Shown here piece by piece: positions 1 to 56,755 of a stretch of 56,755 nt of DNA. Within the stretch, counting starts at the first letter, position 1; the number at the start of each line of letters is the position of its first letter. Source of the DNA: a virus. The notes under the pieces were generated by a model that was given only the letters and a program-made list of their open reading frames with translations, ran no database searches and had not been told where the DNA came from. The position numbers were made by a program, and so were the translations under genes. The stretch spans positions 1-56,755 of IMG/VR virus record IMGVR_UViG_3300020442_002198; one strand, 5' to 3'.

Positions 1-1514
1 GCCGCATTGTTACCTAATACCAGTGCTGGTTTACCTTCCATAAGAGCTTCACATGCAGCAATACTATTATATGTTACTAAGCAATGCACATCATCTGCTA
101 GTGCATCTTGTATAGTATTAGTACTAATTCTATCAGTACGGCTAGGCTTACGTCTTATGACTATTTCTCTATCAGTATAATTTTTAAGTTCTTTGACTGT
201 ACGATCTATCCAAGCGTCTAAGTTTTCTCCCCAAACTTCCATAACCTTTACACTAGGAGGACAGATTAATATCTTCCTTCCAGGTGTAAACTTTTTAAAT
301 CTATAACCAAATTTTCTAGCTCTATCATTAGGACGTAATTTTATTGGTCCTGTATATTGTAATCCATTTTTTGTAATACGATGTAGATATTTGTTTTTTA
401 TGTTACCCAAGTAACCAGTATCTATAGCATAGTATGTTCTTCCAGTTTTCCAACAATAGTGTAGTGCTTTTCTACTTCCGCCTCCTAAGCCTCTTATAAC
501 TAGAGCACGGTCTGTATCTTTTTCCCTATCCCAATTACTACACACACCTCCTGATCCTTTTACAAATGATGCAAGTATAGGATCAAAAGGCAACCCGTGA
601 TGATTAGAAAATCCTCCGGTGCTATCAATAGCCGCAATCTTTTCACTCATGAATTTTTCAGCCTTTCCTTTAATTGTGTTAAATGTTTTTCCATAAAACA
701 AACCGTCGGGATCTATTGTTACATCTAACAAATCATTTAATAATTCTTCTTTTTCAGGAGATAAATTTGCTAATGGTCCTGTATCTTTTGTTTGTTTAAT
801 TTCTTTACTTTTTTTTCTATTATATTGCTTCTCAGCTAGTAACCAGTCAACAGCATATTCACAACGTTCATATTCTTTAAACCAAGGACCTCCCTCTGTG
901 TAATGTATAGCTTTAGGCGCACCGTCCATTGGCTCTTTATACCAACCTGCTAACCAATTCCATTCATGAGACAGTTGTCCAATTTCACTGTCTTTTAACC
1001 AACTAAATCTGTGCATAAACTTTCCTGTGGTTTCAGGATCATTTACTAATTCTTTGTTACAATGCCTGTTTGAAGGATGGCTACAATTCCATAATACCAT
1101 ACTGGACCAATTTTTTCTAGGATAAATGTGTTGTTCTTGTCCGTCCATTTTTGTGCCTTCTTTAGGCGTATAATCGTGCTGGGCACACATTATTGCATAT
1201 TTGTCGTCTTTCAGTTGAAATAATTGTCTTATATCTGTTTTAAATAAAAAATCACAATCTATAAACAATGCCCAACCATCATAATTGCATAAGTGAGGAA
1301 TCAAAAATCTACTAAACGTAAATTCTGTACTTGCAAGTGCATCTACTTCTCTAGTGTAATGACCTTCTTTTTCTAAGTCTTTTAATTTTAAAGGATAAAT
1401 TTCTAATTGATCTGGATACTTACAAGTTTGTTCTATACTATGTTTTGCAACTTGATACGCAATATCCTCTCTGCTATCATATCCAATGTATACTCTAAGT
1501 CTATAACCGCTCAA
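1..1514 (-). CDS. Two-domain glycosyltransferase, partial (runs off left edge)
   Basis: An open frame of 504 codons continues off the left edge. It starts on TTG (1514-1512): a GGAGG site lies six bases before the TTG, inside the 3' end of the upstream gene, and no ATG fits. The first residues, SGYRLRVYIGYDSREDIAYQ, and a later FIDCDFLF motif (DxD type) resemble GT-A enzymes related to GT8. This half (about residues 1-220) would transfer a sugar from a nucleotide sugar. The second half, with RKPSRTD and a segment near TYNSIAACEALMEGKPALVLG, looks like a GT-B or capsule-type transferase. The two-domain reading is inferred from motifs. The gene overlaps the nucleotidyltransferase-cupin gene by 14 bases, so translation is probably coupled. 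Acceptor and sugar are unknown. Confidence 0.75.
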   Translation of the reverse strand, partial: MSGYRLRVYIGYDSREDIAYQVAKHSIEQTCKYPDQLEIYPLKLKDLEKEGHYTREVDALASTEFTFSRFLIPHLCNYDGWALFIDCDFLFKTDIRQLFQLKDDKYAIMCAQHDYTPKEGTKMDGQEQHIYPRKNWSSMVLWNCSHPSNRHCNKELVNDPETTGKFMHRFSWLKDSEIGQLSHEWNWLAGWYKEPMDGAPKAIHYTEGGPWFKEYERCEYAVDWLLAEKQYNRKKSKEIKQTKDTGPLANLSPEKEELLNDLLDVTIDPDGLFYGKTFNTIKGKAEKFMSEKIAAIDSTGGFSNHHGLPFDPILASFVKGSGGVCSNWDREKDTDRALVIRGLGGGSRKALHYCWKTGRTYYAIDTGYLGNIKNKYLHRITKNGLQYTGPIKLRPNDRARKFGYRFKKFTPGRKILICPPSVKVMEVWGENLDAWIDRTVKELKNYTDREIVIRRKPSRTDRISTNTIQDALADDVHCLVTYNSIAACEALMEGKPALVLGNNA

Positions 1515-2280
1515 TATCTTCCTCCACACAATTTGTTCCGTATTGTATTTCTACAATTTTTAAAGGTTTATCAGTTTCATTTGCTAATTGGTGCCATTCA
1601 CCGGCCGGTATATGCAAAGTTTGATGTTCGTTATATATACCCCGCAACTCCTGATCACTGCTTACATTAAGAGTATAAACAGTTGCAGTACCTTCGCTTA
1701 CAAACCAATGTTCGCTACGCTCTTTATGTTTTTGCATACTTAATCTTTTACCTGGTTCTACAGTTAGTTCTTTTACTTTAACTTCAGGTCCATTTTCATG
1801 TAACACTCTATAGTACCCCCATATACGGTTAGTCTTGGGCTCTTTCCATTCACGTAATATCCAACTAGAAGAATTTTTCTTATCGTTGCCGCCAACACCC
1901 CAAGCAAATTCAACATTTGCATCATCTTTATAGGTATCTTCTTCTGGTACATTTCCTGGTTGGCGATCACCACCATTAGCAAAAATTATTTTTGTATTCA
2001 TAGGAGTGACTGACTTTACATGATGAATTGCACCGCAAGCATCATTAGTTTCTGCATCGTTATAACATACAGCAATTCTGTCTACCATTTCCAAATTTTG
2101 AATAATTGCTAAACGTTCTTGATAGGGCATAAATGCTTGTCCTTTTTTACGAACAAGCCATTCGTCTGAATTAAGTCCAACCCAAAGCTCGTCACCTAAT
2201 TTCTTAGCGGCTTTGAAATATTCAATATGTCCGGAGTGTAGTGGATCAAATCCACCAGTAACTAATACGATGCGTTTCAT
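1501..2280 (-). CDS. Nucleotidyltransferase-cupin fusion protein
   Basis: The 259-residue protein joins two enzyme types. The N-terminal half carries GGFDPLHSGH (about residues 9-18), the HxGH signature of cytidylyltransferase-like enzymes such as the C-terminal domain of HldE. It is expected to couple NTP to a sugar or alditol phosphate. The C-terminal half carries KHKERSEHWFVSEGTA and PAGEWHQLANET, the metal-binding cupin seen in type II phosphomannose isomerases and ManC tails. The fusion suggests production of an activated sugar for the glycosyltransferase encoded immediately downstream. A TATAAATA late promoter ends five bases before the ATG and no Shine-Dalgarno site is visible. The exact substrate cannot be told from sequence. 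Confidence 0.8.
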   Translation of the reverse strand: MKRIVLVTGGFDPLHSGHIEYFKAAKKLGDELWVGLNSDEWLVRKKGQAFMPYQERLAIIQNLEMVDRIAVCYNDAETNDACGAIHHVKSVTPMNTKIIFANGGDRQPGNVPEEDTYKDDANVEFAWGVGGNDKKNSSSWILREWKEPKTNRIWGYYRVLHENGPEVKVKELTVEPGKRLSMQKHKERSEHWFVSEGTATVYTLNVSSDQELRGIYNEHQTLHIPAGEWHQLANETDKPLKIVEIQYGTNCVEEDIERL

Positions 2281-2285
2281 AATGA

Positions 2286-2293
2286 TATTTATA
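2286..2293 (-). promoter_or_regulatory. T4-type late promoter, leaderless spacing
   Basis: On the minus strand this reads TATAAATA, the full T4 late consensus. Five bases separate it from the ATG at 2280, so transcription would begin at or next to the start codon. Confidence 0.7.
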
Positions 2294-2313
2294 TACGCAT
2301 TTAATTATATTGC

Positions 2314-2769
2314 CTAAAGAGTGGCGTCTTCCATTCCTGCAACACGTAATTTAGTTATATTTGTTATCTGCCACTGTTTTTGATCAAGTGCTTTTAACAC
2401 ACCTAACCATTTATTACGTAACAATGCAAATTCATTTATAATTTTTTCATAGTCAACAACATCTGCTTCGCCGTCAACATATCTATCGACATCTCTACTA
2501 GACAAAGCACGTTGATAATTTTCAAGATATTTTTTAAAATAAGAACTACGTAATCTACGCAGTTCAATATTTAGATAATTGAGTATCGCTTCAATCTCTT
2601 GTAACTGATTAAAGCGATGCTCAACAATGCCTGGCATGGACGCAGAAGCACGTTCCAAATTGCCGCTAAGTTTACATTCTACTCTTGCTTCTTCAAGTTC
2701 TGCCTCAAAGAATGCAACAGCATTAGGAATCTTACCAACATCTCTACTTACTTCTGAGTACCAACCCAT
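2314..2769 (-). CDS. uvsY: UvsY-like recombination mediator
   Basis: This 151-residue helical protein has the size and character of T4 UvsY (137 residues) and of its marine relatives. UvsY helps load the UvsX recombinase onto single-stranded DNA coated by gp32. The C-terminal half, with RSSYFKKYLENYQRALSSRD and LLRNKWLGVLKALDQKQ, matches the conserved part of cyanophage UvsY as I remember it. Its ATG directly follows the stop codon of the 77-residue gene (TAA then ATG). The order gp32, uvsX, small gene, uvsY places all the recombination proteins in one unit transcribed leftward. Confidence 0.82.
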   Translation of the reverse strand: MGWYSEVSRDVGKIPNAVAFFEAELEEARVECKLSGNLERASASMPGIVEHRFNQLQEIEAILNYLNIELRRLRSSYFKKYLENYQRALSSRDVDRYVDGEADVVDYEKIINEFALLRNKWLGVLKALDQKQWQITNITKLRVAGMEDATL

Positions 2770-3003
2770 TTAGTCTTCCCACTCGTTGTTGTAGTCATCC
2801 TCGTCATCCCATTCATCATCAAGATAGTAATTTATTGCACTATCTAATTCAGTACAGGATCCAAGTGCTTCGCGAAACGACTCGTCGCTTGTACCATAAT
2901 CTGCACAAATATCAACAAAGCGTTCTGCTACAGTTTCGACTTTCTTAGGGTCAATCGAATCTTTAAACACTAACCAAATGTCTACAATTTGACTTTCGTC
3001 CAT
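2770..3003 (-). CDS. Small acidic protein between uvsX and uvsY
   Basis: I do not recognise a function for this 77-residue protein. It is strongly acidic at the C-terminus (DDEWDDEDDYNNEWED) and contains a segment with DICADYGTSDESFREALG. It sits three bases after uvsX and immediately before uvsY, so it is almost certainly co-transcribed with them. An acidic tail next to single-strand-binding proteins could mimic DNA or mediate protein contacts, but that is inference. Compact spacing on both sides supports it as a real gene. Confidence 0.7.
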   Translation of the reverse strand: MDESQIVDIWLVFKDSIDPKKVETVAERFVDICADYGTSDESFREALGSCTELDSAINYYLDDEWDDEDDYNNEWED

Positions 3004-3006
3004 ATT

Positions 3007-4083
3007 CTACTCCTCGGTAATCTCTTCAACTACTTCTTCAGTAGCGTCCTGGGTATTTACCACAGTCTGCTCTTTAATTAGGTAGTCTGACATTACTTTG
3101 TCAAGAAGTTCTCCAGTCCATTTTTTACGATAATCTAACAGTTCTTCACCATCAAGTGTTGTATAAGCAAGTCTATTACCTGACTTTACAATAAGTCCTT
3201 TTTTCTCAAAAAGTTCAAGTAGTCCGCTATAAGGATTCATACCTGTTTCGTATGGAATCTTAACCTGTACACCTTCAAAAGGTTTTGCGTAGCGTGTTTT
3301 CATTACTTTACAACCTGCACGAATACCACGTACCTCGCTGATTTTATTACCATCTTCATCTTCTTTTAGTTTTAGTTTTTTCATTGCTACAACAATTGAA
3401 GATGCATAGATAAAGCCTTGACCACCTGAAATCTTATCATCTGGATCAAACATGTCTTGCGATGCATATGTGTGGTTAGTACATACAAGTCCTACATTAT
3501 GTGAACCAATCATGTTAACTGTGTTACGAACAAGTGCAGTCAATGCCTTAGGCTTACGACCCATATCACCTTTCATATCACCTTTGTTAAATTGATCAAC
3601 ATCTGTAGGTGTTAGTAACATGCCTAAACTATCAATTACAAACAACACCTTAGGGCGTTCTTCTTCGTTCATTGCTTTGTAGTCTGCCATAAACACACTA
3701 ATAGTTTTTGCAACGTCATCGATCATCGACATGTTTAGTTTAAGTAGTTTTTCTTCACTTGTGTCTACATCTAATGCATGTAACCAAGTTTCGTCAAGTG
3801 CATTCTCTGAGTCAATAAGAACTACAAATATACCTTGATCTTGTGCGGCTTTAACAATATTACCGGCACAAATATATGATTTGCCTGCACCACTTTCGCC
3901 TGCAAACACTGTTACCTTACCCATTGGCACACCTTTGTTAAAGTCGCCTGATATAAGATAGTTGAGTGCGTAATTACCTGTGCTAATCCAATCAGTTGGA
4001 TCGTTGAATCCTGCACTCATACCTGAAATAGATTTTGTCAATGAATTCCGAAACTTTGTCGGATCAAATGCCTTAGTCGCCAT
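3007..4083 (-). CDS. uvsX: UvsX RecA-like recombinase
   Basis: The 358-residue protein is a RecA-family ATPase that forms filaments on single-stranded DNA and catalyses strand exchange in phage recombination and recombination-dependent replication. The Walker A motif GESGAGKS is at residues 62-69, and VLFVIDSLGML is the Walker B strand. A segment with KISGGQGFIYASSIVVAM fits the RecA core. The length is close to cyanophage UvsX and shorter than T4 UvsX (about 390). A strong AGGAG site lies upstream of the ATG. The upstream gene is gp32, separated by a 100-base intergenic region that holds a perfect inverted repeat. Confidence 0.95.
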   Translation of the reverse strand: MATKAFDPTKFRNSLTKSISGMSAGFNDPTDWISTGNYALNYLISGDFNKGVPMGKVTVFAGESGAGKSYICAGNIVKAAQDQGIFVVLIDSENALDETWLHALDVDTSEEKLLKLNMSMIDDVAKTISVFMADYKAMNEEERPKVLFVIDSLGMLLTPTDVDQFNKGDMKGDMGRKPKALTALVRNTVNMIGSHNVGLVCTNHTYASQDMFDPDDKISGGQGFIYASSIVVAMKKLKLKEDEDGNKISEVRGIRAGCKVMKTRYAKPFEGVQVKIPYETGMNPYSGLLELFEKKGLIVKSGNRLAYTTLDGEELLDYRKKWTGELLDKVMSDYLIKEQTVVNTQDATEEVVEEITEE

Positions 4084-4103
4084 AATATCTCCTTTTTAAA
4101 AGT

Positions 4104-4175
4104 ACCTCTACTAACGTTTGGAACGTTGACAGCCAATGGCAATGAATCGCTGTTCTCGATTTTGTTAGTAGAGGT
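4104..4175. repeat. 72-base element with perfect 12-bp inverted repeat
   Basis: The arms ACCTCTACTAAC (4104-4115) and GTTAGTAGAGGT (4164-4175) are perfectly complementary and enclose 48 bases. Read on the minus strand, the interior can form a second 5-bp hairpin (ACAGC/GCTGT) and a small hairpin of AACG, a seven-base loop and CGTT. The element lies between the gp32 stop and the uvsX ribosome-binding site, so it would be in the gp32-uvsX transcript. There is no U-run after it, so it is not an ordinary terminator. A role in mRNA stability or processing, or as a small RNA, is possible. Confidence 0.6.
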
Positions 4176-4183
4176 TCTATATC

Positions 4184-5188
4184 TTACTGACCTTGTCTAG
4201 CACGGATCATTGCTAAAATGTCCTGTGCATTACCTTCTGCAGGTGCCGCATCTGCTTTTGGTGCAGGAGCAGTATCTGCTTTTTCTTCAGTAGTTTCTGT
4301 AGCTGGTGCTGTCTCAGCTACTGGAGCGGGTGTCGGCGCACTTTGACTTGTAGCAGTTGCCTTAGGACTTGCCGCTACATTAGGATCACCTGTACGTGCC
4401 GCCATACCTGCTGGACGGAAGTATTGACCAAACTTATCTGCATCATATGCTTCACCATCTACTGATGCTTCAAACATTTCTTGCATTACTTTAAGTTCTA
4501 CTTCGCCTGGCTTCTTAGGCAGGAAGTCTCCCAGATTATATAAGCCATGTGTTTCAATAGCTTTCATTTCAGCATCTCCTAGAGGACGCTCTCTACGAGC
4601 CCAATTAGATGTTGAATAATCTGCATAACCGCCTTTAGACGTTTTGTTAAGACGGAAGTCAACACCAGCAGTGTAATCTGTTGGTAGTTCTTCCATATCA
4701 GGATCCATCAATGCCTGCTTGATGATCTGAAAGATCTGCGGACCAATGATAAATCTACGGATTGGATTTTCTGGCGTGCTATCTTCTGATAACGGATTAT
4801 CAGTTACAAATCCTTGGAAGATATAACTTCTTTTCTTCCAATACTTACGACCCATGTCTTCAAGACTTGGATCTTTAAACCAACCACGTACTTCATTTAG
4901 AATGTTACATGTCTCTCCGTACATTTCCATACATGGAATCTGTACCTGTACTGGACGTGAATCAGTTTCACCTTTTACTCCTGCAAAAGGAAGTTTGATA
5001 ACCAAACGTTCTTGCCAGAAAAATGTGTTATCTGCATTGCCATCAGGAAGGAAACGTAGAGTTGCACTCTCGCCTTCTTTAATATTCCAAAATGGGTAAA
5101 TGCTGTTATCACCACCACCTGATGATGTATTTGAAGAGCGATTCTCTTGTTCTTTAAGTTTCGCTCGGATTTCTGCTAATGATGCCAT
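4184..5188 (-). CDS. 32: gp32 single-stranded DNA-binding protein
   Basis: The 334-residue protein begins MASLAEIRAKLKEQENR and continues with an OB-fold-type core (IYPFWNIKEGESATLRFLPDG), as in marine T4-like gp32. It coats single-stranded DNA in replication, recombination and repair. Only two cysteines (86 and 94, in CMEMYGETC) sit where T4 gp32 has its His-Cys3 zinc site, so zinc binding may be absent or altered. A Pro/Ala-rich linker (about 265-318) leads to a short C-terminal peptide, QDILAMIRARQGQ, likely the partner-docking tail. AGGAGG lies eight bases before the ATG, and a sigma-70 promoter lies farther upstream. Confidence 0.9.
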   Translation of the reverse strand: MASLAEIRAKLKEQENRSSNTSSGGGDNSIYPFWNIKEGESATLRFLPDGNADNTFFWQERLVIKLPFAGVKGETDSRPVQVQIPCMEMYGETCNILNEVRGWFKDPSLEDMGRKYWKKRSYIFQGFVTDNPLSEDSTPENPIRRFIIGPQIFQIIKQALMDPDMEELPTDYTAGVDFRLNKTSKGGYADYSTSNWARRERPLGDAEMKAIETHGLYNLGDFLPKKPGEVELKVMQEMFEASVDGEAYDADKFGQYFRPAGMAARTGDPNVAASPKATATSQSAPTPAPVAETAPATETTEEKADTAPAPKADAAPAEGNAQDILAMIRARQGQ

Positions 5189-5251
5189 AATATAAGCCTC
5201 CTATGTTTTGCCTTTAGCTTGTGCCTTTGTTTATCATACAGCACATTATGT

Positions 5252-5280
5252 ACTATATGACATTATATAGCAGAAGTCAA
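5252..5280 (-). promoter_or_regulatory. Sigma-70-type early promoter of gp32
   Basis: On the minus strand, TTGACT (5280-5275) and TATAGT (5257-5252) are separated by exactly 17 bases, each one mismatch from consensus. A 7-bp inverted repeat (5269-5275 with 5286-5292) overlaps the edge of the -35 box and could be an operator or a weak terminator of the preceding gene. Transcription would read into gp32, uvsX and uvsY. Confidence 0.75.
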
Positions 5281-5309
5281 CCACTTTCTGCTAAATTCTT
5301 GAAATTATT

Positions 5310-7073
5310 TTAAATTCCTGCTATTCTTCGAATATCGTCTAGTTCTGTGGTGTCATCCATTAGTTCTGGATCTTTGTATCCGTTAATTTCTTTATACTTG
5401 GCATTTATTGCTTCTATAAATGCTTTTGCAGGATTGATAAACTGTTCGCCATAATCTTTTTCAATAGCTGTTAGTACTGCTGTTTCGCCCTTTGGAAACT
5501 GTCCTGTGTGCCTATCATAGTGAGAAAGAATAAATTCACTTATTGGTGTTTGTTCTTTTTCATCTCGGCCTTCCATTACATCTGGCACGCCATTGCCATT
5601 AGCATCTTTCCACCATGAACCTGTTTCGTCATGTGAGTCGTGCGAGCATCCACAGGTTGGTCTACAGTTGTGCATTTGGCAACCGCAATCCTCGCAATGA
5701 TATTTTTGATAGCCTTTCATGTATCCTTCTTCTAATTCACTATCATTTTCAGCAAATTGTCCCATAAGTTCATCAAATGCACCTTCGATTGTTTCGTCAT
5801 GTACATCTTCCATAGGTACCTTATCAAAGTCGCCAAATGGTTCTTTTACATATTGGAACACTAACATTTCTAAAGTTTCAGTATCATTTACGTCAACATA
5901 GGCATCTAAATTTTTATAGTACTTACATGCATCAGCATCTCCATCTTCACAAGCAATTTTTATTGCTCGTCCTAAAGGTGAATCTTTTGCTGTAGGCATA
6001 ATCTTACTTGCGGCATATCCTGCGCCTGCAATACCTAGTAATCCTAGTATAATTGGAGCAATTTCGTCCACACGTTCTTCTGATAGATCATCAGGACCAA
6101 GTTCATCTGCTTTCGTTTTTTCACTTATTAGTTTATATATGTAAGGAAATACATCTTGTAGTTCTTCGTTAAACTGTCGGATTGTAAGTTGATCAATCCA
6201 ATTTTCAGCTACATCAGTTGGCACATCTTCTAGTATAGCTGTTTCGAATGTATCCATAGCTTCTTTATAATGTGTCTCACGCTGTAGCTTATGTACTGTA
6301 TTTTTAATTGTATCAATTCTTTCAATTACAGCTTCGCTATATGCACTTAATCCTTCTGCCATTACAGCTGAACGACTCATATAAGTTTTAAACTTGCGGA
6401 GATTAGCTAACTCTTCTGATAGTCCTGTAATGTATTTGCCGAAATCATCATGTGGCTTCCCACCTTCTGAAACGTGTCTTGCCATTGCTCTTGCACCATT
6501 TAAATGTTTGAATGGATATATAAATCGTTCACCTTCTGAACTTTCAATAAACAATGCGCCAATGTGTTGTGTTCGTCCTGCCGCTAATTCTTGGTTGACA
6601 GGCTTTGTATGTTCAATAGTTACTCTTGCAGTACCTATATCCTGATAGCTCTTTCTACTTGTGCCATATAGTTTTGCTTCATTCATTTGTTCTTCTCCGC
6701 TGCGTTGTTTCGCTAAGAATTGATAATCTCTTTTGTCAAGATTGGATTTATTAATATTACGTGTATCAAATGTTAGTAATCTTTTTTTAGCAAACATTCT
6801 TAATTCTTTCAAAAAATCGTACCACGCATTTCTTGTTAATTGATCTTCTGTAGCAACAAAGTCTGTATTATACATTACTTGTACAGCATTATCTGTAAGC
6901 GTAACACTAACACTACCTAAACTTTTTTCACCTTGCTTATATTGAAAATCAAAAAATCGAGCAAGTTTTGGTTGATCAGTAACTTTTCCTTCCTCATCTC
7001 CAATAGTAATAGAAGGAAATCTACCTCTTATTTTATTAAAAAGTTCTTCTGCTATTAAATCTAAATTCTTCAT
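5310..7073 (-). CDS. Conserved marine-phage protein with Cys-rich and Ca-loop-like segments
   Basis: I do not know a proven function. The start is taken at MKNLDLIAEELF (7073): a longer frame to 7145 would overlap the terminase gene and adds an unconvincing basic leader. The 587 residues include a hydrophobic stretch (IAPIILGLLGIAGAGYAASK, about 338-357), a Cys/His cluster (CEDCGCQMHNCRPTCGC, about 460-476) suggestive of zinc binding, and DANGNGVPDVME (about 487-498), which resembles a calcium loop. The C-terminal part (TPISEFILSHYDRHTGQFPK) is of a type I associate with marine T4-like phages. A late promoter lies seven bases before the ATG, inside the end of the terminase gene, so late expression is likely. 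Confidence 0.7.
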   Translation of the reverse strand: MKNLDLIAEELFNKIRGRFPSITIGDEEGKVTDQPKLARFFDFQYKQGEKSLGSVSVTLTDNAVQVMYNTDFVATEDQLTRNAWYDFLKELRMFAKKRLLTFDTRNINKSNLDKRDYQFLAKQRSGEEQMNEAKLYGTSRKSYQDIGTARVTIEHTKPVNQELAAGRTQHIGALFIESSEGERFIYPFKHLNGARAMARHVSEGGKPHDDFGKYITGLSEELANLRKFKTYMSRSAVMAEGLSAYSEAVIERIDTIKNTVHKLQRETHYKEAMDTFETAILEDVPTDVAENWIDQLTIRQFNEELQDVFPYIYKLISEKTKADELGPDDLSEERVDEIAPIILGLLGIAGAGYAASKIMPTAKDSPLGRAIKIACEDGDADACKYYKNLDAYVDVNDTETLEMLVFQYVKEPFGDFDKVPMEDVHDETIEGAFDELMGQFAENDSELEEGYMKGYQKYHCEDCGCQMHNCRPTCGCSHDSHDETGSWWKDANGNGVPDVMEGRDEKEQTPISEFILSHYDRHTGQFPKGETAVLTAIEKDYGEQFINPAKAFIEAINAKYKEINGYKDPELMDDTTELDDIRRIAGI

Positions 7074-7080
7074 GACATAG

Positions 7081-7088
7081 TATTTATC
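7081..7088 (-). promoter_or_regulatory. Late promoter before the Cys-rich conserved gene
   Basis: The minus strand reads GATAAATA, seven bases from the ATG at 7073. It overlaps the last codons of the large terminase gene. No Shine-Dalgarno site lies between it and the ATG. Confidence 0.6.
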
Positions 7089-8667
7089 AATAGTTGGTTG
7101 ATATGAAGATTGGCATCGGCGCTTGATAATCTTCTGCTTCTTCAACAGTAGTGAAGGTGTTATATATTCTAGGATCCCAATCTTTTAGTACAGTCATCAT
7201 ACGTATTATCAATAATACTGCACTTATTAAATCATCTGTTTCTCCAGGCTTGGCTTTAAAACTACTTCCTGCCGCAATAAATCCTTTAAGTTCTGTAATC
7301 AAAGGCCCACTCTGAACTTTCATTTTATCACTTTCTATCATAGTCTTTAATCTTGCACAGGCACTTACCTTTGTGCTGTGTGTAGTATTAAATCCTTTAC
7401 GGAATTTACGAACATGTCCTTTGCGTATCGGCTCACTTACGAACAAACCTGGAATGTTTTCTTCTCCAAAATCATTTATTACAATTAGTGCCGCTTCTCC
7501 TATACTGTTATTTTCTACACTCCAGTATATGCTGTTTGCACTACCAACTTGTTGTTCTATATACTTTGCTATATCTGTCATAATACGTATCTGTGCAGGT
7601 ATAGGTGTAGTATTATGCCTCCATTCTGCTACTTGTTCATAGGCAGGTAATTCAAATACTTGTATAGCGGCGTAGTCCCCGCCTGTGCCCATTGCTGGAT
7701 CCAAAGCAATAGCATATGTTGAATCGGATTTAACTTTTTTATACCATCTTGTTTGCCCCATATTCATTATAGGTTTGGACCCCTCCATATTTGCAAGATG
7801 TATACTGTTGATTAGTGTTTCGTCAAATACAAGAAACTCACAACCATATTCACGCCTAAATTTTTCTTCGCCTATTCTGCCAATTTCTTCATCTCGCCAA
7901 ACTTCGTCCCTGTCTGGATGTTCGTCCCATGTTGCAATAAAACTATGAAATCCATTTATTCCTAGTTCTTGTTCATTACCGTGTTCGTCGTATTTTTGTT
8001 CAGCTTGTTTCCATATTGTAGCAAACGTATCTTCATCTGAATTAGGTGTGCTTGTAATAATTGCTCGACCACCAGTTGCTAGTGTAGGTGATATCGATGT
8101 CCAAAACTCTTCAGCAATATTAGGTTGCACAAATGCAAACTCGTCACAGTATAGTAAAGAAATACTCATACCACGTCCTGTGTTGCCTGTTGTTGTTTGG
8201 CTTACAATTCTACTGCCGTTTTCAAATTCAATTGATCCTTTATTATAACTTGTAACACCTGCCCTAATATAATCTTCGCACATTTCATATACATAACGTA
8301 TACGAGCCATTATTTCTTGTGCGCCTGTATATTTGTGAGCGGCGATTAGAATTGTTTGATCAGGATTAAACATAGCATACCAACACAAGTATATTGCCGC
8401 ACATGTAGTTTTACCTGTTTGACGTGGCATCATGTTTATGTTGAATCTATAGCTGTGATAACTGTGTAGTAATCTTAATTGGTATTCATATGGATCAAAT
8501 AAAAGTTTACCTTGTACTGGATGTTGTATAAAAGAAAATTTACGTGCAAAGTGCAGATAGCCTTTGTCAGGATCCATGCACATAGCTAAATCTTGTATTT
8601 GTTCTTCAGTGAACGTTTCTTTTTTATTTGCTTTTTTGGTTAGGACACCATCTAAACTTTTTGACAT
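7087..8667 (-). CDS. 17: gp17 large terminase (packaging ATPase-nuclease)
   Basis: The 526-residue protein is the motor that cuts concatemeric DNA and pumps it into the prohead. The Walker A-type motif PRQTGKTT is at residues 81-88 and the Walker B with catalytic acid, LLYCDEF, at about 171-177. The C-terminal half has YAIALDPAMGTGGDYAA, the start of the RNase H-like nuclease domain. It is shorter than T4 gp17 (610 residues), as in marine relatives. A degenerate late-promoter-like GTTAAATA ends four bases before the ATG. The small terminase gene lies 3.5 kb upstream rather than adjacent, separated by three virion-type genes. Confidence 0.95.
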   Translation of the reverse strand: MSKSLDGVLTKKANKKETFTEEQIQDLAMCMDPDKGYLHFARKFSFIQHPVQGKLLFDPYEYQLRLLHSYHSYRFNINMMPRQTGKTTCAAIYLCWYAMFNPDQTILIAAHKYTGAQEIMARIRYVYEMCEDYIRAGVTSYNKGSIEFENGSRIVSQTTTGNTGRGMSISLLYCDEFAFVQPNIAEEFWTSISPTLATGGRAIITSTPNSDEDTFATIWKQAEQKYDEHGNEQELGINGFHSFIATWDEHPDRDEVWRDEEIGRIGEEKFRREYGCEFLVFDETLINSIHLANMEGSKPIMNMGQTRWYKKVKSDSTYAIALDPAMGTGGDYAAIQVFELPAYEQVAEWRHNTTPIPAQIRIMTDIAKYIEQQVGSANSIYWSVENNSIGEAALIVINDFGEENIPGLFVSEPIRKGHVRKFRKGFNTTHSTKVSACARLKTMIESDKMKVQSGPLITELKGFIAAGSSFKAKPGETDDLISAVLLIIRMMTVLKDWDPRIYNTFTTVEEAEDYQAPMPIFISTNY

Positions 8668-8674
8668 AACGTAT

Positions 8675-9028
8675 TTAACCTATGATATCGTCATAGTATC
8701 CTGTATCGAACCTTAAATCAAATAGCTTACGCTTATCTTGCTGTATTAATATAGGTATAGGAGCACCGTTAGGACCAACAGTTGGTTCACTCCACAACCA
8801 TTCATACTTAGGATCTATATCAATTTTTTTGTGTAATTTTTTAAGACGTCTACGATTGTATTTTTCGCATATGTAAACAATGGCTTGATTTTCACCTAAC
8901 GGTTCAATTTCACCAGTCCATTTTACAAATTTGATTTCACCTTTTTTATGTGCGGCTCCACTCCAAGGACATACAGGTCTAATGTGTTGGAAGTACTGTT
9001 CCCAGTTAACCTCTTGACTTCTTACCAC
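8675..9028 (-). CDS. Small conserved protein, start uncertain
   Basis: The conserved-looking part begins VNWEQYFQHIRPVCPWS and ends DLRFDTGYYDDIIG, about 110 residues. I recall similar short proteins of unknown function next to the terminase in cyanophages. The frame is open to an ATG at 9187, but that leader lies within the coding end of the 864-residue gene and looks like its shadow. GTG at 9028 is the nearest usable start and overlaps the upstream gene by 23 bases, with a GAGG site about ten bases ahead. Motifs include AIVYICEKYNRRRLKKL and PIPILIQQDKRKL. Function unknown; expressed with gp17. Confidence 0.65.
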   Translation of the reverse strand: MVRSQEVNWEQYFQHIRPVCPWSGAAHKKGEIKFVKWTGEIEPLGENQAIVYICEKYNRRRLKKLHKKIDIDPKYEWLWSEPTVGPNGAPIPILIQQDKRKLFDLRFDTGYYDDIIG

Positions 9029-11600
9029 GGCTCTTTTTACCTCTTGAGCCCTCTGTTGTTTCGATGTCTTCACCACGCATACCACGAGACTTTTTCTTCT
9101 TGCCTCTATGTGCTTCATTGGTTTGTTTTTCTTGTAGTGCGGCCCAAAGCTGTTCTTTAATAGAACTTTCCATTGGATTGTCACCACTGTGCCAACTTGG
9201 TTTTTTACTCATTTTCTTAGGAGCATTTACACCACTATCCCTTGATAGATCTATCATCTGTTGATCTGCTGTGCCGTATACTTCGTCCGGTGAATTAGAA
9301 TATTCTGCTTCATCAACATCATCTTCTTCGCCCATTCCGCAGGGTGATTCTGGTGGACCGTCTACTTTCATCATCATTGATTTCATATCATCATGTGGGT
9401 CCATTTTCATTGTAGGCATCATATCTGATACTGGCGCTGCATCTGGCATACCAGCATTTTTAAGAATACCAATGAGCTCTTTTACTTCGGCAGCACTTTC
9501 GCCATTCATTGAAATGTTCATACTTGCTTCTGTAACGTTTGTTTTATTAGTCATGTTATTATCCTTACTTGTGGTAACTGGTGCTGGAGCTGGAGGAGCA
9601 CTGCCACCTGCGGCAGTATCTGTGCCACCAGCGTCACCACCCGGTTGACTTCTTCCCATTTGTCCTCTTCCTGCATTTCTACCTTTAGGTGTTGCTGTGT
9701 CTTTTTTAGTTGTATATGTTTTACCATTATATTCGTAAATTCCAGGTTTGCCTCCGAACGCACTAAATCCAGCTTCTTGCTTAACAGTGATTTTGATACC
9801 TTTTTTAGCAAATTCACCAATAGCTTTTTGTAGTTCTTTACCGCTGAAGTCATCTAATACATCAGGAATAAGTGTGGGATTATTTTGTACCATTGTATCA
9901 AACGATGCTTGGTCTGCAATTTTTCCTATGGCGGCATACACTGCGGCTTCGTCTGTACCCATTTGACCTTTGGTTGCTTTTAACAACTCAGCTGGGATAG
10001 CTTCTTGTGCTTTTTGTACAGCAGCATTCTTCTCGTTATACCGTTTACGTAGATCTATAAGTTCTTTAAACTTAGCTTGTAGTTCGGGACTTTGTCCTTG
10101 CATAAATTCTGGATCTTTTATTTTAGGATCTAGTTCTGCCATAATTGCTTTTAGTGCTTCTGTATCTTCAGGTGTTAATGCTTCATCTATCCTACCTTCA
10201 ACAATAGCAATTAAATGTGAAAAATCTGTGCTTGTTGTTACTGGTTCGCCTTCGCCTAATCCTTTTTTGAATAAGGCAATCGCTTTGTCAAGATCCTGAG
10301 TCAAATCAGCACTGGCAATGCCTGCACCAGTATCAGGTTTGTCTGCAAAGTCTACTAACTTGGCTGCTGTTTCAGCACCTGGATCACCGTCTGCTTTTAT
10401 ACCTGCAAGTCCTTGTGCTTTTTTAACTGCGGCGATACTAGCCGGACCGTACAAACCGTCAGCATCGATATCCATATCTTTATTACCTGTAACAGTAGCA
10501 ATCTGCTTCATGATTTGTTGAACGGCAGCAACACTGGCTGATTTTTTCTTACCATTATCTGTTGCTTTCATTAAACCATTTGCGTTTGCTTGCTTTAATT
10601 CTTTAGGCATTTCATTTCTGATCCAAAGTGCTGGATCTTTAATAGCCGCCGCAATAGCACTGTCACTGTTTGTATCGATTTGACCAGGTGAGCCGCCCTC
10701 GACCTCACCCGGATCTCCTGTTTGTCCTGATTGTATTTTTTTGTATTGGCTTTGTGCAGCTTCAATCTGTTGTCTGAGCTGGCCGTCGGTTAATGTTTCC
10801 ATTGCACCTTCTAGCTCGCCCATAAGTTTTGCAAGTTCATCTGCTTCTTCATCACTCATTGCTTCTAGCAACTGTTCTGCATATGTACGAGTTGCAAAAC
10901 TTTCATCAGTAGCTTGTTCTGTTGCTTTTGCAAGTAGTTCCTGCACTCTTTTTAACTTTGTTGATATTTCTTCATTACTTAATGCGCCTGTAGCATCACC
11001 GCTTTCTTCGCCTGCTGCGGCCATAACTTCTTTAGCTTTTGCCGCTACATCTTCTCTCGAACTTTGTGTTACTTTTTGAATCTTTTCTTTTGTAGCGTCA
11101 GGTAATAGTCCTTGTTTTGCAACATCTAGCGCCTGATCCATGTTGCCCCCTTTGGCACTCTTAACCTCATCGCCATCGAGGTAAACATAGGAACTACCAT
11201 CTGCTCTGTACATACCTTCAAGTCCTAATGACTTTGCTATGTATGCAAGTACGTATCTTGAATTACTGTCACTACCTGCTTCTTTTTCTGCCGCTGCAAT
11301 ATCTTGTACGCTCATTCCAGGCTTAGCGTATTTTTTTACTATTGCATCTAATTCTTCATTCCCACCTGATACATCTTGTGCAGTACTGCTATCAAATTTT
11401 TCATATGCATTACTACCATCAATAAATTTTTGTGCATCTTCTTCTGACGCATGTAGGTCAAATACTTTGCCATCTGCATCTTTTATTTTTGTAACAGGTA
11501 AACTTTTGTCTACATTAAAATTTACTAGGCCTCCTTGACTTGATAGGCCTCTAGCTGGTGCTTCGTTAAGTATATCTAAATATGATCTCATGTAATTCAT
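9006..11600 (-). CDS. Large packaged/virion protein with PG-binding-like and annexin-like segments
   Basis: This 864-residue protein begins MNYMRSYLDILNEAPARG. That resembles the capsid-targeting peptides of T4 internal head proteins, with LNE|A as a plausible gp21-type cleavage site. Residues about 353-412 (IDADGLYGPASIAAVKKAQG, then ADGDPGAETAAKL) look like a peptidoglycan-binding repeat. Residues about 545-600 (LLKATKGQMGTDEAAVYAAI, then SGKELQKAIGEF) resemble an annexin repeat with its GTDE calcium site. The C-terminus is Met-rich, then acidic, then strongly basic (RGKKSRGKKSRG). A role inside the head or in DNA delivery is inferred. AGGAAG lies five bases before the first ATG. Confidence 0.75.
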   Translation of the reverse strand: MNYMRSYLDILNEAPARGLSSQGGLVNFNVDKSLPVTKIKDADGKVFDLHASEEDAQKFIDGSNAYEKFDSSTAQDVSGGNEELDAIVKKYAKPGMSVQDIAAAEKEAGSDSNSRYVLAYIAKSLGLEGMYRADGSSYVYLDGDEVKSAKGGNMDQALDVAKQGLLPDATKEKIQKVTQSSREDVAAKAKEVMAAAGEESGDATGALSNEEISTKLKRVQELLAKATEQATDESFATRTYAEQLLEAMSDEEADELAKLMGELEGAMETLTDGQLRQQIEAAQSQYKKIQSGQTGDPGEVEGGSPGQIDTNSDSAIAAAIKDPALWIRNEMPKELKQANANGLMKATDNGKKKSASVAAVQQIMKQIATVTGNKDMDIDADGLYGPASIAAVKKAQGLAGIKADGDPGAETAAKLVDFADKPDTGAGIASADLTQDLDKAIALFKKGLGEGEPVTTSTDFSHLIAIVEGRIDEALTPEDTEALKAIMAELDPKIKDPEFMQGQSPELQAKFKELIDLRKRYNEKNAAVQKAQEAIPAELLKATKGQMGTDEAAVYAAIGKIADQASFDTMVQNNPTLIPDVLDDFSGKELQKAIGEFAKKGIKITVKQEAGFSAFGGKPGIYEYNGKTYTTKKDTATPKGRNAGRGQMGRSQPGGDAGGTDTAAGGSAPPAPAPVTTSKDNNMTNKTNVTEASMNISMNGESAAEVKELIGILKNAGMPDAAPVSDMMPTMKMDPHDDMKSMMMKVDGPPESPCGMGEEDDVDEAEYSNSPDEVYGTADQQMIDLSRDSGVNAPKKMSKKPSWHSGDNPMESSIKEQLWAALQEKQTNEAHRGKKKKSRGMRGEDIETTEGSRGKKSRGKKSRG

Positions 11601-11601
11601 T

Positions 11602-12162
11602 TTAACTTCCTATTGGTGACTTAGCACCTACTGTTTCGTCTTTTATATCTTGCGATTCACCTGGCTTAACACCTTCTGTTGGATCTATTTCTCTATCCTT
11701 ACGTGCATCTTCAAGTTCTTTCAGCAAGTCCATTACTCTGTTTGTTCCCGCAAGCTGTTGACCGTCTTCGCCGCCCATATCTTCTGTATTTAACATAGCT
11801 TCGTAAGGTTCATCACTTGGAGGTTCTTGTAATACATCAATGTCATGTCCTGGTGCATTGACTCTTACATATTTTTCATCACAATCGCAACAACTTGCAA
11901 TATATGTAGCAAGAACATTAGGTGTAACTGGGTATGCTACTTCTGCTTCATATATTGTAACTTCCATATTTTGTAACTGGGGGAAATCTAATGGACGTTC
12001 TGTAATTGGTGTTGTTTTTCCTGTGCTTAATTTTACAAGTTGATATTTTTGCAAGCAAGTTTCTAACTTGTCGCTGTTATCTTTTGGCAAGTCTCCTGCC
12101 ATTTTAATTGTAAATTCGTATGTCTTACTAGATTCAGTAAGTATGTCTTTAAATGTTCTCAT
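11602..12162 (-). CDS. Putative prohead-packaged protein
   Basis: This 186-residue protein of unknown function starts MRTFKDILTESSKTYEF, close in pattern to T4 capsid-targeting peptides (MKTYQEFI-E type); ILTE|S would be the protease cleavage site. The remainder has a beta-rich segment (MEVTIYEAEVAYPVTPNVLA), a CCDCDEK cluster and an acidic tail. It lies one base upstream of the large packaged-type protein with a similar N-terminus, so the two probably enter the head by the same route. A GATAAATA late promoter and a GGGA-type site precede it. The targeting role is inferred from the N-terminal pattern. Confidence 0.7.
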   Translation of the reverse strand: MRTFKDILTESSKTYEFTIKMAGDLPKDNSDKLETCLQKYQLVKLSTGKTTPITERPLDFPQLQNMEVTIYEAEVAYPVTPNVLATYIASCCDCDEKYVRVNAPGHDIDVLQEPPSDEPYEAMLNTEDMGGEDGQQLAGTNRVMDLLKELEDARKDREIDPTEGVKPGESQDIKDETVGAKSPIGS

Positions 12163-12182
12163 AGCATTATTCCCGTTATACT

Positions 12183-12671
12183 CTATTTATCCATATTCTT
12201 AAGTTTCTCTAATAAACTGTTTCGGTCTGTAACTACATATCCTTCGCCATTTACAATGTCTCCAGTATCTATATTATCTTTATCTAATTTTTCTTTTTTC
12301 AACTGAAGTTCTATCATTTTAAGTTTTTTGTCCATTTTTGCAACTTTTGCATCAAGGCTTGTTTTTAGCATTGAACCTGCAACTTCAAACACTCTACCAC
12401 TGTATCTACTTTCAACATTCATACCTAAATCCATTAGGTCTTCATAACTTTGCAAAGCACGATCAGCGATGTCTTCTAGTTCACCATCAGCTTTATCGCC
12501 TAAACCTTTTACTTGTGGAAGAGCCGCTGTAATTTTATCAAATTCTGCCATAGAACGCATAGTTTCTTCTTGCTCTACAACTGCTGTTTTAATTTTTTCT
12601 TTTTTCTTATCGTCGTTGATTATTTCTTTACTGTCAGGCATATTCAACAAATCTTCTAATTTTTTGGTCAT
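12183..12671 (-). CDS. 16: gp16-like small terminase subunit
   Basis: The 162-residue protein begins MTKKLEDLLNMPDSKEIIND. Its core segment, RALQSYEDLMDLGMNVESRYSGRVFEVAGSMLKTSLDAK (about 90-128), corresponds to the central coiled-coil region of T4 gp16. Small terminase recognises viral DNA and stimulates the gp17 ATPase. Length matches T4 gp16 (164 residues). It is likely oligomeric through the charged helices KMDKKLKMIELQLKKEKL. A TGAGG site precedes the ATG, and a weak GCTAAATA element lies 23 bases upstream. Assignment rests on pattern and context rather than a single diagnostic motif. Confidence 0.75.
   Translation of the reverse strand: MTKKLEDLLNMPDSKEIINDDKKKEKIKTAVVEQEETMRSMAEFDKITAALPQVKGLGDKADGELEDIADRALQSYEDLMDLGMNVESRYSGRVFEVAGSMLKTSLDAKVAKMDKKLKMIELQLKKEKLDKDNIDTGDIVNGEGYVVTDRNSLLEKLKNMDK
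12184..12191 (-). promoter_or_regulatory. Late promoter of the putative packaged-protein pair
   Basis: The minus strand reads GATAAATA, 21 bases before the ATG at 12162. It overlaps the final codons of the small terminase gene, a common arrangement in this genome. Confidence 0.65.
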
Positions 12672-12697
12672 ATCATAAACCTCATTGTTAAAACTAT

Positions 12698-13132
12698 TTA
12701 GCGTCGACCTTGATGGAAGATGTCTTCTTCTGTAATAACCCTAAAGAAAATGCCCTTTTGTTTACACCACGATCTTGCGGCTTCCCATTTTGCCATGTTC
12801 ATAATGTAATGTGCTTGATTTGCTCTACTGCGTCCTAATCGTTCTTTGACTGATTGATTTTTTGGTTTAACTTCTATTAATTCTACTTTTTGTTTTCCGC
12901 CTTTATCGGCATATACAATAAAAAAGTCCGGTACATAAATTGTTTGCTTACCTGTAAGCGGATTTCTATATGGAATTTTTACAGCTTCGCTTGCCCATTG
13001 ACTAACATTAGGGTGTTCGTCACAAAATTTCATAAAAGTATATTCCCAACTTGACCTATAAGTTGGAGTTCTATTACCTGCATATTTTTCAGGGAATTTT
13101 AATCTAAATTTGCCTTGTGCAAACCGTGCCAT
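12698..13132 (-). CDS. 4: gp4-like head completion protein
   Basis: This 144-residue protein has the endonuclease-like features of the T4 gp4/gp50 head completion family: WEYTFMKFCDEHP, then VPDFFIVYADK, then ELIEVKPKNQ. The PDF...ExK arrangement matches a PD-(D/E)XK-type core. T4 gp4 is needed to finish filled heads before tail joining. The ATG overlaps the stop of the upstream gene by one base. Whether the nuclease-like residues are active in the family is uncertain. The match to marine T4-like gp4 is good in length and motif order. Confidence 0.82.
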   Translation of the reverse strand: MARFAQGKFRLKFPEKYAGNRTPTYRSSWEYTFMKFCDEHPNVSQWASEAVKIPYRNPLTGKQTIYVPDFFIVYADKGGKQKVELIEVKPKNQSVKERLGRSRANQAHYIMNMAKWEAARSWCKQKGIFFRVITEEDIFHQGRR

Positions 13133-13479
13133 TATTCTAAAATATTTCGTTTTTCTGTTAGATTTGTTTGGCTGTCTCTAGTAAATCCAATTGTACTAGT
13201 GCTAGGTCTATTATAATTGATAACTTGAGCAACAACAGCAGATAGTTGGACTGCTTCTAAACCTTTTAAAGTATCCAATAGTTCAAATACTTTTACATTA
13301 TCCAAACGTGCTTGTGTGAGCAATGTAGTTGCTGTGCTTATTGCCGCAGTTTTTTCAAATCCTCTGTTTTCAAAAAATCCAACTACAGCATCAACTTCAT
13401 TACTAGGAAAGTTTTGACTAGCTGTAAAATATTGATCAAAAACTTTATTTACTTTTTGGTCAGACGTTAATTCGCTCAT
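13132..13479 (-). CDS. Small virion-associated protein, function unknown
   Basis: This 115-residue, mostly helical protein (MSELTSDQKVNKVFDQYFTA) contains AVVGFFENRGFEKTAAISTA and ends with a Thr/Asn-rich tail. It overlaps the upstream gene by four bases (ATGA) and the downstream gp4-like gene by one base, so all three are translationally coupled. I associate proteins of this kind with structural proteomes of cyanophages but cannot name a function. Neighbours point to head completion or tail assembly. Confidence 0.65.
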   Translation of the reverse strand: MSELTSDQKVNKVFDQYFTASQNFPSNEVDAVVGFFENRGFEKTAAISTATTLLTQARLDNVKVFELLDTLKGLEAVQLSAVVAQVINYNRPSTSTIGFTRDSQTNLTEKRNILE

Positions 13480-14687
13480 ATTAGGTCATTGCCTCCAAAT
13501 AGATCCTGTTGCCCTTGTGATAATGCATTTTTAAGATCGCCGCCTCTATTTTGGAATGCTTTTGTATTTGCTGTCCTCGATCTACTAATTGCATTTGTTG
13601 CGGCTAAACCTAAACCTACAGCTGCCGCCGCTGTTGTTAAACTTCCTTTACCGCCGCTTTTAGGAAAAAATGCTCCTGAGACACCACTCACATCAATACC
13701 GGCAGCTTGTCCTATTGCATTTTTAAGTATACTAAATCCTTCTTGTCTAAGACCTTCTTTTGAAAGACTTCTTATATTACCAAGTAAATTTGCGCCTGCT
13801 AATATTGCTTCTAATGGATTGTTAAAGTTTTGTCCGCCTGCTATATATTGAGCTAAACTAATTGCTGTGCCTATTGCAGTACCTAATCCGCCTGCACTAC
13901 CACCGAGTGGCGATATAGGACTTGGTGTTCTATCATAATGTGCAGTATCTCCAAAACCTTTTGGATTATCGTATGCTACGTTATCTCTATTGTAGAATAC
14001 AGCTTCATAAGCAACAGTAATTGTATTTTCCATCATACCTTGACCATCGCTGTTATCTAAAGAGTCATGTTGCCAATTTGTAATGATAGGATTAACTATT
14101 GTAAAACTTGTAAATTTTTTACGTGCAAACTGTGTAATTGTAATATCATCAAAAAATGGAAACCCAGGATTGTTATTGTCTAATCCAAACTTCCAACCAT
14201 TATCTGTGCTACCTTTGTAGGTTGCATCTGCATTTCCTCGCTTAAATGCAGCTCTACCTCTATCCCAACCCTGATTACCATCTGCAAAATAATATCTATA
14301 GTATGCTTCTAAAAGCACACTTGTAATACCTAAATTATCATCGTGAAAGCTAATTGTAATAGGATCATATTGTATATTTGTTTGAATGTTCTTTTTTCGA
14401 TTGTATTTGTTTTTTGTAGTAATAGCGGCACTAAACTTAGGCAAGTCTGCACGTTTAACTAACATGCCTACTTCATTTAGGTGCTTACGTGTAAAGTCAG
14501 GTAAAATACTACCTGCTGTTGAATTTACATTAAAATTTACATGATAAAGAAATTTTGATTTTGGTGCAAGACGCATTGCGTCCGTTACAAACATCCTACT
14601 TGCATGTTGCCAATCGGCTAAATTGCCCTTAGGATTAAGAACACCATTAATTAAATTATCTGCAAAACCTGAAAACTTATCTGCCAT
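13476..14687 (-). CDS. Baseplate/tail-tube initiator-like protein (gp54/gp48 type)
   Basis: The 403-residue protein has a tube-like fold signature: KSKFLYHVNFNVN (about 45-57), then LPKFSAAITTKNKYNRKKNI, DPITISFHDD, and VAYEAVFYNRDNVAYD. Compare FACVFAT, LSYETDYNYN and DPLVISFRMD in T4 gp54, which starts tail tube polymerisation on the baseplate. The C-terminal 160 residues are Gly/Ala-rich. It lies just after tail tube and sheath genes, which fits. A GATAAATA late promoter ends five bases before the ATG, with only a weak AAGGA farther upstream. Whether it matches gp54 or gp48 is not settled. Confidence 0.6.
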   Translation of the reverse strand: MADKFSGFADNLINGVLNPKGNLADWQHASRMFVTDAMRLAPKSKFLYHVNFNVNSTAGSILPDFTRKHLNEVGMLVKRADLPKFSAAITTKNKYNRKKNIQTNIQYDPITISFHDDNLGITSVLLEAYYRYYFADGNQGWDRGRAAFKRGNADATYKGSTDNGWKFGLDNNNPGFPFFDDITITQFARKKFTSFTIVNPIITNWQHDSLDNSDGQGMMENTITVAYEAVFYNRDNVAYDNPKGFGDTAHYDRTPSPISPLGGSAGGLGTAIGTAISLAQYIAGGQNFNNPLEAILAGANLLGNIRSLSKEGLRQEGFSILKNAIGQAAGIDVSGVSGAFFPKSGGKGSLTTAAAAVGLGLAATNAISRSRTANTKAFQNRGGDLKNALSQGQQDLFGGNDLI

Positions 14688-14692
14688 ACAAA

Positions 14693-14700
14693 TATTTATC
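14693..14700 (-). promoter_or_regulatory. Late promoter, leaderless spacing (gp54-like gene)
   Basis: The minus strand reads GATAAATA and is followed after exactly five bases by the ATG at 14687. It is placed just downstream of the tail tube terminator, so it restarts transcription. Confidence 0.7.
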
Positions 14701-14727
14701 CTTTATTATTAAGTGCGTATAAAATAA

Positions 14728-14753
14728 AAAAGGAGCCGATTAAGGCTCCTTTT
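14728..14753 (-). terminator. Rho-independent terminator after the tail tube gene
   Basis: A perfect 10-bp stem (AAAAGGAGCC/GGCTCCTTTT) with a six-base loop is followed on the minus strand by a T-rich run (TTTTTTATTTTA). It lies 25 bases after the tail tube stop codon. It is the clearest terminator in the window. Confidence 0.88.
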
Positions 14754-14778
14754 AATACAGGACTAACTGATAAATGTC

Positions 14779-15405
14779 TTAGGCACCGCCACCTGTTACG
14801 GCAGTGTTAAGTGTTCTTCCTACTGCTGTACCAATACCTGTATCAGCTGGTGTTTGGATCGCATTATCGTATCTAATACTTAATGATACTGTCACTGGTT
14901 CATTTGTAGCATAATTTAATGTATTGTAGTTTGCACTCTCTAAGTAACAACCATATACTTCGAATGTATCTAGTATGTTTGGAGTGTGAATGCCGTTACC
15001 ACCATCTAAGATCTCAATACGTGTTGTAAATTTGTAATCTAAGCCCGAAGCTGCACTTGACTGCTCGAAGAAATCAAATTGCTTCTGTAGTTGCTCGCCT
15101 ACAAGTTTTTGTACGTTGTTGTTTACATCTTCACGTAAGTTTAATGATAGTGGTTCCCAAGTATGTTTACCTGCTAGATAAACTCTTGAATTGTATATAT
15201 CTATAGTCATTTGTTCAAAACTTACGTTAGGTCTAGTAACATCTATTACTTGCTTTGTAAGCTCTGTAGTCGGTGTTGACACACCAAAGTTTTCCAGGCT
15301 CACTCTAAAGCGATACTGGAGCTTTGGCATAAGCAGTCCTTGGTTACTAGCCGAGTCGCCGCTTGCCAACGGTACTGTAATTTTTGATAGTGTTGAAATT
15401 GCCAT
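14779..15405 (-). CDS. 19: gp19 tail tube protein
   Basis: The 208-residue protein polymerises into the inner tail tube. MPKLQYRFRVSLENFG (about 26-41), QVIDVTRPNVSFEQMTIDIY and YLAGKHTWEPLSLNLREDV form the typical beta-rich tube core of T4 gp19 (163 residues) and marine relatives. The C-terminus is a short Gly/Ala/Thr extension. It follows the sheath gene with its own GATAAATA late promoter and an AGGAGC ribosome-binding site, and ends at a strong terminator. Tube protein is needed in high amounts, which fits that dedicated transcription unit. Confidence 0.9.
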   Translation of the reverse strand: MAISTLSKITVPLASGDSASNQGLLMPKLQYRFRVSLENFGVSTPTTELTKQVIDVTRPNVSFEQMTIDIYNSRVYLAGKHTWEPLSLNLREDVNNNVQKLVGEQLQKQFDFFEQSSAASGLDYKFTTRIEILDGGNGIHTPNILDTFEVYGCYLESANYNTLNYATNEPVTVSLSIRYDNAIQTPADTGIGTAVGRTLNTAVTGGGA

Positions 15406-15426
15406 CTATTGCTCCTAAGTTAATAG

Positions 15427-15434
15427 TATTTATC
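15427..15434 (-). promoter_or_regulatory. Late promoter of the tail tube gene
   Basis: The minus strand reads GATAAATA, 21 bases before the ATG at 15405. A Shine-Dalgarno site (AGGAGC) lies between. Confidence 0.7.
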
Positions 15435-15437
15435 AGT

Positions 15438-18400
15438 TTATAGTCCTGCTATTTCTCCAGTATTTTTCAAGCGTAGTGGAATATATATAAACTCCACTGC
15501 TTTTACTGGTTCGATAGCAATGTCTAAGTACAGTTCGTTCCTGTCTATTCTAGCTGGTGTGTTGTTTGAATCATCACATACAACTAGATAATCGTATAGT
15601 GCTCTTTGACTTACAAGTTCTAGCATTAGACTTTCAGCCGCTTGCTTGATCTCATCACGTGTGATCTTATCATTTGGCTCAAAAATGTAAGGCTTTGCAA
15701 GTTTGTTTAGCTGACTACGCAAGTAGATAACCAAACGTGCTACGTTTATTCTGTCTAGTGAACTTGCACCTCTTGCACGAGTTTTTTGTCCGAAGTTAAC
15801 TAATCCAGCACCTGTAATAAACGTAATAGGATTGACTGCATTTGAATACAGTGTATCTCTTTGTCCTTCGTTCAATGCAACACTTACAAATTCGCCTTCA
15901 GCGTTAAGGAAACCTGTTGAAGAAGCGTTAGTAATACCACCACGTCTTGTACCTGCTGGTGCAAACCATGGGAACGATACTTGATCGCTTAGTGCCAAAG
16001 TTCTTAACATCATATGTGATGGTGGAACAACTACATTATTTCCTGCGTTGTCACTTGTAAATCCTGATGGATAAAATACACCTAAGTATTCATCTCTACT
16101 TACAAGTCCATCGTCATTATCTTCTACAACCGTGTTTACATTGGTAGCCCAGTCGTTTAGCGAAGTTGCATCTGGTGTAAGTCTCATTGGCGAATCTCCT
16201 ACAATAAATGCAGTCAATCCTCTGTCGAAGTTTAGACTTATCATTTCACCTATTAGTTCTGGATAACCAGGTGTTGCCATTACATTAAACAGTCTTGATT
16301 CATCATCTCTGATGTCATCGTTACTGTTTACTGTAGCTTGTAGAGCTTGTACAATAACTTTACGCTGTGCTTTACGTCCAAAGCTACCTGATCCATCATT
16401 TTGGTTACCTGATTCTGTTACCCAACGATGTACATAATAGTTTTGCATAGATTCGCCATCTCCAGAACCAAAACGTACATTATTGTCAGCTGTGTTAATA
16501 TAGTTACGCTCGAAACGTTTTACATTAAATCCACTTCTACGTAAGTTCCAAAGCAACATACCTTTTGGATATAATGCTGGATCTGGGCAATCAAAATCTA
16601 CAAAGTCACTTGTTAGTAATGTATCAATGTCGCCTGCTTCATTTGAATTAGCACCACTTGTATTATAACGTGCATCTGCAAATAATACGCCTGATTCAGT
16701 TGTTTGATCTGACTTATCAATTAATTCCCATCTGTTTTCAGCTGGTGTATTTGTTAAGTTTGCATTATACTTGTATATTGCTGGATAGTTTTCTAAATCA
16801 GCAGTGCCTATCCAAATGTCACCATTCTTTAGAGCAGATCCGTCTGACTGTGTTGTAGGCTTAGTAGCACTTACAATTGGTCCTGCTGGATCTGTTTGTT
16901 CTGCTGAATCTGACACCCAGTAAGGTGATGTAGCTGAAAGATATCCTACCCATTTTGTTCCGTCATTGATCATTATATCAACTTCGTCAACTACTGAACT
17001 ATACCATAGCTGTCCTTGTGTTGCTAAAGCTGTTACAGCAGAATCGCTTGCAGTATATGTCAATACTTTCCAATTAGATGCTTGTAATTGTAAGGGACTT
17101 GTTGTGCCGTCTGTACCATCTTGATAATATAGATTTGGTGTACCGCTTGTTGCACTTACATATGCAGCAAAACCTGCATTAGTTAAAGCACCATCTGTAT
17201 CAGTAAGTTTGATTTCGCCACCTTCTGAATGCTTAATAACAACCTTATTTTGTGTATTAACTTCTGCACTTACACCATGAATGTTATTATTTGTTATTGC
17301 CGCGGCTAGTAAAGCTGCATCTGTTGTTGCACCAGTAGCAGTAAATGTTACTGTATCTTCAGCTGTGAAAGCAAGCTGACCTTTCTTTGTAGATGATATT
17401 TTAAATGTAAATGCACCTGCAGAGAATGTACTTGCAGTAATTTTTGCTGAAGTAATCGTTGTAGGTCCAACACTTTCTCGTCTATAAAGTTTAAAAGTTC
17501 CTAATGGACTTGAATCTCCTGCAACATTTGTTTTTGCATATAAAGCACCGATTGCTATGTTTGCACCGCCGCCTGTTCTATCTAAATTATAAAGAGCGGC
17601 AGCATTTGTGTCATACATTGGTGATTCAATTTTGTTCCAAACTTTTGCTGAATCACTCCATTCTTTTACGTTTAACTTAGCACCAGCATTTGGTTCTGTG
17701 GTTTTAATCCAAACACTTCCTGTTGGACGTGAATATGTGTCTGCCGTTTTCCATTCTGGAACACTTGTATGTTGTGCTATAGCAAGTGCTGGAGGAAAGT
17801 ATGTACCAGCAGTAATACCTAGTTCTGTAAGACCATCGGCATCACCTCCGATTAAAATATCTCCAGCTAGTGTACTATCTTGACTTGCACTTCCTGAACC
17901 ATCACTATAAATTTCTAGTCTTGTATCAACTACTGCCGCTGTTACACCCTGTATAAGCAAACCGTTGATTGTTGAAACAACATCACTTACTGTATCACTT
18001 GAACCAATTGCAACTGTTGTTCCGTTAATTGTAATATTACGTGGAGCAGCAAAAGTTGGATTAGACTTTGAACCTTTTACAGTAGCCCAACTCTTTGTCC
18101 AAGCATCACTACCAACTAATACCCATGCTCCGCTTGAATTCCTGTAATAAATTCTGTTTAATGTTGATGTAGCTACAACTGCATAATCACCTATAGCACC
18201 TACTGTGTCTTTTGGTCTTTGCCCGGCGTATCCATTTGCTACTAAAGATCCACTTTCAGTTTGGGTAGAATCTGTAATTACTAGTGGAACTTTGTTAGTA
18301 AACTGTTGTCCGCCTGTCGTTGTGATTGCTTCACCATTCCACTGTTGAATACCGTATAAAGAATCATCTGTATCTAGCCAATATGTTCCATCAGTTGGAT

Positions 18401-18785
18401 CTGCCGCAGGTGCTGTTGCACTTGCCGCTAGTTCATTTAAGTCTACATCTGCTCTTACTACGAATGCTCTGTTGCTAACACCCAACAACGAATAAGCAGC
18501 CTGTAATCCATATTCATTAAGTTCTGAACCGTGTATTGGATTGTTATTAGAATCAATTTGGAAAACTGGATCTCCAAAAGTGTCTGCTAAATCACGTTGT
18601 GATGTTAACAAGAAAGGCTTACCAGCGTTAGCTTTTAAAGTACCTTGTGCTGTGCCTGTGCCTCCTGCGTTAGCTTTGTTACTTGCAGAGGCAACAAAGA
18701 TCATTGGGGTTGTGCCTGGCTCCGATGGGGTGTAAAAACTTTCGTCTATTACGGATACCTGAACACCTGGTGATGTTAATGCCAT
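15438..18785 (-). CDS. 18: gp18 contractile tail sheath protein, enlarged
   Basis: The N-terminus (ALTSPGVQVSVIDESFYTPS) and the C-terminal core (SSLDRINVARLVIYLRSQLN, about 1028-1047) are typical of T4-like sheath protein, which contracts to drive the tube through the envelope. At 1115 residues it is far longer than T4 gp18 (659). The extra mass lies at about residues 120-680. It includes NITINGTTVAIGSSDTVSDV followed by a variable beta segment like the flagellin hook IN motif, plus several DGTKWVGY-type repeats. These would form surface-exposed decoration domains. A GATAAATA promoter and an AGGAG site precede the ATG. Confidence 0.92.
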   Translation of the reverse strand: MALTSPGVQVSVIDESFYTPSEPGTTPMIFVASASNKANAGGTGTAQGTLKANAGKPFLLTSQRDLADTFGDPVFQIDSNNNPIHGSELNEYGLQAAYSLLGVSNRAFVVRADVDLNELAASATAPAADPTDGTYWLDTDDSLYGIQQWNGEAITTTGGQQFTNKVPLVITDSTQTESGSLVANGYAGQRPKDTVGAIGDYAVVATSTLNRIYYRNSSGAWVLVGSDAWTKSWATVKGSKSNPTFAAPRNITINGTTVAIGSSDTVSDVVSTINGLLIQGVTAAVVDTRLEIYSDGSGSASQDSTLAGDILIGGDADGLTELGITAGTYFPPALAIAQHTSVPEWKTADTYSRPTGSVWIKTTEPNAGAKLNVKEWSDSAKVWNKIESPMYDTNAAALYNLDRTGGGANIAIGALYAKTNVAGDSSPLGTFKLYRRESVGPTTITSAKITASTFSAGAFTFKISSTKKGQLAFTAEDTVTFTATGATTDAALLAAAITNNNIHGVSAEVNTQNKVVIKHSEGGEIKLTDTDGALTNAGFAAYVSATSGTPNLYYQDGTDGTTSPLQLQASNWKVLTYTASDSAVTALATQGQLWYSSVVDEVDIMINDGTKWVGYLSATSPYWVSDSAEQTDPAGPIVSATKPTTQSDGSALKNGDIWIGTADLENYPAIYKYNANLTNTPAENRWELIDKSDQTTESGVLFADARYNTSGANSNEAGDIDTLLTSDFVDFDCPDPALYPKGMLLWNLRRSGFNVKRFERNYINTADNNVRFGSGDGESMQNYYVHRWVTESGNQNDGSGSFGRKAQRKVIVQALQATVNSNDDIRDDESRLFNVMATPGYPELIGEMISLNFDRGLTAFIVGDSPMRLTPDATSLNDWATNVNTVVEDNDDGLVSRDEYLGVFYPSGFTSDNAGNNVVVPPSHMMLRTLALSDQVSFPWFAPAGTRRGGITNASSTGFLNAEGEFVSVALNEGQRDTLYSNAVNPITFITGAGLVNFGQKTRARGASSLDRINVARLVIYLRSQLNKLAKPYIFEPNDKITRDEIKQAAESLMLELVSQRALYDYLVVCDDSNNTPARIDRNELYLDIAIEPVKAVEFIYIPLRLKNTGEIAGL

Positions 18786-18820
18786 TTTATTTTCTCCTAA
18801 AGGTATTAGTCTGTTATACT

Positions 18821-18828
18821 TATTTATC
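18821..18828 (-). promoter_or_regulatory. Late promoter of the tail sheath gene
   Basis: The minus strand reads GATAAATA, 35 bases before the ATG at 18785, with an AGGAG site closer to the start. The same 110-base gap holds the start region of the HNH-type gene on the plus strand. Confidence 0.7.
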
Positions 18829-18895
18829 GTAATGATTTTAATTTACGCTATTATATACCACAAAAAAGGGGCGGTAAAGGTACGGTAAATACAAT

Positions 18896-19234
18896 ATGAG
18901 ACCATTATGTATATGTGGACAACGTCCTGCGGCTATTAATTACAGTAAAAACGGTAAAACATACTATCGTAAAAAATGTGAATCCTGTAACAAATATGGA
19001 ACAGTAGGTAAAGGTATACCGCAATGGAAATTAGATGGTTATGAGAAAAAAGATACTTGTGAAAAATGTGGATTTAAAAGTGTACATCAAGAGCAATTCA
19101 ATGTCTTTCATATAGATGGCCAATTACAAAACACAACACCTAATAATTTAAAAACAATATGTGCAAACTGCCAGAGGATTATGCAGAAGCAAGGAGTGCG
19201 TTGGAAGCAAGGTGATTTGATACCTGACTTTTGA
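18896..19234 (+). CDS. HNH-type endonuclease-like zinc protein
   Basis: The 112-residue protein has an N-terminal Cys set (CICGQ, then KKCESC) and a second Cys pair (CEKCG). These precede FHIDGQLQNTTPNNLKTICA and NCQRI, a pattern shared by HNH nucleases and by small zinc proteins common in marine T4-like phages. The full catalytic HNH triad is not certain. It is the only plus-strand gene between 1 and 20.6 kb, and its last 56 bases overlap the 3' end of the convergent dNMP kinase gene. That isolated position fits a free-standing mobile gene. GGTAAATA ends four bases before the ATG. Confidence 0.7.
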   Translation: MRPLCICGQRPAAINYSKNGKTYYRKKCESCNKYGTVGKGIPQWKLDGYEKKDTCEKCGFKSVHQEQFNVFHIDGQLQNTTPNNLKTICANCQRIMQKQGVRWKQGDLIPDF

Positions 19235-19790
19235 GATCTTTAATTGTATCGTTGTTTTCAATTACACAATCAAATTGTAATTTTGCCCATCTCCATTCGC
19301 TTTCATGCACATTTTCAGGTTGAACATCATTTTGTACATAAGAAGTAAACCAATCTGGATCTGCGCCTCTACAAATTCGCCATACTTCTCCGCCAACTTG
19401 TCTAATCATTGTTGCTTCATTTTCAAAACGTACATCAGGAATTACAAAATGTTGATTAGGATTTTGTAAAATTTGTTGTTTTACTAAACTGACCCAAATA
19501 CCATGATAAAAACCATTACGCATACAATCAGTGCCAAACATTTGAAGGACCAATCTAGGGGTAATGTGCTCATTAGTTTCTCCGCTCCAAAATTCATCTT
19601 TTTGTTCTCGCCATTTTCTACTTTCATCGGTTGTGCCTTCCAACATCTCTCTGTCCCAACTAAACACAGTAGCTACACCATCTTTTAGTTTGTCAGCAAA
19701 ACTTACTTTTTTAAAATTATAATTGTTAACTAAAATATCAGCAACTGTATCTTTACCAGTTCCAATCAAGCCGCACATTCCTATAATCAT
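19179..19790 (-). CDS. 1: Deoxynucleoside monophosphate kinase (T4 gp1-like)
   Basis: The 203-residue protein has an N-terminal P-loop variant, GLIGTGKDT (about residues 7-15), then SFADKLKDGVATVFSWDRE, FGTDCMRNGFYHGIW and VIPDVRFENEA. This pattern is that of T4 gp1 dNMP kinase, which phosphorylates dNMPs for phage DNA synthesis. An early function sits here among late structural genes and has its own consensus sigma-70 promoter in the 59-base gap after gp13, plus an AGAGGA site. Its 3' end overlaps the opposite-strand HNH-type gene. Confidence 0.85.
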   Translation of the reverse strand: MIIGMCGLIGTGKDTVADILVNNYNFKKVSFADKLKDGVATVFSWDREMLEGTTDESRKWREQKDEFWSGETNEHITPRLVLQMFGTDCMRNGFYHGIWVSLVKQQILQNPNQHFVIPDVRFENEATMIRQVGGEVWRICRGADPDWFTSYVQNDVQPENVHESEWRWAKLQFDCVIENNDTIKDLKSQVSNHLASNALLASA

Positions 19791-19813
19791 ACGATATCCT
19801 CTTATATGAATTT

Positions 19814-19842
19814 ATTATATATGATTATATAAGGATTGTCAA
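19814..19842 (-). promoter_or_regulatory. Consensus sigma-70 promoter of the dNMP kinase gene
   Basis: On the minus strand, TTGACA (19842-19837) and TATAAT (19819-19814) are both perfect and separated by exactly 17 bases. It begins eight bases after the gp13 stop codon and is the strongest host-type promoter in the window. Confidence 0.85.
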
Positions 19843-19849
19843 GAAAATA

Positions 19850-20611
19850 TTAACCGATTGTGAAGCTGTAGCCCATACCACCTGGAACTTGTGTAGATAC
19901 TTCAGCTTCTAGTTTTTCCATCTCTGCTTGAGCTTCGCCTTTAAGTGTATCACCATTTAATTGTCCACCACCTTGTGGACCTGCTATGGTTGCAAATTTA
20001 CTACGAGCTTCTCCAAGCATGTATTTACATACTGCTAAAGTGTAATCTTTTATCCATTGCTTGGCTAGGTAATCTTCAAGTAGTTGCGAATCTGGACGAT
20101 AATTATAACATTCCATTAATATAGTTTCGTCGTCTGCTCTTGGACGTTGTAGTAATGTTAACTTATGCGTAGTAGGATTCCATTTAAATTCTATAAAACT
20201 ACCAAACATTCTTCCAACTAATTCCTGGCGTTGTGAAAACATATCATATGTCGCTAGTCCGCCCATGTTTTGGCTGCTGAGCAAATATGCATTTGTATAT
20301 GCAAGATTAAAGGGCTCAAATAATGTACCACCATCGCCACTGCCAGTTCTTGATCCTATACTTCGTCTATACACTTGCCTAACTTCTACAACTTCATTTG
20401 GTAGTATATAATCATTTTGATCTTCTACGAGTTGTAAGAATACATAACTTTCTTCGACTGAGTTGTCTGAACGTTGTCTAAATCTTGATAGTGCTTTTCC
20501 CAGTGCAGTTTCATAATGTATTGGATCTAATTCAACATCAATCATACCACCACCGAGCAGTGCATATACGTAGTCGAATACTTCTTGTTTTTGTGTTTGC
20601 AAACTGGCCAT
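19850..20611 (-). CDS. 13: gp13-like neck protein
   Basis: The 253-residue protein starts at MASLQTQKQEVFDYVYALLG (20611); GGAG lies just upstream. The longer frame to 20656 would run across both late promoters and is rejected. The segments LDPIHYETALGKALSRFRQR and ESYVFLQLVEDQNDYILP fit the neck/head-completion protein gp13 of marine T4-like phages, which with gp14 seals the filled head. The divergent neighbours on the plus strand are gp14 and gp15, so the neck genes are split across a shared promoter region. Confidence 0.82.
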   Translation of the reverse strand: MASLQTQKQEVFDYVYALLGGGMIDVELDPIHYETALGKALSRFRQRSDNSVEESYVFLQLVEDQNDYILPNEVVEVRQVYRRSIGSRTGSGDGGTLFEPFNLAYTNAYLLSSQNMGGLATYDMFSQRQELVGRMFGSFIEFKWNPTTHKLTLLQRPRADDETILMECYNYRPDSQLLEDYLAKQWIKDYTLAVCKYMLGEARSKFATIAGPQGGGQLNGDTLKGEAQAEMEKLEAEVSTQVPGGMGYSFTIG

Positions 20612-20628
20612 AAATCTTTCTCCAATAG

Positions 20629-20649
20629 TATTTATCGTTACGATAAATA
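20629..20649. promoter_or_regulatory. Palindromic back-to-back late promoters
   Basis: TATTTATCG (20629-20637) and CGATAAATA (20641-20649) are perfect 9-bp inverted copies with three bases between. The minus-strand copy lies 17 bases before the gp13 ATG (20611), with a ribosome-binding site between. The plus-strand copy lies five bases before the gp14 ATG (20655), with none. Confidence 0.8.
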
Positions 20650-20654
20650 TGTAC

Positions 20655-21815
20655 ATGCCAAGAATATCTTTATATAGACCAGAAAAAACAAGAGATTATG
20701 AATTCATAGACAAACAAGTCCTTGAAATGTTTACTGTTGGTGGTACAGATATAAATGTACACAAGTATTTAGGGCCAGAAAACCCTACAGATTCAGAAGC
20801 TACAGCTGACAAACCACAGTACGATGCAGTAAAAGAAACAAACATACAAGATATGTTATTTTTAGAAAACAGAGATCGCAAATACGATCCTGATATTTAC
20901 AATATGAGAGCAATTTATAATGTTCAAGATATTGATTTTGATTTAAGCCAATTCGGTTTATTTTTAAGTAATGACACATTGTTTATGACTATTCATATTA
21001 ATAGCAGTGTAAAAACTCTTGGTAGAAAAATTATGCCAGGTGATGTTATAGAACTTCCACATTTAAAAGATGAATATGCTTTGAATGATTACACAACAGC
21101 CTTGAAGCGTTTTTATGTCATTGAAGATGTTAATAGAGCCGCAGAAGGCTTTTCAATGACATGGTATCCACATTTATATAGGTTAAAATTAAAACAAATA
21201 TATGATGGTCAAGAATTTAAAGAAATCCTTGATTTACCAGCTGAAGAAGATACACCAGGAGGTAACACATTAAGAGATTTGCTATCTACATATGAAAAAG
21301 AAATGCAAATTAACAATGCTGTAATAGATCAAGCAGAAGCAGATGCAGCTAAAAGTGGTTATGACATAAGTCATTATTATACACTTGCAACTAACGATGA
21401 CGGCAGTGTTGCATTAAAAACTGCTGACTCAGGTGAAATAGATGCAAGTGGACTTACACCTGTAGACTCACAAACTGACAATCCTGATAGAGCAGGCTAT
21501 AATGGTTATCTACTTGGTACAAGTGATTCGCCTAATGGCGCTCCATATGGTATGGGAATAAGTTTTCCTACTAATAATCAAGAAGGGGACTATTTTTTAA
21601 GGACTGATTTTATGCCAAAACGCTTGTTTAAATATAATGGAAATAGGTGGGTGAAAGTACAAGACGATGTAAGAGTAACACTTTCAAACACAGATTCAAG
21701 AAACACACAAAAAACTGGATTCATTAATAACACTAGAACTAGCAAAATTGGTGGTGAAGAAACTAAAGAACGTCAGTCACTATCAAAAGCACTTAGACCT
21801 AAGGCAGACAATTAA
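20655..21815 (+). CDS. 14: gp14-like neck protein
   Basis: The 386-residue protein begins MPRISLYRPEKTRDYEFIDK, a characteristic start of marine T4-like gp14, and continues with LEMFTVGGTDINVHKYLGP. Gp14 works with gp13 at the head-tail junction. ATG 20655 is chosen over 20649 because the latter overlaps the late promoter and 20655 shows the same five-base promoter spacing as two other genes. The region about 205-300 is acidic and Thr/Ser-rich. The stop overlaps the gp15 start (TAATG), so gp14 and gp15 are coupled. Confidence 0.85.
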   Translation: MPRISLYRPEKTRDYEFIDKQVLEMFTVGGTDINVHKYLGPENPTDSEATADKPQYDAVKETNIQDMLFLENRDRKYDPDIYNMRAIYNVQDIDFDLSQFGLFLSNDTLFMTIHINSSVKTLGRKIMPGDVIELPHLKDEYALNDYTTALKRFYVIEDVNRAAEGFSMTWYPHLYRLKLKQIYDGQEFKEILDLPAEEDTPGGNTLRDLLSTYEKEMQINNAVIDQAEADAAKSGYDISHYYTLATNDDGSVALKTADSGEIDASGLTPVDSQTDNPDRAGYNGYLLGTSDSPNGAPYGMGISFPTNNQEGDYFLRTDFMPKRLFKYNGNRWVKVQDDVRVTLSNTDSRNTQKTGFINNTRTSKIGGEETKERQSLSKALRPKADN

Positions 21816-23254
21816 TGCAACATTTTTATGATGGACAAATAAGACGTTACATAACTCAAATGATTCGCCTAATGAGTAATTTTAGTTATAAAGACTCTAA
21901 GGGTAAACTTACACAAGTACCTGTAATGTATGGCGATATGACACGTATGGTATCAAGTATTATTCGAGATAATTCAGAAAACAAAATCCCAAGTGCGCCT
22001 CGCATAAGTGTATATGTCACAGGTTTAGAAATGGATAGAACACGTACAAGTGATAGTAGTTATGTAAACAAATTAAACATACGTGAACGTGCATATGATG
22101 CTGACGGGCAAGAATATTTAAATTACCAAGGCAAAAACTACACAGTAGAACGTTTAATGCCCACACCATACAATTTAACTATGAAGGTTGACATTTGGAG
22201 TACTAACACAGAACAAAAATTACAGATTTTAGAACAAATACTTGTACTATTCAATCCTAGTCTTGAGATACAAACCACAGACAACTATGTTGATTGGACA
22301 AGTTTAAGCGTAGTGCATTTAGAATCAATGACTTTTAGTTCACGTGCTATTCCTGTAGGTGTAGATAGTGAAATAGATGTTGCAGATATGACATTTACAA
22401 CTCCTATCTATATTTCACCTCCTGTAAAAGTAAAAAGGTTAGGAGTAATAGCAAATATAATTACAAGTATTTTTGACGAATCAAAGGGCGATATCGAATT
22501 AGGACTAAGTGGAGCTGATTTAAATCGCTGGGACGATAGTATTAAAGTAGGAACAACAAGTGAGGGTAATGATACTGACAGAGATATAAACACCGATGTT
22601 GAAGATACTGTTGTGACAACAACTCACAGAAACTATGGTGCATATGTTGATGGTAACACAGTGCAACTTGTTCACAGAGGTACTGTAGGTGGTCAACTTT
22701 GGGACGATTTATTAGGAGCACATCCTGGACAATATCAAGCAGATATTAGTAGAATACATTTAACCAAACTTGATACAGATTCTACTATCACAGGTACTAT
22801 TGCTGTCAACGAACTTAATCCTCGACAATTAATTGTCAATTGGGATACTGATAGTTTTCCAAGCAATAGCGTAATTAATGGTCCTGCAAGGGATACTAAT
22901 AGTTTTACTACTATTGATTATATTATAGATCCTACAAGTTTTAATCCTTCCGATATAAAAACAAGTGGAGTTAGAATATTATTGTTATCTGATATAGGAG
23001 ATACTAGTAATACTGACGGACCTGATGCTTGGAAAGCATCGAACGGCGATGATCTAATTGCATCATCTAATGATATAATAGAATGGACTGGTAGTAAATG
23101 GCAAATAGTATTTGATGCATCTGATACCAGTGATATTACTTATATTACAAATCTTACAACAAATGTACAGTATCGCTGGGATGGCACAGATTGGCTTAAG
23201 AGTGTTGACGGATTATATCCAAGAGGTACATGGAGGCTTGCACTCGAAGGCTAA
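21815..23254 (+). CDS. 15: gp15-like proximal tail sheath stabiliser
   Basis: The 479-residue protein starts MQHFYDGQIRRYITQMIRLM, matching the YFYNSSFRRYATLMGDLFSN start of T4 gp15, which caps the tail at the neck end. The core continues with VPVMYGDMTRM, APRISVYVTGLEMDRTRT and PTPYNLTMKVDIWSTNTEQK, in the same order as T4 (IRVPITY, LPRINLHLVDF, PSPIKMIYELSI). It is longer than T4 gp15 (272). The extra 200 C-terminal residues hold DxWKASNGDDL- and YRWDGTDWLKS-type repeats like those in marine-phage fibres. Confidence 0.85.
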   Translation: MQHFYDGQIRRYITQMIRLMSNFSYKDSKGKLTQVPVMYGDMTRMVSSIIRDNSENKIPSAPRISVYVTGLEMDRTRTSDSSYVNKLNIRERAYDADGQEYLNYQGKNYTVERLMPTPYNLTMKVDIWSTNTEQKLQILEQILVLFNPSLEIQTTDNYVDWTSLSVVHLESMTFSSRAIPVGVDSEIDVADMTFTTPIYISPPVKVKRLGVIANIITSIFDESKGDIELGLSGADLNRWDDSIKVGTTSEGNDTDRDINTDVEDTVVTTTHRNYGAYVDGNTVQLVHRGTVGGQLWDDLLGAHPGQYQADISRIHLTKLDTDSTITGTIAVNELNPRQLIVNWDTDSFPSNSVINGPARDTNSFTTIDYIIDPTSFNPSDIKTSGVRILLLSDIGDTSNTDGPDAWKASNGDDLIASSNDIIEWTGSKWQIVFDASDTSDITYITNLTTNVQYRWDGTDWLKSVDGLYPRGTWRLALEG

Positions 23255-23262
23255 CTATTTGT

Positions 23263-23697
23263 ATGAAAGAAATAGTTTGCAGTGGTGCAATTATCTATAC
23301 ATTAGACACCCAAAGATTTTTATTTTTACATAGGACTAACGGTAAAACAAACCGTACATGGGGACTCGTTGGCGGCACAAACGAAGGCACAGAAACTCCG
23401 TGGGAAGGACTTAAACGGGAAATCAATGAAGAGATAGGCCAAATTGATATTAAGAAAACAATTCCACTGGAAACATTTGTAAGTAATGATCAAAAATTTA
23501 AATTTCATACATACTTGTGTGTAGTTGAAAATGAATTTTTACCTAAATTAAATAAAGAACACAACGGCTATGCTTGGTGTGCATTTAATTGTTGGCCAAA
23601 GCCTTTGCATAATGGCTTAAAAAATACACTTACAAATAAAGTAAATTTAAGTAAATTAGAGACAGTTTTTAAAGTTGTAGATCTTATGGAGTTATAA
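23263..23697 (+). CDS. Nudix hydrolase
   Basis: A complete Nudix box is visible: G-x5-E-x7-REINEEIGQI at about residues 36-58, within a 144-residue protein starting MKEIVCSGAIIYTLD. Nudix enzymes cleave nucleoside diphosphates linked to another group, including nucleotide sugars. The start at 23263 is preferred because the longer frame overlaps gp15. It lies eight bases after gp15 and overlaps the cupin-like gene (TAATG). A link to the nucleotide-sugar genes nearby is possible; mRNA-cap or dNTP clean-up is the alternative. Confidence 0.85.
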   Translation: MKEIVCSGAIIYTLDTQRFLFLHRTNGKTNRTWGLVGGTNEGTETPWEGLKREINEEIGQIDIKKTIPLETFVSNDQKFKFHTYLCVVENEFLPKLNKEHNGYAWCAFNCWPKPLHNGLKNTLTNKVNLSKLETVFKVVDLMEL

Positions 23698-24068
23698 TGA
23701 GTGATAGTATGTTAGAAACCTCATATGGTATGGATCTGTTGTGGGCTAGCCACAAAGATTATGCATGTAAAATTTTAGTATTTAATAAAGCAAAGAATAG
23801 AACAACAATGTATTTTCATAAAAATACAGATAAAACTTGGTTTTGTAATGCAGGAAAGTTTAAGTTAAGATATATAGATGTTAAAGATGGACGTATGTAT
23901 GAAGCTGAATTAGAAGAAGGCAAAGTCTTTCATGTGCCTCCTTTGATGCCAGTGCAGTTGGAAGCATTAGTAGATAATTCAAGTATGACAGAAGCAAGTA
24001 ACGGATATGACGAATATGACATTTATCATGTAATACCAGCAGAAAAGTGGGAAGAAAATGGAATTTGA
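23697..24068 (+). CDS. Cupin-like protein with degenerate metal site
   Basis: This 123-residue single-domain cupin aligns by eye with the cupin gene at 28751-29107. MYFHKNTDKTW corresponds to MHMHKIKDETW, and VPPLMPVQL to NPPMVPHQI. Two of the usual metal-binding histidines are replaced (Tyr and Val), so it may bind no metal and act in binding or scaffolding. The family includes sugar isomerases and epimerases. It sits between the Nudix gene and two small genes, with overlaps at both ends. Function is inferred only at fold level. Confidence 0.7.
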   Translation: MSDSMLETSYGMDLLWASHKDYACKILVFNKAKNRTTMYFHKNTDKTWFCNAGKFKLRYIDVKDGRMYEAELEEGKVFHVPPLMPVQLEALVDNSSMTEASNGYDEYDIYHVIPAEKWEENGI

Positions 24069-24246
24069 TATCGAAAAATTAAATGCATTAGAAAATCATC
24101 TCTCAAAAAACTTAATGGAAGCAGATGGAAAAACATGGGAAAAAGAGTTTAAACCATTTTGGATAAATTATAGAGATGATGTGCCGAAATGTTTAATGGT
24201 GATAAGAGAGTTCAAAGATTTACTTAAAAAATTAGAGGAAAAATGA
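24058..24246 (+). CDS. Small helical protein, unknown
   Basis: This 62-residue protein (MEFDIEKLNALENHLSKNLM) is charged, predicted helical, and contains WEKEFKPFWINYRDDVPKC. I recognise no family. It overlaps the preceding cupin-like gene by 11 bases and the next gene by four, so it is expressed as part of the gp14-gp15-Nudix-cupin unit. Confidence 0.55.
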   Translation: MEFDIEKLNALENHLSKNLMEADGKTWEKEFKPFWINYRDDVPKCLMVIREFKDLLKKLEEK

Positions 24247-24524
24247 TGGATCTATTTAATTTATCACAAGAACCAATGTTCCTAAATGAATGGAAAAAGT
24301 TTACTGCTGGATTAAAGCAGGTAGAAAATAAGGACTACGCACAGCAAATAAATGTGTTAATGGATGAGTTGAAAGACCTAGTACAAAAAATAGATGTTGG
24401 TCATGATTCCGATTTCAACGGATATATTAATCCGCATGGATTAATAGATACAAGACATAAAATTCAAGATGTAAGGCAGAAAATATATCAAAAATTTTCA
24501 GAAATGGGAATTACAGTGCGTTAA
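24243..24524 (+). CDS. Small helical protein, unknown
   Basis: This 93-residue protein (MMDLFNLSQEPMFLNEWKKF) has heptad-like helices (INVLMDELKDLVQKIDVGHD) around a short loop, FNGYINPHG. I recognise no family. It overlaps the upstream small gene by four bases and, at its end, the convergent fibre-like gene by 14 bases. It is the last gene of the rightward unit. Confidence 0.55.
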   Translation: MMDLFNLSQEPMFLNEWKKFTAGLKQVENKDYAQQINVLMDELKDLVQKIDVGHDSDFNGYINPHGLIDTRHKIQDVRQKIYQKFSEMGITVR

Positions 24525-26790
24525 ACGCTTTGACTGTAATTGTACCTACCATTGCAGAATGTGCAGTGCATTGATATCGCCAGTTACCACTAATACCAAA
24601 AGGCACATGCCAATACAAAGTACCTGATGTCTTACCATTTGCATTTGATCCTGTAGACTTTGTACCTGTAGTAGAATAATGAACAAGTCCTGTATTATAC
24701 GTAGTACCTGTGTTATCCTGGATTTCAAAAGGATGTCCTGACATTGTAGTACTATTAAGATTAAATGCAATAGTTGTGCCTGTAATACAGTAAATTGTAG
24801 GGTTTAGAGAACTATAATGGCTATCAAATCTGTATCCATTTGTTCCACTAGCAGTAACTTCTAGCATTGCAATAGCAGGTTCTGCTATTTCGTCAATACT
24901 AAGTCCAGCAGATGTAGCATCTTGTAAATCATCAAAGTCAGATGCACCTCCAGTTGCATTACTGTTAATAGTAATCTGTTTATTGCCCGTATCCACACTA
25001 AATGTAACATTACTACCTGGAGTTAATGTTAAAGTATCTGTAGCACTTGAAGCTATTATGTTATTTCCATCGGCAGCTATAGTTGCAAAACTATTTGATG
25101 CGCCGCCGCCGCCCCCGGCAGTTATAGTTACAACACCGTTAGATACTGCTACACCTGCACCACCTGCTCCTGCAAACTGCAATGTACTTCCTACTGGTAC
25201 ACTACTACCTGTGCTATCGTCGCCAACAAATGTAATAGAATCATCTCGGTCTATAATTTGATCGCTTGTAATGTTAATTGCTGTTTGGTGCTGAGTAACA
25301 CTAGATTGGGTAATATATTGATCTGGTACATTAGCCCATGTTACAGCAGAAGTAAGATCGTTTGTTTCTGTAGTTAATGCACCTATACCTGCGGCAGTTG
25401 GAGGTGTATATCTAAATACTCCTGTAGAATTATCATAACTTATTGCGCCGTCTCCACTAGCAACAAGTTCGTTACCAACACTAAAACTAGCGAGTGTGGC
25501 TACGGTTGGTGTATTACTAAAATTATTATAATCTAAATAATAAGATCCGTCAAAACCATCCAAAGTATCAGCATCAGTTCCTGCACCACCTGTTGTTGCG
25601 TCAGTTCCAGGTGCCCATTTTGCACCGTCCCATTTTAACACCTGCCCTGTCGTTGGAGTCACTGTAGTTGTATCTACATCACTTAAAAAATCAACACTAA
25701 ATGAACTTAAACTAATTGTAACATTTGAAGTATCTGTCGCAATAGCTGTTGCTATGTTAGTACCACCTAAAATATTAAGTGTAGATTCTCCAGAAGCGAT
25801 TACCTGTCCATCATCACTTACGATAGTCTTAAATGTGTCTCCGCTTCCTCCACCACTTCCTAAATCATCATGATTTGCAAGTTGTACCCAAGCACCTGCA
25901 TGTGCAAAATATGCCGCGCCTGTAGCATGTACATGTGCAAACATACCATGATATGTAGTTGCAGATGGTAAATCAACAAGGTTATCATAAACATTTGCAA
26001 ATTTAATTTTTCCTGTAGTTGTAATATCATTACTGCCCATGTCTAGATTTGATCCAGTTATTGCTACAATAGCATCTGCATTGTCAAAAAGCAATGAACC
26101 TGTATCAGTCAAATCGCCTATATCAGCAGGTATAGTTGGAGTATCAGTTAGATCATTATAAGAGCCTGTTCCAGGATCTGAAACTTTTAAACTATTGCCT
26201 TGATTTAAATGAAAATGACACCAATAATAAATTTGTGCAGGAGTTACTGACTTTACAGTTAATAATACTTTTCTTGTAGTAGCAGATGTAAATTTACTCA
26301 CATAATCTGCCATTGAAACTGGATCATCATTTATAATATATACTACACCTACATTATAATGTCCACCTCCTTCTACTAAAGCTCCATTTTCTGTTGTACT
26401 AAACATAAGTGGATGATAAAGTCCACCATAGTTTTTATTTGTATCATCTGACTGATCAAATATATATGTTATTCCCCTAACTAAATTTAATACAGGTTTT
26501 TCTACTCCATCTATATAAAATACACCCGATGCTTGTCCTGCTACAGTATCTATTCCTACTGTAACTGCCCTTTCCAAAACAGATATTCCTGTATCAATAA
26601 GATTTTGTGATAAATTTCCTGATGTAAGTAAAGTAAATCCGCCTCTATCTTTTCCGCTGAATACTCTTAAACTATTTGATTGTTGATCGTAAAATACTTC
26701 TCCACTTGAGCCAACGTTTCTATCGAGAAAATCGTCAGACCTTGGTATTATACGTATTCTATCTACTACTGGTGAGAACTGTGATGACAT
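24511..26790 (-). CDS. Fibre-like protein with two cupredoxin-like segments
   Basis: The 759-residue protein has a fibre-type middle (TTGQVLKWDGAKWAPGTDA, ADTLDGFDGSYYLDYNNF) flanked by two segments resembling copper-binding beta sandwiches. The N-terminal one (about 85-205) has YHPLMFS and YYWCHFHLNQG. The C-terminal one (about 660-759) has GHPFEIQ and YQCTAHSAMVG, with H686, C741, H744 and M747 in the order of type 1 copper ligands. The Cys-x2-His-x2-Met spacing is shorter than in plastocyanin. Surface presentation on the tail is inferred. A CATAAATA promoter and a TAGGAAA site precede the ATG. Confidence 0.7.
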   Translation of the reverse strand: MSSQFSPVVDRIRIIPRSDDFLDRNVGSSGEVFYDQQSNSLRVFSGKDRGGFTLLTSGNLSQNLIDTGISVLERAVTVGIDTVAGQASGVFYIDGVEKPVLNLVRGITYIFDQSDDTNKNYGGLYHPLMFSTTENGALVEGGGHYNVGVVYIINDDPVSMADYVSKFTSATTRKVLLTVKSVTPAQIYYWCHFHLNQGNSLKVSDPGTGSYNDLTDTPTIPADIGDLTDTGSLLFDNADAIVAITGSNLDMGSNDITTTGKIKFANVYDNLVDLPSATTYHGMFAHVHATGAAYFAHAGAWVQLANHDDLGSGGGSGDTFKTIVSDDGQVIASGESTLNILGGTNIATAIATDTSNVTISLSSFSVDFLSDVDTTTVTPTTGQVLKWDGAKWAPGTDATTGGAGTDADTLDGFDGSYYLDYNNFSNTPTVATLASFSVGNELVASGDGAISYDNSTGVFRYTPPTAAGIGALTTETNDLTSAVTWANVPDQYITQSSVTQHQTAINITSDQIIDRDDSITFVGDDSTGSSVPVGSTLQFAGAGGAGVAVSNGVVTITAGGGGGASNSFATIAADGNNIIASSATDTLTLTPGSNVTFSVDTGNKQITINSNATGGASDFDDLQDATSAGLSIDEIAEPAIAMLEVTASGTNGYRFDSHYSSLNPTIYCITGTTIAFNLNSTTMSGHPFEIQDNTGTTYNTGLVHYSTTGTKSTGSNANGKTSGTLYWHVPFGISGNWRYQCTAHSAMVGTITVKAFNAL

Positions 26791-26810
26791 CTATATTTTC
26801 CTAATATAAC

Positions 26811-26818
26811 ATATTTAT
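26811..26818 (-). promoter_or_regulatory. Late promoter of the cupredoxin-like fibre gene
   Basis: The minus strand reads CATAAATA, 20 bases before the ATG at 26790, overlapping the last codons of hldD. It separates the fibre gene from the sugar island. Confidence 0.6.
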
Positions 26819-27627
26819 GCCATATCAAGATAGTCAAGGGGTGAAATAAACCTATAATCGCCCATAGCAATCTGTAATTTACGGTTGTTGCTTTGTGTGA
26901 AGTATTGGTACTGTTGTTTGATTGTGTCAGGAATAGGAATTTCATTAATTTCGGCACTAGTTTTTTCGGCTATCTTTTCTGCAATCTCATAAAAACTTGT
27001 TGCACTACCTGTACCTACGTTCCAAACACCACTTTCGGTAATTTCAAAGAATCTTTTGTGTATTTCTACTACATCAGCAACACATATAAAATCACGTTTA
27101 ATATCTTTACTGCCTTCAAACACTAAAATTTTTTTATTTTCTTCAGCTTGTTCTTTAAATTTGTGAAACACACTTCTTTGATTGCCTTTATGTGCTTCTC
27201 CTGGACCATATACATTAAAATAACGAAAACCTTGCACAATAATATTATGTCGTTGTTGATGCACCCAGCGATCAAATAGATATTTTGACCATGCATACGG
27301 ACTTTCTGGCTGTAAATTTCCATCTTCAGTGAAATGATCCGTTTTTCCGTAAACACTTGCAGAACTTGCATACTGTAAATTTACACCTGCGTGATTACAC
27401 TCGTTATACAACCATTTTGAAAACTCATAATTTTGTAAAATTACCTTATCAACATCTTTTTCTTCAGTGCTACTGATTGCACCTAAATGCACCACCCAGT
27501 CAAAACCTTTTACATCTGGTAATTTTTCAGCATTCCATTCCCAGCCTGCCACTTCATGTTTATTAATTATAGAATTGATAAAATTTTGACCTATAAATCC
27601 TTGATGTCCTGTCACTAATATCTTCAT
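26815..27627 (-). CDS. hldD: HldD-like ADP-heptose 6-epimerase
   Basis: The 270-residue protein is an extended short-chain dehydrogenase. GHQGFIG (residues 7-13) binds the dinucleotide, SSASVYG and SPYAWSK hold the Ser and Tyr-x3-Lys catalytic residues, and FRYFNVYGPGE follows. The last segment and the setting beside HldE- and GmhB-like genes point to ADP-D-glycero-D-manno-heptose 6-epimerase, which makes the L-glycero form. It is shorter than E. coli HldD (310). It overlaps the gmhB-like gene by four bases. A UDP-sugar epimerase is the alternative, but context favours heptose. Confidence 0.85.
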   Translation of the reverse strand: MKILVTGHQGFIGQNFINSIINKHEVAGWEWNAEKLPDVKGFDWVVHLGAISSTEEKDVDKVILQNYEFSKWLYNECNHAGVNLQYASSASVYGKTDHFTEDGNLQPESPYAWSKYLFDRWVHQQRHNIIVQGFRYFNVYGPGEAHKGNQRSVFHKFKEQAEENKKILVFEGSKDIKRDFICVADVVEIHKRFFEITESGVWNVGTGSATSFYEIAEKIAEKTSAEINEIPIPDTIKQQYQYFTQSNNRKLQIAMGDYRFISPLDYLDMA

Positions 27628-28181
27628 TTTAAACTTTCTGCAAATTCTAATAAGTTTTCAAAAACTTTTGTACGTTTTTTTAAGTCTTTGTTGGCAAAAG
27701 TATTTAATTTTTTGAGTGTTTCTTCACCATATCCAGTTTTGACTAGAATAGGTTTTGCTTTAATTTTAATTGCAGCCTTTAAGTCTGTAATCTTATCACC
27801 AACATATACACCTTTTGAAAAATTCACGCCTATTTCTTTTTCAGCACGTTGGAACATACCAGTATTTGGCTTTGCGTAAATATCATCTTTTAGATTTGTT
27901 GTGCTGTAATACAATCCGTTAATACTTGTACATCCGATATTTCCTAAAAGTTGTAACATATGCTGATTTACTACATCAACATCTACCGGAGTCATCAAAC
28001 CTTTATGTATACCTGCCTGATTTGTTAAAATAACAACATCATATCCTTTATCACGCATAAGTTTTATGGCTTCAAGTGACCCTGGAATAGGTTCAAACTC
28101 TCTTGGGTGCTTGACATATGTACCAATGTCCTTATTAATTGTGCCGTCTCTGTCTAACCCTATTACAAAGCTATCTGTCAT
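27624..28181 (-). CDS. gmhB: GmhB-like heptose-bisphosphate phosphatase
   Basis: This 185-residue HAD-family protein starts at MTDSFVIGLDRDGTINKDIG (28181), overlapping the upstream oxygenase gene by 11 bases; the frame also opens at 28214. DRDGT is HAD motif I with the two catalytic Asp; VVILTNQAGI is motif II; KPNTGMFQRAEKE and VYVGDKITDLKAA are motifs III and IV. GmhB removes the 7-phosphate from heptose 1,7-bisphosphate between the two HldE steps. Family relatives include histidinol-phosphate phosphatases, but the heptose neighbours make GmhB likely. The Cys zinc loop of E. coli GmhB is not evident. Confidence 0.82.
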   Translation of the reverse strand: MTDSFVIGLDRDGTINKDIGTYVKHPREFEPIPGSLEAIKLMRDKGYDVVILTNQAGIHKGLMTPVDVDVVNQHMLQLLGNIGCTSINGLYYSTTNLKDDIYAKPNTGMFQRAEKEIGVNFSKGVYVGDKITDLKAAIKIKAKPILVKTGYGEETLKKLNTFANKDLKKRTKVFENLLEFAESLK

Positions 28182-28749
28182 ATGTATACCATCCTGTGAT
28201 AATATATTTTTCACCTTCGTATATAGGATTTCCTCTATGTGGATGTGTGTAAGCAGTTGGAAAAAATACTAAACTGCCCTGCTTAGGAGAAAGTTTTACT
28301 CCTTGATACAAAAATTCAGTATCGCCTCCATTCTTTACAGTGTTAAGATACAGCATGTAGTTAACAACTCGTGTACTTGATCCAATATCTCCACTTTCTT
28401 GGTGCCATGCATGGTATCCTTGGTGTGGACTAGTCTTTTGGACACTCATTCCCTTAGGAGAATGCTCTTCACTATTCTTTAAAATGTCGTATTTTTCTTG
28501 GTACAAGTTTGTATATGTGTCATGTAGTAAAGTGTAAAAATGTTCTACTAGTTTATAATCATAATGGTATTGTTTGTTGTTGTGTGCCCAATCAAATGTG
28601 ACTCTTTCATCACTATTATGCTGTAAACTATTCCTGGTATAAGTTTTCTTGAGTTTGCTCATCATTTTAAAGTGCCTGATTACTTCATTACAGTAATCTG
28701 CACTAAAAATGCCGTCATAGATTTCTATACCATTATAGTCGTCTTTCAT
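28171..28749 (-). CDS. 2OG-Fe(II) oxygenase (prolyl-hydroxylase type)
   Basis: The 192-residue protein starts MKDDYNGIEIYDGIFSADYC. It has YHAWHQESG and, later, PTAYTHPHRGNPI before KYIITGWYTY. These fit the jelly-roll core of 2-oxoglutarate/Fe(II) dioxygenases of the prolyl 4-hydroxylase type: an HxE-type pair, a distal His, and a basic 2OG-binding residue. Such enzymes hydroxylate proteins or small molecules. It lies between the cupin and gmhB-like genes, with near-zero spacing, so a tailoring role in the sugar pathway or on a virion protein is inferred. The substrate is unknown. Confidence 0.78.
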   Translation of the reverse strand: MKDDYNGIEIYDGIFSADYCNEVIRHFKMMSKLKKTYTRNSLQHNSDERVTFDWAHNNKQYHYDYKLVEHFYTLLHDTYTNLYQEKYDILKNSEEHSPKGMSVQKTSPHQGYHAWHQESGDIGSSTRVVNYMLYLNTVKNGGDTEFLYQGVKLSPKQGSLVFFPTAYTHPHRGNPIYEGEKYIITGWYTYDR

Positions 28750-28750
28750 G

Positions 28751-29107
28751 TTACTGACTGTCGCCTTTTTCTACTCTATAATTATCTTCAACACTATCTG
28801 CTGTGCTTACTTCTACGATAGTTCCTTCTTTTATGCAAGTAATTTGGTGTGGAACCATTGGAGGATTATGCCATGTGTCTCCTTTTTCTAAAGTGGTAAC
28901 ATTGACATCAGCAGTTTTTGTATCTATCCAGCGTACAATATAGCTTCCAGACAAAATATGCCAAGTTTCATCTTTAATTTTGTGCATGTGCATTGAACAT
29001 TTATGTCCTCTATCAAAATTAAGCAGTTTTCCGCAATATAAGTCATTTGTTGCAAAGATAGTTTCACTACCCCATCCTTTTTCTACTTCGCCTTTAAGTC
29101 TAGTCAC
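28751..29107 (-). CDS. Cupin, phosphomannose-isomerase-like
   Basis: This 118-residue single cupin domain has HKCSMHMHKIKDETWHILSG and NPPMVPHQITC, which supply the expected His ligands of a metal-binding cupin. It resembles the C-terminal part of type II mannose-6-phosphate isomerases. It starts eight bases inside the hldE gene end and is followed one base later by the oxygenase. It may isomerise or epimerise a sugar phosphate in the heptose pathway, but it is not a GmhA homologue. The gene at 23697-24068 is a degenerate relative. Confidence 0.75.
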   Translation of the reverse strand: MTRLKGEVEKGWGSETIFATNDLYCGKLLNFDRGHKCSMHMHKIKDETWHILSGSYIVRWIDTKTADVNVTTLEKGDTWHNPPMVPHQITCIKEGTIVEVSTADSVEDNYRVEKGDSQ

Positions 29108-30353
29108 TTATTTTCTCCACTATTTTACTTGTACTATAGCCATTTACTGTAGGAAATATATCTACATCTGCAAGATCTGAACCTACAACATCATTTGGGT
29201 CATAATCTCCGCCTTTTACAATAAGGTTTGGCTTTATTTCTTCAATTAATTGGTAAGGAGTATCTTCTTCAAACACTTTTACCTCGTCTACCCACGGTAA
29301 TTCTTCTAGTTGTGCTATTCTTGAAGTAATATTATTAATTGGTCTTTGTGATCCTTTAATTCTTTGTACACTTGCATCACTGTTAATACCAACAATTAAC
29401 TTACTACCCTTAGTTTTTGCATATTTTAGTAATTTTAGATGTCCTGCATGTAAAACATCAAACACTCCGTTAGTAAAAACAACTTCTTGATGAATATCTT
29501 CTTTAGAAACAACATGTACACCTCTATGTTCAACTGCTCTTGCGGCGGCAAAACATGCTTTTTCACATGCTGTAAATACATTTTCATCTTGATCTATTAG
29601 ATAAGCCAATACAGCTAACACTGTGTCACCTGCACCTGTGACATCAGCTACTTCCTGGGCAGGTTCTTGAAAATGTTGATATTCGCCGTTTTTGTTGAAA
29701 ACATACATACCATTTGCACCGGCTGTTACTACCAGCCATGTCCAATTATAGTCAACAACTGCTTGTTTTGCCTTTTCTATAGAAAATTTGCCAAACCAAT
29801 TTTTAAATTCGCGAAAATTAGGTTTCACAAGGTAAGCATTTCTATATATTTCAGCATTTTGCTTAGGATCTACCAAAATTTTACACTTTTTTTCTAATAT
29901 CTTTTGTATAGTATCTTCTCTTACTGTACCTTTTGCGTAATCACTTACGCATACAATATCATTTTCATTCAATTCGCTTATTAACCTATCAAAAGCGTCT
30001 GAACCTGTGTATTTTTCTTCTCTATCCCACCTACAAATGTGCTGACCTCCTTGTCCGACAAGTCTATTCTTTGTAGTTGTCATAGTACTATCCATACTTG
30101 CTCTAAAATTAATCTTTTTAAAGTCGGAAAAACAGTCTATAACCCTATAGCCTTCTTTATCTGGTGCAATACTTCCATAAACTCCAATTTTTCCGTTGAG
30201 ATTTGCAATGTTGACTGCTAAGTTGCCAGCACCTCCGGGACAAAATTTTTGTTCTACTTCTTTAAGCACTGGTACAGGCGCTTCAGGACTGATACGACGG
30301 GCTTTGCCTACGATCCATCTATCCAACATTATATCGCCGTAAACTTTTATCAT
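29100..30353 (-). CDS. hldE: HldE-like bifunctional heptose kinase/adenylyltransferase
   Basis: The 417-residue protein has the two domains of HldE. Residues 1-285 form a PfkB-type kinase (VYGDIMLDRWIVGKARRISP, CPGGAGNLAVNIA, and the catalytic DVTGAGDTVLA near 238). Residues about 290-417 form a nucleotidyltransferase with TNGVFDVLHAGHLKLLKYAK (HxGH) and GINSDASVQRIKG. HldE phosphorylates D-glycero-D-manno-heptose 7-phosphate and later transfers AMP to heptose 1-phosphate to give ADP-heptose. It is somewhat shorter than E. coli HldE (477). It begins the heptose block after the halogenase, with an eight-base gap. Confidence 0.93.
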   Translation of the reverse strand: MIKVYGDIMLDRWIVGKARRISPEAPVPVLKEVEQKFCPGGAGNLAVNIANLNGKIGVYGSIAPDKEGYRVIDCFSDFKKINFRASMDSTMTTTKNRLVGQGGQHICRWDREEKYTGSDAFDRLISELNENDIVCVSDYAKGTVREDTIQKILEKKCKILVDPKQNAEIYRNAYLVKPNFREFKNWFGKFSIEKAKQAVVDYNWTWLVVTAGANGMYVFNKNGEYQHFQEPAQEVADVTGAGDTVLAVLAYLIDQDENVFTACEKACFAAARAVEHRGVHVVSKEDIHQEVVFTNGVFDVLHAGHLKLLKYAKTKGSKLIVGINSDASVQRIKGSQRPINNITSRIAQLEELPWVDEVKVFEEDTPYQLIEEIKPNLIVKGGDYDPNDVVGSDLADVDIFPTVNGYSTSKIVEKISD

Positions 30354-30361
30354 AATTTATA

Positions 30362-31816
30362 CTAACATAGCTTTCTAATTAAGTCAATCATCATTTTATG
30401 CGGAATTGTTTTAACATTAGATTCAGTGTCTCTTAAATTTTGCACTGATCTGTTTGCATAATCTTTTACTGCCTGAGGGAAGTTTTGAAACTGTTGCTTT
30501 ATGCTTTCTGTATCAAATAAACCAAGGCCATGCAATACTAATGCATGATTATATTCGTTAAACAACACTTTAGATGTTTTATTATTAAAGTCTTCGCTAA
30601 TTGGTAGCTTATTTTTCCAAATTTCTAAATTATTTTTTAGACTTTCAGGTAATTCTACAGATCTTGCATTTATCCAAAAATTAGTATCATCTCTATCACA
30701 CATGTAATGCAGTAAAACAAAGTCTCTTATGTTTTCTAATATTGCATTTACTTCTTCATTATAACGATCTATAGTAGTTTGGTTATATTTGTGTAATCTA
30801 CTGGCAAGTAAAAATGCTTGTTGTATACTTGTACCAATACTACTTGCTTCTAAAGGTTCAACAAAACTTGCACTTAATCCTATTGCACATACATTTTGAA
30901 TCCATGTTTTATCTAATGCTCCCGGATCGAAACTGATTGTTTTGGCTATATCAACAGTATGTCCTAGATATTCTTCAACTTCTGCCTTTGCTTCTTCGTC
31001 AGTAATATAGTCACTATCAAATATGTACCCGTTACCTTTTCTACCCCATACAGGAATACGGAACATCCAACCATATTTCATTGCTTGTGCAAGTGTCCAA
31101 TACGGATATTCTGTCTCATCTCCTGTTGGAAACACAATAGCACGTTTCATTTTTAAGTATTGACCATAACTTTGCCATTCGGCACCTAATTTACCAATTA
31201 ATAATCTTGCAAATCCGGTGCAATCTATATAAAAATCATAATTGTATTCACTACTTCCTATTAATTTGTCCACTCCGTTTTTATCTAGTACCACTTCTGT
31301 AATTTTATCATCATATTGACTTATTCCTATTTGTGTACATTTATCACTAAGGAAAGTGTTTAGTTCACGTGTGTTAAAATGGTACTGTGTTACTGGCATT
31401 TCTTCTGGAGATATGTCTATAAATTTATTGAATGGGACTTCGCTGTTCCAAGTTGTATGTGCTACTAAGTCTATAGGATCACAATCTTCGCCTATTAATT
31501 TAGCATATGCCATCGGAGTATCGTTATGAGCTCCTACTAGATTGCCTTCTACACCCTGTAAATAGTCTCTGCTTCCCCAACCTTTAAACATAATACCACT
31601 TTTAAACGTTGCACCACAATTTTTAACTATTTCGTGAGGATGTATACCACAATAATCTATAAATCTTGCCCAATGTTCTGTACTGCCTTCACCTACACCA
31701 ATTATTCCTACGTCACTACTGCTTATAATGTCTATTTCATAATTAGGATATGTGTTTTTTAGAATAAGTGCAGTTACAAATCCAGCTGTACCACTACCTA
31801 AAATACAAATTCTCAT
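30362..31816 (-). CDS. Flavin-dependent (tryptophan-type) halogenase
   Basis: The 484-residue protein has the FAD motif GSGTAG (7-12), GVGEGSTEH, and ATFKSGIMFKGWG with Lys72 where the family's catalytic lysine is expected. It also has GWMFRIPVW at the WxWxIP position (second Trp is Phe) and FVEPLEASS with the conserved Glu. Such enzymes use FADH2, oxygen and halide to halogenate aromatic substrates. A halogenase from a marine cyanophage (VirX1) is established knowledge. Here it stands between a DUF6445-like protein and hldE. The substrate is unknown; an aromatic group on a protein or small molecule is likely. A TAGGAG site precedes the ATG. Confidence 0.9.
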   Translation of the reverse strand: MRICILGSGTAGFVTALILKNTYPNYEIDIISSSDVGIIGVGEGSTEHWARFIDYCGIHPHEIVKNCGATFKSGIMFKGWGSRDYLQGVEGNLVGAHNDTPMAYAKLIGEDCDPIDLVAHTTWNSEVPFNKFIDISPEEMPVTQYHFNTRELNTFLSDKCTQIGISQYDDKITEVVLDKNGVDKLIGSSEYNYDFYIDCTGFARLLIGKLGAEWQSYGQYLKMKRAIVFPTGDETEYPYWTLAQAMKYGWMFRIPVWGRKGNGYIFDSDYITDEEAKAEVEEYLGHTVDIAKTISFDPGALDKTWIQNVCAIGLSASFVEPLEASSIGTSIQQAFLLASRLHKYNQTTIDRYNEEVNAILENIRDFVLLHYMCDRDDTNFWINARSVELPESLKNNLEIWKNKLPISEDFNNKTSKVLFNEYNHALVLHGLGLFDTESIKQQFQNFPQAVKDYANRSVQNLRDTESNVKTIPHKMMIDLIRKLC

Positions 31817-31824
31817 GTAATCTC

Positions 31825-32508
31825 CTATATGAAGAATTGTTGATTTATTCTATATGTATCAACAAACATATCTGGTTTTATATATGCTGTATGTAGTGCG
31901 TTTTGGTTATATAAAACCATCCTATTATATACCATTTCTGCCATACCAATCATTTCCCAGTCTCCTACACTATCAGTCAGGTAGTGATCTATTATTTTTG
32001 TTTTTTCTTTATCTATGTGTCCACTACGGTTACTTGTGCTACCATTAAATTTATAAAAACTTGTGCCGCCTGCACATTCGTCAGGTGTATTTAAGTATAT
32101 TGTGCTTGCAAAATTTACATCACTAGGATTATCAACATGGGGGGCCATAGGTGGCAAATCAATACTTTTCATCACATTAACCATAAATGTTGCTTGTTGA
32201 AAACTTAAATGTATAGCTTGATGATGTACACTATTAAATACGTTTGGCCAATTTGTTCTTAATAATTGGTCATATATTCCGCTCATACTGTCTAAATCAT
32301 AAAATGCGTTAATTCGTAACGCAGGATTTCCACATCTAATACGTTTATTAGCTGTTGGCGGTATACTTAGTGCTAATTGTCTTACTAAATCAGGATTTTT
32401 GTAAAAGTTATCAACTATTACACAAGGTACAGTGTCATAATATTCAACTTTTATCTCGCAATCGGGATTGATTGCAAATACATCCTGTTCATTAATGATA
32501 TTAATCAT
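31825..32508 (-). CDS. DUF6445-like putative 2OG-Fe(II) oxygenase
   Basis: The 227-residue protein has APHVDNPSDVNFASTIYLNT (HxD motif), then GGTSFYKFNG, and later NRMVLYNQNALHTAY with YRINQQFFI. The HxD...H...R order fits a 2OG-Fe(II) oxygenase jelly roll. The pattern resembles DUF6445 proteins, which I recall lying beside tryptophan halogenases; the pairing here agrees. It overlaps the carbamoyltransferase gene by eight bases and ends eight bases before the halogenase. It may process the halogenase substrate. Confidence 0.65.
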   Translation of the reverse strand: MINIINEQDVFAINPDCEIKVEYYDTVPCVIVDNFYKNPDLVRQLALSIPPTANKRIRCGNPALRINAFYDLDSMSGIYDQLLRTNWPNVFNSVHHQAIHLSFQQATFMVNVMKSIDLPPMAPHVDNPSDVNFASTIYLNTPDECAGGTSFYKFNGSTSNRSGHIDKEKTKIIDHYLTDSVGDWEMIGMAEMVYNRMVLYNQNALHTAYIKPDMFVDTYRINQQFFI

Positions 32509-34282
32509 TCATTTTACTCACTAATATATCCAGTTCAGGCAAATACATATACTCTATATCACTGTTTGCCATTGTTCTAACTGCATCATCAAGTGTCTCT
32601 ACAAGTGGTTCTCCTCCTAAATTAAACGATGTGTTAAACAATATTGGAACTTTTGTTTTTTCATAAAACTTTTCTATTAAATTGTAATAGTGTTTGTTTT
32701 GTTCTTTTGTTACTGTTTGTATACGGCAAGTTCCATCTACATGAATAATGCTAGGAATCTTTTCTTCTACACCTGGCTTACAATCCATTGCATACATCAT
32801 GTGTGGTGATTCTTTCAATGTATGCATTTCAAACCAATCATGAGCATGATCGGCTAATATTGTTCCTGCAAAGGGACGAAAATATTCTCTACGTTTTACA
32901 ATGTTTACATGATCTTTTCCATTTGGGTCAGTTGGATCATATAGTATACTACGATTTCCTAATGCACGTGGTCCGTTTTCTGATCTACCTTGGAAAATAG
33001 TTACAATATTTCTATCTGTAAGTAGATTTACTACATCATCATAACTAATATTTGTTTTAAATTCTGCTTCATATTTTTCGCATACAGAAACGACATCATC
33101 TTTTGTGTAAATGTTACGAGGACCTAAATATAAACTATTACGATAGTTACGTACTTTATCATCTTCAGTTGTGTTATGATAAATTGCAAGTGCCGCTCCA
33201 ACACAAGTGCCAGCATCACTCGATATAGGTTCTACAAATAAGTTGATTTCATGCTCTTTTAGCTTATCTAAATACCAATAGTTTGCAACACAGTTAAGTC
33301 CATAACCTCCAGAAAGAACAATATTTTTATTTCCAGTTTTTTCACTTGCTTCTATTATAAGTCTTAAAACTTGTTCTTGCGTTTCTTGTTGTAATGCAAA
33401 TGCTAAATCTCTTCTATTTTCTAATTTTGTTAGGTCCTTTTCTCCTGGCACTGTATGAAAATATTCGTATGAACCTTCATTTACAAATGCACCGTTTGGA
33501 TAATTTGGAACAATAAAATTCCTATTTGCTTGTGGCCATTTTGTTTCATTTACAAATAATTTTGGAATATTTTCGTTTGGTTTTCCGTAAGGAGCAAGGC
33601 CCATAGTTTTGCCAGCTTCAATAGGTTGAAATCCACAATAATGTGTTACTGCTTCATATACTTTTACTATACCTGCACTATCATCTATACATAGATCAAA
33701 CTCTTCTTCGCCTTCTTTTTGAACGTTTTCTATCATAGCACCTGTAAATGGACCACGTCCGCCTTGATGTTTCCATAATGTTTTAAAATTTGCAGGATAG
33801 CTACAATCAAATATAGTTTCTAATTCCCAAGTCATTTCCTGATTCTCACCAAATTGCATAGGAATAAACGTACCAGCGCCATCAACTATAACTGCTGTTG
33901 CAGTCTCAAACCCACTGTTATAGAATGCACATGCGGCATGTAATTTATGATGTACATGACTTAGATCTATAACTTGAGGATGGTCATAAACCCAATCAGG
34001 ATTTCTATCAATAAGCCCTAGTTTTCTAGCTAATCCTGTATACATATCATCACCGGTGTAATCTATTCTTGAAGATTCAGCTAACGGCTGAGTGTGAGCT
34101 ATAACTAGATAATCTAATTTATCAGTATACTCTAATATTTTGACCATTCCTGCGAATGGACTACCATCATATTTTTGTCTAGATAATCTTTCTTCTTCAA
34201 CTGCAAAAACTATTTCGCCATCTTTTAATAAACAAACACAACCATTGTGTCCACGTGTAATGCCGGCAATCCACTGTGCCAT
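32501..34282 (-). CDS. NodU/CmcH-type O-carbamoyltransferase
   Basis: The 593-residue protein has an N-terminal ASKHA-type domain: GITRGHNGCVCLLKDGEIVF (7-26), VEEERLSRQK, DLSHVHHKLHAACAF with the histidines that bind metal, and VIVDGAGTF. It continues with VLSGGYGLNCVANYW and the YrdC-like C-terminal FQGRSENGPRALGNRSIL and PILFNTSFNLGGEP. The family transfers a carbamoyl group from carbamoyl phosphate, via carbamoyl-AMP, to a hydroxyl on a sugar or antibiotic. In this cluster the likely acceptor is the heptose. It abuts the oxygenase genes on both sides. Confidence 0.92.
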   Translation of the reverse strand: MAQWIAGITRGHNGCVCLLKDGEIVFAVEEERLSRQKYDGSPFAGMVKILEYTDKLDYLVIAHTQPLAESSRIDYTGDDMYTGLARKLGLIDRNPDWVYDHPQVIDLSHVHHKLHAACAFYNSGFETATAVIVDGAGTFIPMQFGENQEMTWELETIFDCSYPANFKTLWKHQGGRGPFTGAMIENVQKEGEEEFDLCIDDSAGIVKVYEAVTHYCGFQPIEAGKTMGLAPYGKPNENIPKLFVNETKWPQANRNFIVPNYPNGAFVNEGSYEYFHTVPGEKDLTKLENRRDLAFALQQETQEQVLRLIIEASEKTGNKNIVLSGGYGLNCVANYWYLDKLKEHEINLFVEPISSDAGTCVGAALAIYHNTTEDDKVRNYRNSLYLGPRNIYTKDDVVSVCEKYEAEFKTNISYDDVVNLLTDRNIVTIFQGRSENGPRALGNRSILYDPTDPNGKDHVNIVKRREYFRPFAGTILADHAHDWFEMHTLKESPHMMYAMDCKPGVEEKIPSIIHVDGTCRIQTVTKEQNKHYYNLIEKFYEKTKVPILFNTSFNLGGEPLVETLDDAVRTMANSDIEYMYLPELDILVSKMND

Positions 34283-34806
34283 TATACTTCTCCCATTTCG
34301 TAACTAAAGTCACATACTAATACTTTACGTTCATTTTTTGTTGGTGCTGTTCCATGCCAAACAGTTCCGTCCATTATAATTAAATCTCCTGCTGTAGGTG
34401 GTATATATTCGCACCCAAACTTATCATGCACTAGAAATAAATTGCCGGCTTGCGGCCAGTCTTCATTATACTCATAGGTATTTAAAAATAATACACTTGT
34501 AAACTGCAAACCTGGCTGATGTCTATGCACACCGCTGTAAGATTCTTTTTGATAGTCGATCCACCAGCATTTTTCGAACTTTATATTTTGTATAGGTAGG
34601 TTAATATGTCCTACTATGTAATCTAAATAACTTGTATCTTCAAAAGGCCATGCAAAATCATCCATATAGTACATGTTGGCACCGCCACTATCTTTGTGTG
34701 TTTGGGTATGTGTTCCATAAAGTTTTGCAAAATCTTTGTAACCTTCGTAATTACATCTAATACGCCAACCACTGTACATTTGTAAAAACCATTCATCATC
34801 CATCAT
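34282..34806 (-). CDS. Putative 2OG-Fe(II) oxygenase, copy 2 of a tandem pair
   Basis: The 174-residue protein is a paralogue of the next gene upstream. The shared order is CWWIDYQKESYSGVHRHQPG, AGNLFLVHDK, then AGDLIIMDGTVWHGTAPTKN and ERKVLVCDF. The HxH pair, the later WHGT and the Arg fit a putative 2OG-Fe(II) oxygenase family (TIGR02466-like), although the usual Asp/Glu ligand is not obvious. The start overlaps the upstream stop by four bases, and its stop overlaps the carbamoyltransferase start by one base. Substrate unknown. Confidence 0.65.
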   Translation of the reverse strand: MMDDEWFLQMYSGWRIRCNYEGYKDFAKLYGTHTQTHKDSGGANMYYMDDFAWPFEDTSYLDYIVGHINLPIQNIKFEKCWWIDYQKESYSGVHRHQPGLQFTSVLFLNTYEYNEDWPQAGNLFLVHDKFGCEYIPPTAGDLIIMDGTVWHGTAPTKNERKVLVCDFSYEMGEV

Positions 34807-35384
34807 CCTTTGAATGAACCTCCTGCATCCTGGTCAAGATTTTCTACAAATTTATATTCCCAATCCATACAAAATACTTTACGTTCGTTTATATTAGGAT
34901 ATGTACCATGTTGAATTCTTCCGTCTAATATTACTACATCACCAGCTTCTGGAGTGAAATCAATATGTTTTATTTTACTAGGTGTTGCAAATAGATGTCC
35001 TGCATTTGGTCTAGTTTCATCATGAAAATAAGGAGTTAAATTACAAATTACACTAAACCGTTGTGTTTGTTCGTGCGAGTGCATAGTACTATAGGTTCCT
35101 AGTGGATAATCGATCCACCAACTGCTTACAGGGCGTACATTTTCTATAGGCAAATTTTCTACACAACTATACACAAAATCAATAAAATGTTTTTTTGGGT
35201 CAGCGTACTCAGGATATCTATAATCTTCGTAGTAGTTCATTTTACTTCCGCCCGGTGTAGTGTGTCCGTCAACATTTAATTCAAATAAACTTAAAAATCT
35301 TTCATATTCGTTATAATGATTTTCAGCCAACATCCAATCTTGAAATATTTCATTATAGAAATGATCTGCTAAACTAAAACTCAT
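34803..35384 (-). CDS. Putative 2OG-Fe(II) oxygenase, copy 1 of a tandem pair
   Basis: The 193-residue protein shares SSWWIDYPLGTYSTMHSHEQ, AGHLFATPSK, AGDVVILDGRIQHGTYPNIN and ERKVFCMDW with its downstream paralogue. This is the same likely 2OG-Fe(II) oxygenase core, diverged mainly in the N-terminal 60 residues. HSHE offers His and possibly Glu as iron ligands. It overlaps the GT9-like gene by four bases (ATGA). Tandem copies with different N-termini suggest different substrates or a heterodimer. Confidence 0.65.
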   Translation of the reverse strand: MSFSLADHFYNEIFQDWMLAENHYNEYERFLSLFELNVDGHTTPGGSKMNYYEDYRYPEYADPKKHFIDFVYSCVENLPIENVRPVSSWWIDYPLGTYSTMHSHEQTQRFSVICNLTPYFHDETRPNAGHLFATPSKIKHIDFTPEAGDVVILDGRIQHGTYPNINERKVFCMDWEYKFVENLDQDAGGSFKG

Positions 35385-36445
35385 ATTTTTGGCTTTCCGG
35401 TATGTCCTAGTATTTGTGCTGGTTGTGCTTGTTGATTATGTACTACGCCGTGTGTTGGACACACTTCTTGTGTTTGTTGAGGAGGTTTATATGTACCTGT
35501 ATATTTTTCACTTTGGCCCAGACGTTTTTTTACGGTGTTAACAATCAGCTTGCGATCTTCGTCTGTCATCATCATTACTTCGTCATTTAACCTGTCAGGC
35601 ATGTCTTCCATTGTAAGTCTAATAGGACTGTATGTGCGTTTATCTGCACCTAAATCAATTATATCAAAGTTGTCGTTATTAGGAAAACTAACATTAACAG
35701 GATACGTAGCACCTAAAACAACTGTTGCCGTTCCACCTAGTGCTTTAACAATATGTTGTCCTACACTATCACATCCGAGAAAATGATCTGCTATTTCGAT
35801 TATGCCTGCCCAAATTCTTATATCAGGAATATTAGGTTGTGCTACAGGATATTTACTTTGTCCTTCTTCTAGTGTAATTGGAATTTCACTCATCATTATT
35901 ACTGCATATTCTTTTTTGAGAGTGTTTACTATTTCAACTAAATCATTTAGGTTAAAACTTCTACTTGTGCCATCGATTATTAAATCTCCGTTATTTTCAA
36001 CAGCTCTACCAAATGGTTGTACTACTATAACCTTATCAAATCCAGTAACGCTTTTAACTTCTTCAACTACATTATATGCTTGTGCTATTTCTGGTTTAAA
36101 TAAATGTATTGTTGGATCTTCTAGATCTCTGATTCCTTTTTTGTTTATTTCGATATCAAACGCTTGTGCAATACTGCACTTTTGATTGTAGTATTCCCAT
36201 ACTCTATAAGGTTCTGGAGATATACAATTTCTATTTTTTATTTTTTCTTCGTATAAATTTTTGTGCCAATTATCAAATGCACGTTTATGTAGTGTAGGAT
36301 GTCCTTTGTAAAAGTCCATACCTCCTTCACATACTATGATAAAATCGTCTTCAGGATTATCTTTTTCGTAGTTGATAAAAGCGGGGATGGAACTGATAAC
36401 TCTACCAGCGCCACCGTTGATAAAAAATGCGGTTGAACGTTCCAA
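35381..36445 (-). CDS. GT9/heptosyltransferase-like glycosyltransferase
   Basis: The 354-residue protein starts on TTG with AGGAG six bases upstream; the first residues are MERSTAFFINGGAGRVISSI. The C-terminal half has VIVVQPFGRAVENN and HFLGCDSVGQHIVKALGG followed by TVVLGATYPVN. This matches the GT-B donor-binding region of GT9 ADP-heptose transferases (D-S-x-x-x-H...A-L-G-x-x-T/P). It would use the ADP-heptose made by the genes downstream. Its tail (about 320-354) is Gln/Pro-rich with a CPTH motif. It is the first gene of the island, with its own promoter candidate. Confidence 0.7.
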   Translation of the reverse strand: MERSTAFFINGGAGRVISSIPAFINYEKDNPEDDFIIVCEGGMDFYKGHPTLHKRAFDNWHKNLYEEKIKNRNCISPEPYRVWEYYNQKCSIAQAFDIEINKKGIRDLEDPTIHLFKPEIAQAYNVVEEVKSVTGFDKVIVVQPFGRAVENNGDLIIDGTSRSFNLNDLVEIVNTLKKEYAVIMMSEIPITLEEGQSKYPVAQPNIPDIRIWAGIIEIADHFLGCDSVGQHIVKALGGTATVVLGATYPVNVSFPNNDNFDIIDLGADKRTYSPIRLTMEDMPDRLNDEVMMMTDEDRKLIVNTVKKRLGQSEKYTGTYKPPQQTQEVCPTHGVVHNQQAQPAQILGHTGKPKI

Positions 36446-36496
36446 AATAAACTCCTATTTGTATTATATTAACACATAATGGATTAATACGCAAGA

Positions 36497-36504
36497 TATT
36501 TATT
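36497..36504 (-). promoter_or_regulatory. Late promoter candidate of the sugar/tailoring island
   Basis: The minus strand reads AATAAATA, 51 bases before the TTG start at 36445. A TATAAT box nearer the gene lacks a good -35. This is the only gap above 100 bases upstream of the island, so its transcription probably starts here. Confidence 0.5.
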
Positions 36505-36533
36505 GAGTCTACTAGGGATTTTCAGTGAAAGTG

Positions 36534-36553
36534 AAAGGGCATTTACGCCCTTT
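36534..36553. terminator. Hairpin between the tail chaperone-like gene and the sugar island
   Basis: A 7-bp stem, AAAGGGC/GCCCTTT, with a six-base loop lies ten bases after the tail chaperone-like stop. On the plus strand it is followed by a T-run; on the minus strand no T-run follows. It may only weaken leftward read-through into the island. Confidence 0.55.
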
Positions 36554-36562
36554 ACTAGTTTT

Positions 36563-37285
36563 TTATTCGCCGCCGCCCATTAGGCTAGGGTCAGGGGCAT
36601 TATCTGTATCTGGATGCCTTGGAAACATCATCATAGCTTGCCACGGTTCATAGCCAGCTTCCTGTAATTTTTGAGGTAAATCTCTCAATAATTTTCTAAA
36701 TGTTTCATATGTTTGTCTTAAGTTTGCAGGCATATCTGGAGTCATTTTTGAATCTGTCCCTGCTAGTTGTTCATTTCTCACAAGTCTCACATGCTCCCAT
36801 GTAAGAGTTTTATCAACACCTTGAGCTTCCCAAGTTCTTACTGGCACTATAAATTCATCTTTTTCAAAATCATATTTGATATTCCATTCATCGTAAATAT
36901 CACGTGCTAAAAATTCTCCTGGTTGGTCTACGTTTGTGTAACCTTCGGGTGTTGCCCACATTGTTACATAATCTCTTTTAAAACGTCTCTCAGCATCTTC
37001 TGGGTGTCCACAATCATTTGCAATTTCGCAAAGAAACGGTTCTTTTTTACAATCTACTGTGACTCTAGTTACGTTTTCTGGCACTGGGCGTTCAAGCTCT
37101 TCTGGTTCGTACAAGCACCAGCCTGTTTCTTTTCCGTAGTCTTCACTGCTAGGATCATTATCTACTTCAAAGGTTAAATATTCCGGACCTTCATAGAAGT
37201 CTTTATCTTTTTTGCCTTGAGTGAAAGTATCACCGCCCCACTCATCCGGCACCGGAAATTCAAATTCTACTCTTATGTTTGGCAT
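36563..37285 (-). CDS. Tail assembly chaperone-like protein
   Basis: The 240-residue protein ends with HVRLVRNEQLAGTDSKMTPD, then RQTYETFRKLLRDLPQ and GYEPWQ. This is the R-x-x-RN-x-x-L-x-x-TD ... Y-x-x-(F/Y)R-x-x-LRDLP pattern of phage tail fibre assembly chaperones. Those proteins help fold or attach receptor-binding fibres. The N-terminal 150 residues are beta-rich and acidic with no family I recognise. It lies directly after the three Gly/Cys-rich adhesin-like genes, a usual position for a fibre chaperone. Confidence 0.72.
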   Translation of the reverse strand: MPNIRVEFEFPVPDEWGGDTFTQGKKDKDFYEGPEYLTFEVDNDPSSEDYGKETGWCLYEPEELERPVPENVTRVTVDCKKEPFLCEIANDCGHPEDAERRFKRDYVTMWATPEGYTNVDQPGEFLARDIYDEWNIKYDFEKDEFIVPVRTWEAQGVDKTLTWEHVRLVRNEQLAGTDSKMTPDMPANLRQTYETFRKLLRDLPQKLQEAGYEPWQAMMMFPRHPDTDNAPDPSLMGGGE

Positions 37286-37300
37286 TTTCCTATCTCCATA

Positions 37301-38137
37301 TTAATAAAAAGTTATTTTTACGATTCCTGAACCACCTTGTCCAGAACCACCTGCACAACACTTGGCCCAGTTACCGCAATAGCTACTTACTCCGCCTGTT
37401 CCTCCGCCGGCCGGCCAATTGACATAACATCCACATGCACACCATGCTTCAGTAGTTTTGACAAAATCTGTCATACCTATCATTGGTGCTTGTCCTGCAA
37501 AGCTCATTGTACGCCAACAATGACATCCGCCAAATCCTGGTCTAAATCCTGTGGTACCCATCATTCCAAAGTCTGCACCAAATATACCACATATTAGACA
37601 GTTAGCACATGTATGGTGGTGTCTTGGTCCCCAAGCATCTCCATTACACATCCAACCACCGCAACCTCCGTAAGCACAGAAGTTTGATAGGTTATATCCA
37701 TTTACATATGATCTGCAGCCCATTGTTGCTGTACATGTATGTGATTTATCGCATCTCCAAGTACCGCCCGCACATATAGTATACTGACAGCCAGGATTAG
37801 TATTTACAGTTTTAACTGCATAGTTTCCTCCTGCACCGCCAATACTAAATGAACAACAATTACAACAGGTATGTCCTGCACCACCACCGCCACCTGACCA
37901 AATCTCGAAAGTTAGCTTAGTAACATTTGACGGCACTGTCCACAAACAGCATTTGCCGTTAGCTTGTTCACAACAGTTACCAGCACTAGAACATCTGTGA
38001 CATCTTAAGCCACGTTCGTTATATATCCATTGCACTCCATACTCAACGTTTGCACCTTGTGCAAGATCATCAGTTGTAATTTCGCCACTTGGTATTTGAT
38101 CTGATTTTACTTTTTTATATGTTGCGTATACTGCCAT
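37301..38137 (-). CDS. Gly/Cys-rich adhesin-like protein, copy 3
   Basis: The 278-residue protein holds about 29 cysteines (CHRC, NCCEQANGKCC, TCCNCC, CHC, CACGC, KCC) between polyglycine loops (SGGGGGAGH, GGAGGNY, GGCGGW, PAGGGTGG, GGSGQGGSG). The order of Gly-rich motifs recalls the polyglycine-helix adhesins that tip some T4-like long tail fibres; that comparison is inference. Variation among the three copies is concentrated at about residues 195-215 and in the N-terminal 45. It is the last copy before the chaperone-like gene. Disulphides or metal binding are likely. Confidence 0.7.
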   Translation of the reverse strand: MAVYATYKKVKSDQIPSGEITTDDLAQGANVEYGVQWIYNERGLRCHRCSSAGNCCEQANGKCCLWTVPSNVTKLTFEIWSGGGGGAGHTCCNCCSFSIGGAGGNYAVKTVNTNPGCQYTICAGGTWRCDKSHTCTATMGCRSYVNGYNLSNFCAYGGCGGWMCNGDAWGPRHHHTCANCLICGIFGADFGMMGTTGFRPGFGGCHCWRTMSFAGQAPMIGMTDFVKTTEAWCACGCYVNWPAGGGTGGVSSYCGNWAKCCAGGSGQGGSGIVKITFY

Positions 38138-38149
38138 TATTAATTTTCC

Positions 38150-38989
38150 TTAAGCAAAAGTAATTTTTACTACACCTGATCCACCTTGGCCAGACCCGCC
38201 TGCACAGCATTTTGCCCAGTTACCACAGTATGTAGAGTTACCAGATGTTCCTCCTCCAGCTGGCCAATTTACATAACATCCGCATGTACACCAACTTTCA
38301 ACTACAGCAACAGTTTGCATTAGTCCTATCATAGGTGCTTGACCTGCGTGTGACCAGTCAGCACCTCTACAGTGACAACCACCAAATCCATTATATTGCC
38401 CAGTTGTTGCCATCATACCAAAATCTGCACCAAATATACCACAGATATTACAGTTAGCACAAACTTGTGAATGCCTAGGTCCCCAAGCATCACCATTACA
38501 CATGTATCCGCCACAACCACCTGTTGTACAGAAGTTTGATAGGTTATATCCGTTAATATAAGACCGACATCCCATAGTTGCTGAACATGTATGTGATTTA
38601 TCGCATCTCCAACTACCACCTGCACATATTGTATATTGGCAACCAGGCACTGTGTTAATAGTTTTTATACCGTAGTTACCACCACCGCCTCCAATTGAAA
38701 ACGAACAGCAATTACAACATGTATGGCCTGCGCCACCACCACCACCTGACCAAATTTCAAATGTTACTTTGGTTACATTCGATGGTACAGTCCATAAACA
38801 ACATTTACCATTAGCTTGCTCACAACAATTACCATTGTTAGAACATTGTCTACAACAACGGCCTCTTGGATTATATATCCATTGCACTCCTCTATGGTTC
38901 TGTGCACCGACAGTTAGTTTATCTTCAGAGATACTGTTACTAGAGAAATTATCTGCTGTTAGTTTTTTATATGAATTATAACTTGCCAT
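38150..38989 (-). CDS. Gly/Cys-rich adhesin-like protein, copy 2
   Basis: This 279-residue paralogue shares the NCCEQANGKCCLWTVPSNVT core, CDKSHTCSATMGCRS and the GGSGQGGSGVVKITFA end. Its own variable segment is TTGQYNGFGGCHCRGADWSH. Codon differences from its neighbours are scattered, so the duplication is not recent. RBS AGGAT lies upstream and the ATG follows a 10-base gap. It probably forms part of the same fibre tip, or an alternative tip. Confidence 0.7.
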   Translation of the reverse strand: MASYNSYKKLTADNFSSNSISEDKLTVGAQNHRGVQWIYNPRGRCCRQCSNNGNCCEQANGKCCLWTVPSNVTKVTFEIWSGGGGGAGHTCCNCCSFSIGGGGGNYGIKTINTVPGCQYTICAGGSWRCDKSHTCSATMGCRSYINGYNLSNFCTTGGCGGYMCNGDAWGPRHSQVCANCNICGIFGADFGMMATTGQYNGFGGCHCRGADWSHAGQAPMIGLMQTVAVVESWCTCGCYVNWPAGGGTSGNSTYCGNWAKCCAGGSGQGGSGVVKITFA

Positions 38990-38999
38990 ATTTTATCCT

Positions 39000-39839
39000 C
39001 TAAGAAAAGCTAATTTTAACAATTCCAGAACCTCCTTGACCAGATCCACCAGCACAACATTTTGCCCAGTTACCACAATAACTTGATACACCCGGCATAC
39101 CGCCTCCTGCTGGCCAGTTTACATAACATCCACATGCACACCATGCTTCTGTAGTCGCTGCAACTTGCATTTTACCAACAAACGGTGCAGCTCCGCTTCC
39201 TGATGTTTGTCCTGTACAACGGCATGTTGATGTTCCCATTTTCCACCCGTTTGTGCCGCTTATACCAAAATCTGCACCTCTGTCTGAACAGATATTACAA
39301 TTGGCACAACTATTCTGAAATGTCCTTGCGCCCCATGCATCACCATTACACATCCAACCACCACATGCACCAAACACGCAAAAGTTTGATAGATTAAATC
39401 CATTTACATAAGAACGACATCCCATAGTTGCTGAACATGTATGTGACTTTTCGCATCTCCATGAACCTCCAGCACACACAGTATATTGACAACCAGGATT
39501 AGTACTAACTGTTTTTATTCCATAATTGCCGCCGGAGCCTCCGATTGAAAACGAACAGCAATTACAACAAGTATGTCCAGGTGCGCCACCACCTCCTGAC
39601 CATATTTCAAATGTCACTCGTGTAACACCTGATGGTACAGTCCAAAGACAACATCTACCATTTGCCTGTTCACAACAGTTACCTGCTGGACTACAGTCAT
39701 GACATGCATGACCTCTTGAGTTATAAATCCATTGCACACCGTATTCATGCCCAGCACCTGGAACTAGTAGGTCCTCAGTGATTACACCCGAATCAATTTG
39801 TGCTGATGAAATCTGTTTATAACTTGAATATGTTGCCAT
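39000..39839 (-). CDS. Gly/Cys-rich adhesin-like protein, copy 1
   Basis: This 279-residue paralogue is the most diverged copy. Its variable segment (SDRGADFGISGTNGWKMGTS and CRCTGQTSGSGAAP) lacks the GIFGADFGMM-type stretch of the others, while the cysteine framework is kept. The N-terminus (MATYSSYKQISSAQIDSGVI) matches the other two in pattern and may attach to the fibre. It is the first of the three transcribed, after the small fibre genes. Confidence 0.7.
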   Translation of the reverse strand: MATYSSYKQISSAQIDSGVITEDLLVPGAGHEYGVQWIYNSRGHACHDCSPAGNCCEQANGRCCLWTVPSGVTRVTFEIWSGGGGAPGHTCCNCCSFSIGGSGGNYGIKTVSTNPGCQYTVCAGGSWRCEKSHTCSATMGCRSYVNGFNLSNFCVFGACGGWMCNGDAWGARTFQNSCANCNICSDRGADFGISGTNGWKMGTSTCRCTGQTSGSGAAPFVGKMQVAATTEAWCACGCYVNWPAGGGMPGVSSYCGNWAKCCAGGSGQGGSGIVKISFS

Positions 39840-39851
39840 TCATTTTTATCC

Positions 39852-40568
39852 TTAGATTGTAAAGATTCTCCAACCATATGTTGAGTTGTAGTAGCACAAT
39901 TCAAAAGCAGCACCTTCTGTGCTTACAGTTAAGTTTGCATTATCACCTTGAATCGGTTGTCCGTTTCTGCCAACAGTAAGATTGTTTGAATCAAAAGTTT
40001 TTGCTACATCAAAAAATCTCACTCTCATTCCTTTTGCAGGTGAACTTGGAAGTGTAACTGTATATGCACCTGATGCTGTATTACACCAGTTACATTCAAA
40101 TGCCGCTGTTGTTCTTGCACCAGTTACATCAACATCTCTAAATCCGCATCCAATCCAAGTTGTTCCATTATAAAATTCTAAAATATTTAAATCTGTGTTA
40201 TATCTAGTATAACCAGCTGTAGGAGATCCTGTCCTTTCAGCTGTTGTACCAAAAGGTACAAGCATATATTGATCTTGTGCAGAAAATTTTAACGTACTTG
40301 TTGGAGTTACGTTTAATCCTGCACTATGCACTTGTCCAGCTGCTCCTATTCCACCAGCAGTGGTAATAGCGCCTGTTGTTTTGCTTGAACTTGCTGTTGC
40401 ATTAGTGCTTTCCATTGGAGCATCTGTAAAAACATGTCCTGTTCCATTTGGATCTATTACAACATTCTGATTGGTCGTTACAGTAATCAAACTGTTATCG
40501 ACGACACTCAAACTTGAAATTGAACTTCCTACGTTACCTGTCAGTCCGTTTGTTACTCTACGTCCCAT
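39852..40568 (-). CDS. Tail fibre-type structural protein
   Basis: The 238-residue protein (MGRRVTNGLTGNVGSSISSL) has a fibre-like middle (VIDPNGTGHVFTDAPME, TAGYTRYNTDLNILEFYNGT, TWIGCG) and a beta-rich C-terminus (RFFDVAKTFDSNNLTVGRNG, GDNANLTV). Such C-terminal modules occur at the ends of marine-phage fibres. It is followed by the Gly/Cys-rich triplet and may be the shaft or adaptor they bind. No enzymatic motif is present. Confidence 0.7.
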   Translation of the reverse strand: MGRRVTNGLTGNVGSSISSLSVVDNSLITVTTNQNVVIDPNGTGHVFTDAPMESTNATASSSKTTGAITTAGGIGAAGQVHSAGLNVTPTSTLKFSAQDQYMLVPFGTTAERTGSPTAGYTRYNTDLNILEFYNGTTWIGCGFRDVDVTGARTTAAFECNWCNTASGAYTVTLPSSPAKGMRVRFFDVAKTFDSNNLTVGRNGQPIQGDNANLTVSTEGAAFELCYYNSTYGWRIFTI

Positions 40569-40577
40569 AATTACTCC

Positions 40578-40898
40578 TTAAACAGTCGCTGTTTCTATGC
40601 CATATACAACGGCTGATACATCTGTACTATCTGCTCTTACAACTAAAATTTTAGATGCATCCATTACAATACCAGTACGTTCTAGCACACCGTTTGCAAG
40701 TATATCAGCATCGTATTCAATGTATTCTGCATTTAATGGCGTACCTGCCGCCGCTACTGCTACTCTTACACTTCTTGTACCTGCACTCCTGTTACACAGT
40801 GATACAGTCACTACCGAAAATGTATCTGCTGGAACGGTGTACACGCTAGTATTTGTTGCTGCTGCAAGATCAGCTACTCCTAGTCTTCCTGTTGCCAT
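40578..40898 (-). CDS. Small virion protein, beta-rich
   Basis: The 106-residue protein (MATGRLGVADLAAATNTSVY) is predicted all-beta and resembles the 109-residue gene product at 54056-54385 in order of motifs (SLCNRSAGTRSVRVAVA versus SLTNLTDSFVYVSVLID; ANGVLERTG versus PANTSLRAV). I associate this type with virion decoration or fibre-connector proteins of cyanophages; that role is inference. A GGAAGGA site precedes the ATG. Confidence 0.65.
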   Translation of the reverse strand: MATGRLGVADLAAATNTSVYTVPADTFSVVTVSLCNRSAGTRSVRVAVAAAGTPLNAEYIEYDADILANGVLERTGIVMDASKILVVRADSTDVSAVVYGIETATV

Positions 40899-40913
40899 TT
40901 TATAATTCCTTCC

Positions 40914-43900
40914 TTATCTTAAAAAGTAGTTATACGCTACTGGCAGGCCTACTACACCGCCTTTGAAATTTAACTTAGCATTTATATTTATCACTTGCCC
41001 GGCAACCGTTGTAATTGTGTTGGTGCCTATGAAAATACTACCTGCTGTAACACTGTTCACGTTTAACGACGCTCCACCGCCACCAATTTGTGCTTCAATG
41101 TATGCTTTAATAGCTCGTTGTGTAGGAACAACGCTATCCGAATCCGCTGTAAAGAACGGGTCTGTTGAGAACTCACTTACACTTGCCGAATTACCACCTA
41201 GTGTGACTTCACCTAGTGTAAGTTCTTGTAGTCCTGATATGTTAAATGCTTCAGCGTTCAGTGTTGCTACACCAGTTGCTTGTTCAACATTAAACAAATT
41301 ACCAACTCTAAAGTTACCATCTTGGTCTGTAGCTGTGAAGAACACTCTACCACCATCAAAATCGTCTGTTTCTTTAGTTTGATCTGGAGAAATAGTTGGT
41401 GTACCAGGATAATTTGTATCTACAAAACTACCAGTACCAATGTCTAAGAAGTCATGACCTGTAAGACGTACTTGCGAATAACGTATACGCATTGTGATGT
41501 CGTCTTCATCGGCAGGAGCATCTGATACTGTTATATCCGGACTAACTTGAATGAATGCAGTATAATCACCGTCAACTGTGCCTGCAAAACTTGTTACACT
41601 AACCAACTTAAATATCTTATCTGTGATATCACCAAACTGCACGTTTGAACCTGCAACTGGACGTTTTGTTAATCTTCTTACAGCAACGTTTGAACCGTTT
41701 TGGAAGAAGTCTGCAAATCCATCACTTGCATTTTTGTTTATTTCAGCACTTGCTTGTTCGTATCCAGAACCTCTATTTAAGAAACTTGGATTTGCAAGTG
41801 TTTGATCAAACAGTCTTACCGCAGTTTGAACATCAAATGTGTTATTGTTGTCAGTAATTGTAATACTTGGAGCACTAGCATATCCTGATCCAGGTTCTAC
41901 CATTCTTACTTCAAAAACTTTTTCGTTTGCTACGCCAACTCTTGCCCATGCTTTTGTTGGACGTAAAATTTCACTTGCAATATTAGTACTACCTGCAGTT
42001 GCTGCAAAGAATCTAGGTGTTGCATTATTGCTACCATGTGTTACTGCATCAATACCACTTGCAGTGCTAATTTGTGCAGTACCTGTTGCCCAAACAACAC
42101 CGTAGTTACTGTATGCATATGTTGAACTTCCTGTTCTAGTTGCTACAAACATACCTTGTCCATATGCTATGTCACTGTAGTCTGTTGCGGCTGGTAAAGC
42201 AACTTCTGTCCAATTTAAGCCACCATCAAGTGTATATTGAGCATAGGCACTATTAGTAGAAATTGCAACAAATCTATTGTTGCCGTATGCTATCGGACCC
42301 CAGTTTCTTGCTGATGCACCTGCATCAGTGGTCCAATCCACAGCATTTGTTGTGAAAGCAACTTCTGTTGATCCGCTTTTTACAGCGACCCATCTATTTG
42401 CACCAAAAGCTAAACCTGTGTATCCTGTGCTAGGTAATGCATCAGCTACTTCCGTCCAAGTTACACCTCCGTCCGTAGTGTAAATAATATCTCTTGTGCC
42501 GGCCCAAATAACTATACCAATATTGTTTCCGAAAGCAACACTTGGCGCACTATTGTATGGTCCACCTGGAGCAGAAACCTGATTCCAATTTATGCCGTCT
42601 GTTGATCTCCATAATTGACTAGACGAAGTGCTTTGTGCGGCAATAACTTGATGGCTTGTTCTTAGCGTAGACGATCCATCATCTATTAGTCCACCCATAA
42701 TAGCTGTAGGTCCGCCAGGAGCAACACCAGGCAGTGTTATACTTGTCCATGTAGTGCCATCATAACTGTGATTAACTGATGCACTGCTGTCTGCTGAAGC
42801 AATGTATATACCTTGTCGGCCTTTGCCTTTAGAATCTATTGCTGTTATTGCACCAGTTACACTATTGACTGCTGTCACTACCACTGTTATATCATTTGCT
42901 GTGGCTACGCCGCCTACAGATGTACCCGGTATAGTTAGAGTATTTCCTCTTGTATATCCTGTTCCTGCATCATTAAGTGTTACTGTGTACTTTACACCAA
43001 CTTTTGTTACGTCGAAAGTAGCGTTATCATCTCCAACACTAGAACTATGTGATACTCCTGTATAATCTTTAGATAACTCAGCAAATTTTATATCTGACCA
43101 ATTTGCTGTGCTTGCAAATGATCTACCGTTTGAACTTGCTGATTGAGATCCAAACTCAACTAATGGTTCTATTCTATATGTGGTTGAACTGTTAGGTGCA
43201 ACAATAGTTGTACCTGGATTAAAATGATCCCAGCCAGCAACTCCGTCACTGACTCTTACAACAGTTGCAAGTTTTGAACCAGAATTATAAGTTTGTATCT
43301 TACCAAATTGTCCGTTACCAGCACCACCTGTCAGCACTACTAACATTCCAGGATACGCACTATCCCCGTTGCCGTCTGTAGCCGCTATTGTAATTGATGT
43401 TGTTGAACCTGCTTGTGCAGTGTTTGCAACAACTAAATATCCTTTACCTCCAAGCTGTCCGGATGAATCATTTAGATCTAAGATTCTTACTTGTCCTACT
43501 GCGTTATCTCTAAATTCATCTACTAAAACATCTCCATTGGAACCTGCTCCAAATAAATCAATATCAGCAAATCTATACTGTTCACCTGCATGACTAAATT
43601 CTAAATTTAAAATTTTATCTGCATCTGTGTTTACTTGTGAAGGTGTTGCTACATATTGGAATTTATTATCAACAATCGCTGTTACTGGTGTTTCTTCCGG
43701 ATCAACTCCTTCTGCAACTGATCCAAAGTCACCATAACTGTTGTTTCCGTTAGTACCACGTATACGTCCTCCGTTTTCAGCTAGATATCCAATGTGTGAA
43801 TAATATGTAAACACTGAAACCATTTCAGCTCTACCATTATTAGTAATCCAGGCACCAATACCATCTGAAATAACCTGTGTAAAATCATTTGAAACAATAG

Positions 43901-46900
43901 AATCATTACCACCATCGTGTAGGTCGCCATCTATTTTTTGTCCAATAGCCGCATAACCAAAAGTTGAGCAGTTTTGTACATATGGCGAACGTGCAGAGAT
44001 CCAAACCGCTTCATGCTTTGGACCCCAACCTGGATCTAGTGAAGCATATGCTCCTGCAGTTGGACGGCTTGTTCCGTTTGCGTTTGGCGCTTGTAAGTCA
44101 CCTATTAATCCTTGGATAGACATTAGGCGCAATCCAGTACCATTACGCAAGTAGAAGAAATCTTCTTCTTGACAACCTAATACAGCGTTAGCATAGTAAC
44201 GTGCCGCATATGGTGTCTTGTAAATACCTGGTACAAACATTGAAATACTGTTTGTGTATTCTCTTATGTAATCTGCAGGATATAATATATCTTCAATAAA
44301 TGCTTCTAGATATGCTTTGATATCTCTTGTACAATCAGCCTTTGTATAAGTGTATGCTGTCTTAACTGTGAGTGCAGAAGCTGACCCACTGTCATTTGTT
44401 ACGGTAACTATATTACCACCTTTTTCGGTTGCTAGTGTAATTTTAGTTGCACTTAATATATTTCTTACATAATAAGTTGTACTTGTGCTTAATCCACCTA
44501 ATGCAGTGCCTTCAAATTTAATTGCTTGCCACTGTCTTAGCCAACTAGTGCTTTGTAGTGTAACCGAATTGTCTGATGCTGTGGTTGTTGTAACACCTGA
44601 TTTGAAAGTATCAGTAATGTGAGCATGTATCTCTTCAACAATAAAATCTGTGTTAAGTCTTATCTGTTGTGCAGAGTGTTCTGTATAAGGAATACGTTGA
44701 TCAGTATCGAACTGTTTAGCATTTGCTCCTTCATTACTACCGCCTAAGATCATATCTTCAACCCATTCAAAAGCGGCATTTACTCCTGCAATAGCTGTTG
44801 CATTGCTGTTTACATTTGCAATAGCAAGTGTTCTTGCATATTCATATGCGGCAAGTGTTGCTTCTTTTTGCTCAGCAAGCACTTTGACTCCTGATGATCT
44901 TAAATAACTGTATGCGGCTACTATTGAAGCAAAATTTGTTCCTAACATAAAATCATAACGTGCTGCATCTAAAATGTAACCTAAGTCTCTTTCACACTTG
45001 GTGCTATTGTAGGTTAAATTTGGAAAGTTGTTTGTAATAAATGTAGTCATGTTTGACTTAATACTAGCTGTTGCATTTACAAGTGCTGTATTAGCAGTGG
45101 TAAGTGCAGATGCTACACCTGATGTACTAGGATATGTGATCGTCTCTGTACCACTACCTCCGTTTATAATATCAATAATGTCTTGAATACGGTTTTGAAT
45201 TGTAGTTGCATCAGCACTTGCTCCTGCAGCTCCACGTGTTTGTGTTATTATAGGTCTATTTATAGCATTATCTTTTAGTGATACTTTGGTTGGTTGTGAA
45301 GCTACTTGATATGTTGGATTAATCAACAAGTTTTGAGCTACGTTTCCTGCTAGTGTTTGCAAGAAAGTGTATGCCGCAATAGTAGCTGTTTTTTCTGAAC
45401 TATCAATGTTAAGATTATTTTGTCCCGTACCGCTCCAATATGCTTCACCGGCATTCACTGATTGCCAATTACCGCCGTGTGTTAAGTCATACGCTACAGC
45501 ATCGATAATGTAGCCAACATCTTGTCTACATTTTGTTTTACTATACTTCAAGTTTGGATATGTATTTTTTATATAGGCTGTAACTTCTTCGGCCATAAAT
45601 TGCTTGTTTGAAAGAAGCTGATCACGTGCATAACCTGTTTGGGCACTTGAGAAATCACTTATATTTGGTAATGTGCGTTCTAGTTTGTCACCTATCAACC
45701 AATCAACTCTACGTCTAGCAATACGTGCCAACTGTTCTGCTGCTTCTTCTTCTTCGACGTTACCATATGGCCATAGTTGCGATTGTGTTTCAGTATTTCC
45801 AGTAGTAGGTGTAACCGTTACACCACGTACAATATCACCAACCACAGGTTCTAAACGTGTAAGTGCTTCAAAGCTAAACGGTGTATCTGATCTACTTGTA
45901 AGATTTGCACCATTATAAATTGTTTTGGGTTGTACATTTGTAGCACGTAGTTCATCACCCATAATACAACATTCTGCAGGTACAATTATAGGAAGTATTT
46001 CTTTATACTGACCTGTTGCTACTCTAATTAATGTAGTTGGTCTTACCATTTTTGGTAGTTCTGTTGCATCACCTTTAGTAATTGCATCTGTAACTATTTT
46101 TGCATTTGCTTGTATGTTTGTTAAAGCATCTGTTTCTGCTGTGTATGCACTATTTTTATACTGTGCAACAATAGCTGTAGAATTGTCACCAGCTGTTGTT
46201 TGATAGCTCACAGCAGGATCTGTTTGTGCTAAAACGTGTCCAATTAATGTAAGTCCATAAGTAATACTTGCATTAGTTTCATCACCCTGACCTAATGTGT
46301 AAAAGTTTCCTGGCTCAGTCACATATTTGTTTGCACTATTTCTAGATTTTTCATTACCACCGTGTGTCATATCATAGATAAAAGAATCTATTAAAAATCC
46401 CATATCACGTTCGCACTTTGCACCATTGTATGTGAAAGAAGTTGTGAAAGGAGAAATATCATTAGCAATCTGATAGTCAGTCCATTCTACAATTTCACGT
46501 TGAATAAAATATCTGTTGCGTTCTAATAAATGTCTTGCATTTTTACGCTTTGTACCTTTTAAAACTTGTTCTGCGGCATAACGTATAGATGCAAACGGCT
46601 TGTCAACAGTTGAACCTGCATCAGGAAATAATTTATCAGTTCCTTTTGGCCCTACATAATATACATCATCTGAATTACCTAAATATGTCCACTCCGGAAT
46701 TTTTTCGGAACTAACTCTTAATACTTGACCTTCTTCACCTACAGGTAATCTTGTAGGTCCTGATCCGCCGTAATATACCAAATCACCTTTTGCTGTAAGT
46801 ACACTTGCTTCATTTCCGAGTATAAGCGAATTCCAATATGTGCCTGCTGTATCTAAATCAGGGCGGCTGTTTTGAGCACCTACTTGATTAGATGAATAGT

Positions 46901-47999
46901 CATCACCTTCTGATATATGATTGCTTACAGCTATGTACGCATTATCTCCGAATCTAACTACGTCACCTACTTTATATGATGCTTCATCTGCCCAGGTTCC
47001 TCTCCAAAATAAGCCAGCATTTAATCTTTCCCAATAACTGCCATTAGGTGGTTCGTTTCCAATTGTAGTTGCAGTACAAAGATATGTGTAACCGTTTAGA
47101 CGTACAACATCACCTGGACGATATTCTTGAGATGTACTATCTGAACCATAATCGCCTTTAAATACAAATCCTCTAGCAAATATTTCCCAGTAGTCTGTGT
47201 TATCGTCTGGTGTTTGTCCAGCATGTGTCTGCTTGGCAATATACTGATTACCACCATAACGTACTACATCATCTCTCTGATATCTATTATTAAATTCCCA
47301 TTCGTTTTCATATTGAAAACCTTGTACAAATGTATCCCATTTTGCACTGTCTGTTGTAAATAATTCTCCTGATGTATGATAAGTATTACATAGATATAAA
47401 CCTGCACCAAATAGTACAATATCATTTTTCTTATAGCGTGTATTTGATGACCAAGCAGCTTTATAATCGATACCTTCGTTAAATGCTGTCCATTTAGATT
47501 GATCTGCTTCTAAACCTACTGAAGCATCTGCATTTGATGTGTGTAATGTGTTACAAACATAAGTGATACCACCATACTTAACAAAGTCATTAACTCTATA
47601 GCGTGTGCTTACTGTCCAGTCACCTTTCCAGTCTAAGCCTTCTGCAAAGACATCCCACTTGCTAATATCATTTTCTAATCCGTCGCTGGCAGATGCGGCA
47701 GATGTATGGTTTGTATTTGCAATATATAATCTTGCGCCGTACTTAACAATGTCTTGTAATTTATAAACTGTGCTTACAGCCCAAGTGCCTTTCCAAGTCT
47801 GTCCATCACTTACTAAATTCCATTTAGCTGGTGTAATGTTTAAATCTGTGTAAAAATCACTTGCGTCTGAAGTGTGTCCAGTTACACAAATATATATTTT
47901 ACCGCCGTATGCAACAACGTCATCTTTGTAGTAAACAGTGCCGGTTGCCCAGTCGTTTTTCCATACAAATCTAATTCTACCTAGTTTAAATTCTGCCAT
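40914..47999 (-). CDS. Giant tail fibre protein (2361 residues)
   Basis: The N-terminal 400 residues hold about eight repeats of the form W-x5-Y-x2-(D/N)D-x-V-x-YGG-x-x-Y-x-C-x4-HT, as in chitin-binding-like CBM modules. Four helical repeats with (K/D)C-x-(R/Q)D-(M/V/L/I) follow near residues 527, 821, 1001 and 1218. A beta-helix-like part (SNDFTQVISDGIGAWITNNG) is near 1370, and Asp-box-like repeats (STDGINW, TTDGGVTW, TLDGGLNW) lie at about 1745-2000. A C-terminal segment has VVPTQRAIKAYIEAQIG. It would bind host glycans. It is a longer paralogue of the upstream 1866-residue fibre. A GATAAATA promoter and a CGGAG site precede the ATG. Confidence 0.85.
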   Translation of the reverse strand: MAEFKLGRIRFVWKNDWATGTVYYKDDVVAYGGKIYICVTGHTSDASDFYTDLNITPAKWNLVSDGQTWKGTWAVSTVYKLQDIVKYGARLYIANTNHTSAASASDGLENDISKWDVFAEGLDWKGDWTVSTRYRVNDFVKYGGITYVCNTLHTSNADASVGLEADQSKWTAFNEGIDYKAAWSSNTRYKKNDIVLFGAGLYLCNTYHTSGELFTTDSAKWDTFVQGFQYENEWEFNNRYQRDDVVRYGGNQYIAKQTHAGQTPDDNTDYWEIFARGFVFKGDYGSDSTSQEYRPGDVVRLNGYTYLCTATTIGNEPPNGSYWERLNAGLFWRGTWADEASYKVGDVVRFGDNAYIAVSNHISEGDDYSSNQVGAQNSRPDLDTAGTYWNSLILGNEASVLTAKGDLVYYGGSGPTRLPVGEEGQVLRVSSEKIPEWTYLGNSDDVYYVGPKGTDKLFPDAGSTVDKPFASIRYAAEQVLKGTKRKNARHLLERNRYFIQREIVEWTDYQIANDISPFTTSFTYNGAKCERDMGFLIDSFIYDMTHGGNEKSRNSANKYVTEPGNFYTLGQGDETNASITYGLTLIGHVLAQTDPAVSYQTTAGDNSTAIVAQYKNSAYTAETDALTNIQANAKIVTDAITKGDATELPKMVRPTTLIRVATGQYKEILPIIVPAECCIMGDELRATNVQPKTIYNGANLTSRSDTPFSFEALTRLEPVVGDIVRGVTVTPTTGNTETQSQLWPYGNVEEEEAAEQLARIARRRVDWLIGDKLERTLPNISDFSSAQTGYARDQLLSNKQFMAEEVTAYIKNTYPNLKYSKTKCRQDVGYIIDAVAYDLTHGGNWQSVNAGEAYWSGTGQNNLNIDSSEKTATIAAYTFLQTLAGNVAQNLLINPTYQVASQPTKVSLKDNAINRPIITQTRGAAGASADATTIQNRIQDIIDIINGGSGTETITYPSTSGVASALTTANTALVNATASIKSNMTTFITNNFPNLTYNSTKCERDLGYILDAARYDFMLGTNFASIVAAYSYLRSSGVKVLAEQKEATLAAYEYARTLAIANVNSNATAIAGVNAAFEWVEDMILGGSNEGANAKQFDTDQRIPYTEHSAQQIRLNTDFIVEEIHAHITDTFKSGVTTTTASDNSVTLQSTSWLRQWQAIKFEGTALGGLSTSTTYYVRNILSATKITLATEKGGNIVTVTNDSGSASALTVKTAYTYTKADCTRDIKAYLEAFIEDILYPADYIREYTNSISMFVPGIYKTPYAARYYANAVLGCQEEDFFYLRNGTGLRLMSIQGLIGDLQAPNANGTSRPTAGAYASLDPGWGPKHEAVWISARSPYVQNCSTFGYAAIGQKIDGDLHDGGNDSIVSNDFTQVISDGIGAWITNNGRAEMVSVFTYYSHIGYLAENGGRIRGTNGNNSYGDFGSVAEGVDPEETPVTAIVDNKFQYVATPSQVNTDADKILNLEFSHAGEQYRFADIDLFGAGSNGDVLVDEFRDNAVGQVRILDLNDSSGQLGGKGYLVVANTAQAGSTTSITIAATDGNGDSAYPGMLVVLTGGAGNGQFGKIQTYNSGSKLATVVRVSDGVAGWDHFNPGTTIVAPNSSTTYRIEPLVEFGSQSASSNGRSFASTANWSDIKFAELSKDYTGVSHSSSVGDDNATFDVTKVGVKYTVTLNDAGTGYTRGNTLTIPGTSVGGVATANDITVVVTAVNSVTGAITAIDSKGKGRQGIYIASADSSASVNHSYDGTTWTSITLPGVAPGGPTAIMGGLIDDGSSTLRTSHQVIAAQSTSSSQLWRSTDGINWNQVSAPGGPYNSAPSVAFGNNIGIVIWAGTRDIIYTTDGGVTWTEVADALPSTGYTGLAFGANRWVAVKSGSTEVAFTTNAVDWTTDAGASARNWGPIAYGNNRFVAISTNSAYAQYTLDGGLNWTEVALPAATDYSDIAYGQGMFVATRTGSSTYAYSNYGVVWATGTAQISTASGIDAVTHGSNNATPRFFAATAGSTNIASEILRPTKAWARVGVANEKVFEVRMVEPGSGYASAPSITITDNNNTFDVQTAVRLFDQTLANPSFLNRGSGYEQASAEINKNASDGFADFFQNGSNVAVRRLTKRPVAGSNVQFGDITDKIFKLVSVTSFAGTVDGDYTAFIQVSPDITVSDAPADEDDITMRIRYSQVRLTGHDFLDIGTGSFVDTNYPGTPTISPDQTKETDDFDGGRVFFTATDQDGNFRVGNLFNVEQATGVATLNAEAFNISGLQELTLGEVTLGGNSASVSEFSTDPFFTADSDSVVPTQRAIKAYIEAQIGGGGASLNVNSVTAGSIFIGTNTITTVAGQVININAKLNFKGGVVGLPVAYNYFLR

Positions 48000-48018
48000 T
48001 TTGTAACTCCGTTATGTG

Positions 48019-48026
48019 TATTTATC
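48019..48026 (-). promoter_or_regulatory. Late promoter of the giant fibre gene
   Basis: The minus strand reads GATAAATA, 19 bases before the ATG at 47999, with CGGAG between. Confidence 0.7.
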
Positions 48027-48031
48027 AAGTA

Positions 48032-51000
48032 TTAGAAAACACCATTACTACTATCGTCTGGACGTAGTAACAAGTTTTGAGCTATAATAGATCCTGATAA
48101 ATTAGCATCATCTCCTTGTATTTTTGTTAATTTTGGAAAGATTATCTCTTGTCCACTGGTTGTATCAATTAAGTTTTGAGCACTACCTAGTAAAGTAACA
48201 CCAGCAACTAATTGATTGGTTTCTAGTTCAGATCCCCCTTCAGAAAGTCTATTAGCTAAGAATGCCGCAATAGCTCTTTGTGTAGGAATAACATTGTTTG
48301 AGTCTTCAAAAAATGTTTGATCCGTTGAAAATTCTCTAATTACAGCACCTGAACCACCAAGTCTTACACCACCTAATGCTAGTTCTGATAAACCGTCTAA
48401 ATCAAAGTATTCAGCACTAATAGTTACAATACCTGTTGACTGTTGTACTGAAAATAATTCGCCAGCCCTAAAGTTACCATCTTGGTCAGTACTAGTATAA
48501 AATACTTTACCTCCATCAAGTTCGTAAACTTCATTTTCTGGTTTTGCAACAAAATATGCGCCGCCAGCATACAAGTCTGGATAATTTGTTTGTATAAAGT
48601 TTCCAGTACCTATGTCTAAGAAGTCATGTCCTGTAATTCTACATTGACTGTAACGTTCTCTGAGTGTAACTTGAACTCCATGGTTTGTCCACCCACCATC
48701 TGTATATTCTTCTTTCAGACTAGGTGAAATTTGGACTTTTATTTTAAAATATCCATTTTCATCGGGCTGTCCTGGATAATCTTCACCGCCATAACCTGTC
48801 TCACCTTCTTCGGTAATAATTACTCCTGTGAAAATCTTTAAATCATTTTCGTCTGCTGTATCTTCATCCGGTATGTTAGGGAATATAATTTGTACACCTG
48901 GACCTGGAATTTTTGTAAGACGTTCTAAGTATATGATATTACCTTCTGGTATAATATCAGCGTAACCATTACCTGAGACAGTAATTACTGTAGAACTTGT
49001 TCTATATCCAATACCTCTATTTACAAAACTTGGTTGTGCTAAACATCCGTCGAATATTCTATTATCAAGGTCTACTGCAAGTGTAAAGTTTCCGTATACT
49101 GTGTATGTTGGCGGACTTGATGGATCATATCCACTGCCTGGCTCAAATATTCTAATCGTGCCAATTTTGCCTCCTGTTACAGTTGGTCTGACAAAAGCTC
49201 TTGCTCCTGTCCTTATTTTGTTTATACCACCTACTACACTGTCATTCTTTGCTACAGCTACCCAGTAACCATCTCCTGACGGATTACCAAATGCAATTGA
49301 ATTCCATTCAAATTGGTCTAATTCTCTTTGTGTCCAATTGATACCATCTTCAGATGTGTACATTAAATTTATAGGGCCAGTTGTAATATCATCTCCTATT
49401 AATTTACTACCAGTGTTACCTATCAAAGCAAACACTCCTTGACCGTATTTTAAATGTTGCCAATTTAATTGTGTTGAATCATCCGGACTAGGACCTGTGC
49501 CTGCATACCAAGTTGCCGCATCATGGCTATATGCTGTTCTTAAACTATTTCTATCAATAGCAACATATATGTTATCTCCGTATTGTACATCTATCCAATC
49601 CCAAGTTGCTAGTGTAGAATCTTCAGGGCTAGGTAACACAGTTTCATTAATTGTCCAATTCAATCCACCGTCAGTAGTTACTGCAACGTTTCTATCTTCA
49701 CTACCTGATATAATTACGTGTCTACCGGCTCCAAAAGTAATTGCTTGCCATTGCGGTGCTGTTGAGTCACCACTGTCTGGTATTGTCTGTTGGGTCCAAG
49801 ATATTCCGTTTTCTGACCAAAGAACAGTATTGCTATTTGTATCAAATACCATATATCTTCCGCCACCAAATACTATTCCTCCCCACGACCCTGATACAGG
49901 AAAATCTCTATCAGTCCAATTCACTCCATCTGAACTATATGCATATTTTGAAGTGCCGTCTGTTCTCAGAGCTACAAATGTATTTTTTCCTGCCGCAACA
50001 TGCCCCCAGGTTCCTACACTAGGTAGATTACCTTCTGTCCAGTTTTCTCCGTCTGTACTGTGAATAACATAGTTAGGAAGTGCAACTGCTACCCATCTGC
50101 CTGCTTTTGCTGTGCCAGACGTACTAAAAGTTACAATGCTGTTTGTGCTATCATCTGATATACTATCTACTGTGATTGTTAGATCGTTAGCAGGAGTCGC
50201 ACCGCCTAGAGATGTACCTAAAAATTTAATAGTATCACCTACAGCATATCCTGCGCCAGCACCTGTGATAGTTGCACCGTAATTATAACCACCTATTGTT
50301 ACAGTAAACGTAGCTGTCTGTACTGTAACTCCATCTGTAGTACCTCCTGGTGTTTCTGATGCTTGTAATCCAGTGTACGTTCTTTGATCTAATCCCCAAA
50401 CAATATCTCTAAAATCTCTAGCGTTAGGATTATTTACTGTAGTCTTTGTATATCCTGGATGAGAATAAATTATACGTGGCTCTATTCGATATCTTGTATT
50501 TGTTGTAAAAGAAGTTTCACTAGGTGTGCCGGGCATAATATGATCCCAACCTATTGTATTTGTAGAGTCTTTATAGATTGTAGCTATCTTAGTGCTATCA
50601 TCGTAGGCTTGTATATATCCATATTGACCTGTACCTGGGCCAGATACAATCCAAATACGCATGTTTTCATAATCGCTAAATTCGTTATCATCAGTTTGAG
50701 AAAGCGTAATAGTAGTAGTATCACCAGCTTGACAGTTTGCTTCAACAACAAGAAATCCGCCACCACCTGGTGATCCTGAGTCCAAACTATTTGCTAATCT
50801 TGCTTGCGATAAACCACCATCTCTAAATTCTTCATGTATAACACTAGCATTTGCACCAGCGCCGATAATGTCACTTGTTGCTACACTATATTCTGCACCA
50901 CTGTGTGCATACTCATATGCTAAAATAAAGTCACTTACTTCACCTGCATAAGCTGCCGCTACTATAGCTTCTCCTGTTCGATTGTTTAAACTTGCGGTCA

Positions 51001-53632
51001 ATGGCACTTCTGTTGCATCTCTACCATCAGCAATACTACCAAACTCTCCGTATGAATTATTACCATTTGTTGCACGAATAATTCCGCCATCTTCTGCAAG
51101 ATAACCAATCTGAGCATAATATGTAAACACAGAAACAAGTTCAGCTCTTGCATTATTCAATACCCAAGCACCTATACCATCTGATATTACTTGTGTAAAG
51201 TCGTTTGATACCATAGATTTATTTCCGCCAGCATGTAACGAACCGTCTATTTTTTGACCTGTTCCGCCTCGACCGAGTGTTGTAACTCCTTGTATATATG
51301 GTGATCTAGTTTTTATCCAAACAGCATCATCATCAGTACCTAAACCTGGATCTAGTGAACAATAAGCACCTGCTGTTGGTCTTTGATAAAGATCGAAAGC
51401 TCCTGGAGGGTTCAATCCACCATCCATACCATCTACAGTACAGTTACGTAAGCCTGTAGCATCATGAAGATAAAATAAATCTTCTAGTCCAGCACCTGTT
51501 ATTTCATTTTTCCAATGTCTAGCAGCTCTAATACTTCTATAATTTCCTGGATATTTTAAATCATGTTCAAAGGCTATGAAAAATAATTCTATATATTTTC
51601 TAATCCAAGCCTTATCAATATTTGTATAGGCTGTTTGATTTATATCATTCCAAGCTATACCCTGTTCAACAAGCCAGTTTCTATTATTTTTGAGTATAGT
51701 TGCACCGTTCAATCTATTTGTATCAGTGGTTATTTGTCTTGTGCCAATAACTGTTGGGTTGCTTCCTTGATTATCTATTGTGTATGCTACATATTGATTT
51801 ATAAAAACATTGTTATTCGATACATATGAAGCTGATACTGTGTCACTTACTACATCAGTGTTTATTGTTTGTTCCAATGTGTTTCCTGCCAAGGATCCTA
51901 TAGAATTATTAACAAACATGTTAGGTAAAAGGGTCATTAAATACTGCATAATATTCTGCATATAAGTGTAATCACCCGTTACATAGTCTCTTTTCTTTTC
52001 AGTTAATACTATAGTAGTAGTACGAAGTTCGTCTCCCATTACTACACAATTAGCCGGAACAATTATAGGTCCTGGTTCGAGATATCTGCCACCAGCTACT
52101 CTAACCTTTGTAGGTTTATCTCTTGAAATATTATCTTCTATGTATTGACATGCATAGTTTACACTTTTAAAAGGATATAAAGGTGTCAATCCATTTCCTA
52201 TTTTATCTTCTCCATTAGGAGTTACAAATACAACTAATTCATCTGCATAATAAGTACGCCAAACAAGATTATCATCATCGTCTATACTCAATACTTGTCT
52301 GTCATTACCTATGTTTAATGCAGTATTTCCAAAAGATGAACCATCGTTTTGTAAAGTTCTATTTAAATTGAAAGTTAGCAAATCACCATATTGATTCATG
52401 CCTGCAGGGTTTGGAGTTTCTACAACAATATCCCAATAGAAACGCCCACTACCGTTGTCTCCAGGATGGTTGCCTGAGTTACTTAAATGATATTGATTAC
52501 ATTCGTACAAGCTACCAAAAAATTGCACTGTTTCGCCAACACTGTATCTTACGTTTGACGCCCAATTTCCGGCATATTTTTGTGCATCTGTTACTTTTTC
52601 CCACAGATCTGCATCGAGATAATTTAGAGTATTTGCAGTAGTGCTATCATCTTGAGGTGCTGGCACTCCTGGTACTGTGCGTATTGCTATGTAAGTGTGT
52701 CCACCTCTACGTACAAGATCGCCTGGTAGATAATCTACAGTTCCGTTATATTCTCCTCGGAAATTATAGCTTCTTTCTAATAATATCCAACCTGTTGTAC
52801 TATCATCTAATAATGCAGGAGCAACATTTTGTGTTGTCTGTGTTGCATAAAATATGTAACCTCCATATCTTACTACATTACCATTTACATAGATTGTATC
52901 TGCATTCCAATCGCCATTATATTCAAAACCTGGAAGTTCTACTACAAATTTTGTATTATCAAATGTACCTGAGTCTGTATGTGTTTCTGTACATTTTAAG
53001 ACACTTCCGCCGTATAATACTAAATCATTTTTTCTATAAACATAAGTGTTTTCTGCGTCTGATGGTCTATATAATCCTGTAAATTCTATACCATTATGAA
53101 ATACTTCCCAAAGTGAATCTGTAGAATCATCGCCTAAAACTGCTTCTAATGTACTGCCTGCTGTATGTTCTTTGATACAACGATAAACAATACCATTATA
53201 TTTTACTATACTACCGCGTCCATAATTTGTTCCTGTTTCCCAAGTACCTTGATACCTTATTGCATCAGCAAATATTGTCCAATCATTGATATTATCTTCA
53301 AAAGCAGCCGCAGTATGCCCTTTTGTACAAATATATAAAGCACCGCCAAATAGTACAATATCACCTTCGTCATATACTGTTCCGGTAACCCAAGTGCCGT
53401 CAAAAGTCCTACCACTTGTCATTACTCGCCATTTTGGTTTTGCTAACGGAGGGTTAGAACCAGGCACTACATAGTATAGATCTGTGCTAAAAATTGGATC
53501 TGCTGTATGCGTTTCTAAACATACATAACTTTTTCCGCCTACCCTTACAATATCATCTCTATTATAAGCTGTAGCGGCTGTCCAATCGCCTTGCCAATTA
53601 TACTTAAACCTATCTAGAATAAACTCTGACAT
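48032..53632 (-). CDS. Giant tail fibre protein (1866 residues)
   Basis: The layout parallels the next gene: N-terminal CBM-like repeats over about 420 residues (FKYNWQGDWTAATAYNRDDI is the first), then a pectin-lyase-like start (GNGLTPLYPFKSVNYACQYI, VRVAGGRYLEPGPIIVPANC). A beta-helix part contains SNDFTQVISDGIGAWVLNNA (near 815) and Asp-box repeats (STDGENWTEG, SSDGVNWT, TSEDGINWT; about 1180-1440). The C-terminal portion has NNVIPTQRAIAAFL. It lacks most of the helical repeats of the larger paralogue. A GGGAG site precedes the ATG. It is probably a host-binding side or long tail fibre. Confidence 0.85.
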   Translation of the reverse strand: MSEFILDRFKYNWQGDWTAATAYNRDDIVRVGGKSYVCLETHTADPIFSTDLYYVVPGSNPPLAKPKWRVMTSGRTFDGTWVTGTVYDEGDIVLFGGALYICTKGHTAAAFEDNINDWTIFADAIRYQGTWETGTNYGRGSIVKYNGIVYRCIKEHTAGSTLEAVLGDDSTDSLWEVFHNGIEFTGLYRPSDAENTYVYRKNDLVLYGGSVLKCTETHTDSGTFDNTKFVVELPGFEYNGDWNADTIYVNGNVVRYGGYIFYATQTTQNVAPALLDDSTTGWILLERSYNFRGEYNGTVDYLPGDLVRRGGHTYIAIRTVPGVPAPQDDSTTANTLNYLDADLWEKVTDAQKYAGNWASNVRYSVGETVQFFGSLYECNQYHLSNSGNHPGDNGSGRFYWDIVVETPNPAGMNQYGDLLTFNLNRTLQNDGSSFGNTALNIGNDRQVLSIDDDDNLVWRTYYADELVVFVTPNGEDKIGNGLTPLYPFKSVNYACQYIEDNISRDKPTKVRVAGGRYLEPGPIIVPANCVVMGDELRTTTIVLTEKKRDYVTGDYTYMQNIMQYLMTLLPNMFVNNSIGSLAGNTLEQTINTDVVSDTVSASYVSNNNVFINQYVAYTIDNQGSNPTVIGTRQITTDTNRLNGATILKNNRNWLVEQGIAWNDINQTAYTNIDKAWIRKYIELFFIAFEHDLKYPGNYRSIRAARHWKNEITGAGLEDLFYLHDATGLRNCTVDGMDGGLNPPGAFDLYQRPTAGAYCSLDPGLGTDDDAVWIKTRSPYIQGVTTLGRGGTGQKIDGSLHAGGNKSMVSNDFTQVISDGIGAWVLNNARAELVSVFTYYAQIGYLAEDGGIIRATNGNNSYGEFGSIADGRDATEVPLTASLNNRTGEAIVAAAYAGEVSDFILAYEYAHSGAEYSVATSDIIGAGANASVIHEEFRDGGLSQARLANSLDSGSPGGGGFLVVEANCQAGDTTTITLSQTDDNEFSDYENMRIWIVSGPGTGQYGYIQAYDDSTKIATIYKDSTNTIGWDHIMPGTPSETSFTTNTRYRIEPRIIYSHPGYTKTTVNNPNARDFRDIVWGLDQRTYTGLQASETPGGTTDGVTVQTATFTVTIGGYNYGATITGAGAGYAVGDTIKFLGTSLGGATPANDLTITVDSISDDSTNSIVTFSTSGTAKAGRWVAVALPNYVIHSTDGENWTEGNLPSVGTWGHVAAGKNTFVALRTDGTSKYAYSSDGVNWTDRDFPVSGSWGGIVFGGGRYMVFDTNSNTVLWSENGISWTQQTIPDSGDSTAPQWQAITFGAGRHVIISGSEDRNVAVTTDGGLNWTINETVLPSPEDSTLATWDWIDVQYGDNIYVAIDRNSLRTAYSHDAATWYAGTGPSPDDSTQLNWQHLKYGQGVFALIGNTGSKLIGDDITTGPINLMYTSEDGINWTQRELDQFEWNSIAFGNPSGDGYWVAVAKNDSVVGGINKIRTGARAFVRPTVTGGKIGTIRIFEPGSGYDPSSPPTYTVYGNFTLAVDLDNRIFDGCLAQPSFVNRGIGYRTSSTVITVSGNGYADIIPEGNIIYLERLTKIPGPGVQIIFPNIPDEDTADENDLKIFTGVIITEEGETGYGGEDYPGQPDENGYFKIKVQISPSLKEEYTDGGWTNHGVQVTLRERYSQCRITGHDFLDIGTGNFIQTNYPDLYAGGAYFVAKPENEVYELDGGKVFYTSTDQDGNFRAGELFSVQQSTGIVTISAEYFDLDGLSELALGGVRLGGSGAVIREFSTDQTFFEDSNNVIPTQRAIAAFLANRLSEGGSELETNQLVAGVTLLGSAQNLIDTTSGQEIIFPKLTKIQGDDANLSGSIIAQNLLLRPDDSSNGVF

Positions 53633-53642
53633 CTACTGCTCC

Positions 53643-54056
53643 CTAATACCCTGACCCTGCCAGTCCACCATATGTAGAACTTTTTCCTTCTGATGAATGG
53701 CCTGTTGGATATGTATATCCTTCTGAAATACGTAATACAAATTGTCCGTCTGTTTGATCAACATAATATAATAAACTTCTTCCGTCCCATTTAAATTGTG
53801 GATATCTTAAGTTTGAATATAGAATATTATGTTGTTCATCTAATCCTGTTAAAAAATTAATACCTTCTTCAAAGTCTGGAAAGTTTCCATCTGCTGAACC
53901 TAACTCGTTAATTGATATAGGCTCTTCAGCTTGTCCAAGTTGATCAAGTCTAATTAAAAATAATTCACCGTCATCATTTCTACGTAATCCATAAAAGTAC
54001 CGTTTGATAAACCCGTTTAAAACATCAGTTGGACTATTTCCTATATATTGAGTCAT
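53643..54056 (-). CDS. Small fibre-associated virion protein
   Basis: The 137-residue protein (MTQYIGNSPTDVLNGFIKRY) contains YFYGLRRNDDGELFLIRLDQ, DFEEGINFLTGLDEQHNILY and KWDGRSLLYYVDQTDG. I recall this type of short protein between fibre genes in marine T4-like phages, with no proven role. It overlaps the upstream gene by one base. It is likely a structural connector in the baseplate-fibre complex. Confidence 0.65.
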   Translation of the reverse strand: MTQYIGNSPTDVLNGFIKRYFYGLRRNDDGELFLIRLDQLGQAEEPISINELGSADGNFPDFEEGINFLTGLDEQHNILYSNLRYPQFKWDGRSLLYYVDQTDGQFVLRISEGYTYPTGHSSEGKSSTYGGLAGSGY

Positions 54057-54385
54057 TATGTTATCTCCACGTAACTAAGCAAGACGTCAACACTATCTGT
54101 GATACTTGCTTTTACACTTAATTTATTTGATGGTGCTAGAATAAGTTTTTCGCCTCCGTTTACTGCTCGTAAACTTGTATTAGCAGGTAACAATACATCT
54201 TTCATATAGTGTCCTTGTACACTAGTATCATCGTCTATTAATACTGACACATAAACAAAACTGTCTGTAAGATTAGTCAAACTCATTCCAACAATAGTTG
54301 CTCTTTGTGCCGCTGTGGTTGACAATATTTCTACCGGTAACAAGCCGACTTGCACTACATTTTTGTTTTTAAAGGTTGTTGCCAT
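54056..54385 (-). CDS. Small virion protein, beta-rich
   Basis: The 109-residue protein (MATTFKNKNVVQVGLLPVEI) has a beta-sandwich-like pattern: RATIVGMSLTNLTDSFVYVS, then PANTSLRAVNGGEKLILAPS and VKASITDSVDVLLSYVEI. It resembles the product at 40578-40898 and so may be a repeated decoration or connector protein. It overlaps the next gene by one base and follows the LamG-type fibre by four bases, so it is co-expressed with both. Confidence 0.65.
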   Translation of the reverse strand: MATTFKNKNVVQVGLLPVEILSTTAAQRATIVGMSLTNLTDSFVYVSVLIDDDTSVQGHYMKDVLLPANTSLRAVNGGEKLILAPSNKLSVKASITDSVDVLLSYVEIT

Positions 54386-54389
54386 ATTC

Positions 54390-56755
54390 TTATCCTAAAC
54401 TTATTGCCAAACTAATAGCTAAATCCTCTGCGTCTGCGAAGCTAATGCCTCCTGATGTACCAACCACAGACCCCCAACTTGCACCATCATAAACTTCTAC
54501 TCTTCCATCTGCTGTATTCCAACGTATCATACCTTCTTCAGCGTAAGCTGCACCAGGTTTGTTAGTGTTGTCACCTACCGGAATAACCAGTCCGTATGTG
54601 CCAGCAAATTTTACATAACCATTGTTTGTGTTTCTAAATTCTGTTACACTATCTGAAACAAGATTTGTAATTTGGTTGCCGTTAAACCCAAAGTTAGAAA
54701 ATTTTACCTGTCCTGTACCTTGTGCATCAAGTTCTAAGTCTGTGTCTGTTGTAACAGTACTTATCCTATTTCCATCTATCTCTATATCATCTACGGCCAA
54801 TTTACCAACCTGTAACCTGTCTTTTGTTAAATTAGCTACTGCACTATTTTGAATTATAAATCTTATAGTATCATCGTTTGCACCAGGAGTCAGTTCAGGT
54901 GTAATTTTTGTATCACCATCTAAATCTTCAAGACCTGTAAATTTATTCCAATTTGTTCCATCATATCCTTCGAAACTGTTAGTTTCGGAATTGAATCTCA
55001 TTTGTCCACTTGCAGGAGTTGGCCTTTGTGCTGTTGTACCTACAGGTAATTTCATAGCACCTGTTGCATTTACATTTACATTTCCATCATCTGGTGCTAA
55101 AGTTAGATCTCCAGTTGTTGTAGATATAGTTGTAAAATTAATTCTTATGTCATCGTTGAGAACAATATCTCCATTACCAGAAGTTCTAAATTCTAAATCT
55201 GCATTGCTTACTGTTGTACCAATATTATTACCAACTATTAATATGCTATCTGTTGAAAATGCTGTGGCAGAAATTTCTCCTGTTGCGCCTGATGCACTAG
55301 CAACAAATAAATTACCAACTACTTCTAAATTATTGCTGATTACCACATCATTATCTGGTATAAGTATTCTACCTGTTCCGCTTGCACGTAATTCCATGTC
55401 CGCGTTTGTTGTAGTTGTAGTAATAACATTATTTTCTATTTTTATTTCATCAAATTGTGCCGCTTGATTTACATTTAAATCTTGTGTGACTGTGGCATTT
55501 CCTGTAACATTTAAATTACCAGTTTGTGTACTGTTGCCTGTAATGGTAGTATTTCCGTTGATTACTAAGTTGCTTAAAGTAGTTGTGCCTGATACAGTAA
55601 GATCGTTATCTATTTGAACATTATTACTTGGTACTTTAATTTTGCCAGTTCCATTGGCCCTTAGTTCTAAATCTGCGTTACTTACAGTCGTTCTAATTAC
55701 ATTCGTATCTATTTCAAAATCATCAAGATACATTCTACCAACAAACAAATTACTCCATGTATCTGTAGATGTTCCTAATGAATATTTGTTAGTTACCGCT
55801 GGAAGTAAATCACTGTCTATGCCAGCAACAAATTGAATACTGTCATTAGAACTATCACCGAATGTTATGTTGCCGCCTATAGTAACATCGCCGCTTACAT
55901 CTAGATTACCTGTTATATCAACATCATCTACAAATTGGATTTGATCATTTGATGCGTCAAAAATAATATTTCCACTAGTACTTGATATTGTATTTCCGCT
56001 GAATCTTAAATTACCTGTATCAATTCTATCACCTGTTATAATAGTGTTGTTGCCGCCGGTTGAAAATGTAAGTCCACTATTTGTATTAATATTGAAATTA
56101 GCACTTGTAAATGTTACAGTACCGTCATCTTGATTTACATGGAATAAATCTCCAACTCTAAAATCACCCTTGTGATCTACACTGTTAAATCTAACTTTAG
56201 CACCATTTAATTGTGTTACTTCTTGTGTTTGTATAACATTTCCGGGATCATTTTCTTCACCTGCACCTGTGCCAATATACCCTAAATTGTGTCCAATAGC
56301 ATACATTATCACACCAGGTCCGTCACCATAAAGACCAAAATTACCATATACGCTTGCAGAACCTATGCTACGTATTTCAGCACCAAAATCAGTATAGTCA
56401 ACAAGCGTAAATCCTTCTGATGTTGCACCTCCACTAAATCTAATATCTTGTGAAATAGTTGCGTCATCAGTGAATGTAGTCCCTCCATTAGAGCCATCAA
56501 ATCTTGCCATTAGCACAGTTTGCGGAGTGACAATGTGTTGGCTAGTAGGTGCAGAAAATGCAGTTTGATAAACGGTTGCTCCTTTAATTACCCTAAAGTC
56601 ATCAATATAACCATCTGTTGCATCAGACCCGTCATATGCCGCTCCGATCACTAAAGGCTTAATATTTCCGTAATCAAAATTATCTGTGTAGGTAGAACCT
56701 ACTTGTGTGCCGTCTACCCAAAGTTTTGTGTCTGTGCCGGCTTTATCTATAGCTA
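54390..56755 (-). CDS. LamG-containing tail fibre protein, partial (runs off right edge)
   Basis: The frame is open to the right edge (codons from 56753), so the true start is outside the window; the internal GTG at 56651 is not a start. The visible 787 residues begin with KLWVDGTQVGSTYTDNFDYG and YIDDFRVIKGATVYQTAF, a concanavalin/LamG-type domain. A long series of about 60-residue fibre repeats follows, with alternating motifs NTTSNADLELR and GTGKIKVPSNNVQIDNDLTV. The end has AYAEEGMIRWNTADGRVEVY and YDGASWGSVVGTSGG. It is a tail fibre shaft with a sugar-binding head at the N-terminal side. Confidence 0.8.
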   Translation of the reverse strand, partial: AIDKAGTDTKLWVDGTQVGSTYTDNFDYGNIKPLVIGAAYDGSDATDGYIDDFRVIKGATVYQTAFSAPTSQHIVTPQTVLMARFDGSNGGTTFTDDATISQDIRFSGGATSEGFTLVDYTDFGAEIRSIGSASVYGNFGLYGDGPGVIMYAIGHNLGYIGTGAGEENDPGNVIQTQEVTQLNGAKVRFNSVDHKGDFRVGDLFHVNQDDGTVTFTSANFNINTNSGLTFSTGGNNTIITGDRIDTGNLRFSGNTISSTSGNIIFDASNDQIQFVDDVDITGNLDVSGDVTIGGNITFGDSSNDSIQFVAGIDSDLLPAVTNKYSLGTSTDTWSNLFVGRMYLDDFEIDTNVIRTTVSNADLELRANGTGKIKVPSNNVQIDNDLTVSGTTTLSNLVINGNTTITGNSTQTGNLNVTGNATVTQDLNVNQAAQFDEIKIENNVITTTTTNADMELRASGTGRILIPDNDVVISNNLEVVGNLFVASASGATGEISATAFSTDSILIVGNNIGTTVSNADLEFRTSGNGDIVLNDDIRINFTTISTTTGDLTLAPDDGNVNVNATGAMKLPVGTTAQRPTPASGQMRFNSETNSFEGYDGTNWNKFTGLEDLDGDTKITPELTPGANDDTIRFIIQNSAVANLTKDRLQVGKLAVDDIEIDGNRISTVTTDTDLELDAQGTGQVKFSNFGFNGNQITNLVSDSVTEFRNTNNGYVKFAGTYGLVIPVGDNTNKPGAAYAEEGMIRWNTADGRVEVYDGASWGSVVGTSGGISFADAEDLAISLAISLG

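Follow-up and report, generated by a model that had tools for sequence, protein, structure and literature searches.

A late operon for probable ADP-heptose synthesis and tailoring beside Gly/Cys-rich adhesin-like genes in a marine phage

The window (positions 1 to 56,755 of IMG/VR record IMGVR_UViG_3300020442_002198) belongs to a marine giant-phage relative. At 26815-36445, its minus strand carries one run of eleven tightly packed genes that overlap or are separated by gaps of at most 8 bp. They encode HldD, a GmhB-like phosphatase, a cupin, HldE, a flavin halogenase, a NodU-type carbamoyltransferase, four 2OG-oxygenase-like proteins (two of them weak), and a GT-B protein. All eleven ORFs that a sequence-only reading had described as overlapping or nearly contiguous were recovered where that reading placed them. 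No tRNAs or Rfam families were found within the window. All window genes described below are on the minus strand.

HldE (29100..30353), the heptose-7-P kinase and heptose-1-P adenylyltransferase, matched PRK11316 over both domains (2e-104) with the GAGD and LHAGH motifs kept, and its two domains matched TIGR02198 (9.4e-70) and TIGR02199 (1.6e-45) as best families at scores under the curated cut-offs. The GmhB-like HAD phosphatase for heptose-1,7-bisphosphate (27624..28214) matched PRK08942 at 1.4e-38, where the cut-off is not reached, and GmhB in the PDB at 1.6e-20; its LDRDG motif is intact and its zinc-binding cysteines are gone. HldD, the ADP-heptose 6-epimerase (26815..27627), matched TIGR02197 at 2.7e-66, again short of the cut-off, and PDB 1eq2 at 3.4e-44, with the catalytic YxxxK and HKG kept. 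The earlier assignment of these genes to the late ADP-heptose steps holds in that the matching families are the best for each ORF, all below the NCBIfam curated cut-offs, and their sequences establish a set that should lead from heptose-7-phosphate to ADP-heptose. GmhA, the sedoheptulose-7-P isomerase of the first pathway step, was found in 0 of 18 phage records, and a cyanophage “phosphoheptose isomerase” was ruled out as GmhA because it matches HAD phosphatases. The small cupin (28751..29107; PF01050 at 23.6 bits, at the cut-off; PF07883 6.3e-7) has conserved metal ligands and a weak type-II phosphomannose-isomerase match, consistently accompanies hldD, and is a candidate GmhA substitute. 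Strong HldD and the cupin occurred in every long record bearing the glycosyltransferase (GT) except one fragment, and three phages with halogenase or HldE but without the GT had no strong HldD.

The NodU/TobZ-type O-carbamoyltransferase (32501..34282) contains both Carbam_trans_N and C domains and matched PF16861 (5.1e-59), PF02543 (1.1e-30), and, in the PDB, 7xb6 (8.5e-60), GdmN, and TobZ. The flavin-dependent, tryptophan-type halogenase (30362..31816; PF04820 8.7e-85) retains the catalytic Lys and Glu and the motifs GSGTAG, FK, and FVEPLE, with WMFRIP where WxWxIP is expected. These matches, with that of the cupin to PF07883, bear out the carbamoyltransferase, halogenase, and cupin named earlier. 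The call of four 2OG-Fe(II)-oxygenase-like proteins stood for two of them, the oxygenase at 28171..28749 (PF13640, 2OG-FeII_Oxy_3, 1.8e-13; phrog_61 7.7e-38) and a DUF6445 protein with an oxygenase-like HxD...H pattern (31825..32508; PF20043 1.2e-17; phrog_1644), for which the phrog_1644 label “minor coat protein” is doubtful. The other two are weak, with PF13759 below its cut-off at 34282..34806 (E 0.0048, backed by phrog_81 at 3.6e-8) and at 34803..35384 (E 0.019). The halogenase was present in 22 of 35 loci; it and several of the oxygenases come and go among loci and belong to the accessory part of the module rather than its core.

The first gene of the operon (35381..36445, TTG start, phrog_8954) encodes the GT, a protein with the motif CDSVGQH...GATYP that is called GT-B/GT9-like because of its predicted fold. 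Its AlphaFold model (pLDDT 74, pTM 0.78) had TibC, apo and with ADP-heptose, as top PDB matches at E 3.7e-8 and a TM of only 0.48-0.54, followed by GT9 3tov (TMq 0.56), WaaC (2.2e-6), and WaaF. Of the earlier GT9/heptosyltransferase-like call, the GT-B fold was upheld by the model, but no Pfam or NCBIfam profile matched the window protein. GT ORFs of four relatives match PF01075 weakly (6.6e-5 to 5e-4), and a GT profile found nothing significant among PDB sequences. Alignment to E. coli WaaC and WaaF with hhalign placed the conserved motifs in register at a non-significant score, and an Arg occupies the position of the WaaC catalytic Asp. The four-cysteine iron finger of BAHT (TibC) heptosyltransferases has been defined (PMC4358343); the window GT contains no CxxC, lacks this finger, and is not classed as a BAHT.

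Downstream of the operon lies a fibre-like protein (24511..26790). Upstream follow a tail-fibre assembly chaperone-like protein (36563..37285; PF16778 1.6e-6), Gly/Cys-rich adhesin-like proteins 3 (37301..38137; 10.4% Cys, 18% Gly; phrog_4205 1.3e-39), 2 (38150..38989; 10.8% Cys; by alignment), and 1 (39000..39839; 10.4% Cys), and a large tail-fibre protein (40914..47999). The setting between a fibre gene and fibre/adhesin-like genes had been pointed out before, and these neighbours, including both fibre proteins, keep their position in relatives. The name “adhesin” for the Gly/Cys-rich proteins derives from position and composition alone; AlphaFold gave no usable fold (pLDDT 29), and their profile found nothing among PDB sequences.

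The late promoter motif of the operon (AATAAATA) is located on the minus strand at 36497..36503, 52 nt before the first gene, and is the same as on structural genes; a terminator-like hairpin (36534..36553, minus strand) separates the chaperone gene from the operon. Among 50 distinct relatives, 48 have the cyanophage late motif NATAAATA ahead of the GT gene, with about 4 expected; a second site in the window, at 26812-26818, precedes the downstream fibre gene. Of 13 ATAAATA sites, 8 sat no more than 60 nt upstream of a gene (P 1.7e-10). The exact TATAAATA was absent from the gap before the operon, its two sites lying elsewhere. A dismissal of the claimed late-type promoters on that ground was overturned by the documented cyanophage motif NATAAATA, which sits before both the operon and the fibre gene.

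A GT relative was encoded in 441 stretches of marine viral contigs, and the window had no near-identical DNA match in the phage collection. The GT was followed by NodU in 50 of 50 loci and itself followed the adhesin array in 45 of 45, while tandem Gly/Cys proteins (about 10% Cys, 18% Gly) with the tail-chaperone gene lay upstream of it in 40 of 42; the array and the chaperone are its closest invariant neighbours. Large fibre genes occupied both flanks of the module in nearly all loci, and all 15 adhesin-bearing records of the phage collection (50,697 records) also carried the GT. Since dozens of marine viral contigs show the same order, the operon is more than a chance assembly. The sequence-only reading had held that independent shuffling of the genes would speak against a single system, an objection that falls because gene order is strongly conserved. 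GT and NodU were 60-63% identical between the jumbo phages and S-SSM7, compared to 36% for terminase, and the NodU tree placed S-SSM7 apart from S-CAM1 and P-SSM2; on this evidence the module has moved between phage lineages. A cellular origin was rejected, as genome contigs gave only five loci, all of them from marine MAGs; each has NodU, most also have fibre or Gly/Cys genes, and they are best read as misbinned phage contigs.

On balance, the evidence tips towards a late operon with which the phage modifies the proteins it uses to bind its host: virion adhesins would be heptosylated, then carbamoylated and otherwise tailored. HldE, the HAD phosphatase, and HldD would supply ADP-heptose from heptose-7-phosphate, with the GmhA step possibly filled by the host or by the cupin. 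Before virions assemble in the infected cell, the GT9-like protein may attach this heptose to the Gly/Cys-rich adhesin-like proteins encoded next to it or to a fibre. NodU could then carbamoylate the sugar, and hydroxyl or halogen groups could be placed on sugar or protein side chains by the oxygenases and halogenase. The adhesin array, chaperone, GT, and NodU would form the fixed core, with the halogenase and oxygenases as exchangeable parts diversifying the surface. This reading is favoured because of the linkage, the TibC fold match, the absent membrane transport genes, and the reported lack of heptose in marine Synechococcus LPS (PMC4515613), although Synechococcus may not be the host of the window phage; the conserved catalytic motifs of the module enzymes, the late motif shared with structural genes, and the movement of the module between phage lineages also support it. 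Counting against it, the GT resembles LPS heptosyltransferases too, without an iron finger and with Arg for the catalytic Asp, and linkage near tail genes can stem from recombination hot-spots. More tentatively, and with rather less than an even chance, the system may be common to uncultured marine jumbo phages and cyanophages, with a fold-level TibC relative adding heptose to their Cys-rich adhesins, and carbamoyl, hydroxyl, and in some cases halogen groups following. In that version the phosphomannose-isomerase-like cupin would stand in GmhA's place, so even heptose-free hosts could supply the sugar.

The same genes have been read as acting on the host surface, with phage ADP-heptose altering host LPS or capsule during infection in superinfection exclusion. 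Three of the genes, hldE, gmhB, and hldD, are classic members of the LPS-core set, the GT fold matches include WaaC and WaaF, and this is the published reading of Sullivan 2010 (PMC3037559) and, for related phages, of the pelagimyophage paper (PMC7029224). It is nevertheless unlikely, given the late promoter, the adhesin linkage noted above (40/42 and 45/45), and the Synechococcus LPS report; flippase, polymerase, and ligase are all absent from the module, and no multi-span membrane protein was found among 358 module ORFs (55 loci).

The invariant linkage with adhesin-like genes, and with a GT unused in that proposal, also weighs on the suggestion of Iyer 2021 (PMC7824862), made for S-SSM6a, of a secondary metabolite, an amino-acid or sugar compound of small size that carries halogen and carbamoyl groups and might, for example, serve as an antibiotic in pseudolysogeny. 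Natural-product clusters typically hold a carbamoyltransferase and a halogenase, but the module lacks a scaffold synthase, an exporter, and a resistance gene, and its halogenase is patchily distributed; such a product is very improbable. Modification of another virion part, the large fibres or baseplate, with the Gly/Cys proteins as mere neighbours, would suit the fibre genes on both flanks; it is fairly improbable, as the GT's nearest invariant neighbours are the array and chaperone. If adhesin tailoring is true, a single testable idea takes the place of the LPS-gene and secondary-metabolite guesses published for a cluster found in cultured cyanophages and hundreds of marine viral contigs. 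Phages would chemically decorate host-contacting proteins, host range would gain a non-genetic layer, and the halogenases, carbamoyltransferases, and 2OG oxygenases of ocean phages would have a purpose. Annotation errors propagating in PHROGs are also flagged.

The gene combination itself is already known, as S-SSM7/S-SSM6a and P-SSM2 carry it. The earlier impression that it had not been described as one system did not survive, since Iyer 2021 (PMC7824862) treated the S-SSM6a cluster as one, for a secondary metabolite or capsule decoration, with heptose and adhesins unmentioned and the GT left out, and Sullivan 2010 (PMC3037559) called part of the set LPS genes and noted their co-occurrence. 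Like the window, S-SSM7/S-SSM6a (T4-GC 302-308) hold the fibre, Gly/Cys proteins, chaperone, GT, NodU, oxygenases, halogenase, HldE halves, HAD phosphatase, cupin, and HldD in near-identical order. Unlike the window, their HldE is two genes, the HAD phosphatase comes from a different subfamily, a second carbamoyltransferase half is present, and HldD is on the opposite strand. In P-SSM2, the GT, NodU, HldE halves, phosphatase, cupin, and HldD likewise adjoin fibre and Gly/Cys genes, but the halogenase is sited elsewhere in the genome. The window halogenase matched VirX1 of cyanophage Syn10, another marine-phage flavin halogenase (PDB 6qgm, 1.4e-38), whereas the Syn10 record's own halogenase gene shares about 29% identity and the window gene sits in a tailoring operon. 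Compared to the E. coli ADP-heptose/LPS core pathway (HldE, GmhB, HldD, WaaC, WaaF), the late enzymes are the best family matches, while GmhA is absent, the GmhB zinc cysteines are lost, and the GT is matched at fold level only. TibC/TibA and AAH/AIDA-I share with the window the ADP-heptose donor pathway, the GT-B fold, and the pairing of a heptosyltransferase gene with an adhesin gene; their iron-finger cysteines and beta-barrel are not evident in the phage, and the acceptor, a beta-helix autotransporter in bacteria, would be a Gly/Cys-rich protein in the phage.

As annotated from sequence, enzymes for the late steps to ADP-heptose are encoded together with a GT-B transferase, a carbamoyltransferase, a halogenase and oxygenases, all in one direction behind a predicted late promoter. 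The window is a linear IMG/VR virus fragment of 56,755 bases, and its source is a T4-superfamily myovirus. The PA5oct group of jumbo phages has the closest terminase among named phages (52.8%), and several large uncultured relatives have terminases 67-82% identical to that of the window. The operon (26815-36445, minus strand) comprises 11 genes that overlap or lie at most 8 bp apart. In order of transcription, it opens with a glycosyltransferase-like protein (GT), two 2OG-oxygenase-like proteins, a NodU-type carbamoyltransferase, a DUF6445 protein and a flavin halogenase, and continues with HldE, a cupin, a 2OG-Fe(II) oxygenase, a GmhB-like phosphatase and HldD. The gene calls were backed by family searches, with two of the four oxygenase calls being weak.

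HldE, GmhB and HldD were the best NCBIfam families for their genes, yet scored under the curated cut-offs, as divergent phage copies would be expected to. Catalytic motifs are kept in 23, 51 and 30 aligned sequences, respectively. Heptose enzymes were the top solved-structure matches of HldE and HldD, and GmhB was the second match of the operon phosphatase. HldE was present in 18 of 18 long records (weak in one fragment, split in another), and a strong HldD together with the cupin in 17. GmhA was found in none of these 18 records, nor in the control cyanobacterium S. elongatus. The operon cupin, companion of hldD, weakly matches phosphomannose isomerase and has conserved metal ligands, and a nucleotidyltransferase (HldE-type domain) is fused to a type-II phosphomannose-isomerase cupin at 1501-2280 (minus strand; PF01050, 87.8 bits). 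On these grounds, a cupin might take the place of GmhA, which is a testable idea rather than a result. The fusion is unusual, may bear on the absent GmhA step and has an ATAAATA motif of its own. A second small cupin (23697-24068, plus strand), 29% identical to the operon cupin, lies near the tail-sheath stabiliser gene.

The GT (35381-36445, minus strand) had no match in Pfam or NCBIfam. Its AlphaFold model, built on 17 sequences, was usable (pLDDT 74, pTM 0.78), and the best PDB matches in the fold search were chains of TibC (E 3.7e-8), followed by the GT9 enzyme 3tov with the top TM score (0.56), then WaaC and WaaF. TibC is a heptosyltransferase acting on the E. coli adhesin TibA. The modelled fold shows a GT-B, GT9-like class and, since TM scores are modest, indicates no specific acceptor. 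The C-lobe motif CDSVGQH...GATYP aligns with NDSGLMH...GPSSP of WaaF, a sequence match that is not significant, while an invariant Arg of the GT stands opposite the catalytic Asp of WaaC. The four-cysteine iron finger carried by TibC (PMC4358343) is missing from the window GT. Because of this absence, the GT was not classed as a TibC-family member, though it may work similarly.

Gene order was compared across 194 loci with 59 distinct GT sequences, which are related and were retrieved by similarity, so that the counts reflect conservation and not independent events: NodU followed the GT in all 50 loci with sufficient sequence, the Gly/Cys-rich array and tail-chaperone gene preceded it in 40 of 42, and the GT followed 45 of 45 arrays. 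One exception to the array-before-GT order, L016, has a different Gly/Cys-rich protein there. Of 35 loci, 34 had GmhB downstream, 22 the halogenase and 11 an HldE gene in the locus itself. HldE outside the locus may sit farther along, as on a 167-kb contig (L110 and L028), where it adjoins the sheath-stabiliser gene. S-H38 and HTVC008M have halogenases without the GT, HldD or cupin, and the halogenase is therefore accessory.

Several relatives differ in their tailoring genes. ORFs resembling radical-SAM, amidinotransferase and aminotransferase proteins lie between NodU and the halogenase at L013:2198-9963, which points to an exchange of the tailoring set among relatives. Three to four halogenase-like genes cluster around the GT and NodU in L016:3171-12939 and L015. 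Several relatives encode, between the oxygenase and the halogenase, a small protein whose N-terminus has a signal-like segment (AGEW.EKPVMCG; L059:14699-15133, L058:12198-12587); the window lacks this protein. Propagated labels look wrong for PHROG 1238, 7851 and 1644 and L054:16021-16365: the protein labelled "phosphoheptose isomerase" matches HAD phosphatases, while "cysteine dioxygenase" stands for an isomerase-like cupin and "minor coat protein" for DUF6445.

No exact T4 late promoter was found in the operon leader. The cyanophage late motif NATAAATA (PMC2984593) is located 52 nt upstream of the first gene and occurs in the corresponding gap of 48 of 50 distinct relatives, against about 4 expected. 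Across the window, ATAAATA occurs less often than chance predicts (13 sites against 30 expected) but is clustered immediately upstream of gene starts: 8 of the 13 sites lie no more than 60 nt ahead of a gene (P 1.7e-10), tail-tube and fibre genes included. These positions likely map late operons. A terminator-like hairpin lies between the chaperone gene and the operon. Since the motif is conserved ahead of the operon and shared with virion genes, the operon is predicted to be late, as virion genes are.

The Gly/Cys-rich proteins (29 from divergent phages) contain 8-13% Cys and 14-21% Gly, compared to 0.7% Cys in other window proteins. A Pfam Gly-rich domain matched them weakly, and structure prediction of one gave no usable fold. 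Position, chaperone and composition suggest that they are putative adhesins, onto which heptose would be transferred and then tailored. Remodelling of host LPS by the operon is unlikely, given the predicted late expression, the linkage to adhesin-like genes and the count of zero multi-span membrane proteins in 358 module ORFs. Heptose is also reported to be absent from LPS in the marine Synechococcus strains WH8102 and CC9311 (PMC4515613), an argument that applies to the cyanophage relatives. Synthesis of a secondary metabolite is more doubtful still, as the cluster is without a scaffold enzyme, exporter or resistance gene.

Identity between the window and cyanophage S-SSM7 was 62-63% for NodU and 60% for the GT, versus 36% for the terminase and 21% for the neck protein. 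The NodU tree separated S-SSM7 and Sf-FS3 from P-SSM2, S-CAM1 and S-CAM3 (split support 1.0). By sequence comparison, the core moved between lineages along with its adhesin-like neighbours.

Parts of this gene set have been described before. Seven co-occurring "LPS" genes, including the four T4-GC 304, 305, 307 and 308, were reported in 2010 by Sullivan, who described their functionality as unknown (PMC3037559). For the ten-gene cluster of S-SSM6a, with its carbamoyltransferases, halogenase, oxygenases, cupin and HAD phosphatases, Iyer in 2021 proposed a single system that makes a secondary metabolite or decorates the capsule (PMC7824862), and heptose genes were reported in SynMITS9220M01 (PMC7378029). 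A limited literature search found no report of virion heptosylation. New compared to these systems are the heptose-transferase assignment, the invariant linkage to adhesin and chaperone genes, the predicted late promoter and how widely the genes occur among uncultured jumbo phages.
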